Source: Magnetospirillum sp. ME-1
Lineage (GTDB): Bacteria; Pseudomonadota; Alphaproteobacteria; Rhodospirillales; Magnetospirillaceae
Assembly: GCF_002105535.1 (NCBI RefSeq)
Contig: NZ_CP015848.1
Location: 4,354,985-4,418,984, forward strand
Reading direction: 5' to 3'
DNA length: 64,000 bases
Both the position numbers and the translations under genes were made by a program. Positions 1 through 64,000 of the stretch are shown here, piece after piece; positions within the stretch are counted from its first letter, which is position 1, and each line of letters opens with the position of its first letter. The notes beneath the pieces are model-generated. The model saw only the letters and a list, made by a program, of their open reading frames with translations, was not told where the DNA came from and did no database searches.

Positions 1-1069
1 CCCCCACGGGTCCTTCCGGCATCTCCTTGGCCCAGGCGGCCCGCGCCGCGAACCGCGCCTTGATCGCGGCCCAATCCTCGGCCGACAGGCTGTCGCGCTC
101 ACCCAGCAGCGGCACCACCGCCTCGGCCTTGAAGCGGGCGATGGCCGCGCCCCAGGCCGGATTGAGCCCCGCCCCCAGCGGCAGGTCGGCGCCGGCGGCC
201 ACGCCCGCCAGGGGGAATTCGGCCAGCGCCGCCGAATCCGGTGACAGCATTTGCCCGGCCAGCCCCGCCCAATCCTCCTCCGAGCGGTTGAGCGGCCCGG
301 CGGCGCGGGTGTCGAAGGCGGCCAGCGCGCAGCGGGTGAACCAGTCGTCCAGCTTGGCCGCCACCGCCGTCACCGCCTCGGCGGCATGCTCGGATTCGCC
401 GGCCACCGGGTTGAGGGCCGGGTCCTGGTCGGCCTTGGCCGCCCATTTGGCATGGGCCTCGGCCGCCTCGAAGAATTCCTTCACCTTGTCCAGATTGACC
501 CCGGGCAGGCCGCCGCGATCGGTCTCGCCGCCCAGGCAGGCGATGATGTCCTCGATCACCGAGCGAAGCGCCGGGTCGTCGACGATTTCCGCCGGAACGA
601 TGCCGTCGCCGTTGAAGTCGTTGGCGGCGAACACCTCCTGCACCCCGGCCACCTCGGCCAGGGTGATGGTGTCGGAATCGGGCTTGCCGCTCTTGGCCAG
701 GATGCGCCGGGCCGCCGCCAGCACGGCGCGGCCCTCGGGCTTGGCATCGTCGATCTCGGCCAGGGGCAGCGCATCCTCGCGCTTCAACAGCAGATCGGGC
801 TGCTTCAACAGGTTGCCGGCCCACTCGACGGCGGCGATGACCTCGCCGGCGCGGATGCGGCCGTCATGATCGGAATCGATGATGTCCAGCGTGCGCTGGT
901 CCAGCTCGATGCCGCGCGTCGGGCAGGACAGCGCCGCCCACAGCTTCTGGTCCAGCGAACCCAGGCTCATCAGCGCCCGGCCGGTATCGAGCCGCACCTG
1001 ATCGAAGCCCCCCGCCCGGAAGAACTTCCACTGCATCGGACCCTGATTGCCGCCGGTTTCGTCGCCCAT
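1..1069 (-). CDS. EF-hand domain protein, 3' end outside window
   Basis: The frame starts at an ATG at 1069 and stays open to the left edge, giving 356 visible codons without a C-terminus. A purine-rich AGGGGGCGG lies just upstream of the ATG. No signal peptide or membrane segment is seen. Residues 65-76 form a canonical 12-residue EF-hand loop (DxDxDG..I...E), and residues 151-161 form a second loop (DFNGDG) in which the Glu comes one position early. The rest is acidic and Ala-rich, probably helical. A calcium-responsive cytoplasmic protein is the inference; I do not recognise a named family. The opposite strand is also open for long stretches here, but only this frame carries recognisable motifs. 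Confidence 0.75.
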   Translation of the reverse strand, partial: MGDETGGNQGPMQWKFFRAGGFDQVRLDTGRALMSLGSLDQKLWAALSCPTRGIELDQRTLDIIDSDHDGRIRAGEVIAAVEWAGNLLKQPDLLLKREDALPLAEIDDAKPEGRAVLAAARRILAKSGKPDSDTITLAEVAGVQEVFAANDFNGDGIVPAEIVDDPALRSVIEDIIACLGGETDRGGLPGVNLDKVKEFFEAAEAHAKWAAKADQDPALNPVAGESEHAAEAVTAVAAKLDDWFTRCALAAFDTRAAGPLNRSEEDWAGLAGQMLSPDSAALAEFPLAGVAAGADLPLGAGLNPAWGAAIARFKAEAVVPLLGERDSLSAEDWAAIKARFAARAAWAKEMPEGPVG

Positions 1070-1226
1070 GTCCGCCCCCTGGAATTGAACCCTTCCATCA
1101 TGCCCGAAGCGGGGACGGAGGCAAGCGTTACACTCTGTTACCCCCTGCCCGTCCGCCGGACATCCGCCCGTTACCTTCGCATGATCTAATACACCCATGA
1201 GCGGGAATGAGTGACAGGAGGCAATC

Positions 1227-1544
1227 ATGAAGACCATCCTCAAGACCCTCGCGGCTCTCGCCCTCGTCGGTTTTGTCGCCTCGTGCGCGGCCCAAGCCGC
1301 CGACCCGACCCCCACGCCGCAAACCTGGGGTCCCGGCTGGCGTCATGAGCAGATGCTGAAGGCCCAGAAGGACGGCACCTTCGTCCCCGGCCGCGGCCCG
1401 GGCTACGGCATGTGGGGCGGCGGCCCCGGCTATGGCCGCGGCATGATGGCGCAGGCCATCGGCGCCGATGGCAAGATCGACGTGAGCAAACTGCCCGCCG
1501 GTTGCCCGATGCGCCAGGGACTGATCCAGGCCCCGACCCAGTAA
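1227..1544 (+). CDS. Small secreted Gly/Met-rich protein
   Basis: A 105-residue protein with an N-terminal signal peptide: a lysine-containing start, a hydrophobic core, and a probable cut after AQAA near residue 25. An alternative reading as a lipoprotein would use Cys20 (VASC). The mature part has a GPGYG motif repeated on each side of MWGG, then a Met-containing segment and a single late Cys. The start has a GACAGGAGG ribosome site 7-8 bases upstream. A perfect hairpin terminator follows directly, so the gene is probably monocistronic. The function is unknown; a periplasmic metal-related or cell-surface role is only a guess. Confidence 0.75.
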   Translation: MKTILKTLAALALVGFVASCAAQAADPTPTPQTWGPGWRHEQMLKAQKDGTFVPGRGPGYGMWGGGPGYGRGMMAQAIGADGKIDVSKLPAGCPMRQGLIQAPTQ

Positions 1545-1560
1545 GCGATCATTTGCGCGA

Positions 1561-1600
1561 AGCCCCGCCCCCGGCTTGACAGCCGGGGGCGGGGCTTTGA
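1561..1600 (+). terminator. Rho-independent terminator
   Basis: A perfect 15-bp GC-rich stem (1561-1575 with 1582-1596), a 6-base loop TTGACA, then a short T-containing tail. It follows the small secreted protein gene and precedes the ABC binding-protein gene. Confidence 0.8.
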
Positions 1601-1610
1601 TTCTAGGGAG

Positions 1611-3260
1611 ATGTTCAAGCGCCTCGCCCCCCTGCTCGTCTCGACCCTGCTCGCCGCCCCGGCTTTGGCCAAGGACGAGTTGGCCATCGGCATCACCCAG
1701 TTTCCCGCGACGCTGAACCCGTCCATCGAATCCATGCTGGCCAAGACCTATGTCCTGGCCTTCGCCCACCGGCCGATCACCGCCTATGACGCCGCGTGGC
1801 AGCTGACCTGCCTTTTGTGCGAACAGCTTCCGACCATCGAGAACGGGCTGGCCAAGGTGGAGAGCCTGGAGGGCGGCAGAAAGGGCATCGCCGCCACCTA
1901 TACGCTGCGCGCCGACGCCAAATGGGCCGACGGCACGCCGGTGACCACCGACGACGTGGTCTTCAGCTGGCAGGTGGGACGCCATCCCCAGTCGGGCGTG
2001 GCGGCGGCCGAGCTGTTCCGCCGCATCACCCGAATCGAGGCCAAGGACAAGCGGACCTTCACGCTCTACGTGGACAAGCTGACCTTCGACTACAACGCCA
2101 TCAACGACCTGCGCCTGCTGCCCGCCCATGTGGAGAAAAAGCGGTTCGAGGCCGCGCCCGCCGAGTACCGCAACCGCACCGCCTACGACCAGGATTCCAC
2201 CAATCCCGGCCTTTACAACGGTCCCTACCGCATCAGCGCGGTGGTCCAGGGCAGCCATGTGGTGCTGGAGCCCAACGCCCATTGGGGCGGGACCAAGCCG
2301 GCGTTCAAGCGCATCGTGGTCAAGGCCATCGAGAACACCGCCTCGCTGGAGGCCAACCTGCTGGCGGGCGGCATCGACATGATCGCCGGTGAGCTGGGCC
2401 TGCCGCTGGAGCAGGCCCTGGCCTTCGAGAAGCGCCACGGCGCCCGCTTCGAGGTGATCACCAGACCCAGCCTGAGCTACGAGCACCTGGACCTCAACCT
2501 GTCCTCGCCCCTTTTGTCCGAGCCAAAGGTGCGCCGCGCCCTGCTGCTGGGGCTTGACCGCGAGACCATCTCGCGCCAGCTGTTCGAGGGCCGCCAGATC
2601 GTCGCCCAATCCCTGGTGCCGCCGCTGGACTGGGTCTACGCCGCCGACCTGCCCAAGGCCGCCTTCGATCCGGTGCGCGCCAACCAGTTGCTGGACGAGG
2701 CCGGCTGGATGGTCGGACCGGGGGGCATCCGGGTCAACACCAAAGGCGAGCGGATGTCGCTGGAACTGGTCACCACCGCCGGCAACCGCTCGCGCGAGCT
2801 GGTGGCCCAGGTGATGCAGGCCCAATGGAAGAAGATCGGCGTCGAGCTCAAGCTGAAGACCGAGCCGCCGCGCGTGATGTTCGGCGAGACGGTGACCCGG
2901 CGCAAGTTCCCCCACATGGCGCTGTTCGCCTGGTACTCGGCGCCCGAGAACGTGCCGCGCTCGACGCTGCACTCCACCATGGTGCCCAGCACGGCCAACA
3001 ACTGGTCGGGCCAGAACTACACCGGCTACGCCAACCCGGAAATGGACAGGCTGATCGACGCGGTCGAGGGGGAACTGGACAAGGACAAACGCAAGGCCCT
3101 GTGGCGCGACATCCAGGCCCTTTACGCCGCCAACCTGCCGGCGCTGCCGCTGTTCTTCAAGTCGGATTCCTTCATCCTGCCCAAGGCCTTGAAGGGGGTG
3201 CGGCCCACCGGCCATCAGGACCCCTCCCCCTATTGGGCGGAGCAGTGGCGGTGGGAGTAA
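1611..3260 (+). CDS. ABC transporter substrate-binding protein, family 5 (peptide/nickel type)
   Basis: A 549-residue periplasmic binding protein of the SBP_bac_5 (DppA/OppA) type. Residues 1-20 are a Sec signal peptide ending in APALA. The mature protein has the usual features: AIGITQFPATLNP near the N-terminus, the Y.LR.DAKWADGTPVTTDDVVFSW block around residue 100, and a C-terminal region in which LW..IQALYAANLPALPLF matches the family. It should capture peptides or a related solute and deliver it to the two permeases that follow. The ATG at 1611 has TAGGGAG directly in front, which is closer than ideal. A palindromic repeat separates this gene from the permeases. Confidence 0.9.
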   Translation: MFKRLAPLLVSTLLAAPALAKDELAIGITQFPATLNPSIESMLAKTYVLAFAHRPITAYDAAWQLTCLLCEQLPTIENGLAKVESLEGGRKGIAATYTLRADAKWADGTPVTTDDVVFSWQVGRHPQSGVAAAELFRRITRIEAKDKRTFTLYVDKLTFDYNAINDLRLLPAHVEKKRFEAAPAEYRNRTAYDQDSTNPGLYNGPYRISAVVQGSHVVLEPNAHWGGTKPAFKRIVVKAIENTASLEANLLAGGIDMIAGELGLPLEQALAFEKRHGARFEVITRPSLSYEHLDLNLSSPLLSEPKVRRALLLGLDRETISRQLFEGRQIVAQSLVPPLDWVYAADLPKAAFDPVRANQLLDEAGWMVGPGGIRVNTKGERMSLELVTTAGNRSRELVAQVMQAQWKKIGVELKLKTEPPRVMFGETVTRRKFPHMALFAWYSAPENVPRSTLHSTMVPSTANNWSGQNYTGYANPEMDRLIDAVEGELDKDKRKALWRDIQALYAANLPALPLFFKSDSFILPKALKGVRPTGHQDPSPYWAEQWRWE

Positions 3261-3276
3261 ACCGGCGTGCCCTAAA

Positions 3277-3384
3277 CTGTCATCCCGAGCGTATGCGAGG
3301 GATCTCCGCCTGGACTGGCGATCCCGGTCTTGAAAAGCCATGCCAGGACGAGATCCCTCCTCCCGAGGGTCGTCGGGATGACAG
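3277..3384. repeat. REP-like intergenic palindromic repeat
   Basis: The outer arms CTGTCATCCCGA (3277-3288) and TCGGGATGACAG (3373-3384) are exact reverse complements, about 85 bases apart. The element fills most of the gap between the binding-protein gene and its permease gene. Dispersed intergenic palindromes with this ATCCCGA-type end are common in proteobacteria. No copy with the same arms was noticed elsewhere in this window. Confidence 0.7.
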
Positions 3385-3432
3385 GTCAAGATTGTCGGCC
3401 GATGCTATGACACAGCTTGGGAGGGGCAAGCC

Positions 3433-4386
3433 ATGACTGGCAAGGCCATGGCCCGCCTGATCCAGTCGGCCCTGGTCCTGCTGGTGATGTCCTTCGTGGT
3501 CTATGGCCTGATGGGCCTGATGCCCGGCGATCCCATCGACCTGATGATCGCCGGCGACCCGCGCATGAGCTCCGAGGACGCGCTCCGGCTGAAAGCGCTT
3601 TACGGCCTCGACCGGCCATGGACCGAGCGCTGGCTGCGCTGGCTGGGACAGGTGCTCCAGGGCGAGTTGGGCTATTCCCGCCTTTACGCCCGCCCAGTGG
3701 CCGAATCCATGGCCCCGGCGCTGGGCAACAGCGCGCTGCTGATGCTGTCGGCCATGGCGCTGTCGCTGTCGGTGGCCATTCCGCTGGGCATCCTCGCCTC
3801 GCTCCGACCGGGAAGCCCGCTCGACCGGCTGGTCAACCTGCTGGCCTTCGCCTCGGTGTCGGTGCCGGTGTTCTGGCTGGGCCTGATGCTGATCGTGGTG
3901 TTCGCCGTGTCGCTGGGCTGGCTGCCGGCTGGCGGCGTCGAGACGGTGGGCGGCGGCGGGCTGGCCGACAGGCTGCGCCACATGGTTCTGCCGGTCTCCG
4001 CCCTGGCCCTGGCCGGTATCGGCCAGGCGGCACGGCACATGCGGGCCGCCATGATCTCGGAAGCCGGCGCCGACTACATCCGCACGGCGCGGGCCAAGGG
4101 CTGTGGTCCCGCCCGCGTGGTGCTGGGCCACCAGTTGCGCAATGCCCTGCTGCCCATCACCACCATCGTGGCGCTGGAATTCGGCGGCCTGTTCTCGGGC
4201 GCGCTGATCACCGAGACGGTCTTCGCCTGGCCCGGCATGGGCCGCCTGATCTACGAGGCGGTGATGGGCAACGACTTCAATCTGGCCCTGTCGGGATTGC
4301 TGCTGGCCACCGCCATGACGCTGGCCGGCTCGGTGCTGGCCGACATGGCCTATCAGCGCCTCGATCCCCGGATCGGCCGGTCATGA
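3433..4386 (+). CDS. ABC transporter permease, DppB/OppB type
   Basis: A 317-residue inner-membrane permease of the dipeptide/oligopeptide family. The N-terminal membrane helix is followed by GLMGLMPGDPIDLM, typical of DppB proteins, and the periplasmic loop contains LYGLDRPW. About six membrane segments are visible. The cytoplasmic ATPase-contact (EAA) loop reads YIRTARAKGCGPARVV around residue 215. The stop codon overlaps the start of the next permease as ATGA, which indicates translational coupling. The cognate ATPases must be encoded elsewhere. Confidence 0.92.
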   Translation: MTGKAMARLIQSALVLLVMSFVVYGLMGLMPGDPIDLMIAGDPRMSSEDALRLKALYGLDRPWTERWLRWLGQVLQGELGYSRLYARPVAESMAPALGNSALLMLSAMALSLSVAIPLGILASLRPGSPLDRLVNLLAFASVSVPVFWLGLMLIVVFAVSLGWLPAGGVETVGGGGLADRLRHMVLPVSALALAGIGQAARHMRAAMISEAGADYIRTARAKGCGPARVVLGHQLRNALLPITTIVALEFGGLFSGALITETVFAWPGMGRLIYEAVMGNDFNLALSGLLLATAMTLAGSVLADMAYQRLDPRIGRS

Positions 4387-5207
4387 GGACGGGCGCCGCC
4401 ATCTTAGTGCTGTTGCTGGCCGCCGTATTGGCCGCGCCCTGGGCCCTGCCCGCCCCCGAAGCCATGGATCTGGCCAGCCGTTTCGATCCGCCGTCCGCGG
4501 CCCATCTGCTGGGCACCGACGATCTGGGCCGCGACATCGCGGCGCGCCTCGCCCAGGGTGGTCTGGTCTCGCTGGGCGTCGCCGCGCTCACCGCCCTGAT
4601 GGCGGCGCTGATCGGCACCATCATCGGGCTGCTGGCCGGATATCATGGCGGCTGGGCCGATTCCGCGCTGATGCGCCTCACCGACGGGGTGATGTCGCTG
4701 CCGCTGCTGCCTTTGCTGATCGTCATGGCCGCCGCCGATCCCGCCAAGCTGGGGGTGCCGCCCGGCTTGACCGGGTCCGAGGTGTTCGCCGTGCTGCGCC
4801 CGGCGGTGATCATCGCCTGCATCGCCTGGACCGGGGTGGCCCGCCTGGTGCGCGCCGCCACCCTTTCGGTGCGTACCCGCGACTATGTGCGCGCCGCCGA
4901 GGCCATGGGCGCCCGGCCCATGCGCATCATGCTGCGCCACATCCTGCCCAACGTCGCCTCGCCCATCGTGGTGGCCACCACGCTGTCGGTGGGCAACATC
5001 ATCCTGATCGAAAGCGCGCTGTCCTTCCTGGGGCTCGGCATCCGCCCGCCCCTGGCGTCGTGGGGCAACATGCTGACCGGGGCCATGGACGTGGTGTGGA
5101 GCGCGCCGCTGCTGGCCTTCTGGCCGGGCGCCGCCATCTTCGCCACCGTGCTGGGTTTCAACCTGCTGGGCGACGGGCTGCAGAAGGCGCTGGATCCCAA
5201 GGGATAA
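4383..5207 (+). CDS. ABC transporter permease, DppC/OppC type
   Basis: A 274-residue permease, partner of the preceding DppB-type protein. The start ATG at 4383 overlaps the upstream stop. It has an N-terminal membrane helix, the family motif HLLGTDDLGRDIAARL near residue 40, several membrane segments, and an EAA loop (YVRAAEAMGARPMRIM) near residue 165. The ending LLGDGLQKALDPKG is characteristic of DppC. No ATPase gene follows; the next gene is convergent. Confidence 0.93.
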   Translation: MRTGAAILVLLLAAVLAAPWALPAPEAMDLASRFDPPSAAHLLGTDDLGRDIAARLAQGGLVSLGVAALTALMAALIGTIIGLLAGYHGGWADSALMRLTDGVMSLPLLPLLIVMAAADPAKLGVPPGLTGSEVFAVLRPAVIIACIAWTGVARLVRAATLSVRTRDYVRAAEAMGARPMRIMLRHILPNVASPIVVATTLSVGNIILIESALSFLGLGIRPPLASWGNMLTGAMDVVWSAPLLAFWPGAAIFATVLGFNLLGDGLQKALDPKG

Positions 5208-5408
5208 GATATGGGCTTCCGCCCATACCCGCTTGCTCGCTTCGCTCGTCCCTCTGGGACCGCACCCCCGGGTGCGTCGTTTGCCCCTGCGGGGCTGCAC
5301 GGGGCCGATGGCCCCAAACCCCATTCCATTATTTCATGAAACAAAAGGAGGGTTCGGGAGGCATGCCTCCCGATGGGGTCGGGGCAAAGCCCCGCATGTC
5401 GCCGCGCC
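5208..5408. repeat. Intergenic spacer made of short inverted repeats
   Basis: The spacer between two convergent genes is packed with small palindromes. They include a perfect GGGAGGCATGCCTCCC at 5356-5371, GGGGC-AAA-GCCCC at 5381-5393, GGGGCC-GAT-GGCCCC near 5302 and GGGCTTCCGCCC near 5212. None is followed by a T-run. A REP-like mosaic or factor-aided termination region is the likely meaning. Confidence 0.5.
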
Positions 5409-6233
5409 TCAGTGGCTGAACAGCACCGGCACGGTCATGGAATCCAGCATGTGGCGGGTGGCGCCGCCCAGCACCATCTCGCGCAGGCGCGAACGGCCGT
5501 AGCCGCCCATGACCAGCAGGTCCACGTCCTCGTCGGCGGCGCGCGACAGCAGCATCTCGCCCACGTTGAGGTCGTCGGAGGCCACGTGCTCGCACACCGC
5601 GTTGACCCCGTGGCGCGACAGGTGCAGGCAGATGTCGGCGCCGGGAATGTCGCCGTGCCCCGCCATGCCGTGGCCGGGATTGATGGCGATGACGTGAACC
5701 GTCTGGGCGCCCGCCAGCAGGGGCATGGCATCGTGGACGGCGCGGGTCGCCTCGCGCCCGCCGTTCCAGGCCACCATCACCCGGCGGCCTAAGGTGGGGA
5801 AGCGGCCGGCGAAGGGCACCACCAGCACCGGACGGCCCACCGCCATGATCAGTTCATCGGCCAGACGCGGCGCATCGGACTGGGGCTCGGCCTGGCCGAT
5901 CACCGCCAGATCGGCGTAGCGGGCGTGCAGAGCCAGGGTTTCGGCCATGGGGCCGCTGACGTCGCGCCATTCGCGCGTCACCCCCGGCCCGGTCTCGCAG
6001 GCCGCCACCATGGCCTCGACCTGCTTGGCCGCCTCGGCGTCGCGGGCGGCGCCGATCTGGTTGAGGTCGCCGCCGAACTGGGCGGTGACATGGGAGGGCA
6101 GCAAGGCCTGATCCCGGATATTGAGAGCGATCAGGTGGGACTGGAAGCGGGCGGCGATGCCGGCCGCCAGATCCAGGCGTACGCGGGCGCGCGGAGTGTC
6201 ATCGACGTGAACCAGGATGTCCTTGTAGGTCAT
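5409..6233 (-). CDS. Universal stress protein (UspA family, tandem domains)
   Basis: A 274-residue cytoplasmic protein, the length of two Usp domains in tandem. The N-terminus MTYKDILVHVDDTPRA is a classic Usp first strand. The C-terminus carries the nucleotide-binding glycine pattern GGYG(9 residues)GG, with Gly where many ATP-binding members have Ser or Thr, and ends PVLFSH. The first domain appears to lack a clear ATP motif. The ATG at 6233 is preceded by AGGGGGCGG. The gene is single, between convergent and divergent neighbours. A stress-resistance role is known for the family; the specific trigger is unknown. Confidence 0.9.
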   Translation of the reverse strand: MTYKDILVHVDDTPRARVRLDLAAGIAARFQSHLIALNIRDQALLPSHVTAQFGGDLNQIGAARDAEAAKQVEAMVAACETGPGVTREWRDVSGPMAETLALHARYADLAVIGQAEPQSDAPRLADELIMAVGRPVLVVPFAGRFPTLGRRVMVAWNGGREATRAVHDAMPLLAGAQTVHVIAINPGHGMAGHGDIPGADICLHLSRHGVNAVCEHVASDDLNVGEMLLSRAADEDVDLLVMGGYGRSRLREMVLGGATRHMLDSMTVPVLFSH

Positions 6234-6319
6234 GACCGCCCCCTGAAATCTTCACGGCGAACCATCTTAGCCCCAACCGCGCACGGGGGCCAAATCACTC
6301 CGCGAAGTGCAGACCCCAG

Positions 6320-7684
6320 CTAATAGCTGGTCGCCTCGCAGGACTGGCGGTGCAGTTTCAAGACCTTGCACAGCTTGGTGGCGTCGGCGCGGCTTTTCAT
6401 GGGGCCGGCGACGATGCGCCAGCGGGTGCCGCGCTCGCCCTGGTCGATCTTGGGGAAGGTGGCGTTGATATTGGCCAGCTCCTCGGGGAACTTGGCCTTG
6501 ATCTTTTCCCAGGTGTCGCGCGCCGCGTCCTCGGTCTTGGCGGTGCCCAGGCTGACACCCGGCGTGCCGCCGCCCGACGACGCCTTGGCGCCCGAGCCGT
6601 TGGCGCCGCCCTGGCGCAGGCCGGTGGCGGTGCCCGATACCGGCTGCTTGGCCAGCTGGGTATCCAGCACCTTTTCGACGGCGGCCTTTTCGCGCTTGGC
6701 CTCGTCGGCGGAGACCAGATTGGCGGCGCGCAGGCGCTCGACCCGGCCGACGGCGGTGGCGGCCTCCATCACGTCCTTGGGCGGCAGCACCGGCAGGTCC
6801 ACCTTGCGCGGCTCGGCCGGCAGCAGGGCGTCGAGAATGGCCAGACGCTCGGCACCATGCTCGGCGGGCGACAGGGCGCGGCTTTCCAGCGCCACGGCGA
6901 GCGCGCGCAGGCGGTCGACCACCTGCTCCTCGGTGGGGCCGGGACGCTCCAGCCCCTGGGCCGGGGGCAGCTTCGACGAATAGGGCAGCAAGGCCCCGAG
7001 ATTGGTGTTGCGCCGGCGCGAATGCTCCTCCGGGGTGATCAGCCCCTCGTCCAGCAGGCGCCGCAGGACGCGGAAACGGGTGGCGACGTTGGTTTCCGCC
7101 TGGGTGGCGCCCCGCGTCGCCATGGCGGAAGACGGCATGCCGCCCGGCTCGCCCAGCGGTTCGGCGGCGACCATGCCACGGCTGGCCCCCTGCGGGCTCA
7201 TGGGCTCGAAGCTTTGGGGCGTCAACTCGGACTGACGACCCGAACGCAGGGCCGAACCGGCGACGGTGCGGCCCAGCATCTTGTCCACCACCAGCAGGTT
7301 GGCCTGGGCCACGTCCACCAGCGAGCGGATCTGCGGCCCGCCCTGGGACGGCGTGGTGATGGTGACCTGCGGCCGGTTGGCGATGATCACCTCGTAATAC
7401 TGGCGCGCCAGATCGTAACGGCCGGTGGCCTGATAGACCATGCCGGCGGTGTAGAGGGCGAAAGGATCCTTCGGATTACGCCGAAGCGCCGTGATGGCCA
7501 GGCGCTCGGCGGTGCCGTATTCGCCCCGGGTGAGCGCGGTCATGGCCCTTTCACTGGAATCGTCGTCGAGCAGGGGAGACTTCATCACGGCATCGGTGAA
7601 GCCGCGCGGGTCGTTGAGCACGCCGCACCCCGCCAGCGCCGTTACCAGCGACACGGCCAGGACGCCCCTGCGCAATCCTTTCAT
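6320..7684 (-). CDS. TPR lipoprotein with C-terminal SPOR domain
   Basis: From the ATG at 7684 the product is 454 residues and starts with a lipoprotein signal whose lipobox is LAGC (Cys near residue 19). An ATG two codons earlier, at 7690, is nearly as good; GAGG lies 9 bases before 7684. The segment after the lipobox has TPR-like helices (ERLAITALRRNPKDPFALYTAGMVY), then a long variable region. The last 70 residues resemble a SPOR peptidoglycan-binding domain (RWRIVAGPMKSRADATKLC). It is probably anchored in the outer membrane and contacts septal or denuded peptidoglycan. The gene is divergent from the CYTH-CHAD gene. Confidence 0.82.
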   Translation of the reverse strand: MKGLRRGVLAVSLVTALAGCGVLNDPRGFTDAVMKSPLLDDDSSERAMTALTRGEYGTAERLAITALRRNPKDPFALYTAGMVYQATGRYDLARQYYEVIIANRPQVTITTPSQGGPQIRSLVDVAQANLLVVDKMLGRTVAGSALRSGRQSELTPQSFEPMSPQGASRGMVAAEPLGEPGGMPSSAMATRGATQAETNVATRFRVLRRLLDEGLITPEEHSRRRNTNLGALLPYSSKLPPAQGLERPGPTEEQVVDRLRALAVALESRALSPAEHGAERLAILDALLPAEPRKVDLPVLPPKDVMEAATAVGRVERLRAANLVSADEAKREKAAVEKVLDTQLAKQPVSGTATGLRQGGANGSGAKASSGGGTPGVSLGTAKTEDAARDTWEKIKAKFPEELANINATFPKIDQGERGTRWRIVAGPMKSRADATKLCKVLKLHRQSCEATSY

Positions 7685-7865
7685 GCTCATAGACCTCGTC
7701 CCCCAAGATGGCACGATCATCCGCCCCTCCCGGACTCTCACATCGGGCTGGACGGGACAAGACCTTTTCAGTCTTGCCGCCATAATGCGTCAATGAAGGT
7801 TCACACTTTGCTAATGGCCGGATGCCTGCCGGCTGGTATAATTACCCCATCATCCGGGGGAATGC

Positions 7866-9401
7866 ATGGCCGACGTGACCGGGGACAACCGCGAGATCGA
7901 GCTGAAGCTGGCGCTGACGCCCGAGGACATGGCCCGCATCCTGGCGCGCCCCTGCCTCACCCATGGACGGCTGGCCGAGCCGGTTTCCAAGCACCTCGCC
8001 TCCATCTACTACGATACGCCGGACTTCACGCTGGCCGCCCAGGGCATCGCCGTGCGGGTGCGCCGCACCGGTTCGGGCTTCGTCCAGACGGTGAAAAGCG
8101 CCGGCACCGCAATCAGCGGCCTGTTCGACCGCGACGAATGGGAAGTGCCCCTCGCCACGCCCGAGCTCGATCTGGAGCAATTGCGCCTTACCGGCCTGGG
8201 CGCCTTCGCCGAGGAGACTCTGGGCGACCGGTTGTCGCCGGTCTTCTCCACCGAGGTGGAGCGCACCCTGGTGCGCCTGGGCGGCGACGGCTGGGAGGTG
8301 GAAGCGGCCCTGGACCGCGGCGCCCTGCTGGCCGGCGACCGGCGGGAAGATATCGCCGAGCTGGAGCTGGAACTGGTCGGCGGCAGTCCCGCCCACCTGT
8401 TCCAGTTGGCCGCCCGCATCCTCGACGACGCGGCCGCCCGTCCGCTCTGCCTCTCCAAATCGGACCGGGGTTACCGGCTGGCGGCGGGCAAGGCCTCGGC
8501 CATCGTCAAGGCCAGGGCGCCGGTTCTGGCCCCCGACCAGAACGTGGCCATCGCCTTCCAGGCCATCGCCCGATCCTGCCTGGAACACCTGATGCTCAAC
8601 GAGCGCTGCCTGGTGGCGACGGGAGCGGGCGAGGCCATTCACCAGATGCGGGTGGCCATGCGCCGGCTGCGCTCGGCCATCAAGGTCTTCAAGTCGGTTA
8701 CGGATGGCCCGGAACTGGAACGGGTGAAGGGCGATCTGCGCTGGCTGCTGGCCCATCTGGGCCCCGCCCGCGACGCCGAGGTGTTCTTGGCGGAAATCGT
8801 CGAGCCCGTCCTGGCCGCCCATCCCGACGATGCCGGGCTGGCGGCGCTGCGCGCCCATTGGCAGAAGGACCGCGAGACCAAGCTGGCCGCCGCCCTGGCC
8901 GCCGTGCGCTCGCGGCGCTATGCCGCCATGATCCTCAATCTCGGCCGCTGGACGGAAACCGGCGACTGGCTGGCCCCGCGCAAACGCCTGGGCGAACCGG
9001 TCGGCACCTTCGCCGTCCGCCGGGTGGACAAGGCCATCCGCAATCTGCTGAAGGAGGGCGGGGAAAGCCTGTCGCGCCTGTCGCCCGAGGACCGGCACGC
9101 GGTGCGCATCCGCTGCAAGCAGGTGCGCTATGCCGGCGAGTTCTTCGCCTCGCTGGTCCCGCGCAAGACCACCAGGGTCTTCCTGGCCGAGCTGTCCGAA
9201 CTGCAGGATATCCTGGGACAGCTCAACGACATCGCGGTGGCCGGGCCCAAGCTGTCGGGGCGCACCGCCGAGGCCGGCTCGTCGCGGGCCGCCGGTCTTG
9301 TGGCCGGCTGGCACCAGAGCCGCCGCACCACCCTGCTGGCCAACGCCGACAAGGCCTGGAAGCGGTGGCGCGCCATGCCGGTACCCTGGAACGAGAAATA
9401 G
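7866..9401 (+). CDS. CYTH-CHAD domain protein (probable inorganic triphosphatase)
   Basis: A 511-residue protein with an N-terminal CYTH domain (about residues 8-205) and a C-terminal CHAD domain (about 220-500). The CYTH signature ExExK is present as EIELKL at residues 10-15, with further acidic and basic strand residues characteristic of triphosphate tunnel enzymes. The CHAD part shows HQMRVAMRRLRSAIKVF and a second helix RIRCKQVRYAGEF, which carry the conserved His and Arg. Family members of the YgiF type hydrolyse tripolyphosphate, and CHAD domains bind polyphosphate. GGGGG lies 5 bases before the ATG. The 3' end is only 3 bases from a convergent gene. Confidence 0.9.
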   Translation: MADVTGDNREIELKLALTPEDMARILARPCLTHGRLAEPVSKHLASIYYDTPDFTLAAQGIAVRVRRTGSGFVQTVKSAGTAISGLFDRDEWEVPLATPELDLEQLRLTGLGAFAEETLGDRLSPVFSTEVERTLVRLGGDGWEVEAALDRGALLAGDRREDIAELELELVGGSPAHLFQLAARILDDAAARPLCLSKSDRGYRLAAGKASAIVKARAPVLAPDQNVAIAFQAIARSCLEHLMLNERCLVATGAGEAIHQMRVAMRRLRSAIKVFKSVTDGPELERVKGDLRWLLAHLGPARDAEVFLAEIVEPVLAAHPDDAGLAALRAHWQKDRETKLAAALAAVRSRRYAAMILNLGRWTETGDWLAPRKRLGEPVGTFAVRRVDKAIRNLLKEGGESLSRLSPEDRHAVRIRCKQVRYAGEFFASLVPRKTTRVFLAELSELQDILGQLNDIAVAGPKLSGRTAEAGSSRAAGLVAGWHQSRRTTLLANADKAWKRWRAMPVPWNEK

Positions 9402-9404
9402 CCC

Positions 9405-11825
9405 CTAGCGGAATTCCCGGCCGAGCAGAGACGGGATTTCGCCGGCCGGAACCGGACGGCTGAACAGGTAGCCCTGGGCCATGTCGCAGCCGATGGCGGC
9501 CAGATGGGCCAGTTGCTCGGGCGTCTCCACCCCCTCGGCGATGACCTTGAGGCCCAGCCCGGACGCCATGGCGACGATGGTTTCCACCAGCACCTTGCGT
9601 TCCTGGCGCTCCAGCATGCCGATCATGAATGAGCGGTCGATCTTCAGCGTGTCGAAGGGGAAGCGCTCCAGGTAGCTCAGCGACGAATAGCCGGTGCCGA
9701 AATCGTCGATGGACAGCAAGATGCCCATGTCGGTGAGCGTCCGCAGCAGGACGTCCACGTCGCCCCGCTCGGTCAGCAGCAATCCCTCGGTGATTTCCAA
9801 CTCCAGATTGCGCGGCTCCAATCCCGATTCGGCCAGGGCGGCGCGGACGTCGTCGAGGAAGCCGGCATCCTGGAACTGGCGCGGCGAGACGTTGATGCAC
9901 AGCCTGAGATCGGCATGCCCCGCGTCCACCCAACGCCGCGCGTCGCGGCAGGCGGTCCGCAGCACCATGCGGCCGATGGCGACGATCACCCCGCTGGTCT
10001 CGGCCTGGGGAATGAAGCGGTCGGGCGGCACGTTGCCCAGTTCGGGATTGGTCCAGCGCAGCAGCACCTCGACGCCCACGGCGCGGCCGGTCTTGACCTC
10101 GACCAGAGGCTGATAGGCCAGGTGGAACTGATCGGTGCCGATGGCGCGGCGCAATTCGCCCTCCATGCGCAGCCGGGCTTCCGCCTCCTCGTTCATGCGG
10201 CTGGTGAAGAAGCAGAAGCGATTCCGGCCGGCCAGCTTGGCCTGATACATGGCGATGTCGGCGTTGCGCAGCAGGGTCTGCTGGGTGCGGCCGTCATCGG
10301 GATAGACCGCCAGCCCGATGCTGGCGGTGGCGACCAGTTCGCGGCGGCTGATGGTAAAGGGATGGGAGAAGCGCTCGATGATGCCCGCCGCCACGCCGCG
10401 CGCCGCCTCGTCATCGGGAAGGTCGCCGATGATCACCAGGAATTCGTCGCCGCCGAAACGGGCGACAGCGCCGAGCGAACCGGCCGCCTGCCGCAGCCGT
10501 TCGGAGGCCAGCACCAGCAGCTCGTCGCCGTATTCATGGCCCAGCGAATCGTTGATGGCCTTGAACTCGTCCAGATCGACGAACAGCAAGGCCACCTTGC
10601 GGCCGCGGCCGCGGGCCTGGTCGATCTCGTGGCCGAGGCGTTCCAGGGCCTGCACCCGGTTGGGCAGATCGGTCAGCCCGTCAAACAGCGCCTGGTGCTG
10701 GAGCCTGCGCTCCTGCTCCTTGCGGATGGTGATGTCCTCGATCTGCAGCAGGTAGTGCGGAGTATCCTCGCCGGGGGTAGCCACCTTGGAGGCGTAGACA
10801 TCCTGCCACTGGTACTTGCCGTCCCGCCGCCTGACCCGAATTTCCCCCCGCCACTCTCCACGGGAGAGCAGGCTTTGCCAGAGGTCGGCCTGCACGCCCC
10901 TCGCCTCGCCCGGGTAAAGCGCCGCCAGGGCCATGCCCGGCACCTCCGCCCCCGGATGACCGGTGATGGCGGCATGGGCGGAATTGACGTACTGGACCAG
11001 GCCGTCGCCGCCGACCACCGCCACCGCCACGGGGCTTTGCTCCACCGCCTGGGACAGGAGACTGACGCGGGCCTCGGTCCGCTTGCTCTGGGTCAGGTCG
11101 CGGATGGAGGTGACGCGCACCGATTTCTCGCCCATCCAGCTGTGCTTGGAATGGATCTCCATGGGAAAGACCGAGCCGTCCTTGCGCACGCCGCGCACCT
11201 CGTAGGGGGCCTCGTATTGCTGGGCCACCATGCTCTTGGCCAGCGGGATGTCGCGGGGATCGATCACGTCCCACGCCCACATGGTCAGCAATTCCTCGCG
11301 CGGGTAGGCGAACAAGGTCTCGAACGCCTTGTTCATGTCGATGATCTTGCCCTGGTAATGAATGCAGATGGCCTCGGTCGCCACGTCCGACAGGCGGCGG
11401 AAGCGGTCCTCGCTGTCCTCCAGGGTCTTGCGGGTCTGCCATATCTCGGTGATGTCGCGGATCGCCCCGATGATTCCGCTGAAGCGGCCGTCGGCGTTGA
11501 ATTGGGCACAGGCGTAGATCGCCGTCCACATGGTCTGTCCGTCGCCGCGCCGCATCTCCGCCTCGGCCCGCACCGCCCGGCCGCGCGCCCGGCGAATGCG
11601 TTCGACGATCTCGGCCCTCTCCTCGGGACGGACATAGAGTCGAATGGCCTCGGTACCGAGAAGCTCGTCGGCACGATAGCCGAAGATGCTGGCCACATTG
11701 GGCGACAGCCAGGTGAAACACCCCTTGGCGTCAAGGCTGTATAGAACGTCGGGCAGATCATGCAGCAGCGCCGAGCGCAGAGCCGCAGGAATCCGCGCAT
11801 CGTCGGATTCTGGTTCCCGTGACAT
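9405..11825 (-). CDS. PAS-PAS-PAS-GGDEF-EAL c-di-GMP signalling protein
   Basis: An 806-residue protein without membrane segments. Three PAS domains occupy roughly residues 15-130, 140-255 and 265-380. A GGDEF domain follows (motif RFGGDEF intact), then an EAL domain. The EAL signature reads EVLLRW instead of EALLRW, while [17 protein letters not shown] and AEGVET are intact, so phosphodiesterase activity is plausible. No RxxD inhibitory site precedes GGDEF. GGGAGG lies 4 bases before the ATG. It is a bifunctional or conditionally active c-di-GMP enzyme; its ligand is unknown. Confidence 0.93.
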
Positions 11826-11968
11826 TCAACCTCCCGCTCGCCGGCACACTTTTGCGCGCCCTGTCTTTATCGAGCCCCCTATTTATCCGAGAGCTTCAGA
11901 CATTTCCGAGGAGGACACTATAACGGAAAAGATGCCTTTTCCGAACATCAATTCACGGAACTCCGTCA

Positions 11969-12145
11969 TCATTCGTCAAATTTCTTGCCGTCGAGATCCC
12001 GGGACACCTTTTCCTCCTGGCGCCGGGCCGCCTCTTTTTCCTGGCGGGTCCGGCCGAAGCGGACGCGGTTGTTCCTTGCCGTCTCCTCGGCCTCGACCTT
12101 GGCGCGAGCCTTGCGCACCTTGTTGAGATTGACGACCTCCGCCAT
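11969..12145 (-). CDS. DUF4169 family small protein
   Basis: A 58-residue highly charged protein, MAEVVNLNKVRKARAK..., rich in Arg, Lys and Glu with a predicted single long helix. The pattern NLNKVRKARA...NRVRFGRT is that of the DUF4169 family of alphaproteobacteria, whose function is unknown. The ATG at 12145 is chosen because GGAGG sits 5 bases upstream; a frame opening 30 bases earlier lacks such a site. The gene is single, transcribed away from tRNA-Asp. Confidence 0.8.
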   Translation of the reverse strand: MAEVVNLNKVRKARAKVEAEETARNNRVRFGRTRQEKEAARRQEEKVSRDLDGKKFDE

Positions 12146-12266
12146 GGCGACCTCCAGAAAACCCTGTCCGACCACTTTATGAGCGCCCCGTCGGAGTGTC
12201 GAATCGCATCGGCGAAAAAACAGGCTTGCGCCCCCCGGATTCGACTGCTATATCACCGGCCCTCGC

Positions 12267-12343
12267 GCGGGTGTAGCTCAGTTGGTCAGAGCGCCGGCCT
12301 GTCACGCCGGAGGTCGCGGGTTCGAGCCCCGTCACTCGCGCCA
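12267..12343 (+). tRNA. tRNA-Asp (GTC)
   Basis: A complete 77-base cloverleaf. The acceptor stem GCGGGTG pairs with CACTCGC with one G-T wobble. The D arm begins TAGCTCAGTTGG, the anticodon stem CCGGC/GCCGG encloses loop CTGTCAC with anticodon GTC at 12301-12303, and the T arm GCGGGTTCGAGCCCCGT is standard. The CCA end is encoded. Confidence 0.97.
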
Positions 12344-12373
12344 TTCCTCTTTTCGAGGAATAGCATCGCAAAC

Positions 12374-12398
12374 GCCGGTCCCTTGGGACCGGCTTTTT
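12374..12398 (+). terminator. Rho-independent terminator after tRNA-Asp
   Basis: A 9-bp stem GCCGGTCCC/GGGACCGGC with a TT loop, followed by five T residues, 30 bases after the tRNA 3' end. Confidence 0.85.
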
Positions 12399-12688
12399 GC
12401 TTTTGCAGCCCCGCCTAGACTGCATAAATATTCATCATCAACTTATTATGCCCATAAATACGGCTTCAGCCCTGCGGGAGACGCTCGACCCCCCGGCAGC
12501 CGCCCAATATTCGCGCACATGCCTCGACACAATGCCCACGTTATGAGCAGCGCAGCCGCGCTTAAACCCTCATCAAATGCTATTCTATTGATTTATAACG
12601 ATATCATCGCTTCCCGGCATTTGGCATGCATCTTGAACCCGCGCAGCCATCCCGCGGCGGCGGCAGCATTTTTGGGCAGAGGAAGCAA
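12399..12688 (+). promoter_or_regulatory. Upstream region of amt with a weak sigma-54-like site
   Basis: About 290 bases without a gene. It contains an AT-rich inverted repeat (GCATAA ... TTATGC near 12422-12451) and TGGCAT-N5-TTGAA at 12622-12637, about 50 bases before the amt start. This resembles a -24/-12 promoter (TGGCAC-N5-TTGC) but lacks the key C of the -12 GC pair. Nitrogen control of amt through sigma-54 is common in this group; here the match is marginal. Confidence 0.3.
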
Positions 12689-13969
12689 ATGGAGACCACG
12701 AAGACAGGCGCCGATGTATTGTTCATCCTCTTGGGAGCGATCATGGTTCTCGCCATGCACTCCGGCTTTGCTTTCCTCGAGGTGGGCACGGTCAGGAAAA
12801 AGAATCAGGTCAACGCCCTGGTCAAGATTCTCTCGGATTTCGCGGTCTCGACCATCGTCTATTTCTTCGTGGGCTATTCAGTGGCCTACGGCACCAGCTT
12901 CCTGGTGGGCGCCGACGTTCTGGTCGGCAAGACCGGCACCGCCTTCGCGGCCTCGGGCTACGATCTGGTGAAGTTCTTCTTTCTGGCCACCTTCGCGGCG
13001 GCCATTCCGGCCATCGTGTCGGGCGGCATCGCCGAGCGCGCCAAGTTCACCACCCAGCTGATGGCCACCGCCCTGCTGGTGGGCCTGGTTTATCCTCTGT
13101 TCGAAGGCATGGTGTGGGGCACCCGCTTCGGCTTCCAGGACATGATGAAGGGCTGGTTCGGCGTGGCCTTCCACGACTTCGCCGGTTCGGTGGTGGTGCA
13201 TGCGGTGGGCGGCTGGATCGGCCTGGCCGCCGTGCTGATGCTGGGCACCCGCCTGGGGCGCTATCGCAAGGACGGCCGTCTGGTGGCCTTCCCGCCGTCC
13301 AACATCCCCTTCCTGGCGCTGGGCGCCTGGGTGCTGTCGGTGGGCTGGTTCGGCTTCAACGTGATGAGCGCCCAGGTGATCGCCGACATTTCCGGTCTGG
13401 TGGCCATGAACTCGCTGATGGCCATGGTCGGCGGCATCGTCACCAGCCTGGTGGTGGGCCGCAACGACCCGGGCTTCATCCATAACGGCGCCCTGGCCGG
13501 TCTGGTGGCGGTGTGCGCCGGCTCGGACGTGATGCACCCCGTGGGCGCCCTGGCCACCGGGGGCATCGCCGGCGCGCTGTTCGTCTGGCTGTTCAACCTG
13601 TGCCAGATCAAGTGGAAGATCGACGACGTGCTGGGCGTCTGGGCGCTGCACGGCATGTGCGGCTTCATGGGCGGCATCGCCTGCGGCGTGTTCGGCCAGG
13701 AGGCCCTGGGCGGGCTGGGCGGCGTCAGCTTCGGCGCGCAGGTGCTGGGCACGGTGGCGGGCGCCGCCTTCGGCCTGGGCGGCGGTCTGGCGGTCTATGG
13801 CGGCCTCAAGGCGGCCTTCGGCATCCGCCTCAGCGACGAGGAGGAATTCGCCGGCGCCGACCTTTCCATCCACCAGATCGGCGCGTACCCTGAGGACGCC
13901 ACCACCGTCCACGACGACGGCCTGGCCATGTCGGTCCACTCGGCCAACAAGCGCAAGATGGCGGGCTGA
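12689..13969 (+). CDS. amt: Ammonium transporter (Amt family)
   Basis: A 426-residue inner-membrane channel with about eleven membrane helices. The start METTKTGADVLFILLGAIM at 12689 is preceded by AGAGGA; an ATG 63 bases upstream would add a non-hydrophobic stretch and is rejected. The twin pore histidines are visible in FHDFAGSVVVHAVGG and in WALHGMCGFMGG. SGGIAERAK and GLVYPLFEGMVWG match the family. The C-terminal tail of about 50 residues is cytoplasmic. No PII (glnK) gene is adjacent, unlike the usual amtB-glnK pair. A hairpin terminator follows. Confidence 0.93.
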   Translation: METTKTGADVLFILLGAIMVLAMHSGFAFLEVGTVRKKNQVNALVKILSDFAVSTIVYFFVGYSVAYGTSFLVGADVLVGKTGTAFAASGYDLVKFFFLATFAAAIPAIVSGGIAERAKFTTQLMATALLVGLVYPLFEGMVWGTRFGFQDMMKGWFGVAFHDFAGSVVVHAVGGWIGLAAVLMLGTRLGRYRKDGRLVAFPPSNIPFLALGAWVLSVGWFGFNVMSAQVIADISGLVAMNSLMAMVGGIVTSLVVGRNDPGFIHNGALAGLVAVCAGSDVMHPVGALATGGIAGALFVWLFNLCQIKWKIDDVLGVWALHGMCGFMGGIACGVFGQEALGGLGGVSFGAQVLGTVAGAAFGLGGGLAVYGGLKAAFGIRLSDEEEFAGADLSIHQIGAYPEDATTVHDDGLAMSVHSANKRKMAG

Positions 13970-14024
13970 TCCCGGCCAACCTTTATTGGCCGGTTGGTAT
14001 CAAAGCATTGACCCGGAAACTTAA

Positions 14025-14050
14025 GGGCCGCTCCGTGGAGCGGCCCTTTT
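14025..14050 (+). terminator. Rho-independent terminator after amt
   Basis: A 10-bp stem GGGCCGCTCC/GGAGCGGCCC with a two-base loop, followed by TTTTCTTTT. It lies between amt and the convergent end of the chemosensory operon and may serve both. Confidence 0.85.
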
Positions 14051-14054
14051 CTTT

Positions 14055-15659
14055 TCAGGCGACGATGCACGAGGCGGGGAAGGTCAGGACCACACGGGTC
14101 CCCTCGCCCACCCGGCTTTCCAGACTGAGGCTGCCGCCGTGCAGCTCCATGAAGCCCTTGGCCAGCGGCAGGCCCAGGCCGGTGCCCTCGTGCTTGGGGC
14201 TGATGGCGTTTTCCGCCTGGCCGAAGGGCTGCAGCACCATGGGGATATCCTCGGCGGCGATGCCGACGCCGTCGTCTTCCACCGACACCGTGACGCAGCC
14301 GTCGATCATGCCGGCCTCAACCCGGATATTGCCGGATTCGGGCGTGAATTTGGCGGCGTTGGAGAGCAGGTTCAGGACGATCTGCTTCATCAGGCGCTCG
14401 TCGGCGCGAATCCGCGGCAATTCCCCCGTGGCATCGAAGGTCAGGGACTGGCGCTTGTTGGACACCACGTGGCTGACCAGCCGCATGGCGGAGCGCACCG
14501 CCTCGGCCACATCCACCTCGCTTTCGCGCAAGACGACCTTGCCCACCTCGACGCGGGACACGTCCAGGATATCGCTGATCACCCTGAGCAGATGGTGGGC
14601 GGATTCCGAGATGTTGTCGAGGAAGCCGCCGTAACGATCGGCATCGGCCTCGCCCATGATGGAGTGGGCCAGTTCGGAGAAGCCGATGATGGCGTTCAAG
14701 GGCGTGCGCAGTTCGTGGCTCATATTGGCCAGGAAGATGGTCTTGGCCCGGGAAGCGGCCTCGGCGGCCTCGCGCGCCGCCTGGGCCTGCTCTTCGGCCT
14801 TGGCGCGGCGGCTGATTTCCTGCTGCAGCCAGCGGGTCCGCTCCTCGACCGCCTGCTGCAGCTCGTCATGGGCGCGGCGCAGGTAGTCCTCGGCCTGCTT
14901 GCGCGCCGTGATGTCGCGGGCGATGCCGGCCAGCCCCACCACCTCGCCGCCCAGACGGATCGGCACCTTGCTCACCGAGAACCACTGGGCATTGCCGGTC
15001 TCGTCGGTCACCGCCTCGACCTTGTCCAGCTGCGAGGTCCCCTGGTCGAGAATGGCCCGTTCCTCGGCCTCGACCGCCTTGGCCTGCTCGGAGCCCAGCA
15101 GCTCGGACAGGCGCTGGCCCACCAGGTCGCTGGTCTCGGTCAGGCCGAGCAGCCGGGCCTGGGGCTGGTTGACGCGCGAGAACTTGAGCTGCAAATCCTT
15201 GATGAAGATGGCGTCGGGAATATTGCCCATCAGAGCGAGCAGCAGGGTCCTTTCCTGCTGAAGCGTGCGGTCCAGGCGCCAGCGGTCGGCGGCGGTGCGC
15301 ACCACCACCTTCAGCTCCAGCGGATTCCACGGCTTGGACAGATAGGCGTGGATCTGGCCCAGGTTGACGGCGCTGACCAGGGCGTCCAGGTCGGAATATC
15401 CGGTGACCAGCACCCTGGTGGCGTCCGACAGCACGCGGGCCTGGCCCAGGAACTCGGCGCCGCTCATGCCGGGCATGCGCTGGTCCGAGAGGATCACCGC
15501 CATCTCGTGCTCTTTCAGGATATCCAGCGCCGAGGGACCGTCATGGGCGGTCCAGACCTCGAACTCATCCTCCAGCAGATCGGTGATGGCCGTCAGGATC
15601 TGCGGCTCGTCATCGACGACCAGCACATGTTCCTTGGGTCCGGTCCCGGATGCACTCAT
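14055..15659 (-). CDS. REC-PAS histidine kinase
   Basis: A 534-residue cytoplasmic sensor kinase with an N-terminal receiver domain. The receiver spans about residues 8-125, with acidic VVDDEP, phospho-acceptor Asp in VILSDQRMPGMSG and Lys in AYLSKPWNP. A PAS domain follows near 145-265, a coiled coil near 265-310, HisKA with HELRTPLNAIIGF, and HATPase with DDGVGI and GTGLGLPLAKGF. This is the last gene of the chemosensory operon, starting 5 bases after the preceding kinase. The receiver could take phosphate from CheA or the preceding kinase; that link is inferred from position only. Confidence 0.92.
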   Translation of the reverse strand: MSASGTGPKEHVLVVDDEPQILTAITDLLEDEFEVWTAHDGPSALDILKEHEMAVILSDQRMPGMSGAEFLGQARVLSDATRVLVTGYSDLDALVSAVNLGQIHAYLSKPWNPLELKVVVRTAADRWRLDRTLQQERTLLLALMGNIPDAIFIKDLQLKFSRVNQPQARLLGLTETSDLVGQRLSELLGSEQAKAVEAEERAILDQGTSQLDKVEAVTDETGNAQWFSVSKVPIRLGGEVVGLAGIARDITARKQAEDYLRRAHDELQQAVEERTRWLQQEISRRAKAEEQAQAAREAAEAASRAKTIFLANMSHELRTPLNAIIGFSELAHSIMGEADADRYGGFLDNISESAHHLLRVISDILDVSRVEVGKVVLRESEVDVAEAVRSAMRLVSHVVSNKRQSLTFDATGELPRIRADERLMKQIVLNLLSNAAKFTPESGNIRVEAGMIDGCVTVSVEDDGVGIAAEDIPMVLQPFGQAENAISPKHEGTGLGLPLAKGFMELHGGSLSLESRVGEGTRVVLTFPASCIVA

Positions 15660-15664
15660 CGGCT

Positions 15665-17365
15665 TCAGGCCCCTTGAAGGTTGTCGGGGATGAGGATACG
15701 GATCTCGGTCCCCTGCCCCGGATCGCTGGTCACTTCGATGCGGCCGTCATGGCTCTTGATGATGCCATAGGATATGGACAGCCCCAGCCCGGTTCCCTGC
15801 CCCACCGGCTTGGTGGTGAAGAAGGGATCGAAGATGCGTTCCTGGATTTCCGGCGGAATGCCGCTGCCCGTATCGGCCACCGCGATGGCGAACATGCCGT
15901 CGCTGCGATAGGTGCGCACGGTGATGGCGCCCTTGCCCTCGATGGCGTCCACCGCGTTGGCAACCACGTTCATGATCACCTGGTTCAGCTGGCCGGCATA
16001 GCAGGCCAGCATGTTGTCCCCGGTATAGTTGCGGCGAACCTCGATGCGGTCGCTCATCTTGTGGCGCAGGAACAGAAGGACGGATTCCACCGCCTCCTTG
16101 ATGTCGACGGTCTTGAACTCGCCTTCGTCGAGGCGCGAGAAGGTCCTGAGCTTGACCACCAGTTCGCGCACCCGCTCGAGCCCCTGTCCGGTATCGGCGA
16201 TGCGCTTCCTGGCCTTGTCCAGCTTGGTCACATGGTCGGCGGCCAGGCAGGGCGCGGCCTCGGTCATCACGGCGGCCAGCCAGTTCTCGATGGTGAAGAC
16301 GTTGGACAGCGCGAAGGACAGGGGATTGTTGATCTCGTGGGCGATGCCGGCCACCAGCTGGCCCAGCGAGGCCATCTTTTCCGACTGGATCAGATGGACC
16401 TGGGTCTCGCGCAGCTTGGTATTGGCCTCCTCCAGCTCGGCGTTGGCCTTGGCGAGGCCTTCGGCCAGGGCGGCGCGGGCCTCGGCGGCTTCCTTCTCGG
16501 CCTTGGCGCGCAGGGTCTCCATCTCGCGCAGGCGGATTTCCTCGACGATGCGCTGGTTCTGCTCCAGGAGGAACTTGCGGCGCAGCAGGGCGCGCAGGCG
16601 GGCGCGCAGCAGGCTCATCTCGGTGGATTTGCCCACGAAATCGTCCGCCCCCGCCTCCAGCGCGCGGGCGACGTTCTCCTTGTGCTCGTAGGCCGACAGC
16701 ATGAGGACCACCAGGGGCGCGTCATTGTCGGCGCGCAGCCGGGACAGCTCCTTGCAGACGGTGATGCCGTCCATCTCGGGCATCACCATATCGACCATGA
16801 CGCAGTCGAAATCGCTTTCCGACAGCAGACGCAGGCCTTCGACGCCGTTGGTCACCTGGGTGACGTCGCAGCCTTCGTCGGTCAGCTCCTGGGCCAGGCT
16901 TTCCCGGTAGGTGGTGCTGTCGTCGATGACCAGCACCCGGGCGCGGCGGAACAGCGAGCGCCCGACCTCGACGTTGACCGCCTGGCGCCGCGCCTTGCGC
17001 AGCAGGTTGTGGACCCGCAGCAGCAGAATTTCCGGGTCCTCGGACTTGGCGACGAAATCGTCGGCGCCGCTTTCCAGGCCGTGCAGCTCGGCCGCCGAGG
17101 TCTCGTCGGCGGTCAGCATCATCAGCGGAATGCTCCGCGTGGTGATGTCCATGTGGATCTGGCGGCACAGCTCGTCGCCCTGGATGCCGGGCAGGTGGTA
17201 GTCGACGATGATCAGGCTGGGGCGCTGGCGGTTGATTTCCTCGAGCGCGGCCTCGCCGGAATGGGCGCAGACGGTTCTGAACCCTTCCTGCTCCATGACC
17301 AGCTGGAGCTTGAGAGCCTGGGTCACCGAATCCTCGACGATGAGGATGAGATGGTCGTCGGTCAA
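15665..17365 (-). CDS. REC-REC histidine kinase
   Basis: A 566-residue protein with two tandem receiver domains (about residues 3-125 and 145-265; Asp in IIVDYHLPG and in [12 protein letters not shown]), a coiled coil, and a kinase core with HEINNPLSF and the ATP-binding motifs [10 protein letters not shown] and GTGLGLSI. It starts at a TTG (17365) that overlaps the cheB stop as TTGA, with GGGAGG 6 bases upstream; no ATG fits the start of the receiver fold. It is probably a phosphorelay protein that receives the chemosensory signal through its receivers. It has no membrane segment. Confidence 0.88.
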
Positions 17366-18420
17366 CGTGTCCCTCCCAGGGCAAGGTCTCGTAAACGCGA
17401 AGCGATGGCGGGCAGCGGCAGGGTTTCGCGCGCCCCGCCCAGCTTGGCGGCGGCGGCGGGCATGCCGTTGACCACGCAGGTGGAGGCGTCCTCGACGATG
17501 GTGTAGGCCCCCTTGTCGGCCATCAGCCGCAGGCCGTCCGCCCCGTCCGAGCCCATGCCGGTCAGCACCACGCCGATGCCGAGCTTGCCCAGGTCGCGGG
17601 CCATGGCCGTGAACAGCACGGTGCCCGACGGCTTCTGGTTGCACACCGCCGGCGAATCCAGAATGGCCAGATGACCGTGGACCAGCCCCAGATGACGGTC
17701 GGCCGGCGCCACGTAGACCCGGCCGGCAACCGGCTTCTCGTCCTCCTCGGCGATGCGCACCTCGAAAGGCGTCGCCCCCGACAGCCAGGTGACGAAGCCT
17801 TCGAGAAAACTCGACGTGATGTGCTGGACCAGCAGGATGGGCAGGGGGAAGTCGCTGCCCAGGCCGCCCAGCAACTGCACCAGCGCCTGCGGCCCGCCGG
17901 TGGAGGCGACGATGCCGACCATGGAATAGGTGCCCGCCCGGCCGGGCGGCGGCTGCGTCGGGGGCTCGTCGCTGCCGAAGGAGAGTCCCCGGTCGATGCC
18001 CTGGCGGACCACCTGGACCTGACTCATGATGGCCAGCTGGGTGCATATCTTGGCCGCCATGGTCTCGTAGCCGGCATTGGTGACGCCCACCGGCTTTTCC
18101 ACCACCGAAAGCGCGCCGGCGCGCAAGGCGTTCATGGCGATGTTGAGCTCGTTGTCGTCCACCTGGGCGGCGATCACCACGATGGGGGTTGGCCGGCGCG
18201 CCATGATCTTCAGGGTGGCGTCCAACCCGTTCATGCCGGGCAGGCGGATATCCAGGGAGATGACGTCGGGGCGCAGGGTATCGAGCTGTTCCAGGCATTC
18301 CTCGGCACTGGCCACCGCGGCGATGACCTCGAACCGTTCGTCCGAGCCGATGATGTGCTTCAGCAATTCCCGCACCACCAGGGAATCCTCGACGATCAGG
18401 ACCTTGATCTTCTTCCTCAT
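17362..18420 (-). CDS. cheB: Chemotaxis protein-glutamate methylesterase CheB
   Basis: A 352-residue CheB. The receiver domain (residues 5-125) has VEDSLVV, Asp in VISLDIRLPGMNG and the conserved Lys (EKPV). The catalytic domain has the serine in VASTGGPQAL, the histidine in LLVQHI and the aspartate in GMGSDGADGL. It removes methyl groups from the MCP encoded in the same operon. The start overlaps the cheA stop as ATGA, and the stop overlaps the next start. Confidence 0.96.
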   Translation of the reverse strand: MRKKIKVLIVEDSLVVRELLKHIIGSDERFEVIAAVASAEECLEQLDTLRPDVISLDIRLPGMNGLDATLKIMARRPTPIVVIAAQVDDNELNIAMNALRAGALSVVEKPVGVTNAGYETMAAKICTQLAIMSQVQVVRQGIDRGLSFGSDEPPTQPPPGRAGTYSMVGIVASTGGPQALVQLLGGLGSDFPLPILLVQHITSSFLEGFVTWLSGATPFEVRIAEEDEKPVAGRVYVAPADRHLGLVHGHLAILDSPAVCNQKPSGTVLFTAMARDLGKLGIGVVLTGMGSDGADGLRLMADKGAYTIVEDASTCVVNGMPAAAAKLGGARETLPLPAIASRLRDLALGGTR

Positions 18421-20717
18421 AGGAACTGACCTATGGTTTCGAGGAGTTCCTTCTGGTCGAACTTGCGCTTGACCACATAGGCGTCGGCCCCCAGTTCCAG
18501 GCCGCGCTCCTTGTCTTCCCGCGCCTCCAGCGAGCTGACCAGAATCAGCGGAATGGATTTCAGCGCCGGATCGGACTTTACCGCCTGCAGCAGGCCGAAG
18601 CCGTCCAGGCGCGGCATCTGGATGTCGGAAATGATCAGGTCGATCTGCTCGGCCCTGAGGCGTCCCAGGCCTTCCAGCCCGTCATGGGCGAGGCGCACCT
18701 GATAGCCGTGGGCCTCGAGGATGGATTTTTCCAGGGTCCGGGTGGTGAGCGAATCGTCGACCACCAGGATGACCGGCACCTTCTTTTCCGCCGGCTTCTC
18801 CACCGTGGTCAGCACCCGGATGCTGCCCGATTTCCGGAAGGTCTCGACGATCTCGAAGGGGTTGAGGACCAGGGCGATGTCGCCATCCTCCAGCAGCACG
18901 CCGCCCGCCACCATGGTGCTGCGCGCGCCGGGCACGCCGATATCCTTGACCAGCCCCTCGCGGATGGACAGGAAGCCGTCGATGGCCACCGCCACCCGGC
19001 GTTCGCCGTTCTTCAACACCACCAGCGGCACCACGTTGCGGGTCACCTTGACCGAGCTTTCGCCCAAGGCCAGCAGGTGGGCCAGCGACAGCAGCGGAAT
19101 CTGCCGGTCGCCCAGGAACACCACCGACTTGCCCTCGACGGTGCTCACATCCTCGGCCCGCACGCGGTAGAGGCGGTCGACGCCCTCGGTGGGAAGGCCG
19201 TAGACATGGCCCTGGCATTCCACCAGGAACAGACGCTGGGTCGAGACGGTCAGCGGCAGCGACAGGCGGAAGCGGGTGCCCGCCGGCTGGCGGTCCTGGA
19301 CCTCCACCGTGCCGTTCATCATGGCCATGGCTTCGCGCACCACCGACAGGCCCATGCCGCGTCCGGACAGGTCGTCCACCACCCGGGCGGTGGAAAAGCC
19401 GGGATCGAAGATCACGTCGATCAGCGCCTGACGGTCCACCTGGAAGGATTCGGCGTCGGAGAACAGGCCGCGCTCCACCGCCTTGCGGCGGATGGCCTCG
19501 AAATTGACGCCGCGGCCGTCGTCTTCGATCAGCACCACCAGGCGGCCCTCGGACACGTCGAAGGACAGGCCCACATGGGCGCTGGCCTGCTTGCCCGCCG
19601 CCTTGCGCTCGTCCGGCGTCTCGACGCCATGGGAAAGCGCGTTGCGCAACAGGTGCATCACCGGGTCCTTGAGGCCCTGGAGCACCATGCGGTCGGCCTC
19701 CACATCCAGGCCCGAGACCTGGACCGAAACCTGCTTGCCCGCCGCCTTGGCCAGGTCGCGGACCATCTTGCGGAAGCCGCCGAAGATGGAATCGGCCGGA
19801 ACCATGCGGACCTGGCGGACCTCCTGCTGCATGTCGTTGCCCAGCTGGCGCAGCGCCCAGCCGGTACGCTGCTGCCGCCGGCGCACGGCGCGCAGCTCGC
19901 GGCCGATGCCGTTCAGGGTCTGCTCCAGGGTCTCGTACTGGCGCTCCAGGGCGATGGCGCGGTCGTAATCGCCGAGATCGCGCAGCGCGGCGGCGGCGGT
20001 CTTGCGCGCCCGGCGCCACGAGCGATCGAACTCGGCCAGCGTCCGGTCGAGCCCCAGCAGCGACTGGGTCACCTGCCGCTGGTTCATGGTCTCGGTCAGC
20101 AATTCGTTGGACGAGCGCAGCAGGCGGTCCAGATGGAGGGCGCGGACGCGGACCGTCTCCTCGGGACGCAAGGGCGCGGCGCCGGTGCGTTCGGCGGGCA
20201 CCGGCTCGTCCTCGTCGGGCTCTTCGGCCTGCGGCGGCGGCGGCGGGGCGGCCGGCGCGGGGACCGGCGCGGCGACCGGCTCGGGCGCAATGGGCCGCGG
20301 CGGCGGAGCCTGTTCGGCGGGCATGGCACGGCCGTCGATCATGGCGTCGAGAGCGGCGACGGCGGATGCGGTGTCGGGCAGCGGCTCGTTGGCCAGATTG
20401 GCCGCGACCCAATCCTCGATGACGTCCAGCACCTGCCCCAGGCCGGTGGCGACACCGTGATCCAGCTTCGCCTGGCCCGAGCGGACCTTGGCGAACAGCG
20501 TCTCCATGCGATGGGAGATTTCCTCGATGGCCGGCAGGTCCACCGCCCTGGAGGCGCCCTTCAGCGAATGGGCGCGGCGGAATATCTCGTCCAGCTGCGC
20601 GAGACCGCTCCCTTCCGCCTTATGCCCGAGGTCGTCGAGCAGGGTGCGGATGGCGTCAACATGTTCCCGGTATTCGATCTGAAAGGCCTGGAGCAGCCTT
20701 TCGCGGATGCTGATCAA
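18417..20717 (-). CDS. cheA: Chemotaxis histidine kinase CheA with C-terminal receiver
   Basis: A 766-residue hybrid CheA. The Hpt domain has His50 in RRAHSLKGASR. A Pro/Ala-rich linker near residues 130-170 takes the place of a recognisable P2 domain. Dimerisation helices, the HATPase (DDGRGVNFEAIRRKA, RGMGLSVV), the CheW-like domain and a receiver at about 640-766 (Asp in IISDIQMPRLDG) follow. The start is TTG at 20717, overlapping the MCP stop as TTGA. CheA proteins with a fused receiver and no separate CheY are typical of alternative (non-flagellar) chemosensory systems. Confidence 0.94.
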   Translation of the reverse strand: MISIRERLLQAFQIEYREHVDAIRTLLDDLGHKAEGSGLAQLDEIFRRAHSLKGASRAVDLPAIEEISHRMETLFAKVRSGQAKLDHGVATGLGQVLDVIEDWVAANLANEPLPDTASAVAALDAMIDGRAMPAEQAPPPRPIAPEPVAAPVPAPAAPPPPPQAEEPDEDEPVPAERTGAAPLRPEETVRVRALHLDRLLRSSNELLTETMNQRQVTQSLLGLDRTLAEFDRSWRRARKTAAAALRDLGDYDRAIALERQYETLEQTLNGIGRELRAVRRRQQRTGWALRQLGNDMQQEVRQVRMVPADSIFGGFRKMVRDLAKAAGKQVSVQVSGLDVEADRMVLQGLKDPVMHLLRNALSHGVETPDERKAAGKQASAHVGLSFDVSEGRLVVLIEDDGRGVNFEAIRRKAVERGLFSDAESFQVDRQALIDVIFDPGFSTARVVDDLSGRGMGLSVVREAMAMMNGTVEVQDRQPAGTRFRLSLPLTVSTQRLFLVECQGHVYGLPTEGVDRLYRVRAEDVSTVEGKSVVFLGDRQIPLLSLAHLLALGESSVKVTRNVVPLVVLKNGERRVAVAIDGFLSIREGLVKDIGVPGARSTMVAGGVLLEDGDIALVLNPFEIVETFRKSGSIRVLTTVEKPAEKKVPVILVVDDSLTTRTLEKSILEAHGYQVRLAHDGLEGLGRLRAEQIDLIISDIQMPRLDGFGLLQAVKSDPALKSIPLILVSSLEAREDKERGLELGADAYVVKRKFDQKELLETIGQFL

Positions 20718-22336
20718 AGCCGGTATTTCTCCAAGGTGCGCGACAGCTTCTGGCCCAGCTGGCTGAGGTCGAGGGAGGCCTTTTCCAACTGGGCGGTGGT
20801 CTGGGCCGTCTGCTGGCTGGCCTGGCGGATCTCGTGCAGCGCCTGGGTCACCTGTTCCAGCCCGATCTGCTGCTGGTTGGTGGCACCGACGATCTGCTGG
20901 AAGGCGTGGACGCTTTCCTGAATGTTGTCGGCCATCTGGCGGATGACGTGCTCGGACATGGTGGACTTCTCGCGGCCCAGTTCGACGCGCTTCAACGCCT
21001 CCTCGGTCAGCATCACCGAGGTGTTGATGCCCTTCTGGGTCTGTTCCAGGATGCCGCGCACCTGGGAGGTGGCCTCCTTGGCCTGATCGGCGAGGTTCTT
21101 GATCTCGCCGGCCACCACCGAGAAGCGGCGGCCCTGCTCGCGGGCGTCGGCCGCCTCGATGGCGGCGTTCAAGGCCACCAGATTGGACTGCTCGGCGATC
21201 TCGTTGACGGTGGCGATGATCTCGCCCACCGCCTGGGTGCGCTCCGACAGGGTGATGATGTTCTCGGCCACCGTCTCGGTCTGCTCGCGGATGGCCTCCA
21301 TGCCCTGGGAGGCGTCACGCACCGCATGCAGGCCGGCATTGCCCGAGGTGGCCACCGCCTCGGCGGTGCCGGCCACCTGGCGCGAGCGCTCGGCCACCTG
21401 CTTGCCCGACAGGCTGATTTCCTCGACCGTGGTGGTGATTTCCTGCACTGCCGCCGCCTGCTGCTTGGTGCCGGCCGCCTGTTCCTGGGCCGAGGAGAGT
21501 ATGGCGGCGGCCGCCGCCGTCAGCGCGTCGCAGGCCGACCGGGTCTGCAGCGCGATGTCGCGCTGGCTCTTCAGCATCTCGTCGAAGGCTTCCTGCAGCA
21601 TGCCGATCTCGTCGGTGGAGCTGACCACCAGCGGCTCGATGCGCAGGTCGCCCTCGGCGATCTTGCGGGCCGCTTCGGCGCAGGCGGCCAGGGGATCGGC
21701 GATCTGGCGGCCGATCATGGAGCTTACCACCAGACCCGACAGGGCGCAGATCAGGCCGACGATGATCTCGAGGCCGATCATGCCGCGGATGGAACCTTCG
21801 GCCTGGAAGCTCAGCAGCTTGACCGCGGCCTCGGCGGAATCGCTCAGCTGGGCCTGCAAGGCCAGCATGTCCTTCAGCTTGTCGGCGCGGCGCGCGTCGC
21901 CGGCCGGCAGCGCCAGCAAACCGGTCGCCGAGGTCTCGTACTGGCGCAGCAGCGTCGCCTGCTCGGCCAGCTTGGCCCGGATTTCCAGCGATGGCGGCGG
22001 CGGCAGTTCGGCCTTGGCGCCGGTATCGAGGTTGACGATCGCCTCGCCGCCCTCCATCAGGGCCGCCAGGGAATCACGCATGAGGCGCAGCGTCGCCTGA
22101 TGATCCACCGCCACCCCGTTGCCGATCAGCAGCACTTCCTTGGCGAATTTCTGCGACAGCATGCGCTGGCGCCCCGCCATGTCGGTCACCAGCGAGTTCT
22201 GGCTCTGGCTGCGCAGCACCATGACGTTGAAGGCGATCAGGCCGGCCAGGACCAGGGTGAACCCCAGGGACACCGTGGAGAACTTGCGGCGAAGCTTCAG
22301 ATCTTTCCACCAGGAGCGTTGCGCGGACTTGGTCAT
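20714..22336 (-). CDS. Methyl-accepting chemotaxis protein with PilJ-like sensor region
   Basis: A 540-residue receptor from the ATG at 22336, which has AAGGA 7 bases upstream; an ATG at 22351, overlapping the cheW stop, is the alternative. Membrane segments lie near residues 20-40 and 180-200. The region between includes DMAGRQRMLSQKFAKEVLL, as in the PilJ/NarX-type sensing helix. HAMP (IADPLAACAEAARKIAEGDL) and a signalling domain with EIAEQSNLVALNAAIEAADA follow; that motif has AADA where most receptors have AARA. It is the only receptor inside the operon. Confidence 0.93.
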   Translation of the reverse strand: MTKSAQRSWWKDLKLRRKFSTVSLGFTLVLAGLIAFNVMVLRSQSQNSLVTDMAGRQRMLSQKFAKEVLLIGNGVAVDHQATLRLMRDSLAALMEGGEAIVNLDTGAKAELPPPPSLEIRAKLAEQATLLRQYETSATGLLALPAGDARRADKLKDMLALQAQLSDSAEAAVKLLSFQAEGSIRGMIGLEIIVGLICALSGLVVSSMIGRQIADPLAACAEAARKIAEGDLRIEPLVVSSTDEIGMLQEAFDEMLKSQRDIALQTRSACDALTAAAAAILSSAQEQAAGTKQQAAAVQEITTTVEEISLSGKQVAERSRQVAGTAEAVATSGNAGLHAVRDASQGMEAIREQTETVAENIITLSERTQAVGEIIATVNEIAEQSNLVALNAAIEAADAREQGRRFSVVAGEIKNLADQAKEATSQVRGILEQTQKGINTSVMLTEEALKRVELGREKSTMSEHVIRQMADNIQESVHAFQQIVGATNQQQIGLEQVTQALHEIRQASQQTAQTTAQLEKASLDLSQLGQKLSRTLEKYRL

Positions 22337-22347
22337 CGAGGTTTCCT

Positions 22348-22950
22348 TCATGACTCGTCGGGACCATTGACGCGCGTATCCTTCAGCGCATCGAGGGCCA
22401 GAAGCTGTGCTGTATCGAGAAGAATCAGGGCATCGGGGGTGATGCCGGAAATGAACCGCTGCGGCAGACCGTTGCCGCTTTCGTGTGGACGGGTCAGGGT
22501 GGCGGGATCAAGGGACACCACCCGGTCGAGGGCTTCGACCCGGACCCCCACCTCGGCTCCGCCGGCCTTGAGAAAGATCACCCAGGACCGCGATTCAGGC
22601 GGCGGCGGGGTCAGGCCCAGCAGGGAGTGCAGGTCCAGGACGGGGCGGATCTCCCCCCTCAGATTGGTGACGCCCAGCAGGTATTGCGGCTGCCCCGGTA
22701 CCGGCGTCCAGCGCGCCAGCACCATCACTTCCGACAGGCAATCCAGAGGCAGGGCGTAACGCTCGTTGGCGACGCGCGCCCCGAGCGCCTCGATGCCGAC
22801 GGCGGTTTCGGCGACCACGCCGCGCGGAGCCGCCAGGCGGCGGGCCCGGGCGCGCAGCAGCGCCTCGGTGTACTCCGCCTCGCTCCAGCCGTCATGCCCG
22901 TCGCCCAGGGCGTGAAGACGGTCAAGAATGGTCGCGGCCTGACGGGACAT
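22348..22950 (-). CDS. cheW: CheW adaptor protein (second copy)
   Basis: A 200-residue CheW-like protein with an N-terminal extension of about 55 residues before the CheW fold. The fold shows the strand pattern RYALPLDCLSEV, then LLGVTNLRGEIRPVLDL, the most diagnostic CheW segment, and a late VVSLDPATL. It couples receptors to CheA. GGAGGGG lies 4 bases before its ATG, and it shares one base with the cheR stop (TGATG). The operon encodes two CheW proteins of different length, so they may build different array contacts. Confidence 0.93.
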   Translation of the reverse strand: MSRQAATILDRLHALGDGHDGWSEAEYTEALLRARARRLAAPRGVVAETAVGIEALGARVANERYALPLDCLSEVMVLARWTPVPGQPQYLLGVTNLRGEIRPVLDLHSLLGLTPPPPESRSWVIFLKAGGAEVGVRVEALDRVVSLDPATLTRPHESGNGLPQRFISGITPDALILLDTAQLLALDALKDTRVNGPDES

Positions 22951-24440
22951 CAGGCCCCTCCGACCAGTTTGAGATGCATCGCCACCGCCTCACGCATCTG
23001 TCCCACGGTAATCTTCTCGCCCGGGTCGACCGGATGCTCGTCCGCCAGCCCGGTCAGCAATGCCTGCGCGTTGCGGAACGAACGCACCGCACCGGCGACA
23101 TCCTCTTTCCGCGCCAGGAACAACCCCAGGTGATAATGGGGCAGAACCAAACGGCGGTCGAGATAAATGGCGCGGCGCAAGGCCTTTTCGCACTGGTCGT
23201 CCTCGCCCAGCTGCTCGTGGACCATGGCGCGGTAGAAATGGGCCCAGGCGTCGAGGGGAACGGCGGCGATGATGGCGTCGCAGGCCGCCGCCGCCTTCTC
23301 CCACTGGCCGCTGTCGGCCAGGTCCCGCGCCACCTTCAGCCGGTAGCCGGGCTGGGACGGATCGGCGGGCACGACGGCCGGAGACGGGGATGGCACCGGC
23401 GCCGATTTGGGCCGCGCCGGCTTGGAAAGCAGCATCGAACGCCGGCTCGTCACCGGAGCGGGCGCCGGCAGCCCCCCCCGTCCCACCGGAAGCGGCGGCG
23501 CCTTGGGCGCAGAGAAAGGCGCCTGCGGCGGCATGGCCACCGGGCCTGGGGGCTCCTGCGGCCGGTCGACCCGCTGGTAGAGGACGGCGCCCGGCGTGTT
23601 GACAGTGCGAAAGGAACTGAACAGCCGCTGGTTGGGCTCGGCATGGCCCATGATCAGCCAGCCGCCGTCGTTCAGGGTCTCGCGGAAGCAGGGAACCAGG
23701 GCCTCCACCGTGGGCTGGCTGAAATAGATGATGACGTTGCGGCAGATGATGATGTCGAAGCCGGCGATGTTGTCGGCCAGGGACGGAAACGGACTCTTGA
23801 TCAGGTTGTGGTACTGGAAGCTGACGTGGCGCTTGAACTCGGAACGGATCTGCCACTGGTTTCCCACCCGCTCGAAACAGGCGGCGCGAAGGGAATCGGA
23901 CATGGTCCGGAACGCCCATTCGTCGTAGCGCCCTTCCCGCGCCCGGGTCAGGAATTTCTGGTTGATGTCGGTCCCCAGCACGGTGACGTGCCAGCCGGCG
24001 ATGCGCTCGCCGAACTCGCGCTCCAGCATGATGGCCACCGAATAGGGCTCGGGGCCGGTGGCGCAGCCGGCGCTCCAGATGCGCAGGCGGCGGACCATCT
24101 TGTTGCGCTCGATCACCTCGGGCAGGATCAGTTCGCGCAGGGCGTCGAACTGCTCCTTGTGGCGGAAGAAATAGGTCTCGCCGATGGTCAGTTCGGCGAT
24201 CAGCGCATCCATCTCCGCCTTGCCCTGGGCCGGGTCCTGCAGCAGATGGAGATAGCCGCCGCAATCGGCCACGCCGATCTCGTCCATGCGCTCGGCCAGG
24301 ATGCGGGCGAGGTCCGCGTCCTTGTCGCGATAGAACTCCATTCCCGTGGTGTCGATGACCAGCACCTTCAGCCGGGGAAAGGCCGGGTCTTCCAGGATGG
24401 CGGTTACCGCCGGAGAGGGATTGGCGGTGAACAGGCTCAC
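22950..24440 (-). CDS. cheR: Chemotaxis methyltransferase CheR with TPR domain
   Basis: A 496-residue protein. Its N-terminal two thirds are CheR: ELTIGETYFFRHKEQFDAL, the SAM-binding IWSAGCATGPEPYS, TDINQKFL, and FDIIICRNVIIYFS. A Pro-rich linker (residues 300-350) follows, and then TPR-like helices to the end (GQWEKAAAACDAII, AHFYRAMVHEQLGEDDQCEKALRRAI). CheR-TPR fusions such as FrzF and WspC belong to alternative chemosensory pathways. The start is GTG at 24440, 13 bases after the upstream cheW stop, with no strong ribosome site, so coupling is likely. Confidence 0.93.
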   Translation of the reverse strand: MSLFTANPSPAVTAILEDPAFPRLKVLVIDTTGMEFYRDKDADLARILAERMDEIGVADCGGYLHLLQDPAQGKAEMDALIAELTIGETYFFRHKEQFDALRELILPEVIERNKMVRRLRIWSAGCATGPEPYSVAIMLEREFGERIAGWHVTVLGTDINQKFLTRAREGRYDEWAFRTMSDSLRAACFERVGNQWQIRSEFKRHVSFQYHNLIKSPFPSLADNIAGFDIIICRNVIIYFSQPTVEALVPCFRETLNDGGWLIMGHAEPNQRLFSSFRTVNTPGAVLYQRVDRPQEPPGPVAMPPQAPFSAPKAPPLPVGRGGLPAPAPVTSRRSMLLSKPARPKSAPVPSPSPAVVPADPSQPGYRLKVARDLADSGQWEKAAAACDAIIAAVPLDAWAHFYRAMVHEQLGEDDQCEKALRRAIYLDRRLVLPHYHLGLFLARKEDVAGAVRSFRNAQALLTGLADEHPVDPGEKITVGQMREAVAMHLKLVGGA

Positions 24441-24453
24441 GGCGCCGCGTCCG

Positions 24454-24972
24454 TCATGGCCCGAATTCCGTCAGGGCGTCGAGCCGTTGCTGGGTCCGGA
24501 CCTGGAATTCGCTCAGCGCCGCCCGCTCTTGGCTCAGCAGGACGCGATCCCAGGCCAGCAGGTTCACGCTGCGCCCGTCCCGTTCCAGCACCTCGGCCAG
24601 ACAGTCGTTGAAGGACTGCCCGGGCGGAAGGTCCATGGCGGCGAAATCGCCGGCGTCGCGGACACCGTCCACATGCTCGACCAGCAAGCCCACCACCCCG
24701 GATTCGGAACGGGGGCGCATGATCAAGATGGAGGCATCCATGCCGTAATGGCCCCCCTCCATTCCCAGCAGCCGATCAAGCCGCAGCACCGGCACGGCCT
24801 GGCCGCCGAGGTTGAGGATGCCCTCGACGATGGCCGGCAGATGCGGCGGCCGGTCGAGCCAGGCCAGCGGCACCACCTCGCGCACCTCTTCCACCGGCAG
24901 GCCGAAACACTGCCCGGTCAGACGGAACATCACGATGGCTGAAGCGTCGGCGGGCATTGGCACCATCATCAT
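24454..24972 (-). CDS. cheW: CheW adaptor protein (first copy)
   Basis: A 172-residue CheW protein. It has the fold pattern FRLTGQCFGLPVEEVREVV, then LPAIVEGILNLGGQAVPVL (the diagnostic NLGG-type turn) and VVGLLVEHVDGV. It lies between the ParA-like gene and cheR; the gap after the ParA stop is 5 bases. The annotated ATG at 24972 is followed by two further in-frame ATGs, so the exact start is uncertain by a few residues. Confidence 0.92.
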   Translation of the reverse strand: MMMVPMPADASAIVMFRLTGQCFGLPVEEVREVVPLAWLDRPPHLPAIVEGILNLGGQAVPVLRLDRLLGMEGGHYGMDASILIMRPRSESGVVGLLVEHVDGVRDAGDFAAMDLPPGQSFNDCLAEVLERDGRSVNLLAWDRVLLSQERAALSEFQVRTQQRLDALTEFGP

Positions 24973-24977
24973 ACCCG

Positions 24978-26069
24978 TCAGACGAAACCGAGCAGCCCGG
25001 CCAACCGGCGCGCGCCCTCGATTCCCACCCCCAGCAGGGCCAATCCCCCCAGCAGCATCACCACCAGAAAGGCCACCAGCGACAGGCGGTTCTCGATGAA
25101 GAAATGCACCACTTCCAGATGCCAGCGCTCCATGCGCGTCCGGTCGCCGTACAGCATGCGGTCCAACTGGTCGGTCTTCTGGCGCAGGCGGGCGTCATCG
25201 GCGGGTATGGCGGTCTCGGCGCAAGCCCCCTGCCAGCGGGTCAGGCGTCCGATCGCCTCATCGCGCGGGGAATGGGGGCTCACCGTCTCGTTGTTCTTGG
25301 CGGCGATGGCCACGTGGCGGCCGATGAATTCCTCGGTGAAGTCCAGATGGGCCTGGGCCGCCGGCGATTTGGGCGCGAAAACGCAGACCGGCAGCCGCGA
25401 GGTCGCCGCCTCGATCACCGTGTTGTCGCGCGGAATCTCGGTCCGGTAGACCGTTCCCCCCAGGCGCGAGCGGATCAACTCGTTGATCTTGCGCGTGGTC
25501 TTGTTCTTGTCGTTGATGGTGAACAGCACGCCTTGCAGCAGCAGGTTCTTGTTCAGCCCCTCCTGCACGTACTTGATGGAGGGCAGCGTGCGCAGCAATC
25601 CGTCATTGGCATAGGGCGTGGCGGTGACGGGGATGATCACCGCATGGGCCGAGGCCAGGGCGTTGATGGGCAGAATGCCCAAAGCCGGCGGACAATCGAT
25701 CACCACGTAATCGCAATCCAGTGCCGTATGCGCCAGGATGTTGGAGAGCGTCCGCTGGGAATTCTGCATTTCCGACAGCTTGATCTCGATACCGGCCAGG
25801 CTGTAGGTGGAGGGCAGCACCCGCACGCCGTCGAACATGGTCTCGACCATGACGTCCTCGACCGCGGCGCCGTTGGTGAAAAGATCGTAGATGCCCTGCT
25901 TGGTCTTGGGATCAATCCCCAGGCTCTTGGTGGAATCGCCCTGCGAGTCCAGATCGATGACCACCACCGATTTTCCGAAGGCCGCCAAGCAAACCGCCAG
26001 ATTGGTGCTGGTGGTGGTCTTGGAGATACCACCCTTCTGATTGAAGATGGCGACGATATACGGCCTCAT
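24978..26069 (-). CDS. ParA-like ATPase with C-terminal membrane helix
   Basis: A 363-residue MinD/ParA-family ATPase. The deviant Walker A at residues 9-18 reads FNQKGGISKT, keeping both lysines (12 and 17) but with Ser16 where Gly is usual. Walker A' (VVVIDLDSQGDSTK) and Walker B (YVVIDCPPALG) are intact. After about residue 265 comes an extension that ends in a single hydrophobic segment (about 322-345, FLVVMLLGGLALLGVG), so the protein may be tail-anchored. It is the first gene of the chemosensory operon. Related ATPases (PpfA, ParC) position chemoreceptor arrays; a membrane-anchored version is unusual. Confidence 0.88.
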   Translation of the reverse strand: MRPYIVAIFNQKGGISKTTTSTNLAVCLAAFGKSVVVIDLDSQGDSTKSLGIDPKTKQGIYDLFTNGAAVEDVMVETMFDGVRVLPSTYSLAGIEIKLSEMQNSQRTLSNILAHTALDCDYVVIDCPPALGILPINALASAHAVIIPVTATPYANDGLLRTLPSIKYVQEGLNKNLLLQGVLFTINDKNKTTRKINELIRSRLGGTVYRTEIPRDNTVIEAATSRLPVCVFAPKSPAAQAHLDFTEEFIGRHVAIAAKNNETVSPHSPRDEAIGRLTRWQGACAETAIPADDARLRQKTDQLDRMLYGDRTRMERWHLEVVHFFIENRLSLVAFLVVMLLGGLALLGVGIEGARRLAGLLGFV

Positions 26070-26377
26070 GGGAACTCAATACCCATGCAGGTCAACCGAT
26101 CAACACTGAGACAATTCAGGGTGATTTTCAAAACACTCCCCCTCGCCGACATAATTCGGAGCGCATCACCCAAATCTGCGCACGACCAAGCCCCGATTCT
26201 CCACCGCTTGTCCCGTATAGCTTAAGCATAGCGGCAAGGACGTTGCAACGAAAGACGCCAGGGAATTCTTGCGCCCATGGGCAAAAATCCCCTCATGCGG
26301 GGATTCCATTGAGTCGAGTCGAAGGGGGATCGCTACTCGACAGTCTCGCCGCACCAGAACCTGACTAATTTCGCTAC
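26070..26377. other. Intergenic region between two chemosensory transcription units
   Basis: About 310 bases without a convincing gene, relatively AT-rich next to the ParA-like gene. It probably holds the promoter of the nine-gene operon, but I see no clear -35/-10 pair. A short minus-strand hairpin terminator lies at 26281-26305. Confidence 0.5.
26281..26305 (-). terminator. Possible minus-strand terminator upstream of the ParA-like gene
   Basis: The stem AATCCCC/GGGGATT (26286-26292 with 26299-26305) has a 6-base loop and, on the minus strand, a run of five T residues ending the stem. It lies downstream of the stronger hairpin that ends the MCP/Cache unit. Confidence 0.5.
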
Positions 26378-26414
26378 AAATAAAAATGCCGCCCGCATTT
26401 GCAGCGGGCGGCAT
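26378..26414 (-). terminator. Rho-independent terminator after the Cache-like gene
   Basis: An 11-bp stem ATGCCGCCCGC/GCGGGCGGCAT (26386-26396 with 26404-26414) and a 7-base loop. On the minus strand it is followed by TTTTTATTTG. It ends the MCP/Cache unit before the ParA-led operon. Confidence 0.85.
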
Positions 26415-26430
26415 CGGGAACGGGGCTGGA

Positions 26431-26901
26431 TCAGGCCGGCGGATAGCAGCCGGCCATGAACAGCAGGTCGCCGTTGGCCTTCACCCAGGTCTGCTTGGGG
26501 GCCAGTTTCTTGGTCTCGGGATGGGTCCAGGTGTACTTGGCCCAGGCACCGGCCGGCCCCGACTTGCCGGCCTTGATCATCTCCTGGATGATCATCACGC
26601 CGTTGACGTCCTTGAGGCCGGGCAGATCCTTGTTGTCGATCAGCTTGGGATTGATGGCGTGGGCCTTGAAGATGCCGTCCATGGTCGAGACGATGACGTA
26701 GAGCTCGCCGTTGACCCAATCCTTGTTGCCCTTGTCCATGAAGTCGGCATAGGACTTTTCCTGGCCGACCGCCTTGTAATGGGCGATGGCCTTGTCCACC
26801 AGCCCCTGGGCCGCGGCGCACTCGTCGGCGGCCTGGGCCGCCCCGGACAGGCCGAACACAGCACCGGCGGCCAGCACCGCCATCCTTGCGAAATTCCTCA
26901 C
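26431..26901 (-). CDS. Secreted single-Cache-like protein
   Basis: A 156-residue protein with a signal peptide (cut after AAQA near residue 24) and no membrane anchor. The mature part resembles a small Cache domain: a long first helix (AAAQGLVDKAIAHYKAVGQEKSYADFM), then NGELYVIVSTMDG and AHAINPKLIDNKDLPGLKDVNG. Two cysteines, one near the start of the mature chain and one near the end, could form a disulfide. The GTG start has AGGAGG 6-7 bases upstream. It lies 20 bases after an MCP gene and is probably cotranscribed with it, suggesting a periplasmic ligand-binding partner; that is inference. Confidence 0.8.
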   Translation of the reverse strand: MRNFARMAVLAAGAVFGLSGAAQAADECAAAQGLVDKAIAHYKAVGQEKSYADFMDKGNKDWVNGELYVIVSTMDGIFKAHAINPKLIDNKDLPGLKDVNGVMIIQEMIKAGKSGPAGAWAKYTWTHPETKKLAPKQTWVKANGDLLFMAGCYPPA

Positions 26902-26921
26902 GTCTTCCCTCCTGATTATGA

Positions 26922-28622
26922 TTATGCGGACTTGAGACGGGCCACCAGCCCGTCCACCTGGGATTGCAGGCGATCGAACTCGCCCACCAGGGTTTCGGTG
27001 GTGACCTGGACGGTGGCGGCGGCGTTGCCCACCTGATCGGCGACGCGCCGGACCTCGCCGATGCCCGACGACACGGTACGGGTCCCGTCGGCGGCCTGGC
27101 TGACCGAATCCGAAATCTCGCCGGTGGCGCGCCCCTGTTCGGCCACGGCGCCGGTAATGGCGGCCAGCGCCTCGTTGACCCGGCCGATGGTGGCGACGAT
27201 ACCGTCGATGGCGCGGACCGCCTCCTCCGTCGCCGCCTTCATGGCGGTGATCTCGCCGGTGATCTCCTCGGTGGCGCGCGCCGTCTGGTTGGCGAGATTC
27301 TTCACCTCGTTGGCCACGACGGCAAAACCTTTGCCGGCATCGCCGGCCCTGGCCGCCTCGATGGTGGCGTTAAGGGCCAGCAGGTTGGTCTGGGACGCGA
27401 TGTCGTTGATGAGGTTCACCACCTCGCCGATCTTGCCCGAGGCCACGGTCAGCGTCTTGACGGTCTCGTCGGTGCGGGCGGCTTCCGCCACCGCCTCGGA
27501 GGCGACGCGCGACGATTCCTCCACCTGCCGGTTGATCTCGCTGATGGAGCCCACCAGACGCTCGGCCGCCTGGGCCACATTCTCCACGTTGCCGTTGGCC
27601 AGTTCCGAGGATTCCGCCACCTGGGCGGTCTGGCTGATGGCGGTTTCGGCGTTGGCGGCCAGCACCTCGGCCTCGCCCCGGATGGAATCGGCGGCGCGCG
27701 ACGCGTTCTCGACGGCGCCCCTGACCGTGGTCTCGATCTCGCCGGCCAGTTCGGCCATGGCCTGGCGCTTGGCGGCCTCGGCCTGGCGCTGCAGCGCGTC
27801 CTGCTCGTCGGTGAGCGCCTTGACCCGCTGGGCATTCTCCTTGAACACCTGGACGGTGGCGGCCATGGCGCCGATCTCGTCCTTGCGGCCGATGGCGGGC
27901 ACCACGACGGAAAGGTCGCCCTGGGCCAGACGCTCCATGGCGCTGGTCATGCCGCCCACCGCGCTGGCGATGGCGCGGACCAGCAGGAAGGAGATCAGCG
28001 CCAGCAGGCCCAGCACGCCCAGCGTGATGCCGATGAACAGCCCTCGCGTGGTGGCGGCGTCATTTCCGGCCGACCGGCGGGCGGCGTCCACCAGACGGGC
28101 CTCCATGGCCACCAGGGCCTGGGTTTCGGCCATCAGCGCCTGATAGCTGTCCTGGGCGGTCCACATGAAGGACACCGCCGCGGTGAAATCCATCTTCTGC
28201 ATGGAGACCACCTGATCGGTGGCGTTTTTGTAGACGATCAGGCCGGCTTCGATCTTCTTGAGCAGGGCATCTTCCTCGCCGGCGACGGGAAAGGCGGCGC
28301 GAAAATCGCCCAGTTGCTTTCCAGCCTTCTTCAAGCCCTCGGCGAAGGCGGCCTCGATCTTGTCCACCTTGGCCGCCTCGACGCCGGCGGCGTTCCAGGT
28401 CAGCAACCGATAGAGGTCGGAATGGGCATCCTGCAGGACGTCGGTGAAATCGCCGATCTTCACCGATTTGGCGAACGAAACCTCGGCGATCTGGTCCAGG
28501 GTCCGGCTTTGCCCGGCCAGGCCCTGCATGCCCACCCAGGCGATGATCACCAGTCCGACGGTGGCCACCACCGGGACAATGGCGATCTTCGCCCAAATCC
28601 TCATATCGTCGAGAAAGCTCAT
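26922..28622 (-). CDS. Methyl-accepting chemotaxis protein with four-helix sensor
   Basis: A 566-residue receptor. Membrane segments are at residues 12-32 and about 200-220 ([21 protein letters not shown]). The periplasmic part is all-helical, as in 4HB sensor domains. HAMP follows, and then a signalling domain with [41 protein letters not shown] split around the usual hairpin tip. No C-terminal CheR/CheB tether pentapeptide is visible. The next gene on the same strand encodes a secreted Cache-like protein. It is in a transcription unit separate from the che operon. Confidence 0.94.
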
Positions 28623-28799
28623 CTCACCCCTCCGCGATCGGCGTCAGGCTGAAGGCAACGCTGCCATCATGTTGCCGAAGCCAGATGCCTCAGCCATCCA
28701 AGACTACGTCATAACGGATGACACGGCTATTAAACAGCCATACCACAGCCGATCAAACAGACAATTGTAATGAATTTATGCTTTATGACCTATGTCTGG

Positions 28800-29939
28800 T
28801 CAGGCATTCACCGTAGATTTATTTATCTTGGATGCATGAATGGCTTTCGAATCCGGCTTTCCACCACGATAAGCCCGGAGCACCGCATCGGCGGCGAGGC
28901 GGCCATCGGCGATGGAGCGGTCCAGGTTCGACCAGCTCCAATCGTAATTGATGTGGTGGGCGACCGGGATCTCGATGACCCTGACCTTGGAGCCGATCTC
29001 CCGAAGGTGGTACTTGAACAGCTTGACGTCGTCCTCGCTGGTGGTGGCGGCGAACAGCATCACCAGATTGTTCAGGGCGTCGTAGAGGTTCTCGGGCCGG
29101 CGGATCTGCTTGCGGTCGAGGATGCGGCTGACCCACACCTCGTCCAGGTCGGGATGGTTGGTCAGCAGGTCCTCGAAATTGACGGTGTCGATGGTGGCAC
29201 CCTCGCAATAGACCTTGCCGTTCATGGTCACCGGCTCTTCGATATAGGGCAGGGCCGAGCAGGCGCAGAGGGTCTCGGCCGAGATGTGCTGGTACTTGGA
29301 ATCCTTGTTGCTGAACAGTTCCAGGCGCTGGTCGGTCAGGTTGTAGGAATTGTGGTAGAGCACCGGGCGCCCCTCCTGGTACAGCGCCTTGAAGTCGATC
29401 TGCTGCAAGAAGGCGCTGTCGGGATAGAACACCCGGGACAGGCCCTTGGTGGCGCTCTTGTACATCAGGCTGGTCATGAACCGCGACACCGGGTTGACCG
29501 CCAGCACCTGATTGAGGATCAGGGCGTTGAGATTGGCCTGGGACCACTTGCCGGGGTCCTTGGCGAAGGCGACGATCTCTTCCGACGCCTCCTTGATGGC
29601 CTCGGGGATCACCAGATTGCGGTAGCTGGAGGAATCCAGCACGAAGTTCAGCGCGTTCTCGGTCGCCGCCTCGAAATCAGGCGCGAAGGCCGCCGCCACC
29701 GGAAACTTCTCGTAGACATCGTCGGGGCGGAAGATGCCGCGGAAGAAGTCCACCGAGGTCTCCGCCTCCTTGCCCGGCGCCGCCTGATTCCAGACGATGC
29801 CCAGCCAGGCTCCGATGCACGACAGGCTCCACACGTCGAAGCGGATGTCCGGCTCGCGGTGGATGCGCTCCAGCGCGCCGATGGAAAGGCCGACCGCCGG
29901 GCCGCCACCCGCAAGACAGATTGCCCGCTTGATCGCCAT
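28800..29939 (-). CDS. Patatin-like protein with Cys in the nucleophile position
   Basis: A 379-residue protein from the ATG at 29939, with GGAGG 5 bases upstream; a frame opening 72 bases earlier lacks a good site. The patatin fold is recognisable: GGGPAVG at residues 11-17 as the oxyanion loop, then DVWSLSCIGAWLG, where the usual G-x-S-x-G aligns with L-S-C-I-G, placing Cys41 at the nucleophile. The second catalytic motif DG[GA] reads EGA (Glu246). It is a paralog of the patatin-like protein at 36374-37411. No signal peptide is seen. Activity as a lipase is doubtful; a thiol acyl-enzyme or a non-catalytic role is possible. Confidence 0.8.
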   Translation of the reverse strand: MAIKRAICLAGGGPAVGLSIGALERIHREPDIRFDVWSLSCIGAWLGIVWNQAAPGKEAETSVDFFRGIFRPDDVYEKFPVAAAFAPDFEAATENALNFVLDSSSYRNLVIPEAIKEASEEIVAFAKDPGKWSQANLNALILNQVLAVNPVSRFMTSLMYKSATKGLSRVFYPDSAFLQQIDFKALYQEGRPVLYHNSYNLTDQRLELFSNKDSKYQHISAETLCACSALPYIEEPVTMNGKVYCEGATIDTVNFEDLLTNHPDLDEVWVSRILDRKQIRRPENLYDALNNLVMLFAATTSEDDVKLFKYHLREIGSKVRVIEIPVAHHINYDWSWSNLDRSIADGRLAADAVLRAYRGGKPDSKAIHASKINKSTVNA

Positions 29940-30109
29940 GCCCGCCTCCATGTCATTGATCCGCCAGATTGGCACGGGAAGAACGGTATACTGCGTCGCA
30001 TCATCTCGCAATAGTTACAAGGTATGGCGTTAATTCGGTTCCTCGCATGCAGCTTTCGCCTTGGGACAATTTCGCCTATGCTGCCATTGCGTGAACAAGG
30101 AAGCTGGGC

Positions 30110-31642
30110 ATGCATCACGGAGCGGGGTCGGCCGAGTTCAAGTGGCGCCACCTGATCGAGGCGGTGGAGGAATTCGGCCAGGGCTTCACGGTGTTCGACC
30201 GTGACCTCAACCTGATCCTGTGCAACAACCGCTTCCTCGAGATGCTGGATTTCCCGCCCAGCCTGGTCCACCCCGGAACGGTGTTCGCCGATTTCATGCG
30301 CTACAACGCGCTACGCGGCGAGTACGGCCCCGGCGACGTCGAGACGCTGGTGGCCGAGCGGGTGGAAAAGGCCCGCAACTTCACCGCCCATTGCTTCGAG
30401 CGCGAACGCCCCGACGGCACGGTGATCGAAGTGCGCGGCACGCCTTTGCCCGGCGGCGGCTTCGTCACCACCTATACCGAGATCACCGACCGCAAGCGCG
30501 CCGAGCGCATGCTGATCCACGCCAAGGACAAGGCGGAGGAGATGGCCCGGGTCAAGGCCAACTTCCTGGCCACCATGAGCCACGAGATCCGCACCCCCAT
30601 GAACGGGGTGCTGGGCATGCTGCACCTGCTGACCGGCTCGCCGCTGACGCCTGAGCAGAAGGACCATCTGGAGACCGCCCAGTCCTCGGCCCGCGCCCTG
30701 CTGGCCATCATCAACGACATCCTGGACTTCTCCAAGCTGGAGGCCGGGCAGATGAAGCTGGAGGCGGCCCAGTTCGACCTCGTCCGCCTGCTGGACGAGA
30801 TGATGGCGCTGATGCGGGGCGCCGCCGTAGACAAGGGCCTGACGTTGCGCTGTGCGGTGGGCGAAGGAGTACCCCGCCACATGGTCGGCGACCCCACCCG
30901 CCTGCGCCAGGTACTGACCAACCTGATCGGCAACGCCGTCAAGTTCACGGAAAAAGGCGGCGTGGTGGTCTCGGTGGAGGCGGAGTCCAACATCCTGCGC
31001 TTCGAGGTCATGGATACCGGCATCGGCATCGAGCCGTCCGCCGCCCCCGCCCTGTTCGCCGAGTTCGTCCAGGCGGATTCGTCCATTTCCCGGCGTTTCG
31101 GCGGCACCGGCCTGGGGCTTTCCATCTGCAAGCGGCTGGTGGAGATGATGGGCGGCGAGATCGGTTTCGACAGCCTTCCGGGCGAGGGAACCACCTTCCA
31201 CTTCACCCTGCCCCTGGCCGTGGCCGCCGAACGCTCCTCTCAGACGGCGGAGGGCGAGGATTCCCACCTGCCCAGCCTGGCGGTGCTGGTGGCCGAGGAC
31301 AATCCGGTCAACCAGAAGCTGGCGACCACCCTGCTGAAGCGCTGGGGCCACAGGGTGACCCTGGCCCACAACGGGGCCGAGGCCATCGCCGCCCTGGCGC
31401 GCCAGCCCTTCGACGTGGTGCTGATGGACGTCCACATGCCGGGCATCGACGGGCTGGAGGCGACGCGCCGCATCCGTGCCATGACCGGCCCGGTGGCCGC
31501 CATTCCCATCATCGCCATGACCGCCGACGTGCTGGACGGCGACGCCTTGCTGTGCCTGGAGGCCGGCATGGACGATTACGTGTCCAAGCCGGTGGAGCCC
31601 GCCCGCCTGCTGGCCGCGCTGAAAGCCGCCATCAAGCGCTGA
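30110..31642 (+). CDS. PAS hybrid histidine kinase with receiver domain
   Basis: A 510-residue cytoplasmic kinase. A PAS domain spans about residues 15-125 (EFGQGFTVFDRDLNLILCN). HisKA has MSHEIRTPMNGVLGM and the ATP-binding domain has LIGNAVKFTEKG, DTGIGI and GGTGLGLSI. The C-terminal receiver spans 385-505, with VAEDNPVNQKL, Asp in VVLMDVHMPGIDGLEA and Lys in DDYVSKP. It has no membrane segment, so it senses an internal signal or redox state. Its 3' end overlaps convergent olsB by 11 bases. Confidence 0.93.
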   Translation: MHHGAGSAEFKWRHLIEAVEEFGQGFTVFDRDLNLILCNNRFLEMLDFPPSLVHPGTVFADFMRYNALRGEYGPGDVETLVAERVEKARNFTAHCFERERPDGTVIEVRGTPLPGGGFVTTYTEITDRKRAERMLIHAKDKAEEMARVKANFLATMSHEIRTPMNGVLGMLHLLTGSPLTPEQKDHLETAQSSARALLAIINDILDFSKLEAGQMKLEAAQFDLVRLLDEMMALMRGAAVDKGLTLRCAVGEGVPRHMVGDPTRLRQVLTNLIGNAVKFTEKGGVVVSVEAESNILRFEVMDTGIGIEPSAAPALFAEFVQADSSISRRFGGTGLGLSICKRLVEMMGGEIGFDSLPGEGTTFHFTLPLAVAAERSSQTAEGEDSHLPSLAVLVAEDNPVNQKLATTLLKRWGHRVTLAHNGAEAIAALARQPFDVVLMDVHMPGIDGLEATRRIRAMTGPVAAIPIIAMTADVLDGDALLCLEAGMDDYVSKPVEPARLLAALKAAIKR

Positions 31643-32411
31643 AGCGCTTCACATAGCGCCCGGCGATGTCGGCGGCGTTGACCACCACCAGCACGTCGGT
31701 GGTGTTGAACGGCCGGTCGATCACCGCGCCCTCGCCGATCACGCCCCCTAGGCGCAAATAGCCCTTGAGCAGCGGCGGCAGCGAGGCCAGCACCCGGCGC
31801 GCCTCCCAGGCCACATCGATGGTGGCGAAATCCACCGTCTCGGCGCCGTCCAGCGCCCGGCCGCGAAGAGCGGGCGGCGCCAGGTGGTTGTCGCGCAGGT
31901 AAGCCAGCTGGGGCGCCAGCACCTCGGGATCGGTGCCCGGCAGGCTGCCGCAGCCGAACAGCAGGCGGATGTCGTTCTCCACCATATAGGCGGCCAGCCC
32001 CTGCCACAGGGCCTGCAACGTGCCCCGGTGGCGCCAGCGGGCATCGACGCAGGAGCGACCCAGTTCCAGAATCTCGCCCTCGACGGCCAGGAAGGGGCTG
32101 ATGTCGAATTCGCCCGCCGAATAGAAGCGGCCCACCGCCTCGGCCGCCCGGCGGCGGATCAGGCGGTAGGTGCCCACCACCTCGCCCTCGGCCAGGACCA
32201 GCAGGTGGTCGCAATGGCGATCGTAATCGTCGAAATCCTGCTCCAGCGCCTGCATGGCGGCGGTGGGCTTCGCGCCCATCTCCTCATAGAACACCCGGTA
32301 GCGGATGCGCTGGGCGGCGGCCACCTCGGCGCTGGTCTCGGCGAGGCGCACCTCCAGCCCGTCGGAGGCGGCCGGGTTCAGGGCATGGACGCTCGTCATC
32401 TGGTGGGTCAT
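31632..32411 (-). CDS. olsB: Ornithine lipid acyltransferase OlsB-type
   Basis: A 259-residue GNAT-fold protein of the hemolysin/OlsB family. Family blocks are visible: RIRYRVFYEEMGA near residue 37, DDYDRHCDHLLVL, VGTYRLIR, ELGRSCVDARWRHRGTLQALWQG near 120, and LFGCGSLPGTDPE near 150. OlsB transfers a 3-hydroxyacyl chain from ACP to ornithine, the first step of ornithine-lipid synthesis. The ATG at 32411 has GAGG 6 bases upstream. The second-step gene olsA is not in the window. Confidence 0.87.
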   Translation of the reverse strand: MTHQMTSVHALNPAASDGLEVRLAETSAEVAAAQRIRYRVFYEEMGAKPTAAMQALEQDFDDYDRHCDHLLVLAEGEVVGTYRLIRRRAAEAVGRFYSAGEFDISPFLAVEGEILELGRSCVDARWRHRGTLQALWQGLAAYMVENDIRLLFGCGSLPGTDPEVLAPQLAYLRDNHLAPPALRGRALDGAETVDFATIDVAWEARRVLASLPPLLKGYLRLGGVIGEGAVIDRPFNTTDVLVVVNAADIAGRYVKRFSA

Positions 32412-32639
32412 GACTCACCTCGTCTGATTGCGGACAATGGAATTGGGACGCAAGACGGATCGAAAGCGCCCCTTTCGGGCTGCTTCGGCACAACATGCCG
32501 ACCTTCGACTGCTGAGGTTTCGTAGCCGTCCATGGCTATCCTATAACGCAAGGGCTTGTGCCGCCGGGGTGAAACAATTATTACATCCGGTAGTTCTACC
32601 GTTATTTTCGCCAGCCGCCCGTTTCATTGAGGAGCCGCC

Positions 32640-33005
32640 ATGGCCGAGTCCCGCATCGCCTCCGTCGAGGGCTTCCAGTTCTCGTTCCACCACCAGGAGG
32701 CCGAGCGCCCCATCCGCAAGGTGCTGGACCGCTGGGTGCTGCAGGACTGGGTCTGCCAGGTGGAATACGAGGGCGAGTGGTGCCTGTTCACCATCCACGA
32801 ATTCAACGACGGGATGTTCGAGCCTTCGGCGGTCCAGGGCGTGTTCAGCGACTTCGCCGGGGCGGCGGCGGTCGAGGTCACCACCCGCTGGCTGCAGCGC
32901 CGCCTGGAGGAAAAGGACCACGCCCGACGCCGCCAGCGCGACATCTTCCTGGGCGCGCTGGCCATCGTCGCCGCCCTGGCCCTGGCCGCCATCTCGCTAC
33001 GGTGA
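32640..33005 (+). CDS. Small protein with C-terminal membrane helix, unknown
   Basis: A 121-residue protein with TTGAGGAG in front of the ATG. The soluble part is aromatic-rich ([29 protein letters not shown]) with a short charged linker [12 protein letters not shown], followed by one membrane helix at about residues 100-118. The topology suggests a cytoplasmic domain tail-anchored in the inner membrane. I do not recognise a family. It lies 50 bases before msrA on the same strand and may be cotranscribed. Confidence 0.7.
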
Positions 33006-33054
33006 ACGACGGCCCCCATATAGAGGGGAACACGGCAAGAGCGGAGGCGCGTCC

Positions 33055-33690
33055 ATGTCCCTTTGGGGTCCCAGCAAGACGGTGATGGTCACGGCCGAGC
33101 AGGCCCTGCCCGGCCGGGCCAGTGAAATCCACATCCCCGAGCGCCATTACGTGCTCGACACCCACCTCAAGCCCCCCTTCCCGGTGGGCATGGAGGTGGC
33201 GGTCTTCGCCATGGGCTGCTTCTGGGGCGCCGAGCGGCTGTTCTGGAAGACGGGCGGCGTCTACTCCACCTCGGTGGGCTATACCGGCGGCTTCACCGAG
33301 AATCCGTCCTACGAAGAGGTCTGCACCGCCCGCACCGGCCATGCCGAGGCGGTGATGGTGGCCTTCGACCCCGCCGAACTGCCCTATTCCACCCTGCTGC
33401 GGCTGTTCTGGGAGGGCCACAACCCCACCCAGGGCATGCGCCAGGGCAACGACATCGGCACCCAGTACCGCTCGGCCATCTACTGGACCACGCCCCAGCA
33501 GGCCGAGACGGCCCAATCGTCGCGTCACAGCTATGGCGAGGCCCTGCGCCGCGCCGGCTTCGGCGCCATCACCACGGAAATCGTTCCGTCGGGCACCTTC
33601 TACTGGGCGGAAGGCTACCACCAGCAATATCTGGCCAAGAATCCCGGCGGCTATTGCGGCCTGGGCGGCACCGGCGTGCGCTGCGGCTGA
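33055..33690 (+). CDS. msrA: Peptide-methionine (S)-S-oxide reductase MsrA
   Basis: A 211-residue MsrA with the catalytic motif GCFWGAE (Cys55), the substrate segments [18 protein letters not shown] and [18 protein letters not shown], and [17 protein letters not shown] near the end. Cysteines near residues 203 and 210 are candidates for resolving cysteines. It repairs oxidised methionine with thioredoxin. The ATG at 33055 has GGAGG 8 bases upstream. A hemerythrin gene follows 67 bases later. Confidence 0.96.
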
Positions 33691-33757
33691 TTTTTCTTCT
33701 GGAATTATTCCAGTCAGATCCCCACGTCAATGCGAGGTGGCGGGAAAGGGGGCTGGC

Positions 33758-34141
33758 ATGGCGACCTGGCTTGAGGAGCAGTGGAAAAGCGGCGATTCGG
33801 TGATCGACACCGAGCACCAGAAGCTGCATCAGATGATCGCCTCCATGGCGGCGGTGGTCCGCAACGATCCCGGACTGGGGCTGGCCGACGAGGCCATCGA
33901 CGTGCTGCAGGACCGCATGCGCATCCACTTCCGCATGGAGGAGCAACTGGCGGTCCGCCTCGGCCCCGATTCCGTCGCCCGGCTCAAGGAAGACCATCTG
34001 CGCCTGCTGGCCCTGCTGCCCCCCGTGCGCGAAGCCATCCGCAACAAGGCCCCCGACCTGGCCCGCGAGCGCATCGAGCATTTCCACAAGGAACTGGACC
34101 GTCACGACCGCGAGGTGGACATCCCGCTGTTCCGGAAATAG
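33758..34141 (+). CDS. Bacteriohemerythrin-like protein
   Basis: A 127-residue single-domain hemerythrin. Likely diiron ligands are visible in DTEHQKLHQ, in HFRMEEQ, in KEDHLRLL and in ELDRHDREVDI near the C-terminus. It is close to the length of MCP-unlinked bacteriohemerythrins. It binds O2 or acts as an oxygen or redox buffer in microaerophiles. AAAGGGGG lies before the ATG. It ends 9 bases from a convergent lipoyl-domain gene. Confidence 0.9.
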   Translation: MATWLEEQWKSGDSVIDTEHQKLHQMIASMAAVVRNDPGLGLADEAIDVLQDRMRIHFRMEEQLAVRLGPDSVARLKEDHLRLLALLPPVREAIRNKAPDLARERIEHFHKELDRHDREVDIPLFRK

Positions 34142-34149
34142 CCGATGGA

Positions 34150-34392
34150 TCAGCCCTCGACCTCCACATCGGCCACCGGCGCGCCCACCGGCACCACGTC
34201 GCCCTCGGCCACCCACCAGCGCACCAGCCGGGCGGCGAAGGGGGCCTCCACCTCCTGGGCGACCTTTTCGGTCTCCAGCTCGTACAGGGGCTCGTCCAGG
34301 GCGAAATCCTCGCCCGGCTCCTTCAGCAGGCGGGTGATGTTCACTTTCTCAACATTGTAGCCGTAGGACGGAACGGCCAGCACCTTGATCAT
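34150..34392 (-). CDS. Stand-alone lipoyl (biotinyl/lipoyl-type) domain protein
   Basis: An 80-residue protein that is a single lipoyl domain, MIKVLAVPSYGYN..., with the modification lysine Lys43 in LYELETEKVAQEVEAP and the closing strand VVPVGAPVADV. It starts at an ATG overlapping the stop of the fused E1 gene (TGATG). In normal 2-oxoacid dehydrogenases this domain is part of E2; here no E2 catalytic domain or E3 gene is adjacent. It may be a free swinging-arm carrier for acyl groups made by E1, or may use an E2/E3 from elsewhere. Confidence 0.88.
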   Translation of the reverse strand: MIKVLAVPSYGYNVEKVNITRLLKEPGEDFALDEPLYELETEKVAQEVEAPFAARLVRWWVAEGDVVPVGAPVADVEVEG

Positions 34393-36359
34393 CACGGGGC
34401 TCCTGTCATGTCGCGGATTGTTTCCGCGACCTCTTGCGGCTGGGGCAGATAGGCATCGCCATAGGCCCCGCTGAAACCGATATGCACGTCCGGACGGCCC
34501 AGGATCAAGGGCGGAGCCTTCAGGCGGCTCCAGGTTCCGGCATGGGCGCACAGCTCGGCGACGATCATCTGGCCCACGCCGCCGCTCACGTTGTCCTCCT
34601 GCACCACCAGCAGCCGCCCGGTCCGGGCCACCGAGTCCATCACCGCCTCCCGGTCCCAGGGAACCAGGCTGCGCAGGTCGAACACCTCGGCCGACGCCGA
34701 TGCCGTCTCGGGCCGGCGCAAGGCGTCCTGGACCACCCGCACGGTATTGCCCCAGCAGATGACGGTGATGTCGTCGCCGGACCGCAGGCGCTGCGCGCTT
34801 CCGAAGGCGATGGCCGGAATCTCGGCCGGCACCGGCTCGGACGCCTGGAACAGCCGCTTGGGCAGCAGGATGATGGTGGGGTCCTCGGCATGGGCCGCCG
34901 CCCAGAACAGGCCCACCGCGTCGGCGGGCGTGCTGGGCACCGCCACCCGGATGCCGGGAATCTGGCAGAACGAGGCCTCGCAGGCCTGGCTGTGCCACAT
35001 GCCCGCCCCGGCCACATAGCCGCCATAGGGGGCATAGATCACCGCCGGGCAGTTCCAGGCCCCGGCCGAACGCCAGCGCAGCGTCGCCAGATCGTTGACG
35101 ATCTGACTCATGGCCGGGCCGCAGAAATCGGCGAACTGCATCTCGAGGAAGGGACGGATGCCGCCGGCGGCCAATCCCGGCGCCACCCCGGCGATGGTCG
35201 CCTCGGCCAGGGGCGAGTTGTGGACGCGGCCGGGAAAGCGGGTGGACAGCCCCCGGGTCAGGCCGAACACGCCCCCCTTGGGATCGTCCACGTCCTCGCC
35301 GAACAGCAGGGTCTGGGGCTGGTCCTCGAAGATGGCGCCCAGCGCCACCCCCACCGCACGGGCCAGGGTCCAGCGCTTCTCGGGGTAATCCTCGGGGAAT
35401 CGGAAGGGCGAAGGCAGGGCCGCGGGCGCCAGCCGGTCGTCCAAAGCCGCCCGGGGCGAGGGGTCGGGCTCGTCCAGCACCTCCTGGAAGGTGGCGTAGA
35501 CCTCGTCGGAGAGGCGCTGGCGCAGCGCCGCCACCTCGGCCTCCGGGGCGGCCCGTTGGGCGAAGGCGGCCACCGGATCACGGTCCCACTTGGCCCGGAT
35601 GGCATCTTCCGACAGGTAGCCGCGCTGGTCGTCGAAGCTGGAATGGCCCTCCAGCCGGTCCAGTTCGCACCACAGGATGGCCGGGCCATTGCCGCCGCGC
35701 ACCCCGTTCATCACCCGCCGGGCGACCGCGAACAGGGCTTCCGGGTCGCGTCCGTCGGCCCGGGTCACCGGCACTCCGTCCAGCAGGCCCAGCGCCAGGG
35801 GGTTGAGGCGGTCGGTGGGCGTGCTGATGCCCAGGCCGTTATCCTCGACCACGAACAGCACCGGAAGCTGGCGTTCGACGGCGAAGGCCACCGCCTCGAA
35901 GAACTCGCCCTGGCGGCACGACGCCTCGCCGGTCAGCGCCACCGCCACATGGGCCAGGCCCTGGCGCCGCATGGCCCAGGCGAAGCCGCAGGCGGGCAGC
36001 AGGTGGTGAGCGACGGGGGACAGCGCGCTCCACACCCCCCTCCCCCGGTCGCCGAAATGCCCCGGCATCTGCCGGCCGTTGGCCAGCGAGGCGGCCTTGC
36101 CCAGCAGCAGGCGCGCCAGCTCCTTCACCGGCGTGCCCAAGGCCAGCATCAGCGCCTTGTCGCGGTAATGGGGAAAGACCAGGTCGCCCGGCCCGATCAG
36201 CTGGGCCAGGGCGGCCAGGGCTTCGTGCCCCACCGACGACACGTGGAACGGCGCTCGTCCCTGGCGGACGAGGATGGCCTCGCGCCGGTCGCATTCGCGA
36301 CTGAGCATCATGGCCTCGAGCGCCAGAAGTGGCTCGAACCCCACCTCGGACCCATCCAT
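34392..36359 (-). CDS. Fused E1 alpha-beta 2-oxoacid dehydrogenase
   Basis: A 655-residue fusion. The alpha half (about residues 1-300) has HVSSVGHEA and the TPP/Mg motif reading GEASCRQGEFFEAVAFA...EDN, with Glu where GDG/GDA enzymes have Asp. The beta half (about 320-650) has FGEDVDDPKGGVFGLT, NSPLAEATIAG, and the C-terminal domain with LLVVQEDNVSGGVGQ. Fused E1 of this type oxidatively decarboxylates branched-chain or related 2-oxoacids onto a lipoyl arm. The ATG at 36359 has GGGGAG 8 bases upstream; longer readings run back into the upstream gene. A free lipoyl domain follows with overlap. Confidence 0.9.
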   Translation of the reverse strand: MDGSEVGFEPLLALEAMMLSRECDRREAILVRQGRAPFHVSSVGHEALAALAQLIGPGDLVFPHYRDKALMLALGTPVKELARLLLGKAASLANGRQMPGHFGDRGRGVWSALSPVAHHLLPACGFAWAMRRQGLAHVAVALTGEASCRQGEFFEAVAFAVERQLPVLFVVEDNGLGISTPTDRLNPLALGLLDGVPVTRADGRDPEALFAVARRVMNGVRGGNGPAILWCELDRLEGHSSFDDQRGYLSEDAIRAKWDRDPVAAFAQRAAPEAEVAALRQRLSDEVYATFQEVLDEPDPSPRAALDDRLAPAALPSPFRFPEDYPEKRWTLARAVGVALGAIFEDQPQTLLFGEDVDDPKGGVFGLTRGLSTRFPGRVHNSPLAEATIAGVAPGLAAGGIRPFLEMQFADFCGPAMSQIVNDLATLRWRSAGAWNCPAVIYAPYGGYVAGAGMWHSQACEASFCQIPGIRVAVPSTPADAVGLFWAAAHAEDPTIILLPKRLFQASEPVPAEIPAIAFGSAQRLRSGDDITVICWGNTVRVVQDALRRPETASASAEVFDLRSLVPWDREAVMDSVARTGRLLVVQEDNVSGGVGQMIVAELCAHAGTWSRLKAPPLILGRPDVHIGFSGAYGDAYLPQPQEVAETIRDMTGAP

Positions 36360-36373
36360 GCGGCGTTCTCCCC

Positions 36374-37411
36374 TTATGTGATGGTCCGGCCGAGATCGAC
36401 GCCGTACTCGGCGATGTGCTTGCGGGCGGTTTCGTAGCCCAGCTCGAACATGCGCTCCATGTTGCTGGTCGACCAGTCCAGCGCGGCCGGCAGCCAGTCG
36501 GGGGGAATGTCGAACTTGATCTTGACCAGTTCCACTTCCTTCTTGGGATGGGCGGCGTTCCATTCCTTCAGGTAGTAGTGCTCGAACAGCATCAGATCCT
36601 TCCGGCACACTTCCACCAGGGGCAGGATCATGGACTGGGAATAGGCCTGGAACAGGTTCTTGGGCCGCTGGATGTATTGCTGGTTGCCGAAGGCGTCCAG
36701 CACCACCAGGGTGCGGATGTCCTCGTCGGTACGCAGCAGGCCGCTGAAATTGTAGGTATCGACCGCGCCGCCTTCCATGAAGTAGATGCCGTCCACCGTG
36801 GTGGCCTCGTAGATGAAGGGATAGCCCAGCGAGGCGGCGAAGGTCTCGAAATTGATCTCGTTCTTGCCGTAGGTGACCACCTTCTGGTCGGCCACCGAAT
36901 AGGCGTTGATGTAGACCTCTTCCTCGTAATCCTTGATCTTGGAGAAGTTGATGAACTGCTCCAGCAGCGGCGCGTGCGAGCACATGCCGCTGGAGAAGAA
37001 GGTGGTGGTGCTGGGCGTGGTGATGGCCCAGATCAGCTGGATCAGGTCGCTGATCAGCTTCTTGCCCTTGGTCATGCCCAGCTGGTCCACGACCTTCTCG
37101 TAATAGGGCAGCTTGGTCAGCAGGTTGCGATAGCCCTCGGCCAGCCGGCTGCCCTTGACGAACACCTTGTAGTTCACCGGGATGAACTTGAAGATGGAAT
37201 CCAAGACGCTGAGATTGATGGAGTTGCGCAAGCTTTCCTGGCGCGTCATGCCGTTGGCCGGCGAAGCGTAAAGCAGCGCCATGCAGCCGCCGCCGCCCGC
37301 CCCGGAAATCACGTCGAACTTCACGCCGGCTTCCTCGAACGCCAGCATGGCCCCCGTCATCAATGTGCAGTTGGGCGCTCCGCCGCCCAACACCAACGCC
37401 ATTTTCGCCAT
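36374..37411 (-). CDS. Patatin-like protein lacking the catalytic serine
   Basis: A 345-residue patatin-fold protein from the ATG at 37411 with GGGAGGA upstream. The glycine loop GGGAPN is present, but the nucleophile elbow reads DVISGAGGGG: the serine of G-x-S-x-G is Gly39. The Asp motif reads EGG (Glu213). The region NFSGLL...QRPKNLFQAY matches the paralog at 28800-29939. Both catalytic positions are altered, so lipase activity is unlikely. Its place between a polyketide synthase and a 2-oxoacid dehydrogenase suggests binding or channelling of acyl intermediates; that is inference. Confidence 0.82.
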   Translation of the reverse strand: MAKMALVLGGGAPNCTLMTGAMLAFEEAGVKFDVISGAGGGGCMALLYASPANGMTRQESLRNSINLSVLDSIFKFIPVNYKVFVKGSRLAEGYRNLLTKLPYYEKVVDQLGMTKGKKLISDLIQLIWAITTPSTTTFFSSGMCSHAPLLEQFINFSKIKDYEEEVYINAYSVADQKVVTYGKNEINFETFAASLGYPFIYEATTVDGIYFMEGGAVDTYNFSGLLRTDEDIRTLVVLDAFGNQQYIQRPKNLFQAYSQSMILPLVEVCRKDLMLFEHYYLKEWNAAHPKKEVELVKIKFDIPPDWLPAALDWSTSNMERMFELGYETARKHIAEYGVDLGRTIT

Positions 37412-37440
37412 CGGTTCCTCCCTGAGTTCACGACTTCCGG

Positions 37441-40400
37441 TCAAGATGCCGGCCGGGACAATTCCCGCGAAATAATTCTCTGAATGAACGACTCATCCTC
37501 AATAATGGAATAGTGAGTACCTTCACGCATGAGAATCTGCAACTGCTTGTTTGTAAATCGCCCCCAGCCCAGGATATCCTCGCGCGAGACGAAGATGTCG
37601 CCGATGGCCACGAAGCAGGTGATGGGCACGTCCAGCGGCCGCCTGCGCCGGTACTCATAGGTGCTGGCCATCTCGAAATCGGCGCGGACCGCCGGCAGCA
37701 TCAGGCGGCGCAGGTCGGGGTCCACCAGCAGATGCTCGCTGGCGGCGATGTCGAAGTGGCGCACGATCTCGGCGAAGATGGGGCCCGGCTGGCGATAGGG
37801 CGGCAGATCGGCGCGATAGCCCGGCATGCGGGCCAGACGCCGCATCAGGCTGGTCTCGAACGAGCCGATGGATTTCAGCCGGTCCGGCGGCCGCGCGCCG
37901 GAACAGAACAGATGCGACGGCTTGATCCCGGCCCGGTCCATCAGCCGGCAGGTGGTCTCGTACAGCGTCAGGCTGCCCAGGCAATGGCCGAAGAAGGCGA
38001 AGGGCAGGTCCAGCTTGCCCGCCATCTCCTCCATCAGCCGGTCCACCCAGCGCCCCAGATCGTGTTCCGGTTCCTCGCCGATGCGGGTGAGCCGTCCGGG
38101 CGGCTCGACGGCGATCACCTCGATTGCCGGATCCATGGCCGCCCCCCAGCCCCGGAAGGTGGCCGAGCCGCCGCCGGCGAAGGGGAAGCAGAACAGGCGG
38201 CTCTGCGGCCTTGGCGGCGAAACGATGTTCACCAGCCAGGACCCGGCGGCAACCGTCTCCGCCGCTGCCTCCGGGGCGGGCGCGCCGGCGGTGTCGGGCC
38301 ACAGATCATCGATCAACTGGTCGATGCTGGGGCCGCGGATCAGGTTGAAGGCGGGAATGCGCAGCCCGATGGCCGCTTCCACCCGGTTGATCAGGGTCAC
38401 CGCCATCAGCGAGTCCAGCCCCACCTCGCGCAGCGGCCGGCTGGCCTCGATGGGCTCGGCGAGCCCCAGGGTGGAGGTCACCAGGCGGCGCAGGAACGCC
38501 GTCAATGCACCTCGCCTGCGCCCGGGATCGTCCGAGGCCAGGCAGGCGCGCAATTCCACGATGTCGGCCGCCGGGCCGGGACCGACGCTCGCCTGGAAAT
38601 GGGCGTAAAGGGCGGGCGGCCGGGCGAACTGGGCCAGGAAGGACGGCCAGTGGATGGGCGCCACCGCCGCCTGGACCAGCCCGCCGTCGAACAGCAGGTC
38701 GAAGGCCTGTCCGCCGCGGTCGGAATCGATGAAGCGCATGCCGCGCGCCTGCCACGCCGCCTGGACCCGCTCGTCCAATCCGCTGGCCATGCCGGATTCG
38801 GCCCATGGCCCCCAATTGACCACCAGGGCCGGAAGCCCCAGGCGATGGCGATGGACGGCCAGGGCGTCGAGACAGGCATTGGCGGCGGTGTAATTGGCTT
38901 GGCCCGCCGAGCCCAGCTGGCTCAGCACCGAGGAGAACAGCACGAAATCGCGAAGGCCGACGTCGCGGCTGAGCTCGTGCAGCCACCACGCGCCGTCCAG
39001 CTTGGGCGCCAGGACGCGGCGGAATTTGGCCCAGTCCAGGGACTCGGCCATGGAATCGTCCACCAGTCCCGCACCGTGATAGATGCCGTTGAGCGGCTGG
39101 CCCAGTTCGGCCACCCGGCGCATCAGGCGCCGCACGTCGGCCTCGACGCCCATGTCGGCCTTGACCACCAGCACCTTGGGGCCGATGGCCTCGATGGCGC
39201 GGATTATGGCGTCGCAATCGGGCGTCTTGCGGCCCTGGCGCCCCACCAGCACCAGCGTCTCGGCCTTGCGGCGCCGCGCCAGCCATTCCGCCACCTTGCG
39301 GCCGATGGCACCCAGGCCGCCGGTGACGACGTAGACGCCCCCTTCGGGCGGCGGGGCGCGTCCGGGGGCCGGCTCGGCCTCGGCCAGCCGCGCCACCATG
39401 CGCGCGGCCCGGCGGAAGGCGAACTGGGTCTCGCCGTCGGGCCGCCGCAGCCGGGCGGCCACCAGCCGGGCCTCGGCCGAACGATCGCCCGCCGCCTCCA
39501 GGTCGATCAGCCCGCCCCACAGGGCCGGCATCTCCACGGCGAGGGAGCGGCCGAAGCCCCACAGCCCCGCCTGCAGCACATCCGCCGCCGGATCACCATC
39601 GGTCACGGCCGCCGCGTTGCGGGTGACCAGCCACAGCCTCGCCCCGCCGGCAAAGCGCTCGCGCTCGGCGGCCAAACCTTGCGCCACCATCAGGGCGCTT
39701 CCCAGTACCCGGGCCTGGGCCGCCTGGTCGGTGGGGTCGGCCCCGGCGTCATCCAGCCCGCCGAGATGGAGCAGTCCGACCATGCTGCCTTTCGCGTCCA
39801 CGGCGACCGAGCGCAGCACGGCCGCCAGGGCCTCGGAGGAATGGGGCATCTCCACCTGCCGGACGGCGGCGCCCTCGGCGTCCAGGGCGGCGGCCAGGGC
39901 CGGGCGGGTGCGATCCCCGTCGCCGCCCAGCAGCAGGAAGACGGAAGGTCCGCTTTCGCTCGCCGCCGAGACTCCGGCGTTTTCCCAGCGCAACTGGTAA
40001 AGCCAGCGTTCATCCTGCTTTTTTTCCGCCGGGCGGAACTGGGCGGGGGGAAGCGGTTTGACCGCCACGCCGTCGAAGCCCATGACCAGCTTGCCGTCCA
40101 GGTCGCGGGCCTCGATGTCGACGATGGTCAGCCCGGCATGGCCGTTGGGAGGGCGCCGCTTCACATGGCACCACAGCTCGCGCGCCGGCGCGGCGGCCAT
40201 GCGGAAGCGCTCGATGGACACCGGCAGGGGCATGGCCGCATCGGCGGGCGGCGGGCGACTGAAATCGCCCAGCGCGTCGATCACCGCCGGATAGAGATGG
40301 AGGCAGGCGTCGAGCAAGGCGGGCGGCGGCCCGTCCACCCCCTCGGACAGGGCCACGCCATCGGGCAGGCGCACGCGGGCCAGAGCCTCGCCCTCGCCGC

Positions 40401-43400
40401 GCCACAGGCTTTCGATGCCCTTGAATGCCGCCCCATGGCCCAGGCCCAGGCTCTTCATGCCGGCGTAATAGGCCGAGGCCTTGAGCGAGGTGGCGCAGCG
40501 CCGCTGAATGCGCTTGGCGTCGAAGCCGTTGCGCCGGGACTGGTCGGGCGCGGCGCGGCGGACGATGCCCTCCATATGGGTGCGCCACGCACCGCTCCCC
40601 TGGTCCTGGCTGGCCAGGGAAAAGCGGGCCTGCTCTGCGTCCTCGGGCTCCAGCAGCAGGCAGGTGGCGCGCTCCTCGTCGTCGGCCAGCACCAGGGCTT
40701 CGCGCTGGGCGAAATCCACCACCTCGAAATCCTCGTCGCCCAGGCTTTGCCGCGCCGCCCCCAAGGCGGCGGCCAGACCGGCGGCGGCGGGGAGCACGAT
40801 GGCATCGTGAACCCGGTGATCGGCCAGCCAGGCAAGCCGGGCACTGCCATAGACCGCGTCGAATTGCTGCGCCGGGAGCGGCGACGGCCGGTGCCGGCCC
40901 ACCAGCCCCGCACCGGCGGAGCGGGTCGGGCGGGGCTCCGCCGCCTCCTGCCAGTACCGCTCGTGCTGAAAGGGATAGGTGGGCAAGGACAGCCGGCGCG
41001 GCTGGAACGGGGCGTTGAACCGCGCCCAGTTCACCGCCACGCCGCGACGGTAGAGCCCCGCCACGCAGCCCAGCAGAGCGCGGCCCTCGTCGTCGCCCTT
41101 GCCCAAGGTGGGCAGCCAGGATTCGTCGCCGTCGGGCACGCCATCGCGGGCCAGGGCGAGCAGGCCGCCGCCCGGCCCGATTTCCACGTATTCGGTGATG
41201 CCCATGGCGGCCAGGGTACCGGCGGCATCGGCGAAGCGCACCGCCTCGCGGGCCTGCCGGCACCAGTATTCGCCGCCGGGCGGTCCGCTCATGGCCAGCC
41301 CGGTCAGGGTCGAGACCCAGGACACGCTCCCCGGCCGCGCCCCGGTTCCTTCGGCGGCGCGGGCCAGCCCGTCCAGGGCCGGGACCATCAGGGCGGAATG
41401 AAAGGCGTGCGACACCGTCAGCCGCCGGGCGGCGACACCGTCCCGGTCGAGAGCGGCCAGGATGCGCTCGACATCCTCGGCCGGTCCCGAGATCACCGTG
41501 TTCCGGAGCCCGTTGACCGCCGCCACGTCGACGCCCACGCCGTCCAGGGCGGCACGTACCGTGGCTTCGTCGGCGAACACCGCCGCCATGGCCCCGCCCT
41601 CGGGCAGCGCCCCCATCAGGCGGCCGCGCTCGGCCACCAGACGCGCCGCCTGATCCAGCGACAGCGCCCCGGCCAGATGGGCGGCGGCGAACTCACCGAT
41701 GGAATGTCCGGCCACCGCCATGGGCCGGATGCCCCAGGCGCCCAGGCAATCGGCCAGGGCCACCTGCACGGCGAACAGCGCCGGCTGGGTGTTCTCGGTG
41801 CGGTGGATGGCGTCCCCGTCCGCGAACAGGATGTCGAGGACCGAGCGCCCGAGATGGTTGCCAAGCGCCGCCGCCACCCGGTCGAGGGATTCGCGGAAGG
41901 CGGGCTCCGCCTCGTAGAGCGCGCGACCCATGCCGGAGAACTGCGAGCCCTGGCCGCTGTAGAGGAAAGCGATCCGCCGGGGCCCCTCGCGCACCCGCTC
42001 GGCCGAATCGGAATTGCAAGCATGCAGCTTGGCCCGCAAATCGGCCACCGAGTCCACGGTCAGCGCCAGACGGTGGGCGTGATGCGCCCGGCCCGCCGCC
42101 AGGGTGTGGCACAGATCCCCCAGATCGGGCGGCACATCGCCGTCCAGCACCGATCGGTGACGGGCGATCAGGGCGTCCAGCGCCGGGGCATTCCGGGCCG
42201 ACAGCAGGAACAGATGGAGCAGCCGCAGGCGGCGGTCGGGCCGCTCGCTGGCGGCGGGGGCCTCCTCCACGGCGATGGCGGCGTTGGTGCCGCCCATGCC
42301 CAGCGCGTTGACCAGGGCCCGGCGGGGCCGGTCCCCGGCCCGCCAGGGCAGCACCGCCGTATTGACGAAGAACGGCGTGGTTTCTAGCTTCAGCAGGGGA
42401 TTGGGCGTCTTGAAATTGACGTTGGGCGGCACCACGCCGTCTTTCAGCATCAGCGCCGTCTTGACCAGCGACACCAGCCCCGAGGCGTTTTCCGCATGCC
42501 CCACATTGGGCTTGGCCGAACCGATGGGGCAGCTCCCCTTTTCCGCGCCGGGGAAGGCGCGCTTCAGGGCCGACACCTCCTTGGGATCGCCCACCGAGGT
42601 GCCGGTGCCGTGGCATTCCACATAGCCGATGGAAGACGGCGCGAAGCCCGCCTGCGCCAGGGCCCTGGACATCACCTCGCTCTGGGCCTCGACGCTGGTC
42701 ACGGTATAGCTGGTCTTGCGGGCGGCGTCGTTGTTGACGCCCGAGCCCCGGATGACGGCGTAGACATGGTCGCCGTCTTCGATGGCCCGGCCCAAATCCT
42801 TCATCAGCACCGCGACCACGCCGGAGCTGAACGCCGTCCCGCCGGCCTCGGCATCGAAGGTGCGGATATGGCCGTCGGGCGAAAAGATCGAGCCCTTGAC
42901 CGCCAGATAGCCGGCGCGGTTGGGCACCCGGATGGTGGCCGCCGCCGCCAGGGCCATGGCGCAGTCGCCATCGCGGATGGCCTTGGCCGCCAGATCGACC
43001 ATCACCAGCGAGGTGGAGCAGGCGGCCTGCACGTTGAGGCTGGGCCCGCTGAGGTCGAGCTTGAAGGAAATGCGGGTGGACGCGTAATCCTTGTCGTTGC
43101 CGAAATGCAGCATGCTGGCCGTCCCGCCGTAACGGGCGTCGGGATAATCGGCCAGGACGTTCATCATGTAGTTGGTCACCACCGTGCCGGTGGTGGCGTA
43201 GACCGCCACGGGGCCATGCCCCCGGCCGGGCGGATAACCGGCATCCTCGAAGGCTTCCCAGGACACCTCCAGCAGATGGCGCTGCTGCGGGTCAAGCAGG
43301 CGGGCCTCGACGGGCGCATAGCCGAAGAATCCGGCGTCGAAGCCGTCATGGCCGTCCAGGACGTAGCCGGCCTTGACGTATTGGGGATCGCGGATCTGTT

Positions 43401-43554
43401 CGGGCGGCACACCCTCGGCCAGCAGCTCGGCATCGGAAAAGCGGGTCAGCGATTCCTTGCCGTCACGGAGATTGTCCCAGAATTGCCGCCAGTCGGACGC
43501 GCCCGGCAGCCGGCACGCAATCCCGATGATGGCGATCCCCCCCGGTTGCGCCAC
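37441..43554 (-). CDS. Type I polyketide synthase KS-AT-DH-KR-ACP-TE
   Basis: A 2037-residue single-module synthase, started at GTG 43554 because GGGGAGGGG lies 7-9 bases upstream; a TTG two codons earlier is too close to it. KS: Cys179 in AACSTSL, His315 in ECHGTGT, His353 in VGHAENASG. AT: Ser618 in GHSIGE and HAFH near 716, indicating malonyl-CoA. DH near 890-1100: His913, but Gly of the HxxxGxxxxP motif is Asp. A psi-KR and KR follow, with TGGLGAIG and Ser/Tyr in SSVLSQLGSAGQANY. ACP: LDSL near Ser1715. TE: nucleophile elbow GHCLGS with Cys1858 for Ser, and a late His in GTHYS. There is no ER or MT. Confidence 0.93.
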   Translation of the reverse strand: MAQPGGIAIIGIACRLPGASDWRQFWDNLRDGKESLTRFSDAELLAEGVPPEQIRDPQYVKAGYVLDGHDGFDAGFFGYAPVEARLLDPQQRHLLEVSWEAFEDAGYPPGRGHGPVAVYATTGTVVTNYMMNVLADYPDARYGGTASMLHFGNDKDYASTRISFKLDLSGPSLNVQAACSTSLVMVDLAAKAIRDGDCAMALAAAATIRVPNRAGYLAVKGSIFSPDGHIRTFDAEAGGTAFSSGVVAVLMKDLGRAIEDGDHVYAVIRGSGVNNDAARKTSYTVTSVEAQSEVMSRALAQAGFAPSSIGYVECHGTGTSVGDPKEVSALKRAFPGAEKGSCPIGSAKPNVGHAENASGLVSLVKTALMLKDGVVPPNVNFKTPNPLLKLETTPFFVNTAVLPWRAGDRPRRALVNALGMGGTNAAIAVEEAPAASERPDRRLRLLHLFLLSARNAPALDALIARHRSVLDGDVPPDLGDLCHTLAAGRAHHAHRLALTVDSVADLRAKLHACNSDSAERVREGPRRIAFLYSGQGSQFSGMGRALYEAEPAFRESLDRVAAALGNHLGRSVLDILFADGDAIHRTENTQPALFAVQVALADCLGAWGIRPMAVAGHSIGEFAAAHLAGALSLDQAARLVAERGRLMGALPEGGAMAAVFADEATVRAALDGVGVDVAAVNGLRNTVISGPAEDVERILAALDRDGVAARRLTVSHAFHSALMVPALDGLARAAEGTGARPGSVSWVSTLTGLAMSGPPGGEYWCRQAREAVRFADAAGTLAAMGITEYVEIGPGGGLLALARDGVPDGDESWLPTLGKGDDEGRALLGCVAGLYRRGVAVNWARFNAPFQPRRLSLPTYPFQHERYWQEAAEPRPTRSAGAGLVGRHRPSPLPAQQFDAVYGSARLAWLADHRVHDAIVLPAAAGLAAALGAARQSLGDEDFEVVDFAQREALVLADDEERATCLLLEPEDAEQARFSLASQDQGSGAWRTHMEGIVRRAAPDQSRRNGFDAKRIQRRCATSLKASAYYAGMKSLGLGHGAAFKGIESLWRGEGEALARVRLPDGVALSEGVDGPPPALLDACLHLYPAVIDALGDFSRPPPADAAMPLPVSIERFRMAAAPARELWCHVKRRPPNGHAGLTIVDIEARDLDGKLVMGFDGVAVKPLPPAQFRPAEKKQDERWLYQLRWENAGVSAASESGPSVFLLLGGDGDRTRPALAAALDAEGAAVRQVEMPHSSEALAAVLRSVAVDAKGSMVGLLHLGGLDDAGADPTDQAAQARVLGSALMVAQGLAAERERFAGGARLWLVTRNAAAVTDGDPAADVLQAGLWGFGRSLAVEMPALWGGLIDLEAAGDRSAEARLVAARLRRPDGETQFAFRRAARMVARLAEAEPAPGRAPPPEGGVYVVTGGLGAIGRKVAEWLARRRKAETLVLVGRQGRKTPDCDAIIRAIEAIGPKVLVVKADMGVEADVRRLMRRVAELGQPLNGIYHGAGLVDDSMAESLDWAKFRRVLAPKLDGAWWLHELSRDVGLRDFVLFSSVLSQLGSAGQANYTAANACLDALAVHRHRLGLPALVVNWGPWAESGMASGLDERVQAAWQARGMRFIDSDRGGQAFDLLFDGGLVQAAVAPIHWPSFLAQFARPPALYAHFQASVGPGPAADIVELRACLASDDPGRRRGALTAFLRRLVTSTLGLAEPIEASRPLREVGLDSLMAVTLINRVEAAIGLRIPAFNLIRGPSIDQLIDDLWPDTAGAPAPEAAAETVAAGSWLVNIVSPPRPQSRLFCFPFAGGGSATFRGWGAAMDPAIEVIAVEPPGRLTRIGEEPEHDLGRWVDRLMEEMAGKLDLPFAFFGHCLGSLTLYETTCRLMDRAGIKPSHLFCSGARPPDRLKSIGSFETSLMRRLARMPGYRADLPPYRQPGPIFAEIVRHFDIAASEHLLVDPDLRRLMLPAVRADFEMASTYEYRRRRPLDVPITCFVAIGDIFVSREDILGWGRFTNKQLQILMREGTHYSIIEDESFIQRIISRELSRPAS

Positions 43555-43590
43555 GGCCAAACCCCTCCCCTTTTGCGTTTTGTCCGGGCG

Positions 43591-43956
43591 TTACCAGTCG
43601 TCCCCGTCATCGGCATCGTCGCCGTGGGACTCGCCCTCGCTGAAATCCATCAGACGTTCCAGGGTGCGCTCCATGAAATCCTGCATGGAGGCCAGGTAAT
43701 CGATCCAGATCTCGATCATCAGCATGACGATCTTAAGCTGGAAGCCCACCATCCGGCCGCCGGGATTGCCGCCGCCCATGGCCATCAGCAAGGGCAGCAT
43801 CTGCATGAACGACCCCATCTGGAACGGCATTTCACGACCGGCGCCACCACCGCCCCGCCGTTCGCGCCGCCCTCCGCGATCTCCACTTTTGCGTGCTTTC
43901 CTCTCCTCATTATCGCGCCCAAGGCATGTGTCTTCAGGCCTGTCGTTATCTCGCAT
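43591..43956 (-). CDS. Small charged-hydrophobic protein upstream of the PKS
   Basis: A 121-residue protein from the ATG at 43956; a GTG three codons earlier is possible. The N-terminal third is Arg/Asp/Gly-rich and probably disordered (GGRRERRGGGGAGRE). The centre is Met- and Leu-rich and helical (MGSFMQMLPLLMAMGGG, LKIVMLMIEIWIDYLASMQ), like a short phasin or membrane-associating helix. The tail is acidic (DDADDGDDW). It is 36 bases before the PKS start on the same strand, so it is part of the operon. I do not recognise a family. Confidence 0.72.
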   Translation of the reverse strand: MRDNDRPEDTCLGRDNEERKARKSGDRGGRRERRGGGGAGREMPFQMGSFMQMLPLLMAMGGGNPGGRMVGFQLKIVMLMIEIWIDYLASMQDFMERTLERLMDFSEGESHGDDADDGDDW

Positions 43957-44215
43957 ATTCCCCACCCGTCATCTTAGCCTCGATTAAGGAGCCAATGGCA
44001 CCGATTACGCCTTATTACGAGCCGAGGCAAACAATTTTCCATGCCCCCCTGCCGCCAAGGGATGAATCCCCCGTCCCCCACAGACACGACGACCATGCCT
44101 TCTGTTTCCGGCATGATACAGATTATGGAAATACGCGGTTGAAAGCGTAGTTCGGCTCAGTAAGATTGCAGGCGGTCGTTTTCCTGACTGTCGGAGCGAC
44201 TGAACCACGAGCAAG
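43957..44215. promoter_or_regulatory. Divergent promoter region of the PKS operon and the giant signalling gene
   Basis: About 260 bases between divergent genes. It should hold both promoters. No clear sigma-70 or sigma-54 pattern or operator palindrome was found by eye. Confidence 0.4.
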
Positions 44216-47200
44216 GTGCCTTTTAGGTTGAGCACAACAAATGCTAAACCACTATTGGCCACTATGGAGCGGGCGGAAGCGCTTAGCCGCGACCGCGACC
44301 GCGTGCTTTGGCGCGCCCACAGCGAATCCTTGGGCTCGGCCCTGGTTATGGTTCCCGCCGAGGACGAGCCTTCGCCGCGCGTGCTGTCACGCTTTCGCCA
44401 CGAACACGCCCTGAAGGACCGGCTCGAGGCCGATTGGGCGGTGCGGCCGACCATCCTGGTCGAGCGCGGCGGCACTGTGGAAATGCTTCTCGAAGACCCG
44501 GGCGGGATGCCGCTGGACGGCATCCTGGGCGATGCCGCCCAGGCGGGTAGAGGAATGGACATCCCGGACTTCCTGGTCCTGGCGCCCCGAATCGCCGAGT
44601 CCCTCTCCCGGTTGCACAGCAGGAACATCGTTCACAAGGACTTGAGGCCGGCGAATATCCTCGTCTCCCCGGACGGACAGCCGGTCCGTTTCACCGGATT
44701 CGGCATCGCCTCGCTGCTGCCGCGCCATCACATCGCGCTGGACCCCATCGAAACCATCGAGGGCAATCTGGTGTACATGGCGCCGGAACAGACCGGGCGC
44801 ATGAACCGGTCGGTGGATTGCCGCAGCGACCTGTACTCGCTCGGCATCGTGTTCTTCGAGATGCTGGCCGGCAGGCCCCCCTTCGCCTCGGAGGACCCCG
44901 TCGAACTGGTGCATTTCCACGTGGCGCGCCGTCCGCCGCTGCTGTCGGGCATCCGTGACGACATTCCGGGTCCGGTCTCGGAAATCATCATGAAGCTGCT
45001 GGCCAAGCCGGCGGAGGAACGCTACCAGACGGCCAGCGGACTGGCCGCCGATCTCCTGCACTGCCTGGACTCGTGGCGGGGCAACAAGGCGGTGGCGCCG
45101 TTCCGCCTGGCCGCCAACGACACGCCGGATCGCCTGATCATCCCTGAAAAGCTCTATGGCCGCGCCGCCGAATTGCACCGGCTGCAAAAGGCCGCCGAGC
45201 GGGTGACGGCGCAGGGCAGCCTGAACATCGTCCTGGTCACCGGCTATTCGGGCATCGGCAAGTCGGCCCTGGTGGGGGAACTGCACAAGGCCCTGATCCA
45301 GCCGCGGGCGCTGTTCGCCTCCGGCAAGTTCGACCAGTACCGGCGCCACATCCCCTATGCCACCTGGGCCCAGGCGTTCCAGGGCACCATCCGCCAGGTT
45401 CTCGGCCAGGGCGACGCCCAGTTGGAAGAGTGGCGCCAGGCCATTCAGGACGCGCTGGGGCAGAACGGCCGCCTGATCACCGACCTGATTCCGGAACTGG
45501 CCCTGCTGATCGGCGAGCAGCCCCCGGTTTCGGATCTGCCCCCCAACGAGGCGCAGGTCCGCTTCTTCGCCACCTTCCGCCGGTTCCTCAGCACCTGGGC
45601 GACGGCCGAGCATCCGCTCGTCCTGTTCCTCGACGATCTCCAATGGATCGACCCCGGCAGCCTGAAGCTGTTCGAATACCTGGCGACCCACAGCGAACTG
45701 CGCCATCTTCTGCTGATCTGCTCGTACCGCGACAACGAGGTCGGGCCGGCCCACCCGCTGGCCCTGGCGTTGGACTCCATCCGGTCGCGCGTCAGCCTGG
45801 ACGAAATCCTGCTGCAGCCACTGTCCACCGACCACCTGAACCAGATGGTGGCCGAAACGCTGTTCTGCCCGCGGACCAAGGCCCAGCCGCTGGCCGAGAT
45901 CATCGGCGCCAAGACGGCGGGCAATCCCTTCTTCACCATCCAGTTCATGCAGGGGCTGTTCGAGGACGGCCTGCTCGCCCCCGGCCCGGACGGGTGGCAA
46001 TGGGACATGGAGAGGATCGCCGGCAAGACCTTCACCGACAATGTGGTCGATCTGATGGTCGGCAAGCTGCGCCGCCTGCCCGAAGGGGCCCAGAGCGTGA
46101 TGCGGACCCTGGCCTGCCTGGGCAACACGGTATCGGTCAACACCCTTCACATTCTGTTCGGCGATTCGGCCGCGCCCCTCGACGACGCCCTGGACGAGGC
46201 CTTGCGCGCCTCGTATCTGGTGCGGCGCAAGGACAGTATCCGCTTCACCCACGACCGCATCCAGGAAGCCGCCTATTTCCTGCTCCCCCCCGAATCCCGG
46301 CCGGCCGAGCACCTGCGCATCGGCCGCATGCTGCTTTCCGGGCTCGACGACGGCGCGCTCGACGACCAGATCTTCGACGTGGTGAACCATTTCAACATCG
46401 GCGCGGAGCTGGTCGCCGATCCCGAGGAACGGCAGCGGATCCGCCTGATGAACGTCCGGGCCGGCGAGAAGGCGAAGGCCTCGGCCGCCTACGCCACCGC
46501 CCGCACCTTCTTCGTCGAGGCCATGGAGATGTTGCCGCCCTCGGCCTGGGAGGAGGATTACCAGGGCACCTTCCGGCTGCACCTGGAACGGACCACCTGC
46601 GAGCTGCTGCTCGGCAATTTCCAGCAGGTGGATCAGCTTTTCCCGCTGATCCTCGACAAGGCGCGGAGCAACGCGGACCGCGCCCGCGCCTATCGCCTGC
46701 TCATCCTGCGCAACCAGGTGGCCGGCCAGTACGGCGAAGCGGTGGAGGTCGCCCTGACCGCGCTGCGCCTGTTCGGGCTGACCTGCCCCACCACCCCGGC
46801 CGACATCGAAGCGGCGGTGGAACGCGCACGCCAGGATTCCACGGTCAACCTCAAGGGCCGCGAGATCAGCGAGCTGATCGACGCCCCGGTGATGACCGAT
46901 CCCGATGCGCTGGGCATGCTGGGCATCCTGGCCGACGCCATGCCCTGCGCCTGGATCGCCAGACCGGATCTTTACGCCTGGCTGGCCCTGAACGCGCTCA
47001 ACGTCACCCTGCTTCTGGGCAATGACGGCGATTCCTGCGCCGTCTACATGGGCTATGCCATCGTCCTGGTCAGCAAGTACGACGCCATCGACGAATCCAT
47101 CCAATACGCCAATGTGGCGCTGAAGCTGCAGGAAGCACTGTCGCGCCCCGACTTGCGGGGACGCATCCTGGTCCGGGCCGGCGTGTTCATCAACAGCCGC

Positions 47201-50200
47201 CGCAATCCCATGCGGTCCAGCATCGACATCCTGCGGGAAGGGTTCGTGGACTGCCAGGCGGCCGGCGACTACTCCTACGCCGTGTACGGCGCCCTGGAAA
47301 TCTCGTGGCTGACCTTCGAATGCGGCGCGCCGCTCGACGACATCTCCGCCGCGGCCATGACCTATTCGGCCTTCGCGCAGCAAAGCCGCAACAACGGGCT
47401 GCTTCACACCCTGCGCGCCCAGGAGGCTTTCGTCTCCTGCCTGACGGGTGAAGCCGAACTGCCCACCTTCATGGAACGCGGCGAAACGTCCCTGGCGGCG
47501 CTGACCGCCGCCAAATTCGGAACCGGCATCGCCTATTACCACCTGATGGTCCAGACGGCCGCCCTGCTCCATGGCGATTACCAGCTGGCCCTCGAGCAAA
47601 GCCGCCATATCCTGCCCTATCTGAAGAGCATCACCGGATGGGTCGCCGAAACCAGCTACCACCTGCTGGCGGTCCTGACCCTGACGGCGCTCGACGCGCC
47701 CTCCGACCCGGCCGAGGCGGCGGAGCGGCGGGCCGAGCTGGCGGCGCATGTGGATCTGCTGGCAAGGCGGACGGCCAATTGCCCCGAGAATTACGGCTGC
47801 CGCCACGATCTGGCCCTGGCCGAGATCGCCCGCACCGAGGGCGACCTGCTGGAGGCCGAACGTCTCTACGAGAACGCCATCAGCCAGGCCCACGACAACG
47901 CCACCCTCCATATCGAGGCCATCGCCTACGAGCTGGCGTCAAGATTCTATCGCGGGCGCGACCGGCAGCTGATCGCCGACACCTATCTGCGCAAGGCCCG
48001 CGACGCCTATGCCCGATGGGGCGCCATGGGCAAGGTGCGGCAGCTGGAAGCCGCCTATCCCCAGCTGGCGGACAAGCCCGCCCGGTCCGGCGCCGGAAAC
48101 GCGCCGCACGGCCAGTTCCAGAGCCTGGACGCCATCAGCGTCGTCAAGGCGTCGCAAGCGGTGTCCGGGGAAATCGCCCTCAACCGGCTGGTCGAGACGC
48201 TGCTGCGCATCGCGGTGGAAAACGCCGGGGCGGGACGCGGCGTGCTGGTGGTCGATCTCGGCGGCACCTCCACCGTGGTGGCCGATGCCCGCATCGACGA
48301 CGGTGCCGTGGTGGTGGTTTCGCTGCGCAGCGAGCCGACGCCCAAGGTCCTTCCCATGAAGGTCCTGAACTACGTCCAGCGGGCGTGGAAGGGCGTGCTG
48401 CTGGACGACGCCCCCCTGGACAGCGATTTCGGGACCGACGAGTACATCCAACGCAACAACGTCCGCTCGGTCATGTGCCTGCCCATGGTCAAGCAGTCCA
48501 AGCTGATCGGCCTGCTTTACCTGGAAAACAGTCAGGTATCCCACGTTTTCACCGCGGCCCGCGTCGCGGTTCTCGAATTGCTGGCCTCCCAGGCGGCCAT
48601 CTCGCTGGAAAACTCCCTGCTGTACGAGGATCTCGAACGGCACAGGGACGACCTGGAACGCACCGTCGCGCTCCGCACCGCCGAACTGTCCGAGAAGAAG
48701 GAACAGCTGGACAAGATCCTGGCCGAGCAGGACATCATCCTCGAGAACGCCTCGCTGGGCATCGTCGTCGTCCAGCCCGCCCCCGACGGGCGGCGGCTGA
48801 TCCGGCGCGCCAACCGGGCCATCGAACGCCTGTTCGGCTTCAGCCCCGACGAATTGCTGGGAATGGACACCCGCGATGTCTGGGGCAGTGACGAGGAATT
48901 CAGGAGTGTGGGCAACGCCTACCAGATGCTCGCCGCCGGCGAAACCTACAGTGGCGAGCACGTCATCACGCGCCGGAACGGCCAGAAGGGCTTCTGCAAG
49001 CTGGTCGGCACCGCCATCGAGCCGGCCGACCTCGCCAAGGGCACCGTCTGGCTGATCGAGGACATCACCGATCGCCACGCCGCCGAAGTCGCCCTCAAGG
49101 CCGCCAAGCAGATGGCCGAGGAGATGGCCGAGGCCTTCCGCTACAAGAGCGATCAGGTCTCGGCGCTGTTGGACAATTCGGGGCAGGGCTTCCTGTCGTT
49201 CCAGGGCGATCTGCTGGTCAAGCCGGAATTCAGCCACCCCTGCCTGGCCTTCTTCGGCGGCTCGCCGGCCGGCAAGCCCATCGACGAACTGCTGTTCTCG
49301 GGCGACGACCACGCGCGGGACACGCTCAGGGCCTGCATCGAGGAAGCCCTGGCCGAAAAGGACACCGCCCGCGCCGAGCTTTACCTGTCCCTGCTGCCCG
49401 AAGAGATCACCATCGGCAGCCGCATCCTGAAAGCCGAGTTCAAGCCGCTGGACCAGGCGATCATGGTGGTGCTCACCGACATCACCAGCGAAAAGGCGCT
49501 GGCCGCCCAGGTGGCGCGCGAACGCACCCACCTGGAGATGATCGTGTCGGCCGTCACCTACGGCAACGACTTCTTCGACGCCGTCGCCGAGTTCACCAGC
49601 TTCGTCCAGGACGGGCCCGGCATGTGGCGGGGCCGCGACCGGACGGTCCTGTACCGGATGATCCATACCTTCAAGGGGACCTTCAACCAGTTGGGCTTCC
49701 ACCATCTCCCCGCCGCGCTGCATGAGGTGGAATCCTCGCTGCAGCGGCTGGGGTCGTGGGCGGACGGGGCCGCCGCCGCCGCCATGGTGTTCTCCCGCGA
49801 TTGGCAGGCCATCCTGGCCTCGGACCTGGAGACGGTCCGCAGCGCCCTGGGCGACGATTTCATGGCGCGGCGCGGCGTGGTCACCGTCACCCCCGAACAG
49901 GCCAAGCGCTTCGAGCGCTTCGCGCGCGGCCTGCTCGACGAGGCCGAGGTGCCCGACGTGCTGGAGGAAATCGCCGCCATCCGCACAGTCTCGCTGCGCC
50001 AGGCCATCGCCGATTTCGACAAGATGATCCATCAGATCTCGGCGCGGTTGGAAAAGGAAGTGGCGCCGCTGGTGGTGGAAGGCGACGACGTCCGCATCGA
50101 TCCCGAGGTGTTCGGCCCCTTCCTGCGCTCGCTCGGCCACGTGTTCCGCAATGCGGTCGACCATGGTATCGAGGACCCCGATTCCCGCCTGTCCACCGGC

Positions 50201-50554
50201 AAAAGCGAGGTGGGCACCATCACCTGCGCCATCCGCCGGGCCGATGGCGCGCTCAGCATCGACATCGCCGACGACGGCAGCGGCATCGATGTGGAAACCC
50301 TGCGCCGCCGCGCCGCCGAACTGACGTCGGCCGATGTCAGCGGCTGGGGCCTGGCCGATCTGGTCTTCGCCGACGGCGTCAGCGTGCGGACCGAAGCCAC
50401 CGAGCTTTCCGGGCGCGGTGTCGGCATGACCGCCGTGAAGGCCAGCGTCGAGGAGTTGGGCGGCAGCGTCAGCATCAATTCCCGGCCGGGCCACGGCACC
50501 TTGTTCCAGTTCCATATCCCCTTCCCGCCGCAGGTGGAGGGGCGTGCCCAATGA
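44216..50554 (+). CDS. Giant pseudokinase-ATPase-GAF-PAS-Hpt-HATPase signalling protein
   Basis: A 2112-residue protein from GTG 44216; ATG 44264 is the alternative, and neither has a strong ribosome site. A serine/threonine-kinase-like domain (about 25-290) keeps HKDLRPAN at 140-147, but the VAIK-type lysine aligns with Met45 and the DFG aspartate is Gly161, so it is probably a pseudokinase. An AAA-type ATPase follows (Walker A GYSGIGKS at 343-350), then a long helical-repeat region (650-1290), GAF (about 1305-1465), PAS (1505-1615), an Hpt helix (His1817 in RMIHTFKGTFNQLG) and a CheA-like HATPase (FRNAVDHGIEDP, DDGSGID, RGVGMTAV). Its stop overlaps the CheX-REC gene. Confidence 0.9.
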   Translation: MPFRLSTTNAKPLLATMERAEALSRDRDRVLWRAHSESLGSALVMVPAEDEPSPRVLSRFRHEHALKDRLEADWAVRPTILVERGGTVEMLLEDPGGMPLDGILGDAAQAGRGMDIPDFLVLAPRIAESLSRLHSRNIVHKDLRPANILVSPDGQPVRFTGFGIASLLPRHHIALDPIETIEGNLVYMAPEQTGRMNRSVDCRSDLYSLGIVFFEMLAGRPPFASEDPVELVHFHVARRPPLLSGIRDDIPGPVSEIIMKLLAKPAEERYQTASGLAADLLHCLDSWRGNKAVAPFRLAANDTPDRLIIPEKLYGRAAELHRLQKAAERVTAQGSLNIVLVTGYSGIGKSALVGELHKALIQPRALFASGKFDQYRRHIPYATWAQAFQGTIRQVLGQGDAQLEEWRQAIQDALGQNGRLITDLIPELALLIGEQPPVSDLPPNEAQVRFFATFRRFLSTWATAEHPLVLFLDDLQWIDPGSLKLFEYLATHSELRHLLLICSYRDNEVGPAHPLALALDSIRSRVSLDEILLQPLSTDHLNQMVAETLFCPRTKAQPLAEIIGAKTAGNPFFTIQFMQGLFEDGLLAPGPDGWQWDMERIAGKTFTDNVVDLMVGKLRRLPEGAQSVMRTLACLGNTVSVNTLHILFGDSAAPLDDALDEALRASYLVRRKDSIRFTHDRIQEAAYFLLPPESRPAEHLRIGRMLLSGLDDGALDDQIFDVVNHFNIGAELVADPEERQRIRLMNVRAGEKAKASAAYATARTFFVEAMEMLPPSAWEEDYQGTFRLHLERTTCELLLGNFQQVDQLFPLILDKARSNADRARAYRLLILRNQVAGQYGEAVEVALTALRLFGLTCPTTPADIEAAVERARQDSTVNLKGREISELIDAPVMTDPDALGMLGILADAMPCAWIARPDLYAWLALNALNVTLLLGNDGDSCAVYMGYAIVLVSKYDAIDESIQYANVALKLQEALSRPDLRGRILVRAGVFINSRRNPMRSSIDILREGFVDCQAAGDYSYAVYGALEISWLTFECGAPLDDISAAAMTYSAFAQQSRNNGLLHTLRAQEAFVSCLTGEAELPTFMERGETSLAALTAAKFGTGIAYYHLMVQTAALLHGDYQLALEQSRHILPYLKSITGWVAETSYHLLAVLTLTALDAPSDPAEAAERRAELAAHVDLLARRTANCPENYGCRHDLALAEIARTEGDLLEAERLYENAISQAHDNATLHIEAIAYELASRFYRGRDRQLIADTYLRKARDAYARWGAMGKVRQLEAAYPQLADKPARSGAGNAPHGQFQSLDAISVVKASQAVSGEIALNRLVETLLRIAVENAGAGRGVLVVDLGGTSTVVADARIDDGAVVVVSLRSEPTPKVLPMKVLNYVQRAWKGVLLDDAPLDSDFGTDEYIQRNNVRSVMCLPMVKQSKLIGLLYLENSQVSHVFTAARVAVLELLASQAAISLENSLLYEDLERHRDDLERTVALRTAELSEKKEQLDKILAEQDIILENASLGIVVVQPAPDGRRLIRRANRAIERLFGFSPDELLGMDTRDVWGSDEEFRSVGNAYQMLAAGETYSGEHVITRRNGQKGFCKLVGTAIEPADLAKGTVWLIEDITDRHAAEVALKAAKQMAEEMAEAFRYKSDQVSALLDNSGQGFLSFQGDLLVKPEFSHPCLAFFGGSPAGKPIDELLFSGDDHARDTLRACIEEALAEKDTARAELYLSLLPEEITIGSRILKAEFKPLDQAIMVVLTDITSEKALAAQVARERTHLEMIVSAVTYGNDFFDAVAEFTSFVQDGPGMWRGRDRTVLYRMIHTFKGTFNQLGFHHLPAALHEVESSLQRLGSWADGAAAAAMVFSRDWQAILASDLETVRSALGDDFMARRGVVTVTPEQAKRFERFARGLLDEAEVPDVLEEIAAIRTVSLRQAIADFDKMIHQISARLEKEVAPLVVEGDDVRIDPEVFGPFLRSLGHVFRNAVDHGIEDPDSRLSTGKSEVGTITCAIRRADGALSIDIADDGSGIDVETLRRRAAELTSADVSGWGLADLVFADGVSVRTEATELSGRGVGMTAVKASVEELGGSVSINSRPGHGTLFQFHIPFPPQVEGRAQ

Positions 50555-51462
50555 CATTCTGCAAATTGAAGTTTCCGCCCACGATGGCGGCGGTGCTCTC
50601 GCGCAGCCGGGACTACCTCCAAGACGAGATCGGCCTCAAGGTCTCCAGAGCTAAGCCGCGCATCGGCAATATCGACGCGCTGCAATTACGCGATATGACC
50701 GCCGTCGTCTGCACCGGAGGGCCGGTCAAGCTGATCATCGCCTTCAGCTTCCAGCGCCCCCTGCTCGAACATATCCGGGAAATTCTCACCGCCTCCATGG
50801 ACGTGGCCGAGGAAGAACTCGAACTCTACCTGCGGGAAACGGCGGCCGAGATCGTCAACGTCATTCTCGGGCACGCCACCGCCGACCTGGCGGAAGAAGG
50901 CAACGACATGGAATTGTCTCCGCCCAGGGTCCTGGACCAAGAAAAGAACATTCTTCGTCCTAAAAAGGCGACTTTCACCTCGATCGAGATGGCAACCAAT
51001 TATGGTATCCTCGATATCAACTTCGTCGGGCCATCCGAACTTTTCGACCATGACCTGAACATAATCGACGAGAAAAAAACTCAAGGGGGGGACATGCACC
51101 CACTGAAGGTCCTTATTGTCGATGACTCCCTGCTGACGGTCCGGACACTGACCGGCATGCTGACCGAACTTGGACATCTGGTCGTCCAGACGGCGGGAAG
51201 CGGGGCCCTGGCCCTGGAGGCCTATCGACAAGCCAAGCCCGACCTGGTCACCATGGACATCACCATGCCCGACATGGACGGCATCGAGGCCACCGGCGGC
51301 ATCCTCAAGGAATTTCCCGATGCCAACATCATCATGGTGACCTCGCATGGACAGCAGGGTATGGTCATGAAGGCGGTGAAGGCGGGGGCGAAGGGCTATG
51401 TCCTGAAACCCATCAAGGCCGACAAGCTGCGCGAGATGATCTCGCGGGTGTTCAAGACCTGA
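50551..51462 (+). CDS. CheX-like domain fused to a receiver
   Basis: A 303-residue protein starting at an ATG that overlaps the upstream stop (ATGA). The N-terminal part (about 1-170) resembles CheX/CheC-like domains: an alpha-helical pair ending in ETAAEIVNVILGHATADLAEEG and the pattern P...GK.. is weak. After a linker, a receiver (about 187-303) shows VLIVDDSLLTVRTL, Asp in LVTMDITMPDMDGIEA and Lys in GYVLKPIKAD. CheX proteins dephosphorylate CheY; a fused receiver could be the direct target of the upstream Hpt-HATPase protein. Confidence 0.85.
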   Translation: MTFCKLKFPPTMAAVLSRSRDYLQDEIGLKVSRAKPRIGNIDALQLRDMTAVVCTGGPVKLIIAFSFQRPLLEHIREILTASMDVAEEELELYLRETAAEIVNVILGHATADLAEEGNDMELSPPRVLDQEKNILRPKKATFTSIEMATNYGILDINFVGPSELFDHDLNIIDEKKTQGGDMHPLKVLIVDDSLLTVRTLTGMLTELGHLVVQTAGSGALALEAYRQAKPDLVTMDITMPDMDGIEATGGILKEFPDANIIMVTSHGQQGMVMKAVKAGAKGYVLKPIKADKLREMISRVFKT

Positions 51463-51479
51463 CCGATCAGAGGAAACGG

Positions 51480-52400
51480 ATGGCCACGGCGTCAAGGCGC
51501 GAACACACGGCGAAAGGCGCCCGCAGTGATGGCACGTTCGACGTCATCCCGTTTCCCATCTACGTGGTCGACACCCAGACCCTGGAACTGGTCAGCGTCA
51601 ACCAGGCCATGCGGCGGAAAACCGGAGCGGTGACGGGGCAAACCTGCCACGACGCCATCTACGGCCAGCCGTCACCCTGCCATTTCTGCAAGATCGCCCC
51701 CCTGTCCGAGGCGGCAGCCTTAGGGCCGGCCACCATGGTGTTCGAGCATTTCAACGACCGCGACGATTGCTGGTACCAGTTGAACGAGACCTTGATGGAC
51801 TGGTTCGACGGCCGTCGGGTCAAGCATTCCATCGCCGTGGATATCGGCGCGCTCAAGGACGCCCAGAACGAGCTGTCGGAAGCCTATGCCCTTCTCGCAT
51901 TGAAAAGCGTCGAACTGGAAAGGGCCTCCATCACCGACACCCTGACCGGGCTGTTCAACCGCCGCCGCCTGGACGAGGCCTATGCCCACGAACTGGACCG
52001 TGCCCAGCGCTATGCCAAGCCGGTTTCCCTGATCATCAGCGATGTGGACCATTTCAAGTCGGTCAACGACACCCATGGCCACCAGACCGGCGACGACGTG
52101 CTGAAGACCATCGCCGGATTGCTGCGCAGCGGTGTCCGCGCGGTGGACATCGTCGGACGCTGGGGCGGCGAGGAATTTCTGGTCATCTGCCCGGATACCG
52201 ACCTGGACGGAGCCGTGGCCCTGGCCGAAAAACTGCGGGCTTCCATCGCCGAAGAGCCGGTCGCCACCATCGGCTCCACCACCGCGTCGTTCGGCGTCGC
52301 GCAGTACCGGGACGGCGAGTCGTTCAAGGATACGGTGGCCCGTGCCGACACGGCGCTCTACCGGGCCAAGATCAACGGCCGCAATCGCGTCGAATCCTGA
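51480..52400 (+). CDS. PAS-GGDEF diguanylate cyclase
   Basis: A 306-residue protein with a PAS domain (about 20-115; it includes CHDAIYGQPSPCHFCKIAPL, a Cys/His cluster that could bind metal) and a GGDEF domain at 140-305. The active motif is GGEEF, and RAVD five residues before it forms the inhibitory I-site, so an active, feedback-controlled c-di-GMP synthase is expected. AGAGGAAAC precedes the ATG. It lies 17 bases after the CheX-REC gene and is the likely output of that pathway. Confidence 0.93.
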   Translation: MATASRREHTAKGARSDGTFDVIPFPIYVVDTQTLELVSVNQAMRRKTGAVTGQTCHDAIYGQPSPCHFCKIAPLSEAAALGPATMVFEHFNDRDDCWYQLNETLMDWFDGRRVKHSIAVDIGALKDAQNELSEAYALLALKSVELERASITDTLTGLFNRRRLDEAYAHELDRAQRYAKPVSLIISDVDHFKSVNDTHGHQTGDDVLKTIAGLLRSGVRAVDIVGRWGGEEFLVICPDTDLDGAVALAEKLRASIAEEPVATIGSTTASFGVAQYRDGESFKDTVARADTALYRAKINGRNRVES

Positions 52401-52409
52401 GGCCGCGTG

Positions 52410-53066
52410 ATGCTGATCGGCCAGTTCACCCTGCCGCTCGCCTTCGACCTGGCCGCCACCTTCCTGTTCGCGGTCACCGGGGCCTTGACCGCCATGCGCA
52501 AGGGCTACGATTTCGTCGGCGTGTTCTTCCTGGCCCTGGTCACCGGCATCGGCGGCGGATTGCTGCGCGATGGTCTTTTCCTGCAGCAGGTGCCGGCGGT
52601 CCTGGGCTCCCACTACCTGCTGTCGGTGGTGGTGGCCACCATCATCGGCCTGGTGTTCGGACAAAGCCTCAACCGCCTGTCCCTGGTCTTCCTGCTGGTG
52701 GATGCCCTGGGTCTGGGGCTCTACACCGTGTTCGGGGCGCAGAAGGCGCTGAACGCCGGGCTGGGCTGGGTTCCGGCCTTGCTGATCGGGGTGATCAACG
52801 CGGTGGGCGGCGGCGTGCTGCGCGACGTGATGACCCGGGAGGACCCGCTGATCTTCCGTCCGGGCGAGTTCTATGCCGCCGCGGCCCTGGCCGGGGGGGC
52901 GACCTTCGCCGTCCTGGCCCTGGCCGCGGGTCTGGCCGCCCAGCTGGCCGCCCTGGCCGGAATAGCCGTCACCGTGCTGGTTCGGGTGGCCTCGGTGCGA
53001 TTCGGCTGGCACACCCCGGCAGCCCGCGCCCTGATCGGCCGCGACGATCCACCGGGAGAGGCTTGA
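52410..53066 (+). CDS. TRIC/UPF0126 family membrane protein
   Basis: A 218-residue protein with about seven membrane helices and the two-repeat UPF0126 pattern: ATFLFAVTGALTAMRKGYDFVG...GIGGGLLRD in the first half and a matching FGAQKALNAG...GVINAVGGGVLRD in the second. Family members are related to trimeric intracellular cation channels. The ATG at 52410 is preferred over GTG at 52407 because TGAGG is 7 bases upstream. It begins 9 bases after the cyclase gene. Confidence 0.88.
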   Translation: MLIGQFTLPLAFDLAATFLFAVTGALTAMRKGYDFVGVFFLALVTGIGGGLLRDGLFLQQVPAVLGSHYLLSVVVATIIGLVFGQSLNRLSLVFLLVDALGLGLYTVFGAQKALNAGLGWVPALLIGVINAVGGGVLRDVMTREDPLIFRPGEFYAAAALAGGATFAVLALAAGLAAQLAALAGIAVTVLVRVASVRFGWHTPAARALIGRDDPPGEA

Positions 53067-53160
53067 CTTTATACGCCGCCCTCAGGCGCCGGGCGCACGC
53101 CTCCGCGTGCTCTGAAATACTTGCCGGCGAAGCCGGCACCCGCGCGGCCCCTTGGGCCTA
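53067..53160. repeat. Intergenic hairpin cluster between the TRIC gene and hupU
   Basis: Contains TGCCGGC-GAA-GCCGGCA at 53122-53138 and GGCCC-CTT-GGGCC at 53146-53158 without T-runs. The pattern resembles the REP-like spacer at 5208-5408. Possible termination region of the 44-53 kb operon. Confidence 0.4.
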
Positions 53161-53202
53161 ACCAAATCTCGATGAGTTCCACTCACCGCGATTTGGTATA
53201 AT
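53161..53202 (+). promoter_or_regulatory. Palindrome and -10-like TATAAT before hupU
   Basis: An imperfect 16-bp inverted repeat (ACCAAATC... 53161-53176 with ...GATTTGGT 53182-53197, two mismatches, 5-base spacer) touches a perfect TATAAT at 53197-53202. The hupU ATG is only 8 bases beyond. No -35 is clear, and no ribosome site fits in the space. It could be an operator-promoter for a leaderless message. Confidence 0.4.
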
Positions 53203-53210
53203 GTGGCGAC

Positions 53211-54236
53211 ATGATCGCGCCGTCCCCTCCTCCCGACACTTTCAACGTCTTGTGGCTGCAGGCCGCCAGCTGCGGCGGCTGCACCATGTCGGCCCTGGCG
53301 GCCGACGATTCGGGCTTGCTGCGCGCGCTCGAACGGTTCGGCATCCGCCTGCTGTGGCACCCTTCGCTCTCCGAGGAATGCGGCGCCGAGGCGCTGGCCA
53401 CCCTCGAGGATTGCGCCACCGGCCGGGTCCGGCTGGACTGCCTGTGCGTCGAGGGCTCGGTGCTGCTGGGTCCCGGCGGCTCGGGCCGCTTCCAGATGCT
53501 GTCGGGCAGCGGCAAGCCCATGAAGGACTGGATCGCCCGCCTGGCCGCCAAGGCCAATCATGTGGTGGCGGTGGGCAGCTGCGCGGCGTTCGGCGGCGTA
53601 CCGGCCGCCGGCCACAATCCCACCGACGCCCGCGGCCTGCACTATTCCGGCTGGGATTTGGGCGGCGCGCTGGGCAAGGGCTTCCGCTCGGCCTCAAACC
53701 TGCCGGTGGTCAACATCGCCGGCTGCGCCCCCCATCCGGGATGGATCGTCGAAACCCTGGCGGCCCTGGCGTTGGGCGAGGTGACGCCCGCGCATCTGGA
53801 CGCCCTGGGACGGCCGCGCGCCTATGCCGACCATCTGGCCCATCACGGCTGTGGCCGCAACGAGTTCTACGAGTTCAAGGCCAGCGCGGCGCGCCCCTCG
53901 GATCGCGGCTGCCTGATGGAGAATCTGGGTTGCCGCGCCACCCAGGCGCCCGGCGACTGCAACATCCGCCGCTGGAACGGCTATGGCTCGTGCACCGATG
54001 GCGGTTACGCCTGCATCAACTGCACCTCACCCGCCTTCGAGACGCCTTCGGGTCCGTTTCAGGAAACCGCCAAGGTGGCCGGCATCCCGGTCGGCCTGCC
54101 GGTGGACATGCCCAAGGCGTGGTTCGTGGCCCTGGCGGCGCTGTCGAAATCGGCGACGCCCCAGCGGGTTCGCACCAACGCCCACGCCGACCACGTCATC
54201 GTTCCCCCCGCCCGCCGGCCTTCGAAGACGCCATGA
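53211..54236 (+). CDS. hupU: NiFe hydrogenase small subunit, H2-sensor type (HupU)
   Basis: A 341-residue small subunit without the Tat (RRxFxK) signal peptide or C-terminal membrane helix of respiratory uptake hydrogenases. Proximal cluster ligands are seen in CGGC (21-24), GSCAAFGG and GCAPHPGW; the medial and distal cluster region has HHGCGRNEF, GCLMENLGC and CINCTSP. This is the domain layout of HupU/HoxB regulatory subunits. It is followed by the large subunit with an ATGA overlap. No Hyp maturation genes or HupT kinase are in the window. Confidence 0.9.
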   Translation: MIAPSPPPDTFNVLWLQAASCGGCTMSALAADDSGLLRALERFGIRLLWHPSLSEECGAEALATLEDCATGRVRLDCLCVEGSVLLGPGGSGRFQMLSGSGKPMKDWIARLAAKANHVVAVGSCAAFGGVPAAGHNPTDARGLHYSGWDLGGALGKGFRSASNLPVVNIAGCAPHPGWIVETLAALALGEVTPAHLDALGRPRAYADHLAHHGCGRNEFYEFKASAARPSDRGCLMENLGCRATQAPGDCNIRRWNGYGSCTDGGYACINCTSPAFETPSGPFQETAKVAGIPVGLPVDMPKAWFVALAALSKSATPQRVRTNAHADHVIVPPARRPSKTP

Positions 54237-55678
54237 CCAACGCCCCCACCCGCCTGATCGTCGGCCCCTTCAACCGGGTGGAAGGCGACCTCGAAGTCAC
54301 GCTGGACGTCACCGATGGCGTGGTGGCCGAGGCCCGCGTCAACGCCCCCCTCTACCGTGGCTTCGAGCAGATCCTGCAAGGCCGCCCGGCCGCCGATTCC
54401 CTGGTGATAGCACCGCGCATCTGCGGCATCTGCTCGGTATCGCAATCGGTCGCCGCCGCCCGCGCCCTGGCCGGGCTGGAGCGCCCCGACATTCCGGCCA
54501 ACGGCACGCTGGCCGCCAACCTGATCCTGGCGGCCGAGAACGCCGCCGACCACCTCACCCACTTCATGCTGTTCTTCGCCCCCGATCTGGCGCGGGAATG
54601 CTATGGCGAGCGCTCGTGGTTCGCGCTGGCGCGCCGGCGTTTCGCGGCGGGCGATGGAGAATGCGCCCGCGCCCTGCTTCCCGCCCGCGCCCGTTTCCTG
54701 CATCTGATGGGCCTGCTGGCCGGCAAGTGGCCACACTCCCTGGCGCTGCAGCCGGGTGGCGTCACCAAGTCCGTCGATCCGGGCGAGAAGATCCGCCTGC
54801 TGTCCATCGTCTCCGAATTCCGCGAAGCCCTGGAAACCCACCTGTTCGCCGCCCCGCTGGAAGCCGTCGCCGCCCTGGACGGCGTCGGCGCCCTGGAGGC
54901 CTGGGCCGATGCCGCGCCGCCCGGGCAGGGCGATTTCCGCCTGTTCCTGCACATCGCCCGCGACCTGAACTTCACCACCCTGGGGCACGGTCCCGGCCGC
55001 TTCATCTCGTCGGGCAGCTTCGGTCTGTTCGCCCCGGGCGTCTGGACCGGCCAGGCCCTGTCGGAGTTCGATCCCGCCCTGGTGAGCGAGGATCACGCCC
55101 ACAGCTGGATGGAGGGCGGAATCCTCCCCCCCTTCTCGGGCCAGAGCATGCCCTCTCCCGACAAGGCCGAGGCCTATACCTGGTGCAAGGCACCGCGCCT
55201 GGACGGCCGGGTGGCCGAGGTGGGCGCCCTGGCCCGCCAGGTGGTGGACGGCCATCCCCTGGCTCGCGCCCTGGCCGCCGCCCGCCCCGGCGGTTCGGTG
55301 CACGACCGGGTGGTGGCGAGATTGCTGGAACTGGCCCGGCTGATCCCCGCCATGGAAGGCTGGATTCGCGCCATCCGCCCGGGCGAGCCGTTCTGCGCCC
55401 CGCCCTCCCAGCTCATGGACGGCCAATCGGTGGGGCTGGTCGAGGCGGCCCGCGGGACGCTGGGCCATTGGCTGGGCCTGCAGGGCGGCAGGATCGCCAG
55501 CTACCAGATCGTCGCCCCCACCACCTGGAACTTCTCGCCCCGCGATGCCCAAGGCAATCCCGGAGCCCTGGAAACGGCCCTGGCCGGAACCCCGGTCAAC
55601 CCCGGCGAAACCACCCCTGTCGCCGTCCAGCACGTGGTCCGCTCCTTCGACCCATGCATGGTCTGCACGGTGCATTAG
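54233..55678 (+). CDS. hupV: NiFe hydrogenase large subunit, H2-sensor type (HupV)
   Basis: A 481-residue large subunit. The nickel-site motifs are RICGICSVSQS (Cys64, Cys67) and the C-terminal DPCMVCTVH (Cys475, Cys478). The protein ends directly at this histidine, so there is no C-terminal peptide for a maturation protease to cut, as in HupV/HoxC sensors and some group 2 enzymes. FNRVEGDLE near residue 13 matches the family. With HupU it would form a cytoplasmic H2 sensor. Decayed mobile-element DNA begins right after its stop. Confidence 0.9.
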   Translation: MTNAPTRLIVGPFNRVEGDLEVTLDVTDGVVAEARVNAPLYRGFEQILQGRPAADSLVIAPRICGICSVSQSVAAARALAGLERPDIPANGTLAANLILAAENAADHLTHFMLFFAPDLARECYGERSWFALARRRFAAGDGECARALLPARARFLHLMGLLAGKWPHSLALQPGGVTKSVDPGEKIRLLSIVSEFREALETHLFAAPLEAVAALDGVGALEAWADAAPPGQGDFRLFLHIARDLNFTTLGHGPGRFISSGSFGLFAPGVWTGQALSEFDPALVSEDHAHSWMEGGILPPFSGQSMPSPDKAEAYTWCKAPRLDGRVAEVGALARQVVDGHPLARALAAARPGGSVHDRVVARLLELARLIPAMEGWIRAIRPGEPFCAPPSQLMDGQSVGLVEAARGTLGHWLGLQGGRIASYQIVAPTTWNFSPRDAQGNPGALETALAGTPVNPGETTPVAVQHVVRSFDPCMVCTVH

Positions 55679-55764
55679 AACAACTAATTGATATTATTGA
55701 TATTTTTAGCCACCCTCCACATCGCCTCCACTTCCCCTCCATATCGAGGCTCGGGTTGTAAAAA

Positions 55765-56037
55765 TCATCCGGTCTGCACTTCGATCCACTCGGAGCCGCG
55801 AACGTCACGATAGATCGAAGTCATATCCGCCGACTTGTGCCCCAGCAGGGCTTGGGCATTGATGCCCTGTTCGGTGTAGAGCCGGGCAGCCAACGACCGG
55901 ATTTCATGGAAGGTCGGAGGCGTTTTGCCCGCCGGAGCCCTCACCCCGGCCCCATCCCGACACCGGGCAAATTTCTGGCTGATGGTGGTGTCGCGGATCG
56001 CCGCCCCCGGCTTGGCCTTGGCGCAGCGCCGTTCAAC
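55765..56037 (-). pseudogene. Tyrosine integrase C-terminal fragment
   Basis: The minus strand encodes about 90 residues ending at TGA 55765 with the C-terminal part of a phage-type tyrosine recombinase: RDTTISQKFAR, then TPPTFHEIRSLAARLY (HxxR box), QALLGHKSADM (GH box) and SIYRDVRG (catalytic Tyr). The first catalytic Arg and the arm-binding and core-binding domains are missing: the frame runs into a truncated permease gene on the other strand near 56030. It is a relic, not an active gene. Confidence 0.82.
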
Positions 56038-56723
56038 GGCTGCTGTTCCAGCCCCTGGTCTACCTGCTGGTGTTCGGCGGCGTGCTGGGCGGAACCAGGG
56101 TCGGCGGCGGAATCGATTACGCCCAGGTGGTGGCGCCGGGCATCGTCGCCATCGTGGTGATGAACTCGGCCATGGCCGTGGTGGGCGGCATGTTCGTTAC
56201 CGGCTACTACTTCCATGCCATGGAGGCGTGGCTGCTGGGGCCGATCACGCTTCGGGGCTTTCTTGGCGCTCTGGTGGCCGGAGCCACCGCGATGGCAATG
56301 CTGGCCGGGGCCACCGCCCTGGTGCTGATCCGGCTGGTACTGGGGCTCTCACCCGCCGAGCCGGTCCTGGCCCTGGCGGCTATCGTCTTCGGCGCTGCGG
56401 CCTTCAGCCTGCTCTTCGCCATAGCCTTCGCCCTGCCGCGAACCCCCGACAAGGCCCAGAGCGTCCTGGCCTTCGTCATGATGCCCATGATGTTCTTCGG
56501 CTGCACCTTCTATGGCTGGGATAGTCTGGCCTGGCCCTGGAACGCACTGGCGCTGCTGATGCCCACCACCTATCTCAGCGAGACGTTGCGCGCCACCTAT
56601 GGATCATCGGCAACCCTTCATGCCAGTCCATGGCTGATGGCCGCCGGACCGGCCGTCCTGGGAGGGCTGGCGGCCCTGAGCGACCATGTGTTCCGACGGC
56701 GCTTCCGGGACTTCCCCTGGTGA
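56031..56723 (+). pseudogene. ABC-2 type permease, N-terminus lost
   Basis: About 231 codons of an ABC-2 (drug/polysaccharide export) permease: LLFQPLVYLLVFGGVLGG, then APGIVAIVVMNSAM, several membrane segments, MMPMMFFGCTFYGWD and a LMPTTYLSETLRA end block, as in NodJ/DrrB-like proteins. The first membrane helix and N-terminal cytoplasmic part are absent; the sequence upstream is the integrase remnant. A GTG at 56070 could still start a shortened protein. No ATPase partner gene is present. Confidence 0.78.
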
Positions 56724-57003
56724 CCGAAACGCCCCTGAACCTGAGATGGAGCCAAGGGATCATGGGCGCCACGCCTCCTCGGCCGCCCCGCTGGCCGGGG
56801 CCGTCGCGGCTGGGGTTGCGGCAAGCCCGCCAAAACCATCCCCTAACCATCTGATTTCATTGAGCGGAAAATTGCCGTTTCCCGACGTTTTCGACCGCCA
56901 CAAATTTCAGCTGCCTCATTGAATTTACGTCAGAATCCCCCGACCTCCCACACCTCCATGGCCTGCACCGTCCACTAGGGTCGACGGCTCAAACGTCTGA
57001 CCG
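56724..57003. other. Decayed intergenic segment with a hydrogenase-tail echo
   Basis: About 280 bases without a gene. At 56958-56978 it encodes M-A-C-T-V-H-stop, almost the last seven codons of hupV. No similarity to hupV is evident upstream of this. It probably marks the far edge of an integrated or deleted element. Confidence 0.45.
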
Positions 57004-57690
57004 TCAGGCAAGCGGGTCCAGGCGAAGCCGGTATCCCACCCCCGGATCGGTGACGATCAACCTGGGCCTAGCCGGATCGTCCTCCAGCTTCTGGCGCAGC
57101 TGGTTGACGTAGACCCGCAGGTAGGCGGTGTCCTCCACATGGGCCGGCCCCCAGACCTCCTTGAGGATATGCCTGTGGGTCAGCACGTGGTCGGGGTGGC
57201 GGGCGAGGAAGGCCAGCAGGTCCCATTCCTTGCGCGACAGGTGGATTTCCGAACCGGCCTTGCTGACCACCAGACGGTCGAGATCGATTCGGAGCGGGCC
57301 GCTCTCCACCACCTGTCCCCCGTCCTTGGCCGCGCGGGGGCGAAGCACGGCGCGGACCCGGGCCATCAGCTCGGCGACGCCGAACGGCTTAGCCACGTAA
57401 TCGTTGGCGCCCCGGTCCAGGGCCTCCACCTTGTCCAGTTCCTGGGCGCGCACCGACAGCACGATGATGGGCAGATCCGAGGTTTCGCGTACCTCGGAGA
57501 TCACTTCCTGTCCATCCAGGTCGGGCAGGCCGAGGTCGAGGATCAGCAGGTCCGGCTCCCGCTCGCGGATGGCCGCCAGGCCGGCGGCGGCGCAATCCGC
57601 CTCGGCCACCTCGTAGCCGTTGGCGGCCAGGGAGATGCGCAGGAACTTGCGGATCTGCGGTTCGTCGTCGACGACCAGGATACGGCTCAT
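57004..57690 (-). CDS. kdpE: Response regulator KdpE
   Basis: A 228-residue OmpR-type regulator. The receiver has VVDDEPQIRKFL, Asp in LLILDLGLPDLDG and Lys in YVAKPFG; the DNA-binding winged helix has LSRKEWDLLAFLARHPDHVLTHR and YLRVYVNQLRQKLE. It starts at ATG 57690 inside the kdpD stop (TGATG) with GAGGAGGGG just upstream. It activates kdpFABC under potassium limitation or osmotic stress. It is the last gene of the kdp operon. Confidence 0.95.
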   Translation of the reverse strand: MSRILVVDDEPQIRKFLRISLAANGYEVAEADCAAAGLAAIREREPDLLILDLGLPDLDGQEVISEVRETSDLPIIVLSVRAQELDKVEALDRGANDYVAKPFGVAELMARVRAVLRPRAAKDGGQVVESGPLRIDLDRLVVSKAGSEIHLSRKEWDLLAFLARHPDHVLTHRHILKEVWGPAHVEDTAYLRVYVNQLRQKLEDDPARPRLIVTDPGVGYRLRLDPLA

Positions 57691-60377
57691 CACCCCTCCT
57701 CGCCGGCCACATCGGGAGGCTGTGGCAGCGGCAGGCGGATGATGATGGCGGTTCCCGATCCGTGCAAGCCGGCTTCGGCGCGGATGGTGCCGCCATGGGC
57801 CTCGACGATGCCGCGGCAGATGGCGAGCCCAAGGCCGGTCCCCGCCGGCTGGCTATCGGCCTGGTTGACCCGGTAGAACATGTCGAACACCTTCTCGCGG
57901 TCGGCCTCGGGGATACCCGGCCCCTGGTCGGCCACCTCGATGGAGATATGGTCGGCGGCCTTCCTGGCCCAGACCTTGATGCCGGTGCCGGGCGGCGAAT
58001 ACTTGCAGGCGTTGTCCAGCAGATTGAAGAACACCTGGCCCAGCAGGACGGCATCCACACACAGCAAAGGCATGCCGGGATCGATGTCCACCTTGACGGC
58101 ATGGGAACGGGTCAGCCGGGCCGCCCGCTCCACCGCGCCGCCGACGATGTCGGACAGGTCGGCCCAGTCGATGCGGGGTTTCAGCGTGCCGCTGCCCAGC
58201 CGGGTCATGTCCAGCAGGTTCTGGACGAAGCGGTTCAGGCGTTCGGCTTCGTCCTGGATGGTCTGGGCCAGATCGTGGCGGTTGTCGGCGCTTAAAGCGC
58301 CATCATAGCTGATCAGGCTGCTGGCCGCCCCCATGATGGACACCAGCGGCGTCCTCAGGTCGTGGGACAGCGACGACAGCAGGGCCGAGCGCAGACGCTC
58401 GCGCTCGGTCACCACCCGCGCCGTCTCGATATCGGCGACCAGGATGGTGCGCTCGATGGCCACCGCCGCCTGATCGGCCAGGGTTTCCAGCAGACGCATC
58501 TGGGCCGGGCTGGGCAGGTCGGCGTCCTCGCTCATCTGCACGCCCAGCACGCCCACGGCGCTGCGCCCGGTGCGAAGGGGCAGGAACAGCCACAGGGCCG
58601 CGGGCAGGGTCGCGGAACCGCGCCCGGCCGGCTTGCCGTGGACCCAGGCCCAATCGGCGGCGGCGGCGGACTTGTCGTCCAACTGATCCTCGGGCGGGTA
58701 GCCGGCGGCGATGCCGAGACGGCCGTCCACCGGCAGCAGCACCAGCGACCGCCCGCGAATGGTGTCGGCCACGTGATGGACCACCGCCCACAGCACGTCG
58801 TCCTGGGTGGCCGCCCCCGTCACCTTGCGGCCGAAATCATAGAGATTGGCGGTGCGCCGGGCGCTTTCCCGGCTGGCCCGGACCTGGGCGCGCAGCCGGC
58901 TCGCCATGCCCGAGACGATGAAGGCGGCGATCAGGAAGAAGGCCAGGGTCAGCAGGTTTTGCACGTCCGAGACGGCGAAGGTGAAGCGCGGCTCGGTGAA
59001 GAAGAAGTTGAAGGCAAGAAAGCTCGCCACCGAGGCCAGAATGCCGGGCCGGAGGCCGAACCGCATGGCTACCATCATCACCGCCAGCAGATAGGCCACC
59101 GAAATGCTGGCCACCGGCAGCCACAGGTCGATGGCGAAGCCCAGCCCGGTGGCGGCGGCAGCCCCTACCAGGGCAAGGGCGAGACCCAGCCAGTCCTGGG
59201 GTTCGGGCCGCGGCGCCGCCGGCCGCGGCGCCTTGCGGACATCCTCGGCATCGTCGCCGACCACCAGGATGTTGAAGGCCCCTCCCCGCTCGACCAGCCG
59301 ATCGGTGACGGTGGCGGAGAAGCGGTCCAGCAGCCGCAGCCGCCTGGGGCGCCCAACCACGATCTGTGTGGCGTTACACTCGGCGGCCGATGCCAGGATA
59401 GTGGCCACCACGTCGTCACCCTGCAGGTGGGCCGTCTCGCCCCCCAACTGGGCGGCAAGCCGTATGGCGGCGGCGATCCGGTCCTTGTCGGCCTCGGGCA
59501 GCGTCAGGGTGTGGGAGGTCTCCACCGTGACCGCCATCCAGGCGGCGCCCCGGCGGTCGGCGGCACGCTTGGCGACCCGGACCAGCCGGTCGGAATCCGT
59601 CCGCTCGTCGATGCAGACCATGATGCGCTCGCGCGCCGGCCAGGGACCGGCGATGGCGTTGGTGCGCATGTAGTCGACCATCTGGGCGTCCACCCGCTCG
59701 GCGGCATGGCGCAGCGCCATCTCGCGCAGCGCCGTCAGGTTGCCGGGCGAGAAGAAATGGCCGACGGCGCGGCGCGCCTGTTCGGGAACGTAGACCTTGC
59801 CCTCGTTCAAACGCTTGATCAGATCCTCGGGCGGCAGGTCGATCAGCTCGATCTCGTCGGCTCCGGCCAGCACGCCATCGGGCAGGGTCTCTCGCACCTT
59901 GACGCCGGAAATCCGCTCGACCACGTCGTTCAGGCTTTCCAGGTGCTGGATGTTCAAGGTGGCGTAGACGTTGATACCGGCGGCCAGCACCTCCTCCACG
60001 TCCTGCCAGCGCTTGAGGTGGCGCGAACCGGGAACGTTGGTGTGGGCCAGTTCGTCCACCAGGGCGATGGCGGGGCGCCGGCTGATCAGCGCGTCCAGGT
60101 CCATCTCGCGGAACTCGCGCCCCCGGTACTCCACCAGACGGGCCGGCAGCACGTCGAGGCCCTTGACCAGGGCCTCGGTCTCCCTGCGGCCATGGGTCTC
60201 GACCACCCCCGCCACCACGTCGACGCCGTCCCTGAGGCGTTCATGGGCGGCGCACAGCATGGCATAGGTCTTCCCTACGCCGGGCGCGGCGCCGAGGAAG
60301 ATCTTCAAGCGCCCACGCCCCTCCCGCCGGGCCTGGGCGAGAAGGGCGTCGGGCGAGGGACGTTGCGGCTCGCTCAT
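57690..60377 (-). CDS. kdpD: Sensor histidine kinase KdpD
   Basis: An 895-residue KdpD. The N-terminal KdpD domain has Walker A GAAPGVGKT and DELAHTNVPGSRH; a Usp-like domain follows (about 245-370), then four membrane helices (about 400-490), a GAF domain, HisKA with SLSHDLRTPLVSIMG, and HATPase with LDNACKYSPPGTGI, DQGPGIPE and GTGLGLAI. The ATG at 60377 gives MSEPQRPSPD; a GTG three codons earlier is the alternative. It senses low potassium and phosphorylates KdpE. Confidence 0.95.
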   Translation of the reverse strand: MSEPQRPSPDALLAQARREGRGRLKIFLGAAPGVGKTYAMLCAAHERLRDGVDVVAGVVETHGRRETEALVKGLDVLPARLVEYRGREFREMDLDALISRRPAIALVDELAHTNVPGSRHLKRWQDVEEVLAAGINVYATLNIQHLESLNDVVERISGVKVRETLPDGVLAGADEIELIDLPPEDLIKRLNEGKVYVPEQARRAVGHFFSPGNLTALREMALRHAAERVDAQMVDYMRTNAIAGPWPARERIMVCIDERTDSDRLVRVAKRAADRRGAAWMAVTVETSHTLTLPEADKDRIAAAIRLAAQLGGETAHLQGDDVVATILASAAECNATQIVVGRPRRLRLLDRFSATVTDRLVERGGAFNILVVGDDAEDVRKAPRPAAPRPEPQDWLGLALALVGAAAATGLGFAIDLWLPVASISVAYLLAVMMVAMRFGLRPGILASVASFLAFNFFFTEPRFTFAVSDVQNLLTLAFFLIAAFIVSGMASRLRAQVRASRESARRTANLYDFGRKVTGAATQDDVLWAVVHHVADTIRGRSLVLLPVDGRLGIAAGYPPEDQLDDKSAAAADWAWVHGKPAGRGSATLPAALWLFLPLRTGRSAVGVLGVQMSEDADLPSPAQMRLLETLADQAAVAIERTILVADIETARVVTERERLRSALLSSLSHDLRTPLVSIMGAASSLISYDGALSADNRHDLAQTIQDEAERLNRFVQNLLDMTRLGSGTLKPRIDWADLSDIVGGAVERAARLTRSHAVKVDIDPGMPLLCVDAVLLGQVFFNLLDNACKYSPPGTGIKVWARKAADHISIEVADQGPGIPEADREKVFDMFYRVNQADSQPAGTGLGLAICRGIVEAHGGTIRAEAGLHGSGTAIIIRLPLPQPPDVAGEEG

Positions 60378-60387
60378 GCCGATCACT

Positions 60388-60969
60388 TCACTTCATGGGC
60401 CAGCGCTCGTCCAGAGCCATGTTGAGCTTCAGCACGTTGATGCGGGGTTCGCCCAGAATTCCGGCCTCGCGGCCCTCGGTGAGGCGGGCGATGAGGGCGC
60501 GGATTTCCTCCTGGGGGGCCCGGCGGGCATTGGCCACCCTTTTCACCTGCCATGCCGCCGCCGCCGGGGTGATGTGGGGGTCGAGCCCCGAGGCCGAGGC
60601 GGTCAGCAGGTCGGCCGGCACCGGATCGGCCTGTCCAGGATGGGCGTCCAGCAGCGCCGCCTTGGCGGCGGCCACCGTGTCGGCCAGGGCCTTGGCGCTG
60701 GGGGCGAGGTTGCTGGCCCCGGAATTGGCGGCGTCGTAGGGCTGCTTGGCGGTGGCCGAGGGCCGGCCCCAGAAATAGCCGGCCAAGGTGAAGCTCTGGC
60801 CGATCAGCGCCGAGCCCACCACCTTGCCGTCCTTCTCGATCAGGCTTCCCTGCGCCTGCCAGGGGAAGGCGAGATGGGCCAGGGCGCTCACCGCGCCGGG
60901 ATAGGCGAAGCCGGTGACGGCGGTCAGCGCCGCCAGCAGGGCAAGGGAGGAACGCAGGTCTTTCCACAT
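60388..60969 (-). CDS. kdpC: Potassium-transporting ATPase subunit KdpC
   Basis: A 193-residue KdpC with an N-terminal membrane helix (SLALLAALTAVTGFAYP), the family segments GSALIGQSF, YFWGRPSA, SGASNLAPSAKAL and VPADLLTASASGLDPHITPAAA, and the C-terminal GILGEPRINVLKLNMAL. The ATG at 60969 has GGAG 8 bases upstream; a GTG three codons earlier has none. It stabilises the KdpAB complex. Confidence 0.96.
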   Translation of the reverse strand: MWKDLRSSLALLAALTAVTGFAYPGAVSALAHLAFPWQAQGSLIEKDGKVVGSALIGQSFTLAGYFWGRPSATAKQPYDAANSGASNLAPSAKALADTVAAAKAALLDAHPGQADPVPADLLTASASGLDPHITPAAAAWQVKRVANARRAPQEEIRALIARLTEGREAGILGEPRINVLKLNMALDERWPMK

Positions 60970-60982
60970 GGATGTCACTCCG

Positions 60983-63013
60983 TCAGGCGAGGCCGAGAAC
61001 GGCCACCGCCATGTCGATCAGCTTGATGCCGGCGAAGGGCGCCACCAGCCCGCCCAGGCCGTAGACGGCCAGGTTGCGCTTCAACAGCGTCTCGGCGTCG
61101 GCGGGACGGTAACGCACGCCTCTGAGCGCCAGGGGAATCAGGGCGACGATGATCAGGGCGTTGAAGATGATGGCCGACAGGATGGCGCTCTCGGGGCTGG
61201 CCAGCCCCATGACGTTCAGCGCCTGAAGCTGGGGATAGGAGGCCAGGAACAGCGCCGGGATGATGGCGAAGTACTTGGCCACGTCGTTGGCGATGGAGAA
61301 GGTGGTCAGCGCGCCCCGGCTCATCAGCAGTTGCTTGCCGATCATCACGATCTCGATCAGCTTGGTGGGATCGCTTTCCAGATCGACCATGTTGCCGGCC
61401 TCACGCGCCGCCTGGGTGCCGGTGTTCATGGCAACCCCCACGTCGGCCTGGGCCAAGGCGGGAGCGTCGTTGGAGCCGTCGCCGCACATGGCCACCAGCT
61501 TGCCGCCCTGCTGGTGCTCGCGGATCAGCTCCAGCTTCTTTTCCGGCGTCGCCTCGGCCAGGAAGTCGTCCACTCCGGCCTCGGCGGCGATGGCCGCGGC
61601 CGTCAACGGGTTGTCACCGGTGATCATCACCGTGCGGATGCCCATGGCGCGGAGCGTGGCGAAGCGTTCGCGGATGCCGGGCTTGACGATGTCCTTCAGG
61701 TGGATGACGCCGAGCGCCCGGCCGTTCCTGGCCACCACCAGCGGCGTGCCGCCCGCCTTGGCCACCCTCTCCACCAGCCCCGGCAGGTCGCGCGGGGCGA
61801 AATCGGCCACGTGGCGGAGGATGGCGTCGGACGCTCCCTTGCGGATGCTGTCTCCCGACGTGTCCACCCCGCTCATGCGGGTCTGGGCGGAAAAGGGCAC
61901 GAAGGTCATCTCGGCGACGGGATCGGCAAAGCCGAAGCGCGTCCGGGCCAGGGCGACGATGGACTTGCCCTCGGGCGTCTCGTCGGCCAGCGACGACAGG
62001 AAGGCGGCTTCGGCCAGATCGCGCTCGGGGATGCCGGGCAGGACCAGGAACTCGGACGCCTGCCGCGCCCCCAGGGTGATGGTGCCGGTCTTGTCCAGCA
62101 GCAGCACGTCGATGTCGCCCGCCGCCTCGACGGCGCGGCCCGACTTGGCGATGACATTGAACCGCACCAGCCGGTCCATGCCGGCGATGCCGATGGCCGA
62201 CAGCAGCCCGCCGATGGTGGTGGGGATCAGGGTGATGAACAGGGCGATCAGGAACACCATGGGGATGCTGGTTCCCGACCACGAGGCCCAGGCCGGCAGG
62301 CTGGCCACCACCACCAGGAAGATCAGGGTCATACCCACCAGCAGGATGGAAAGGGCGATTTCGTTGGGGGTCTTCTGCCGCCTGGCGCCCTCGACCAGGG
62401 CGATCATGCGGTCGAGGAAGGTTTCGCCCGGATTGGCGGTGATGCGCACCACGATGCGGTCGGACACCACGCGGGTGCCCCCCGTCACCGCCGAGCGGTC
62501 ACCACCCGATTCCCGAATCACCGGGGCGGATTCACCGGTGATGGCGCTTTCGTCCACGGTGGCGATGCCGGTCTCCACATCGCCGTCGCCGGGAATGACG
62601 TCACCGGTCTCGCAGATCACCAGATCACCGGCCTTGAGACTGGCGGCGGGAACGCTGGTGGGGCCGCTCCCCGACAGGTCGGCGACCTTGCGGGCCACCG
62701 CTTCGGACTTGCTCCGCCGCAAGCTGGCGGCCTGGGCCTTGCCGCGTCCCTCGGCAATGGCCTCGGCGAAATTGGCGAACAGCACGGTGAACCACAGCCA
62801 GACGCAGATTTGGACGGTGATCCCCACCGAGGCTCCGACGGCGACGTCGCGCAGGGTCAGCACGCTGGCGGCCAGCGACACCAGGGCAGTGGTGAACATG
62901 ATGGGATTGCGCACCAGTTGGCGCGGACCCAGCTTGATCAGGGCGCCCTTGGCCGCCTGGGCCAGGATGGGGCCGTCGAACAGCGACAGCGCTTGGGGGC
63001 GGTGGATGGTCAT
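60983..63013 (-). CDS. kdpB: Potassium-transporting P-type ATPase subunit KdpB
   Basis: A 676-residue P-type ATPase. The phosphorylation motif DKTGTIT is near residue 305, TGES lies in the A-domain (ITGESAPVI), and the hinge has [10 protein letters not shown] and [18 protein letters not shown]. About seven membrane helices are seen. It hydrolyses ATP to drive potassium uptake through KdpA. The gap to kdpA is 8 bases. Confidence 0.97.
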
Positions 63014-63021
63014 GGGAGCCT

Positions 63022-64000
63022 CTAGAACAGGGCGCCGGCGCTAAGCGCCAGATGCTCGACCACCGGGCCGAGGGCGAGGACGGGGAAGTAGGTCAGCCCC
63101 CCTACCACCAGGACGATGCCGACCAGCAGGGCGACGAACAGCCGGCCATGGGTGGGAAAGGTGCCGGCCGAAGGGGGCACGGCCTTCTTGGCGGCCAGGG
63201 ATCCGGCGATGGCCAGCACCGGGATCATGATGACGAAGCGCCCGACCATCATGGCGGCGGCCAGGGTGGCGTTGTAGAACAGGGTGTTGCCCGACAGCCC
63301 GCCGAAGGCCGAGCCGTTGTTGTTGCCCGCCGAGGCGAAGGCGTAGAGCACCTCCGACAGCCCGTGGGGCCCGGCGGCGGCGATGCCCGCCTGACCCACC
63401 GGCAGGGCGATGGCCAGACCACCCAGGCCCAGCACCGCCAGGGGGCTCGCCAGGATGGCGATCACCGCCAGCTTGATCTCGCGGGCCTCGATCTTCTTGC
63501 CCAGGTATTCCGGGGTGCGCCCCACCATCAGCCCGGCGATGAAGACGGTGAGCAGGGCGAACACCAGCATGCCGTAGAGGCCCGAGCCGACGCCGCCCAC
63601 AACCACCTCGCCCAGCAGCATGTTCACCAGGGGCACCATGCCGGCCAGGGGCAGCAGCGAATCGTGCATGGCGTTGACCGCGCCGCAGGAGGTGGCGGTC
63701 GTGACGACGGCGAACAGTATCGAGGCGGCGATGCCCAGGCGCACCTCCTTGCCTTCCATGTTGGCAATGCCGCCCAGCACCGGATTGCCCTGGGATTCGG
63801 CCCACCACGCGGCCCCCAGCCCGGCCAGGAACAGCACCATCATGGCGGCCAGCAGCGCCCAGCCCTGACGCGGGTCGCCGACCATACGGCCGAAGGTGTT
63901 GGTCAGCGCGGCGCCGATGGCGAAGATCGCCAGCATGTGGATCAGGTTCACCAGGGCGTTGGGGTTCTCGTAAGGATGGGCGGCGTTGGCGTTGAAGAAA
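63022..64000 (-). CDS. kdpA: Potassium-transporting ATPase subunit KdpA, 5' end outside window
   Basis: The C-terminal 326 codons of KdpA are visible; the frame is open to the right edge, and the visible part begins [13 protein letters not shown]. Filter and family segments include [45 protein letters not shown], and [15 protein letters not shown] near the third filter. It forms the potassium-selective channel part of the Kdp complex. Confidence 0.96.

Follow-up and report, generated by a model that had tools for sequence, protein, structure and literature searches.

A small polyketide operon of Rhodospirillales and an E1-lipoyl gene pair, gained in one Magnetospirillum branch, that may supply its starter unit

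The five genes considered here lie on the minus strand of a stretch of 64,000 nucleotides (the window) from Magnetospirillum sp. ME-1, whose assembly is a single contig of 4,551,873 bp. Coordinates and reading frames place them as closely packed as a preliminary description of this DNA had them, in the order small protein, polyketide synthase (PKS), patatin-fold protein, 2-oxoacid dehydrogenase E1 and lipoyl domain, with intergenic distances in the direction of transcription of 30, 29 and 14 bp and one base common to the E1 stop and the lipoyl start (Table 1).

Table 1. Genes of the operon, in order of transcription (positions in the window).
Feature	Position	Strand	Length and domain content
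Small protein	43591..43965	-	124 aa from GTG; no Pfam match
Type I PKS, one module	37441..43560	-	2039 aa; Pfam KS-AT-DH-KR-ACP-TE
Patatin-fold protein	36374..37411	-	345 aa; Pfam Patatin 54.7 bits
Fused alpha-beta 2-oxoacid dehydrogenase E1 (thiamine diphosphate enzyme)	34392..36359	-	655 aa; Pfam E1_dh, Transket_pyr, Transketolase_C
Free-standing lipoyl domain	34150..34392	-	80 aa; Pfam Biotin_lipoyl 38.2 bits

The PKS had been called a single-module reducing enzyme, and its Pfam domains (KS, AT, DH, KR, ACP and thioesterase, with no ER) bear this out, as do the active-site residues of KS, AT, DH, KR and ACP, which are kept in the 12 aligned PKS rows wherever these positions are covered. The row of locus L041 is without ACP and thioesterase, that of L051 is without the KS cysteine, and L114 stands outside the alignment. 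The nucleophile of the thioesterase is a cysteine, not a serine, within a GHCLG motif in all 11 rows that cover the domain, and the PKS of L114 also has GHCLG at this place.

The patatin-fold protein is as described earlier in having no catalytic serine, and a second replacement accompanies the first. With PlpD anchoring the catalytic positions, all 12 aligned sequences, that of the window among them, have Gly39 at the nucleophile position and, in the DG motif, Glu213 instead of the dyad Asp, and a thirteenth sequence, from L114, has the same two replacements. Fold search with a structural model of moderate confidence (pLDDT 69) matched CapV, PlpD and patatin, and the oxyanion loop GGGAPN is retained. 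The protein thus has the fold and oxyanion loop in common with PlpD, CapV and patatin and differs from them in the residues of the Ser-Asp dyad that a patatin-like phospholipase would carry. Decay of the gene was considered and rejected on the grounds that its dN/dS is 0.12–0.23 in three genome pairs and that the replacements are identical in all 12 sequences. The pseudo-patatin might serve the PKS as a partner that binds acyl groups and does not hydrolyse them. A second patatin encoded in the window (28800–30011) has a cysteine at the nucleophile position in 20 of 20 sequences from 22 loci, including the window copy.

The small protein has a basic, Gly-rich N-terminus, a long helix and an acidic tail with a terminal W; an alternative ATG at 43956 would shorten it to 121 aa, and no match was obtained in Pfam or NCBIfam. 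Its presence agrees with the preliminary description, and the helical shape given there is predicted at low confidence, the AlphaFold model (helices 47–52, 54–60 and 67–106) having a pLDDT of 56, too weak for any structure to be drawn from it. The gene lies directly upstream of the PKS in all 11 loci in which the contig reaches that far, the other two of 13 being cut off, and in the Rhodospira MAG it was recognised as a reading frame.

The last two genes also correspond to what had been described, namely a fused E1, with the Pfam E1 domains on one chain, and an isolated lipoyl domain, the 80-aa protein consisting of Biotin_lipoyl alone. By motif alignment the E1 retains the Glu and His positions that we take to be catalytic, and its thiamine diphosphate motif reads GEA...DN, a variant of GDG. 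The lipoylation lysine (Lys43) is kept in the three lipoyl proteins found in such operons (ETEKV, ETEKV and ETDKV), of which that of genome G043 is 100% and that of G034 95% identical to the window protein. An E1 with its thiamine diphosphate motif and its Glu and His is thus encoded here as it would be for a canonical E1-E2-E3 complex, and a co-encoded E2 core is missing, PF00198 being absent from all five operon genes.

The distribution of these genes divides them into two units, a core and an E1-lipoyl pair, rather than a single conserved one. Searches recovered 13 distinct loci, from the Magnetospirillum group and from other Rhodospirillales, that have the core, which consists of the small protein, the PKS and the patatin lacking Ser and Asp. 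Patatin orthologues with at least 58% identity occur in 8 of 17 genomes of the genus, its own included, and are absent from the 38 other genomes of the family that were searched, where the weaker matches that were aligned proved to be the other patatin. Named genomes scanned by pattern, together with 150 genomes of the order that were searched, contributed further loci in Roseospira visakhapatnamensis, a Rhodospirillum MAG (same contig as G1143), a Rhodospira MAG, G1137 and an Acetobacteraceae MAG. The PKS immediately precedes the patatin in 12 of the 13, the exception being the Acetobacteraceae MAG, where the two are separated by the gene for a 1136-aa protein that carries cyclase, AAA and TPR domains. 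The E1 and lipoyl genes are present at only three of the 13 loci, namely the window (G000), G043 and G034 (Paramagnetospirillum caucaseum SO-1), and full-length E1 orthologues occur in 3 of 17 genus genomes, with scores of at least 1429 bits compared with 177 for the next best match. Conserved co-occurrence of all five genes, which the preliminary description had proposed as a check, therefore fails, and a conserved five-gene pathway was rejected. Since 10 of the 13 PKS-patatin loci do without the pair, it is dispensable for the basic reaction. A CheX gene follows the patatin in 8 of the 10 pair-less loci (above the Pfam cut-off in 8 of 8). What emerges is a small polyketide operon common to several spiral-shaped bacteria, to which the pair was added in one magnetic branch.

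Among the three E1-bearing genomes, dN/dS in three genome pairs per gene was 0–0.07 for the lipoyl gene, 0.24–0.30 for E1 and 0.23–0.32 for the PKS, so that these genes and the patatin are all under purifying selection (the small gene was left out of this comparison); the operon is real and selected. In one of the five related genomes without the pair, the PKS has an in-frame stop. The E1-bearing PKSs form one clade among the rows of the PKS tree (support 100/100), and a single gain of the E1-lipoyl pair therefore suffices. Changes specific to this clade were counted as those fixed in it where the position is conserved across 8 other rows (L051 and L114 excluded). They are densest in the thioesterase (28 of 158 positions; Fisher p 0.0004 against the rest of the PKS, for positions that are not independent) and in KR (14/117), followed by DH (10/105), with no excess in KS (20/219; p 0.89) and few in AT (4/113), ACP (0/38) and the linkers (1/19 and 3/61). 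Retuning of the KS for a new donor was looked for and found no support in these counts; a pattern heavy in the thioesterase is more in keeping with an altered product than with an altered entrance to the KS.

Evidence on what the pair may do comes from the kinship of the E1. The host PDH was rejected as its source, with 26% identity as against 47–49% to E1s of Streptomyces. The best plasmid matches to the E1 were five Streptomyces records (46–49% identity), and the same five were the Streptomyces records among the 14, out of 72,556 plasmid records, that matched the lipoyl protein; the two matches adjoin on one strand in all five. In the three clusters examined (NZ_CP108424.1, NZ_CP109590.1 and NZ_CP061282.1) the E1 is followed directly by a protein with an NRPS annotation, which opens with lipoyl, 2-oxoacid_dh, ACP and KS domains. 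The gene content of these clusters presumably resembles that for pristinamycin and virginiamycin, and the S. xanthii cluster, with genes for HMG-CoA synthase, FabD, pabB, chorismate mutase, ornithine cyclodeaminase and an LLM oxidoreductase, is one that we take to be streptogramin-like. Among 398 sampled genomes of the phylum, the E1 had its best foreign match in a 1112-aa protein combining E1, lipoyl and ketosynthase III (KASIII), and 250 genomes of that protein's order yielded six more such fusions, all in one other genus. All seven scanned (G765 and six of genus g501, about 1110 aa) contain E1_dh, Transket, lipoyl and ACP_syn_III domains, and in none of the seven was a 2-oxoacid_dh (E2) domain found.

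In a tree of 51 E1 rows (47 different), which were best search matches rather than a random sample and for which the program warned of long branches, the three PKS-operon E1s, three from Streptomyces and seven from fusions form a clade of 13 with support 100/99, narrowly sampled in that its actinobacterial side is covered by plasmid records. The clade survives removal of the Streptomyces rows or of most fusions (100/98 to 100/99), and the host PDH E1 and every other sampled row, 38 in all, fall outside it. Domain scans of its ten foreign rows found lipoyl and ketosynthase domains next to each E1 or on the same chain. At 1e-5, none of three ketosynthase queries had a match in 40 stretches that surround E1s placed outside the clade, with flanks mostly of about 1.5 kb in which distant partners could be missed. 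Three alphaproteobacterial loci with no ketosynthase match encode E1-alpha, E1-beta, a free lipoyl protein and oxygenase-like genes; no E2 was noticed by eye in the surrounding 6–20 kb, and their E1s are placed elsewhere in the tree than the window E1. Two features of ketosynthase-coupled E1-lipoyl priming, an E1 of this grouping and a co-encoded lipoyl domain with its lysine, are thus found here.

The lipoyl protein is harder to trace to a source than the E1 because of its 42% identity to the lipoyl domain of the SucB-like E2 of the host (over 67 aa, 50.8 bits by BLAST). Its matches to lipoyl domains of the Streptomyces megasynthases are stronger (45–49% over 73 aa, 67.8–72.4 bits), and identity to the lipoyl domain of the host PDH E2 is 30%; judged from these comparisons, a host origin seems the less likely. 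The preliminary description had allowed that the E1 and lipoyl protein might work with a normal E2 of amino acid breakdown encoded elsewhere, and as far as tested no such E2 was found. Two E2 genes (PF00198) occur in the host genome, one of them part of the PDH operon and the other SucB-like by sequence, neither with this E1, and no branched-chain E2 was found there; the pair might still use one of these two.

We somewhat favor the reading that the E1 and lipoyl protein supply a starter, priming the PKS from a 2-oxo acid with neither a dedicated E2 nor CoA. The proposal in the preliminary description that they feed the PKS in this manner gains backing from kinship, through the 13-row ketosynthase-linked clade. 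The pair would have been inserted behind the patatin gene in one Magnetospirillum branch. The E1 would decarboxylate a 2-oxo acid and acylate the arm of the free lipoyl protein; the acid, and with it the starter, would most likely be branched-chain, a tentative assignment. The acyl-lipoyl protein would then prime the PKS at the KS cysteine or at ACP/AT, dispensing with a dedicated E2 and with CoA, a shared E3 would reoxidise the lipoyl arm, and the one PKS module, probably acting iteratively, would make a partly reduced acyl product (a lipid-like polyketide) to be released by the cysteine thioesterase. The one-base overlap of E1 and lipoyl genes, their 14-bp distance from the patatin and their common orientation were counted in favor of a function shared with the operon. 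Several observations count the other way. Most PKS-patatin loci are without the pair; the KS has no excess of clade-specific changes, although a new donor might be expected to act at the KS; E1-alpha, E1-beta and a free lipoyl protein are encoded together at the three alphaproteobacterial loci with no ketosynthase match, if with E1s from elsewhere in the tree; an E2 domain lies between lipoyl and ACP in the Streptomyces proteins; the lipoyl protein resembles the SucB-like lipoyl domain of the host, so that it might derive from the host and work with a host E2; and the thiamine diphosphate motif has GEA in place of GDG.

An unlikely but definite alternative is that the pair relies on a borrowed E2 core, from the host PDH or 2-oxoglutarate dehydrogenase, so that acyl-CoA primes the PKS or fatty acid synthesis. 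The host does have PDH-like and SucB-like E2 genes, the second with the lipoyl domain to which the window protein is similar, the E1 matches ordinary E1s in Pfam, NCBIfam and PDB, and the Streptomyces relatives retain an E2-like domain; against this, the lipoyl protein has in its 80 aa no second domain for docking on a core, and the fusions of the sister branch uniformly do without E2. Somewhat less probable again is a catabolic or redox module oxidising a 2-oxo acid, which landed behind the PKS operon and is unrelated to its product. The rarity of the pair among the PKS loci would be consistent with this, as would the existence of an E1 with a free lipoyl protein at loci with no ketosynthase, and the frequent CheX gene indicates that the slot after the patatin accepts unrelated genes. 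Against it count the E1 clade, as sampled entirely ketosynthase-linked, the closest relatives found, which sit in polyketide clusters, and the tight joining of the pair to the patatin gene and of its two members to each other.

An improbable third possibility is that the E1 draws on a ketose phosphate for a two-carbon hydroxyacyl unit, in the manner of NapB/NapD, and delivers a glycolyl starter, but the window E1 is a fused alpha-beta protein, and its nearest relatives found are in clusters that look streptogramin-like. Two-component systems of the NapB/NapD type are known for naphthyridinomycin and dnacin, with a different division of the proteins (DinS 754 aa, DinU 306 aa) in PMC7570522, a distinction made here by description. 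For pristinamycin IIa, PMC5384830 gives branched-chain priming.

Starter supply by the pair is probably a rearranged variant of priming systems known from antibiotic and fatty acid pathways. No paper on this five-gene operon was found in the open-licence literature; PMC4306944 reports one hybrid PKS/NRPS frame each in AMB-1 and SO-1, a frame that may correspond to the present PKS. The preliminary description had known of no pathway of this kind, but E1/acyl-lipoyl priming of carrier proteins is in print (PMC5384830, PMC8762209, PMC7570522). Direct priming of carrier proteins has been proposed for N-acyl amides and pristinamycin IIa (Craig and Brady 2011 and Brachmann 2012, cited in PMC5384830) and for naphthyridinomycin (Peng 2012, cited in the same paper), acyl-lipoate is named among the donors in PMC8762209, and NapB/NapD-like proteins are described in PMC7570522. 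The metagenome-derived enzyme of Craig and Brady 2011 is reported to convert branched-chain keto acids to branched-chain acyl-ACPs, as cited in this literature.

Starter supply would, if the relay works in trans with no E2, provide a compact part for changing starter units. Eight related genomes with one PKS operon, three with the pair and five without, offer a natural comparison that reads out starter supply added to an existing PKS, and the conserved serine-less patatin and the small protein point to a requirement for non-enzymatic partners in this PKS family. A fuller and more doubtful version is that an E2-free lipoyl relay in trans, consisting of the E1 and an 80-residue shuttle, primes a type I iterative PKS, with the dead patatin and small helical protein as non-enzymatic partners, and that the product is an undescribed acyl lipid of Rhodospirillales whose starter was changed once in one Magnetospirillum branch.

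Compared with known systems, the Craig and Brady enzyme, NapB/NapD and the pepteridine system are alike in that a carrier protein, and not CoA, receives the acyl group from an E1-like enzyme (PMC8762209, PMC5384830 and PMC7570522); they differ in their synthases and products, the likeness being one of description. The Streptomyces clusters share with the operon a fused alpha-beta E1 (47–49% identical), a lipoyl domain (45–49%) and the position of the E1 next to a PKS/NRPS protein, but in them the megasynthase itself carries the lipoyl domain, the E2-like domain and the ACP, the clusters are large, and neither patatin nor small protein was noticed among the annotated genes. The E1-lipoyl-KASIII fusions share a sister E1 branch, a lipoyl domain joined to a ketosynthase and the absence of an E2 domain, and they hint that an acyl group passes from the lipoyl arm to a ketosynthase within one protein, with no CoA; they differ in being single polypeptides, in having KASIII for a type I PKS and in E1s that are 34–38% identical. 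Set beside these, the present operon is unusual in having, next to a type I PKS, a form that is in trans and free of E2, and in its conserved patatin that has no serine.

The GNAT gene lying near the operon matches, besides its own family, the N-acyl amino acid synthase FeeM (33.6 bits against a cut-off of 27), and a GNAT gene of the same family (PF13444) is close to the PKS operon in seven of the eight patatin-bearing loci of the genus. Its product could be OlsB-like or could be a consumer of the acyl product of the PKS. The second patatin-fold protein of the window has Cys in the nucleophile place and EGA replacing DGG in all 20 sequences recovered from the 22 loci tried, and family-wide it is more widely spread than the PKS-linked patatin. 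Beyond the operon, the gene for the 2112-aa multidomain protein is oriented divergently from it, and in the 825-aa frame the best nickel-dependent hydrogenase stretch is C-terminal, covering residues 495-825.

Features of the window outside the five-gene operon
Feature	Position	Strand	Evidence
GNAT, PF13444 (111.9 bits)	31632-32411	-	family profile match
Second patatin-fold protein	28800-30011	-	aligned relatives
2112-aa multidomain protein (domains: kinase, AAA, GAF, PAS, histidine-kinase-type ATPase)	44216-50554	+	domain matches
825-aa frame with nickel-dependent hydrogenase stretch	53201-55678	+	domain match

Elsewhere, E1, lipoyl domain and ketosynthase III are joined in single proteins of about 1110 aa (L086, L097-L102), which span two genera of one proteobacterial order and in which a domain scan found no E2 domain. 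At three alphaproteobacterial loci (L081, L082, L083) E1-alpha, E1-beta and a free lipoyl protein occur together, accompanied by genes judged by eye to be Rieske-oxygenase-like; no E2 gene was seen there on inspection by eye.

Among the PKS-patatin loci, L041 (genome G040) has a single in-frame stop within the PKS frame, either real or a sequencing error, and at L114 CheX and a response regulator form one in-frame fusion. The slot behind the patatin gene is occupied by CheX at eight loci (L038, L039, L040, L041, L042, L048, L049 and L114), whereas in the window it holds E1 and the lipoyl domain.
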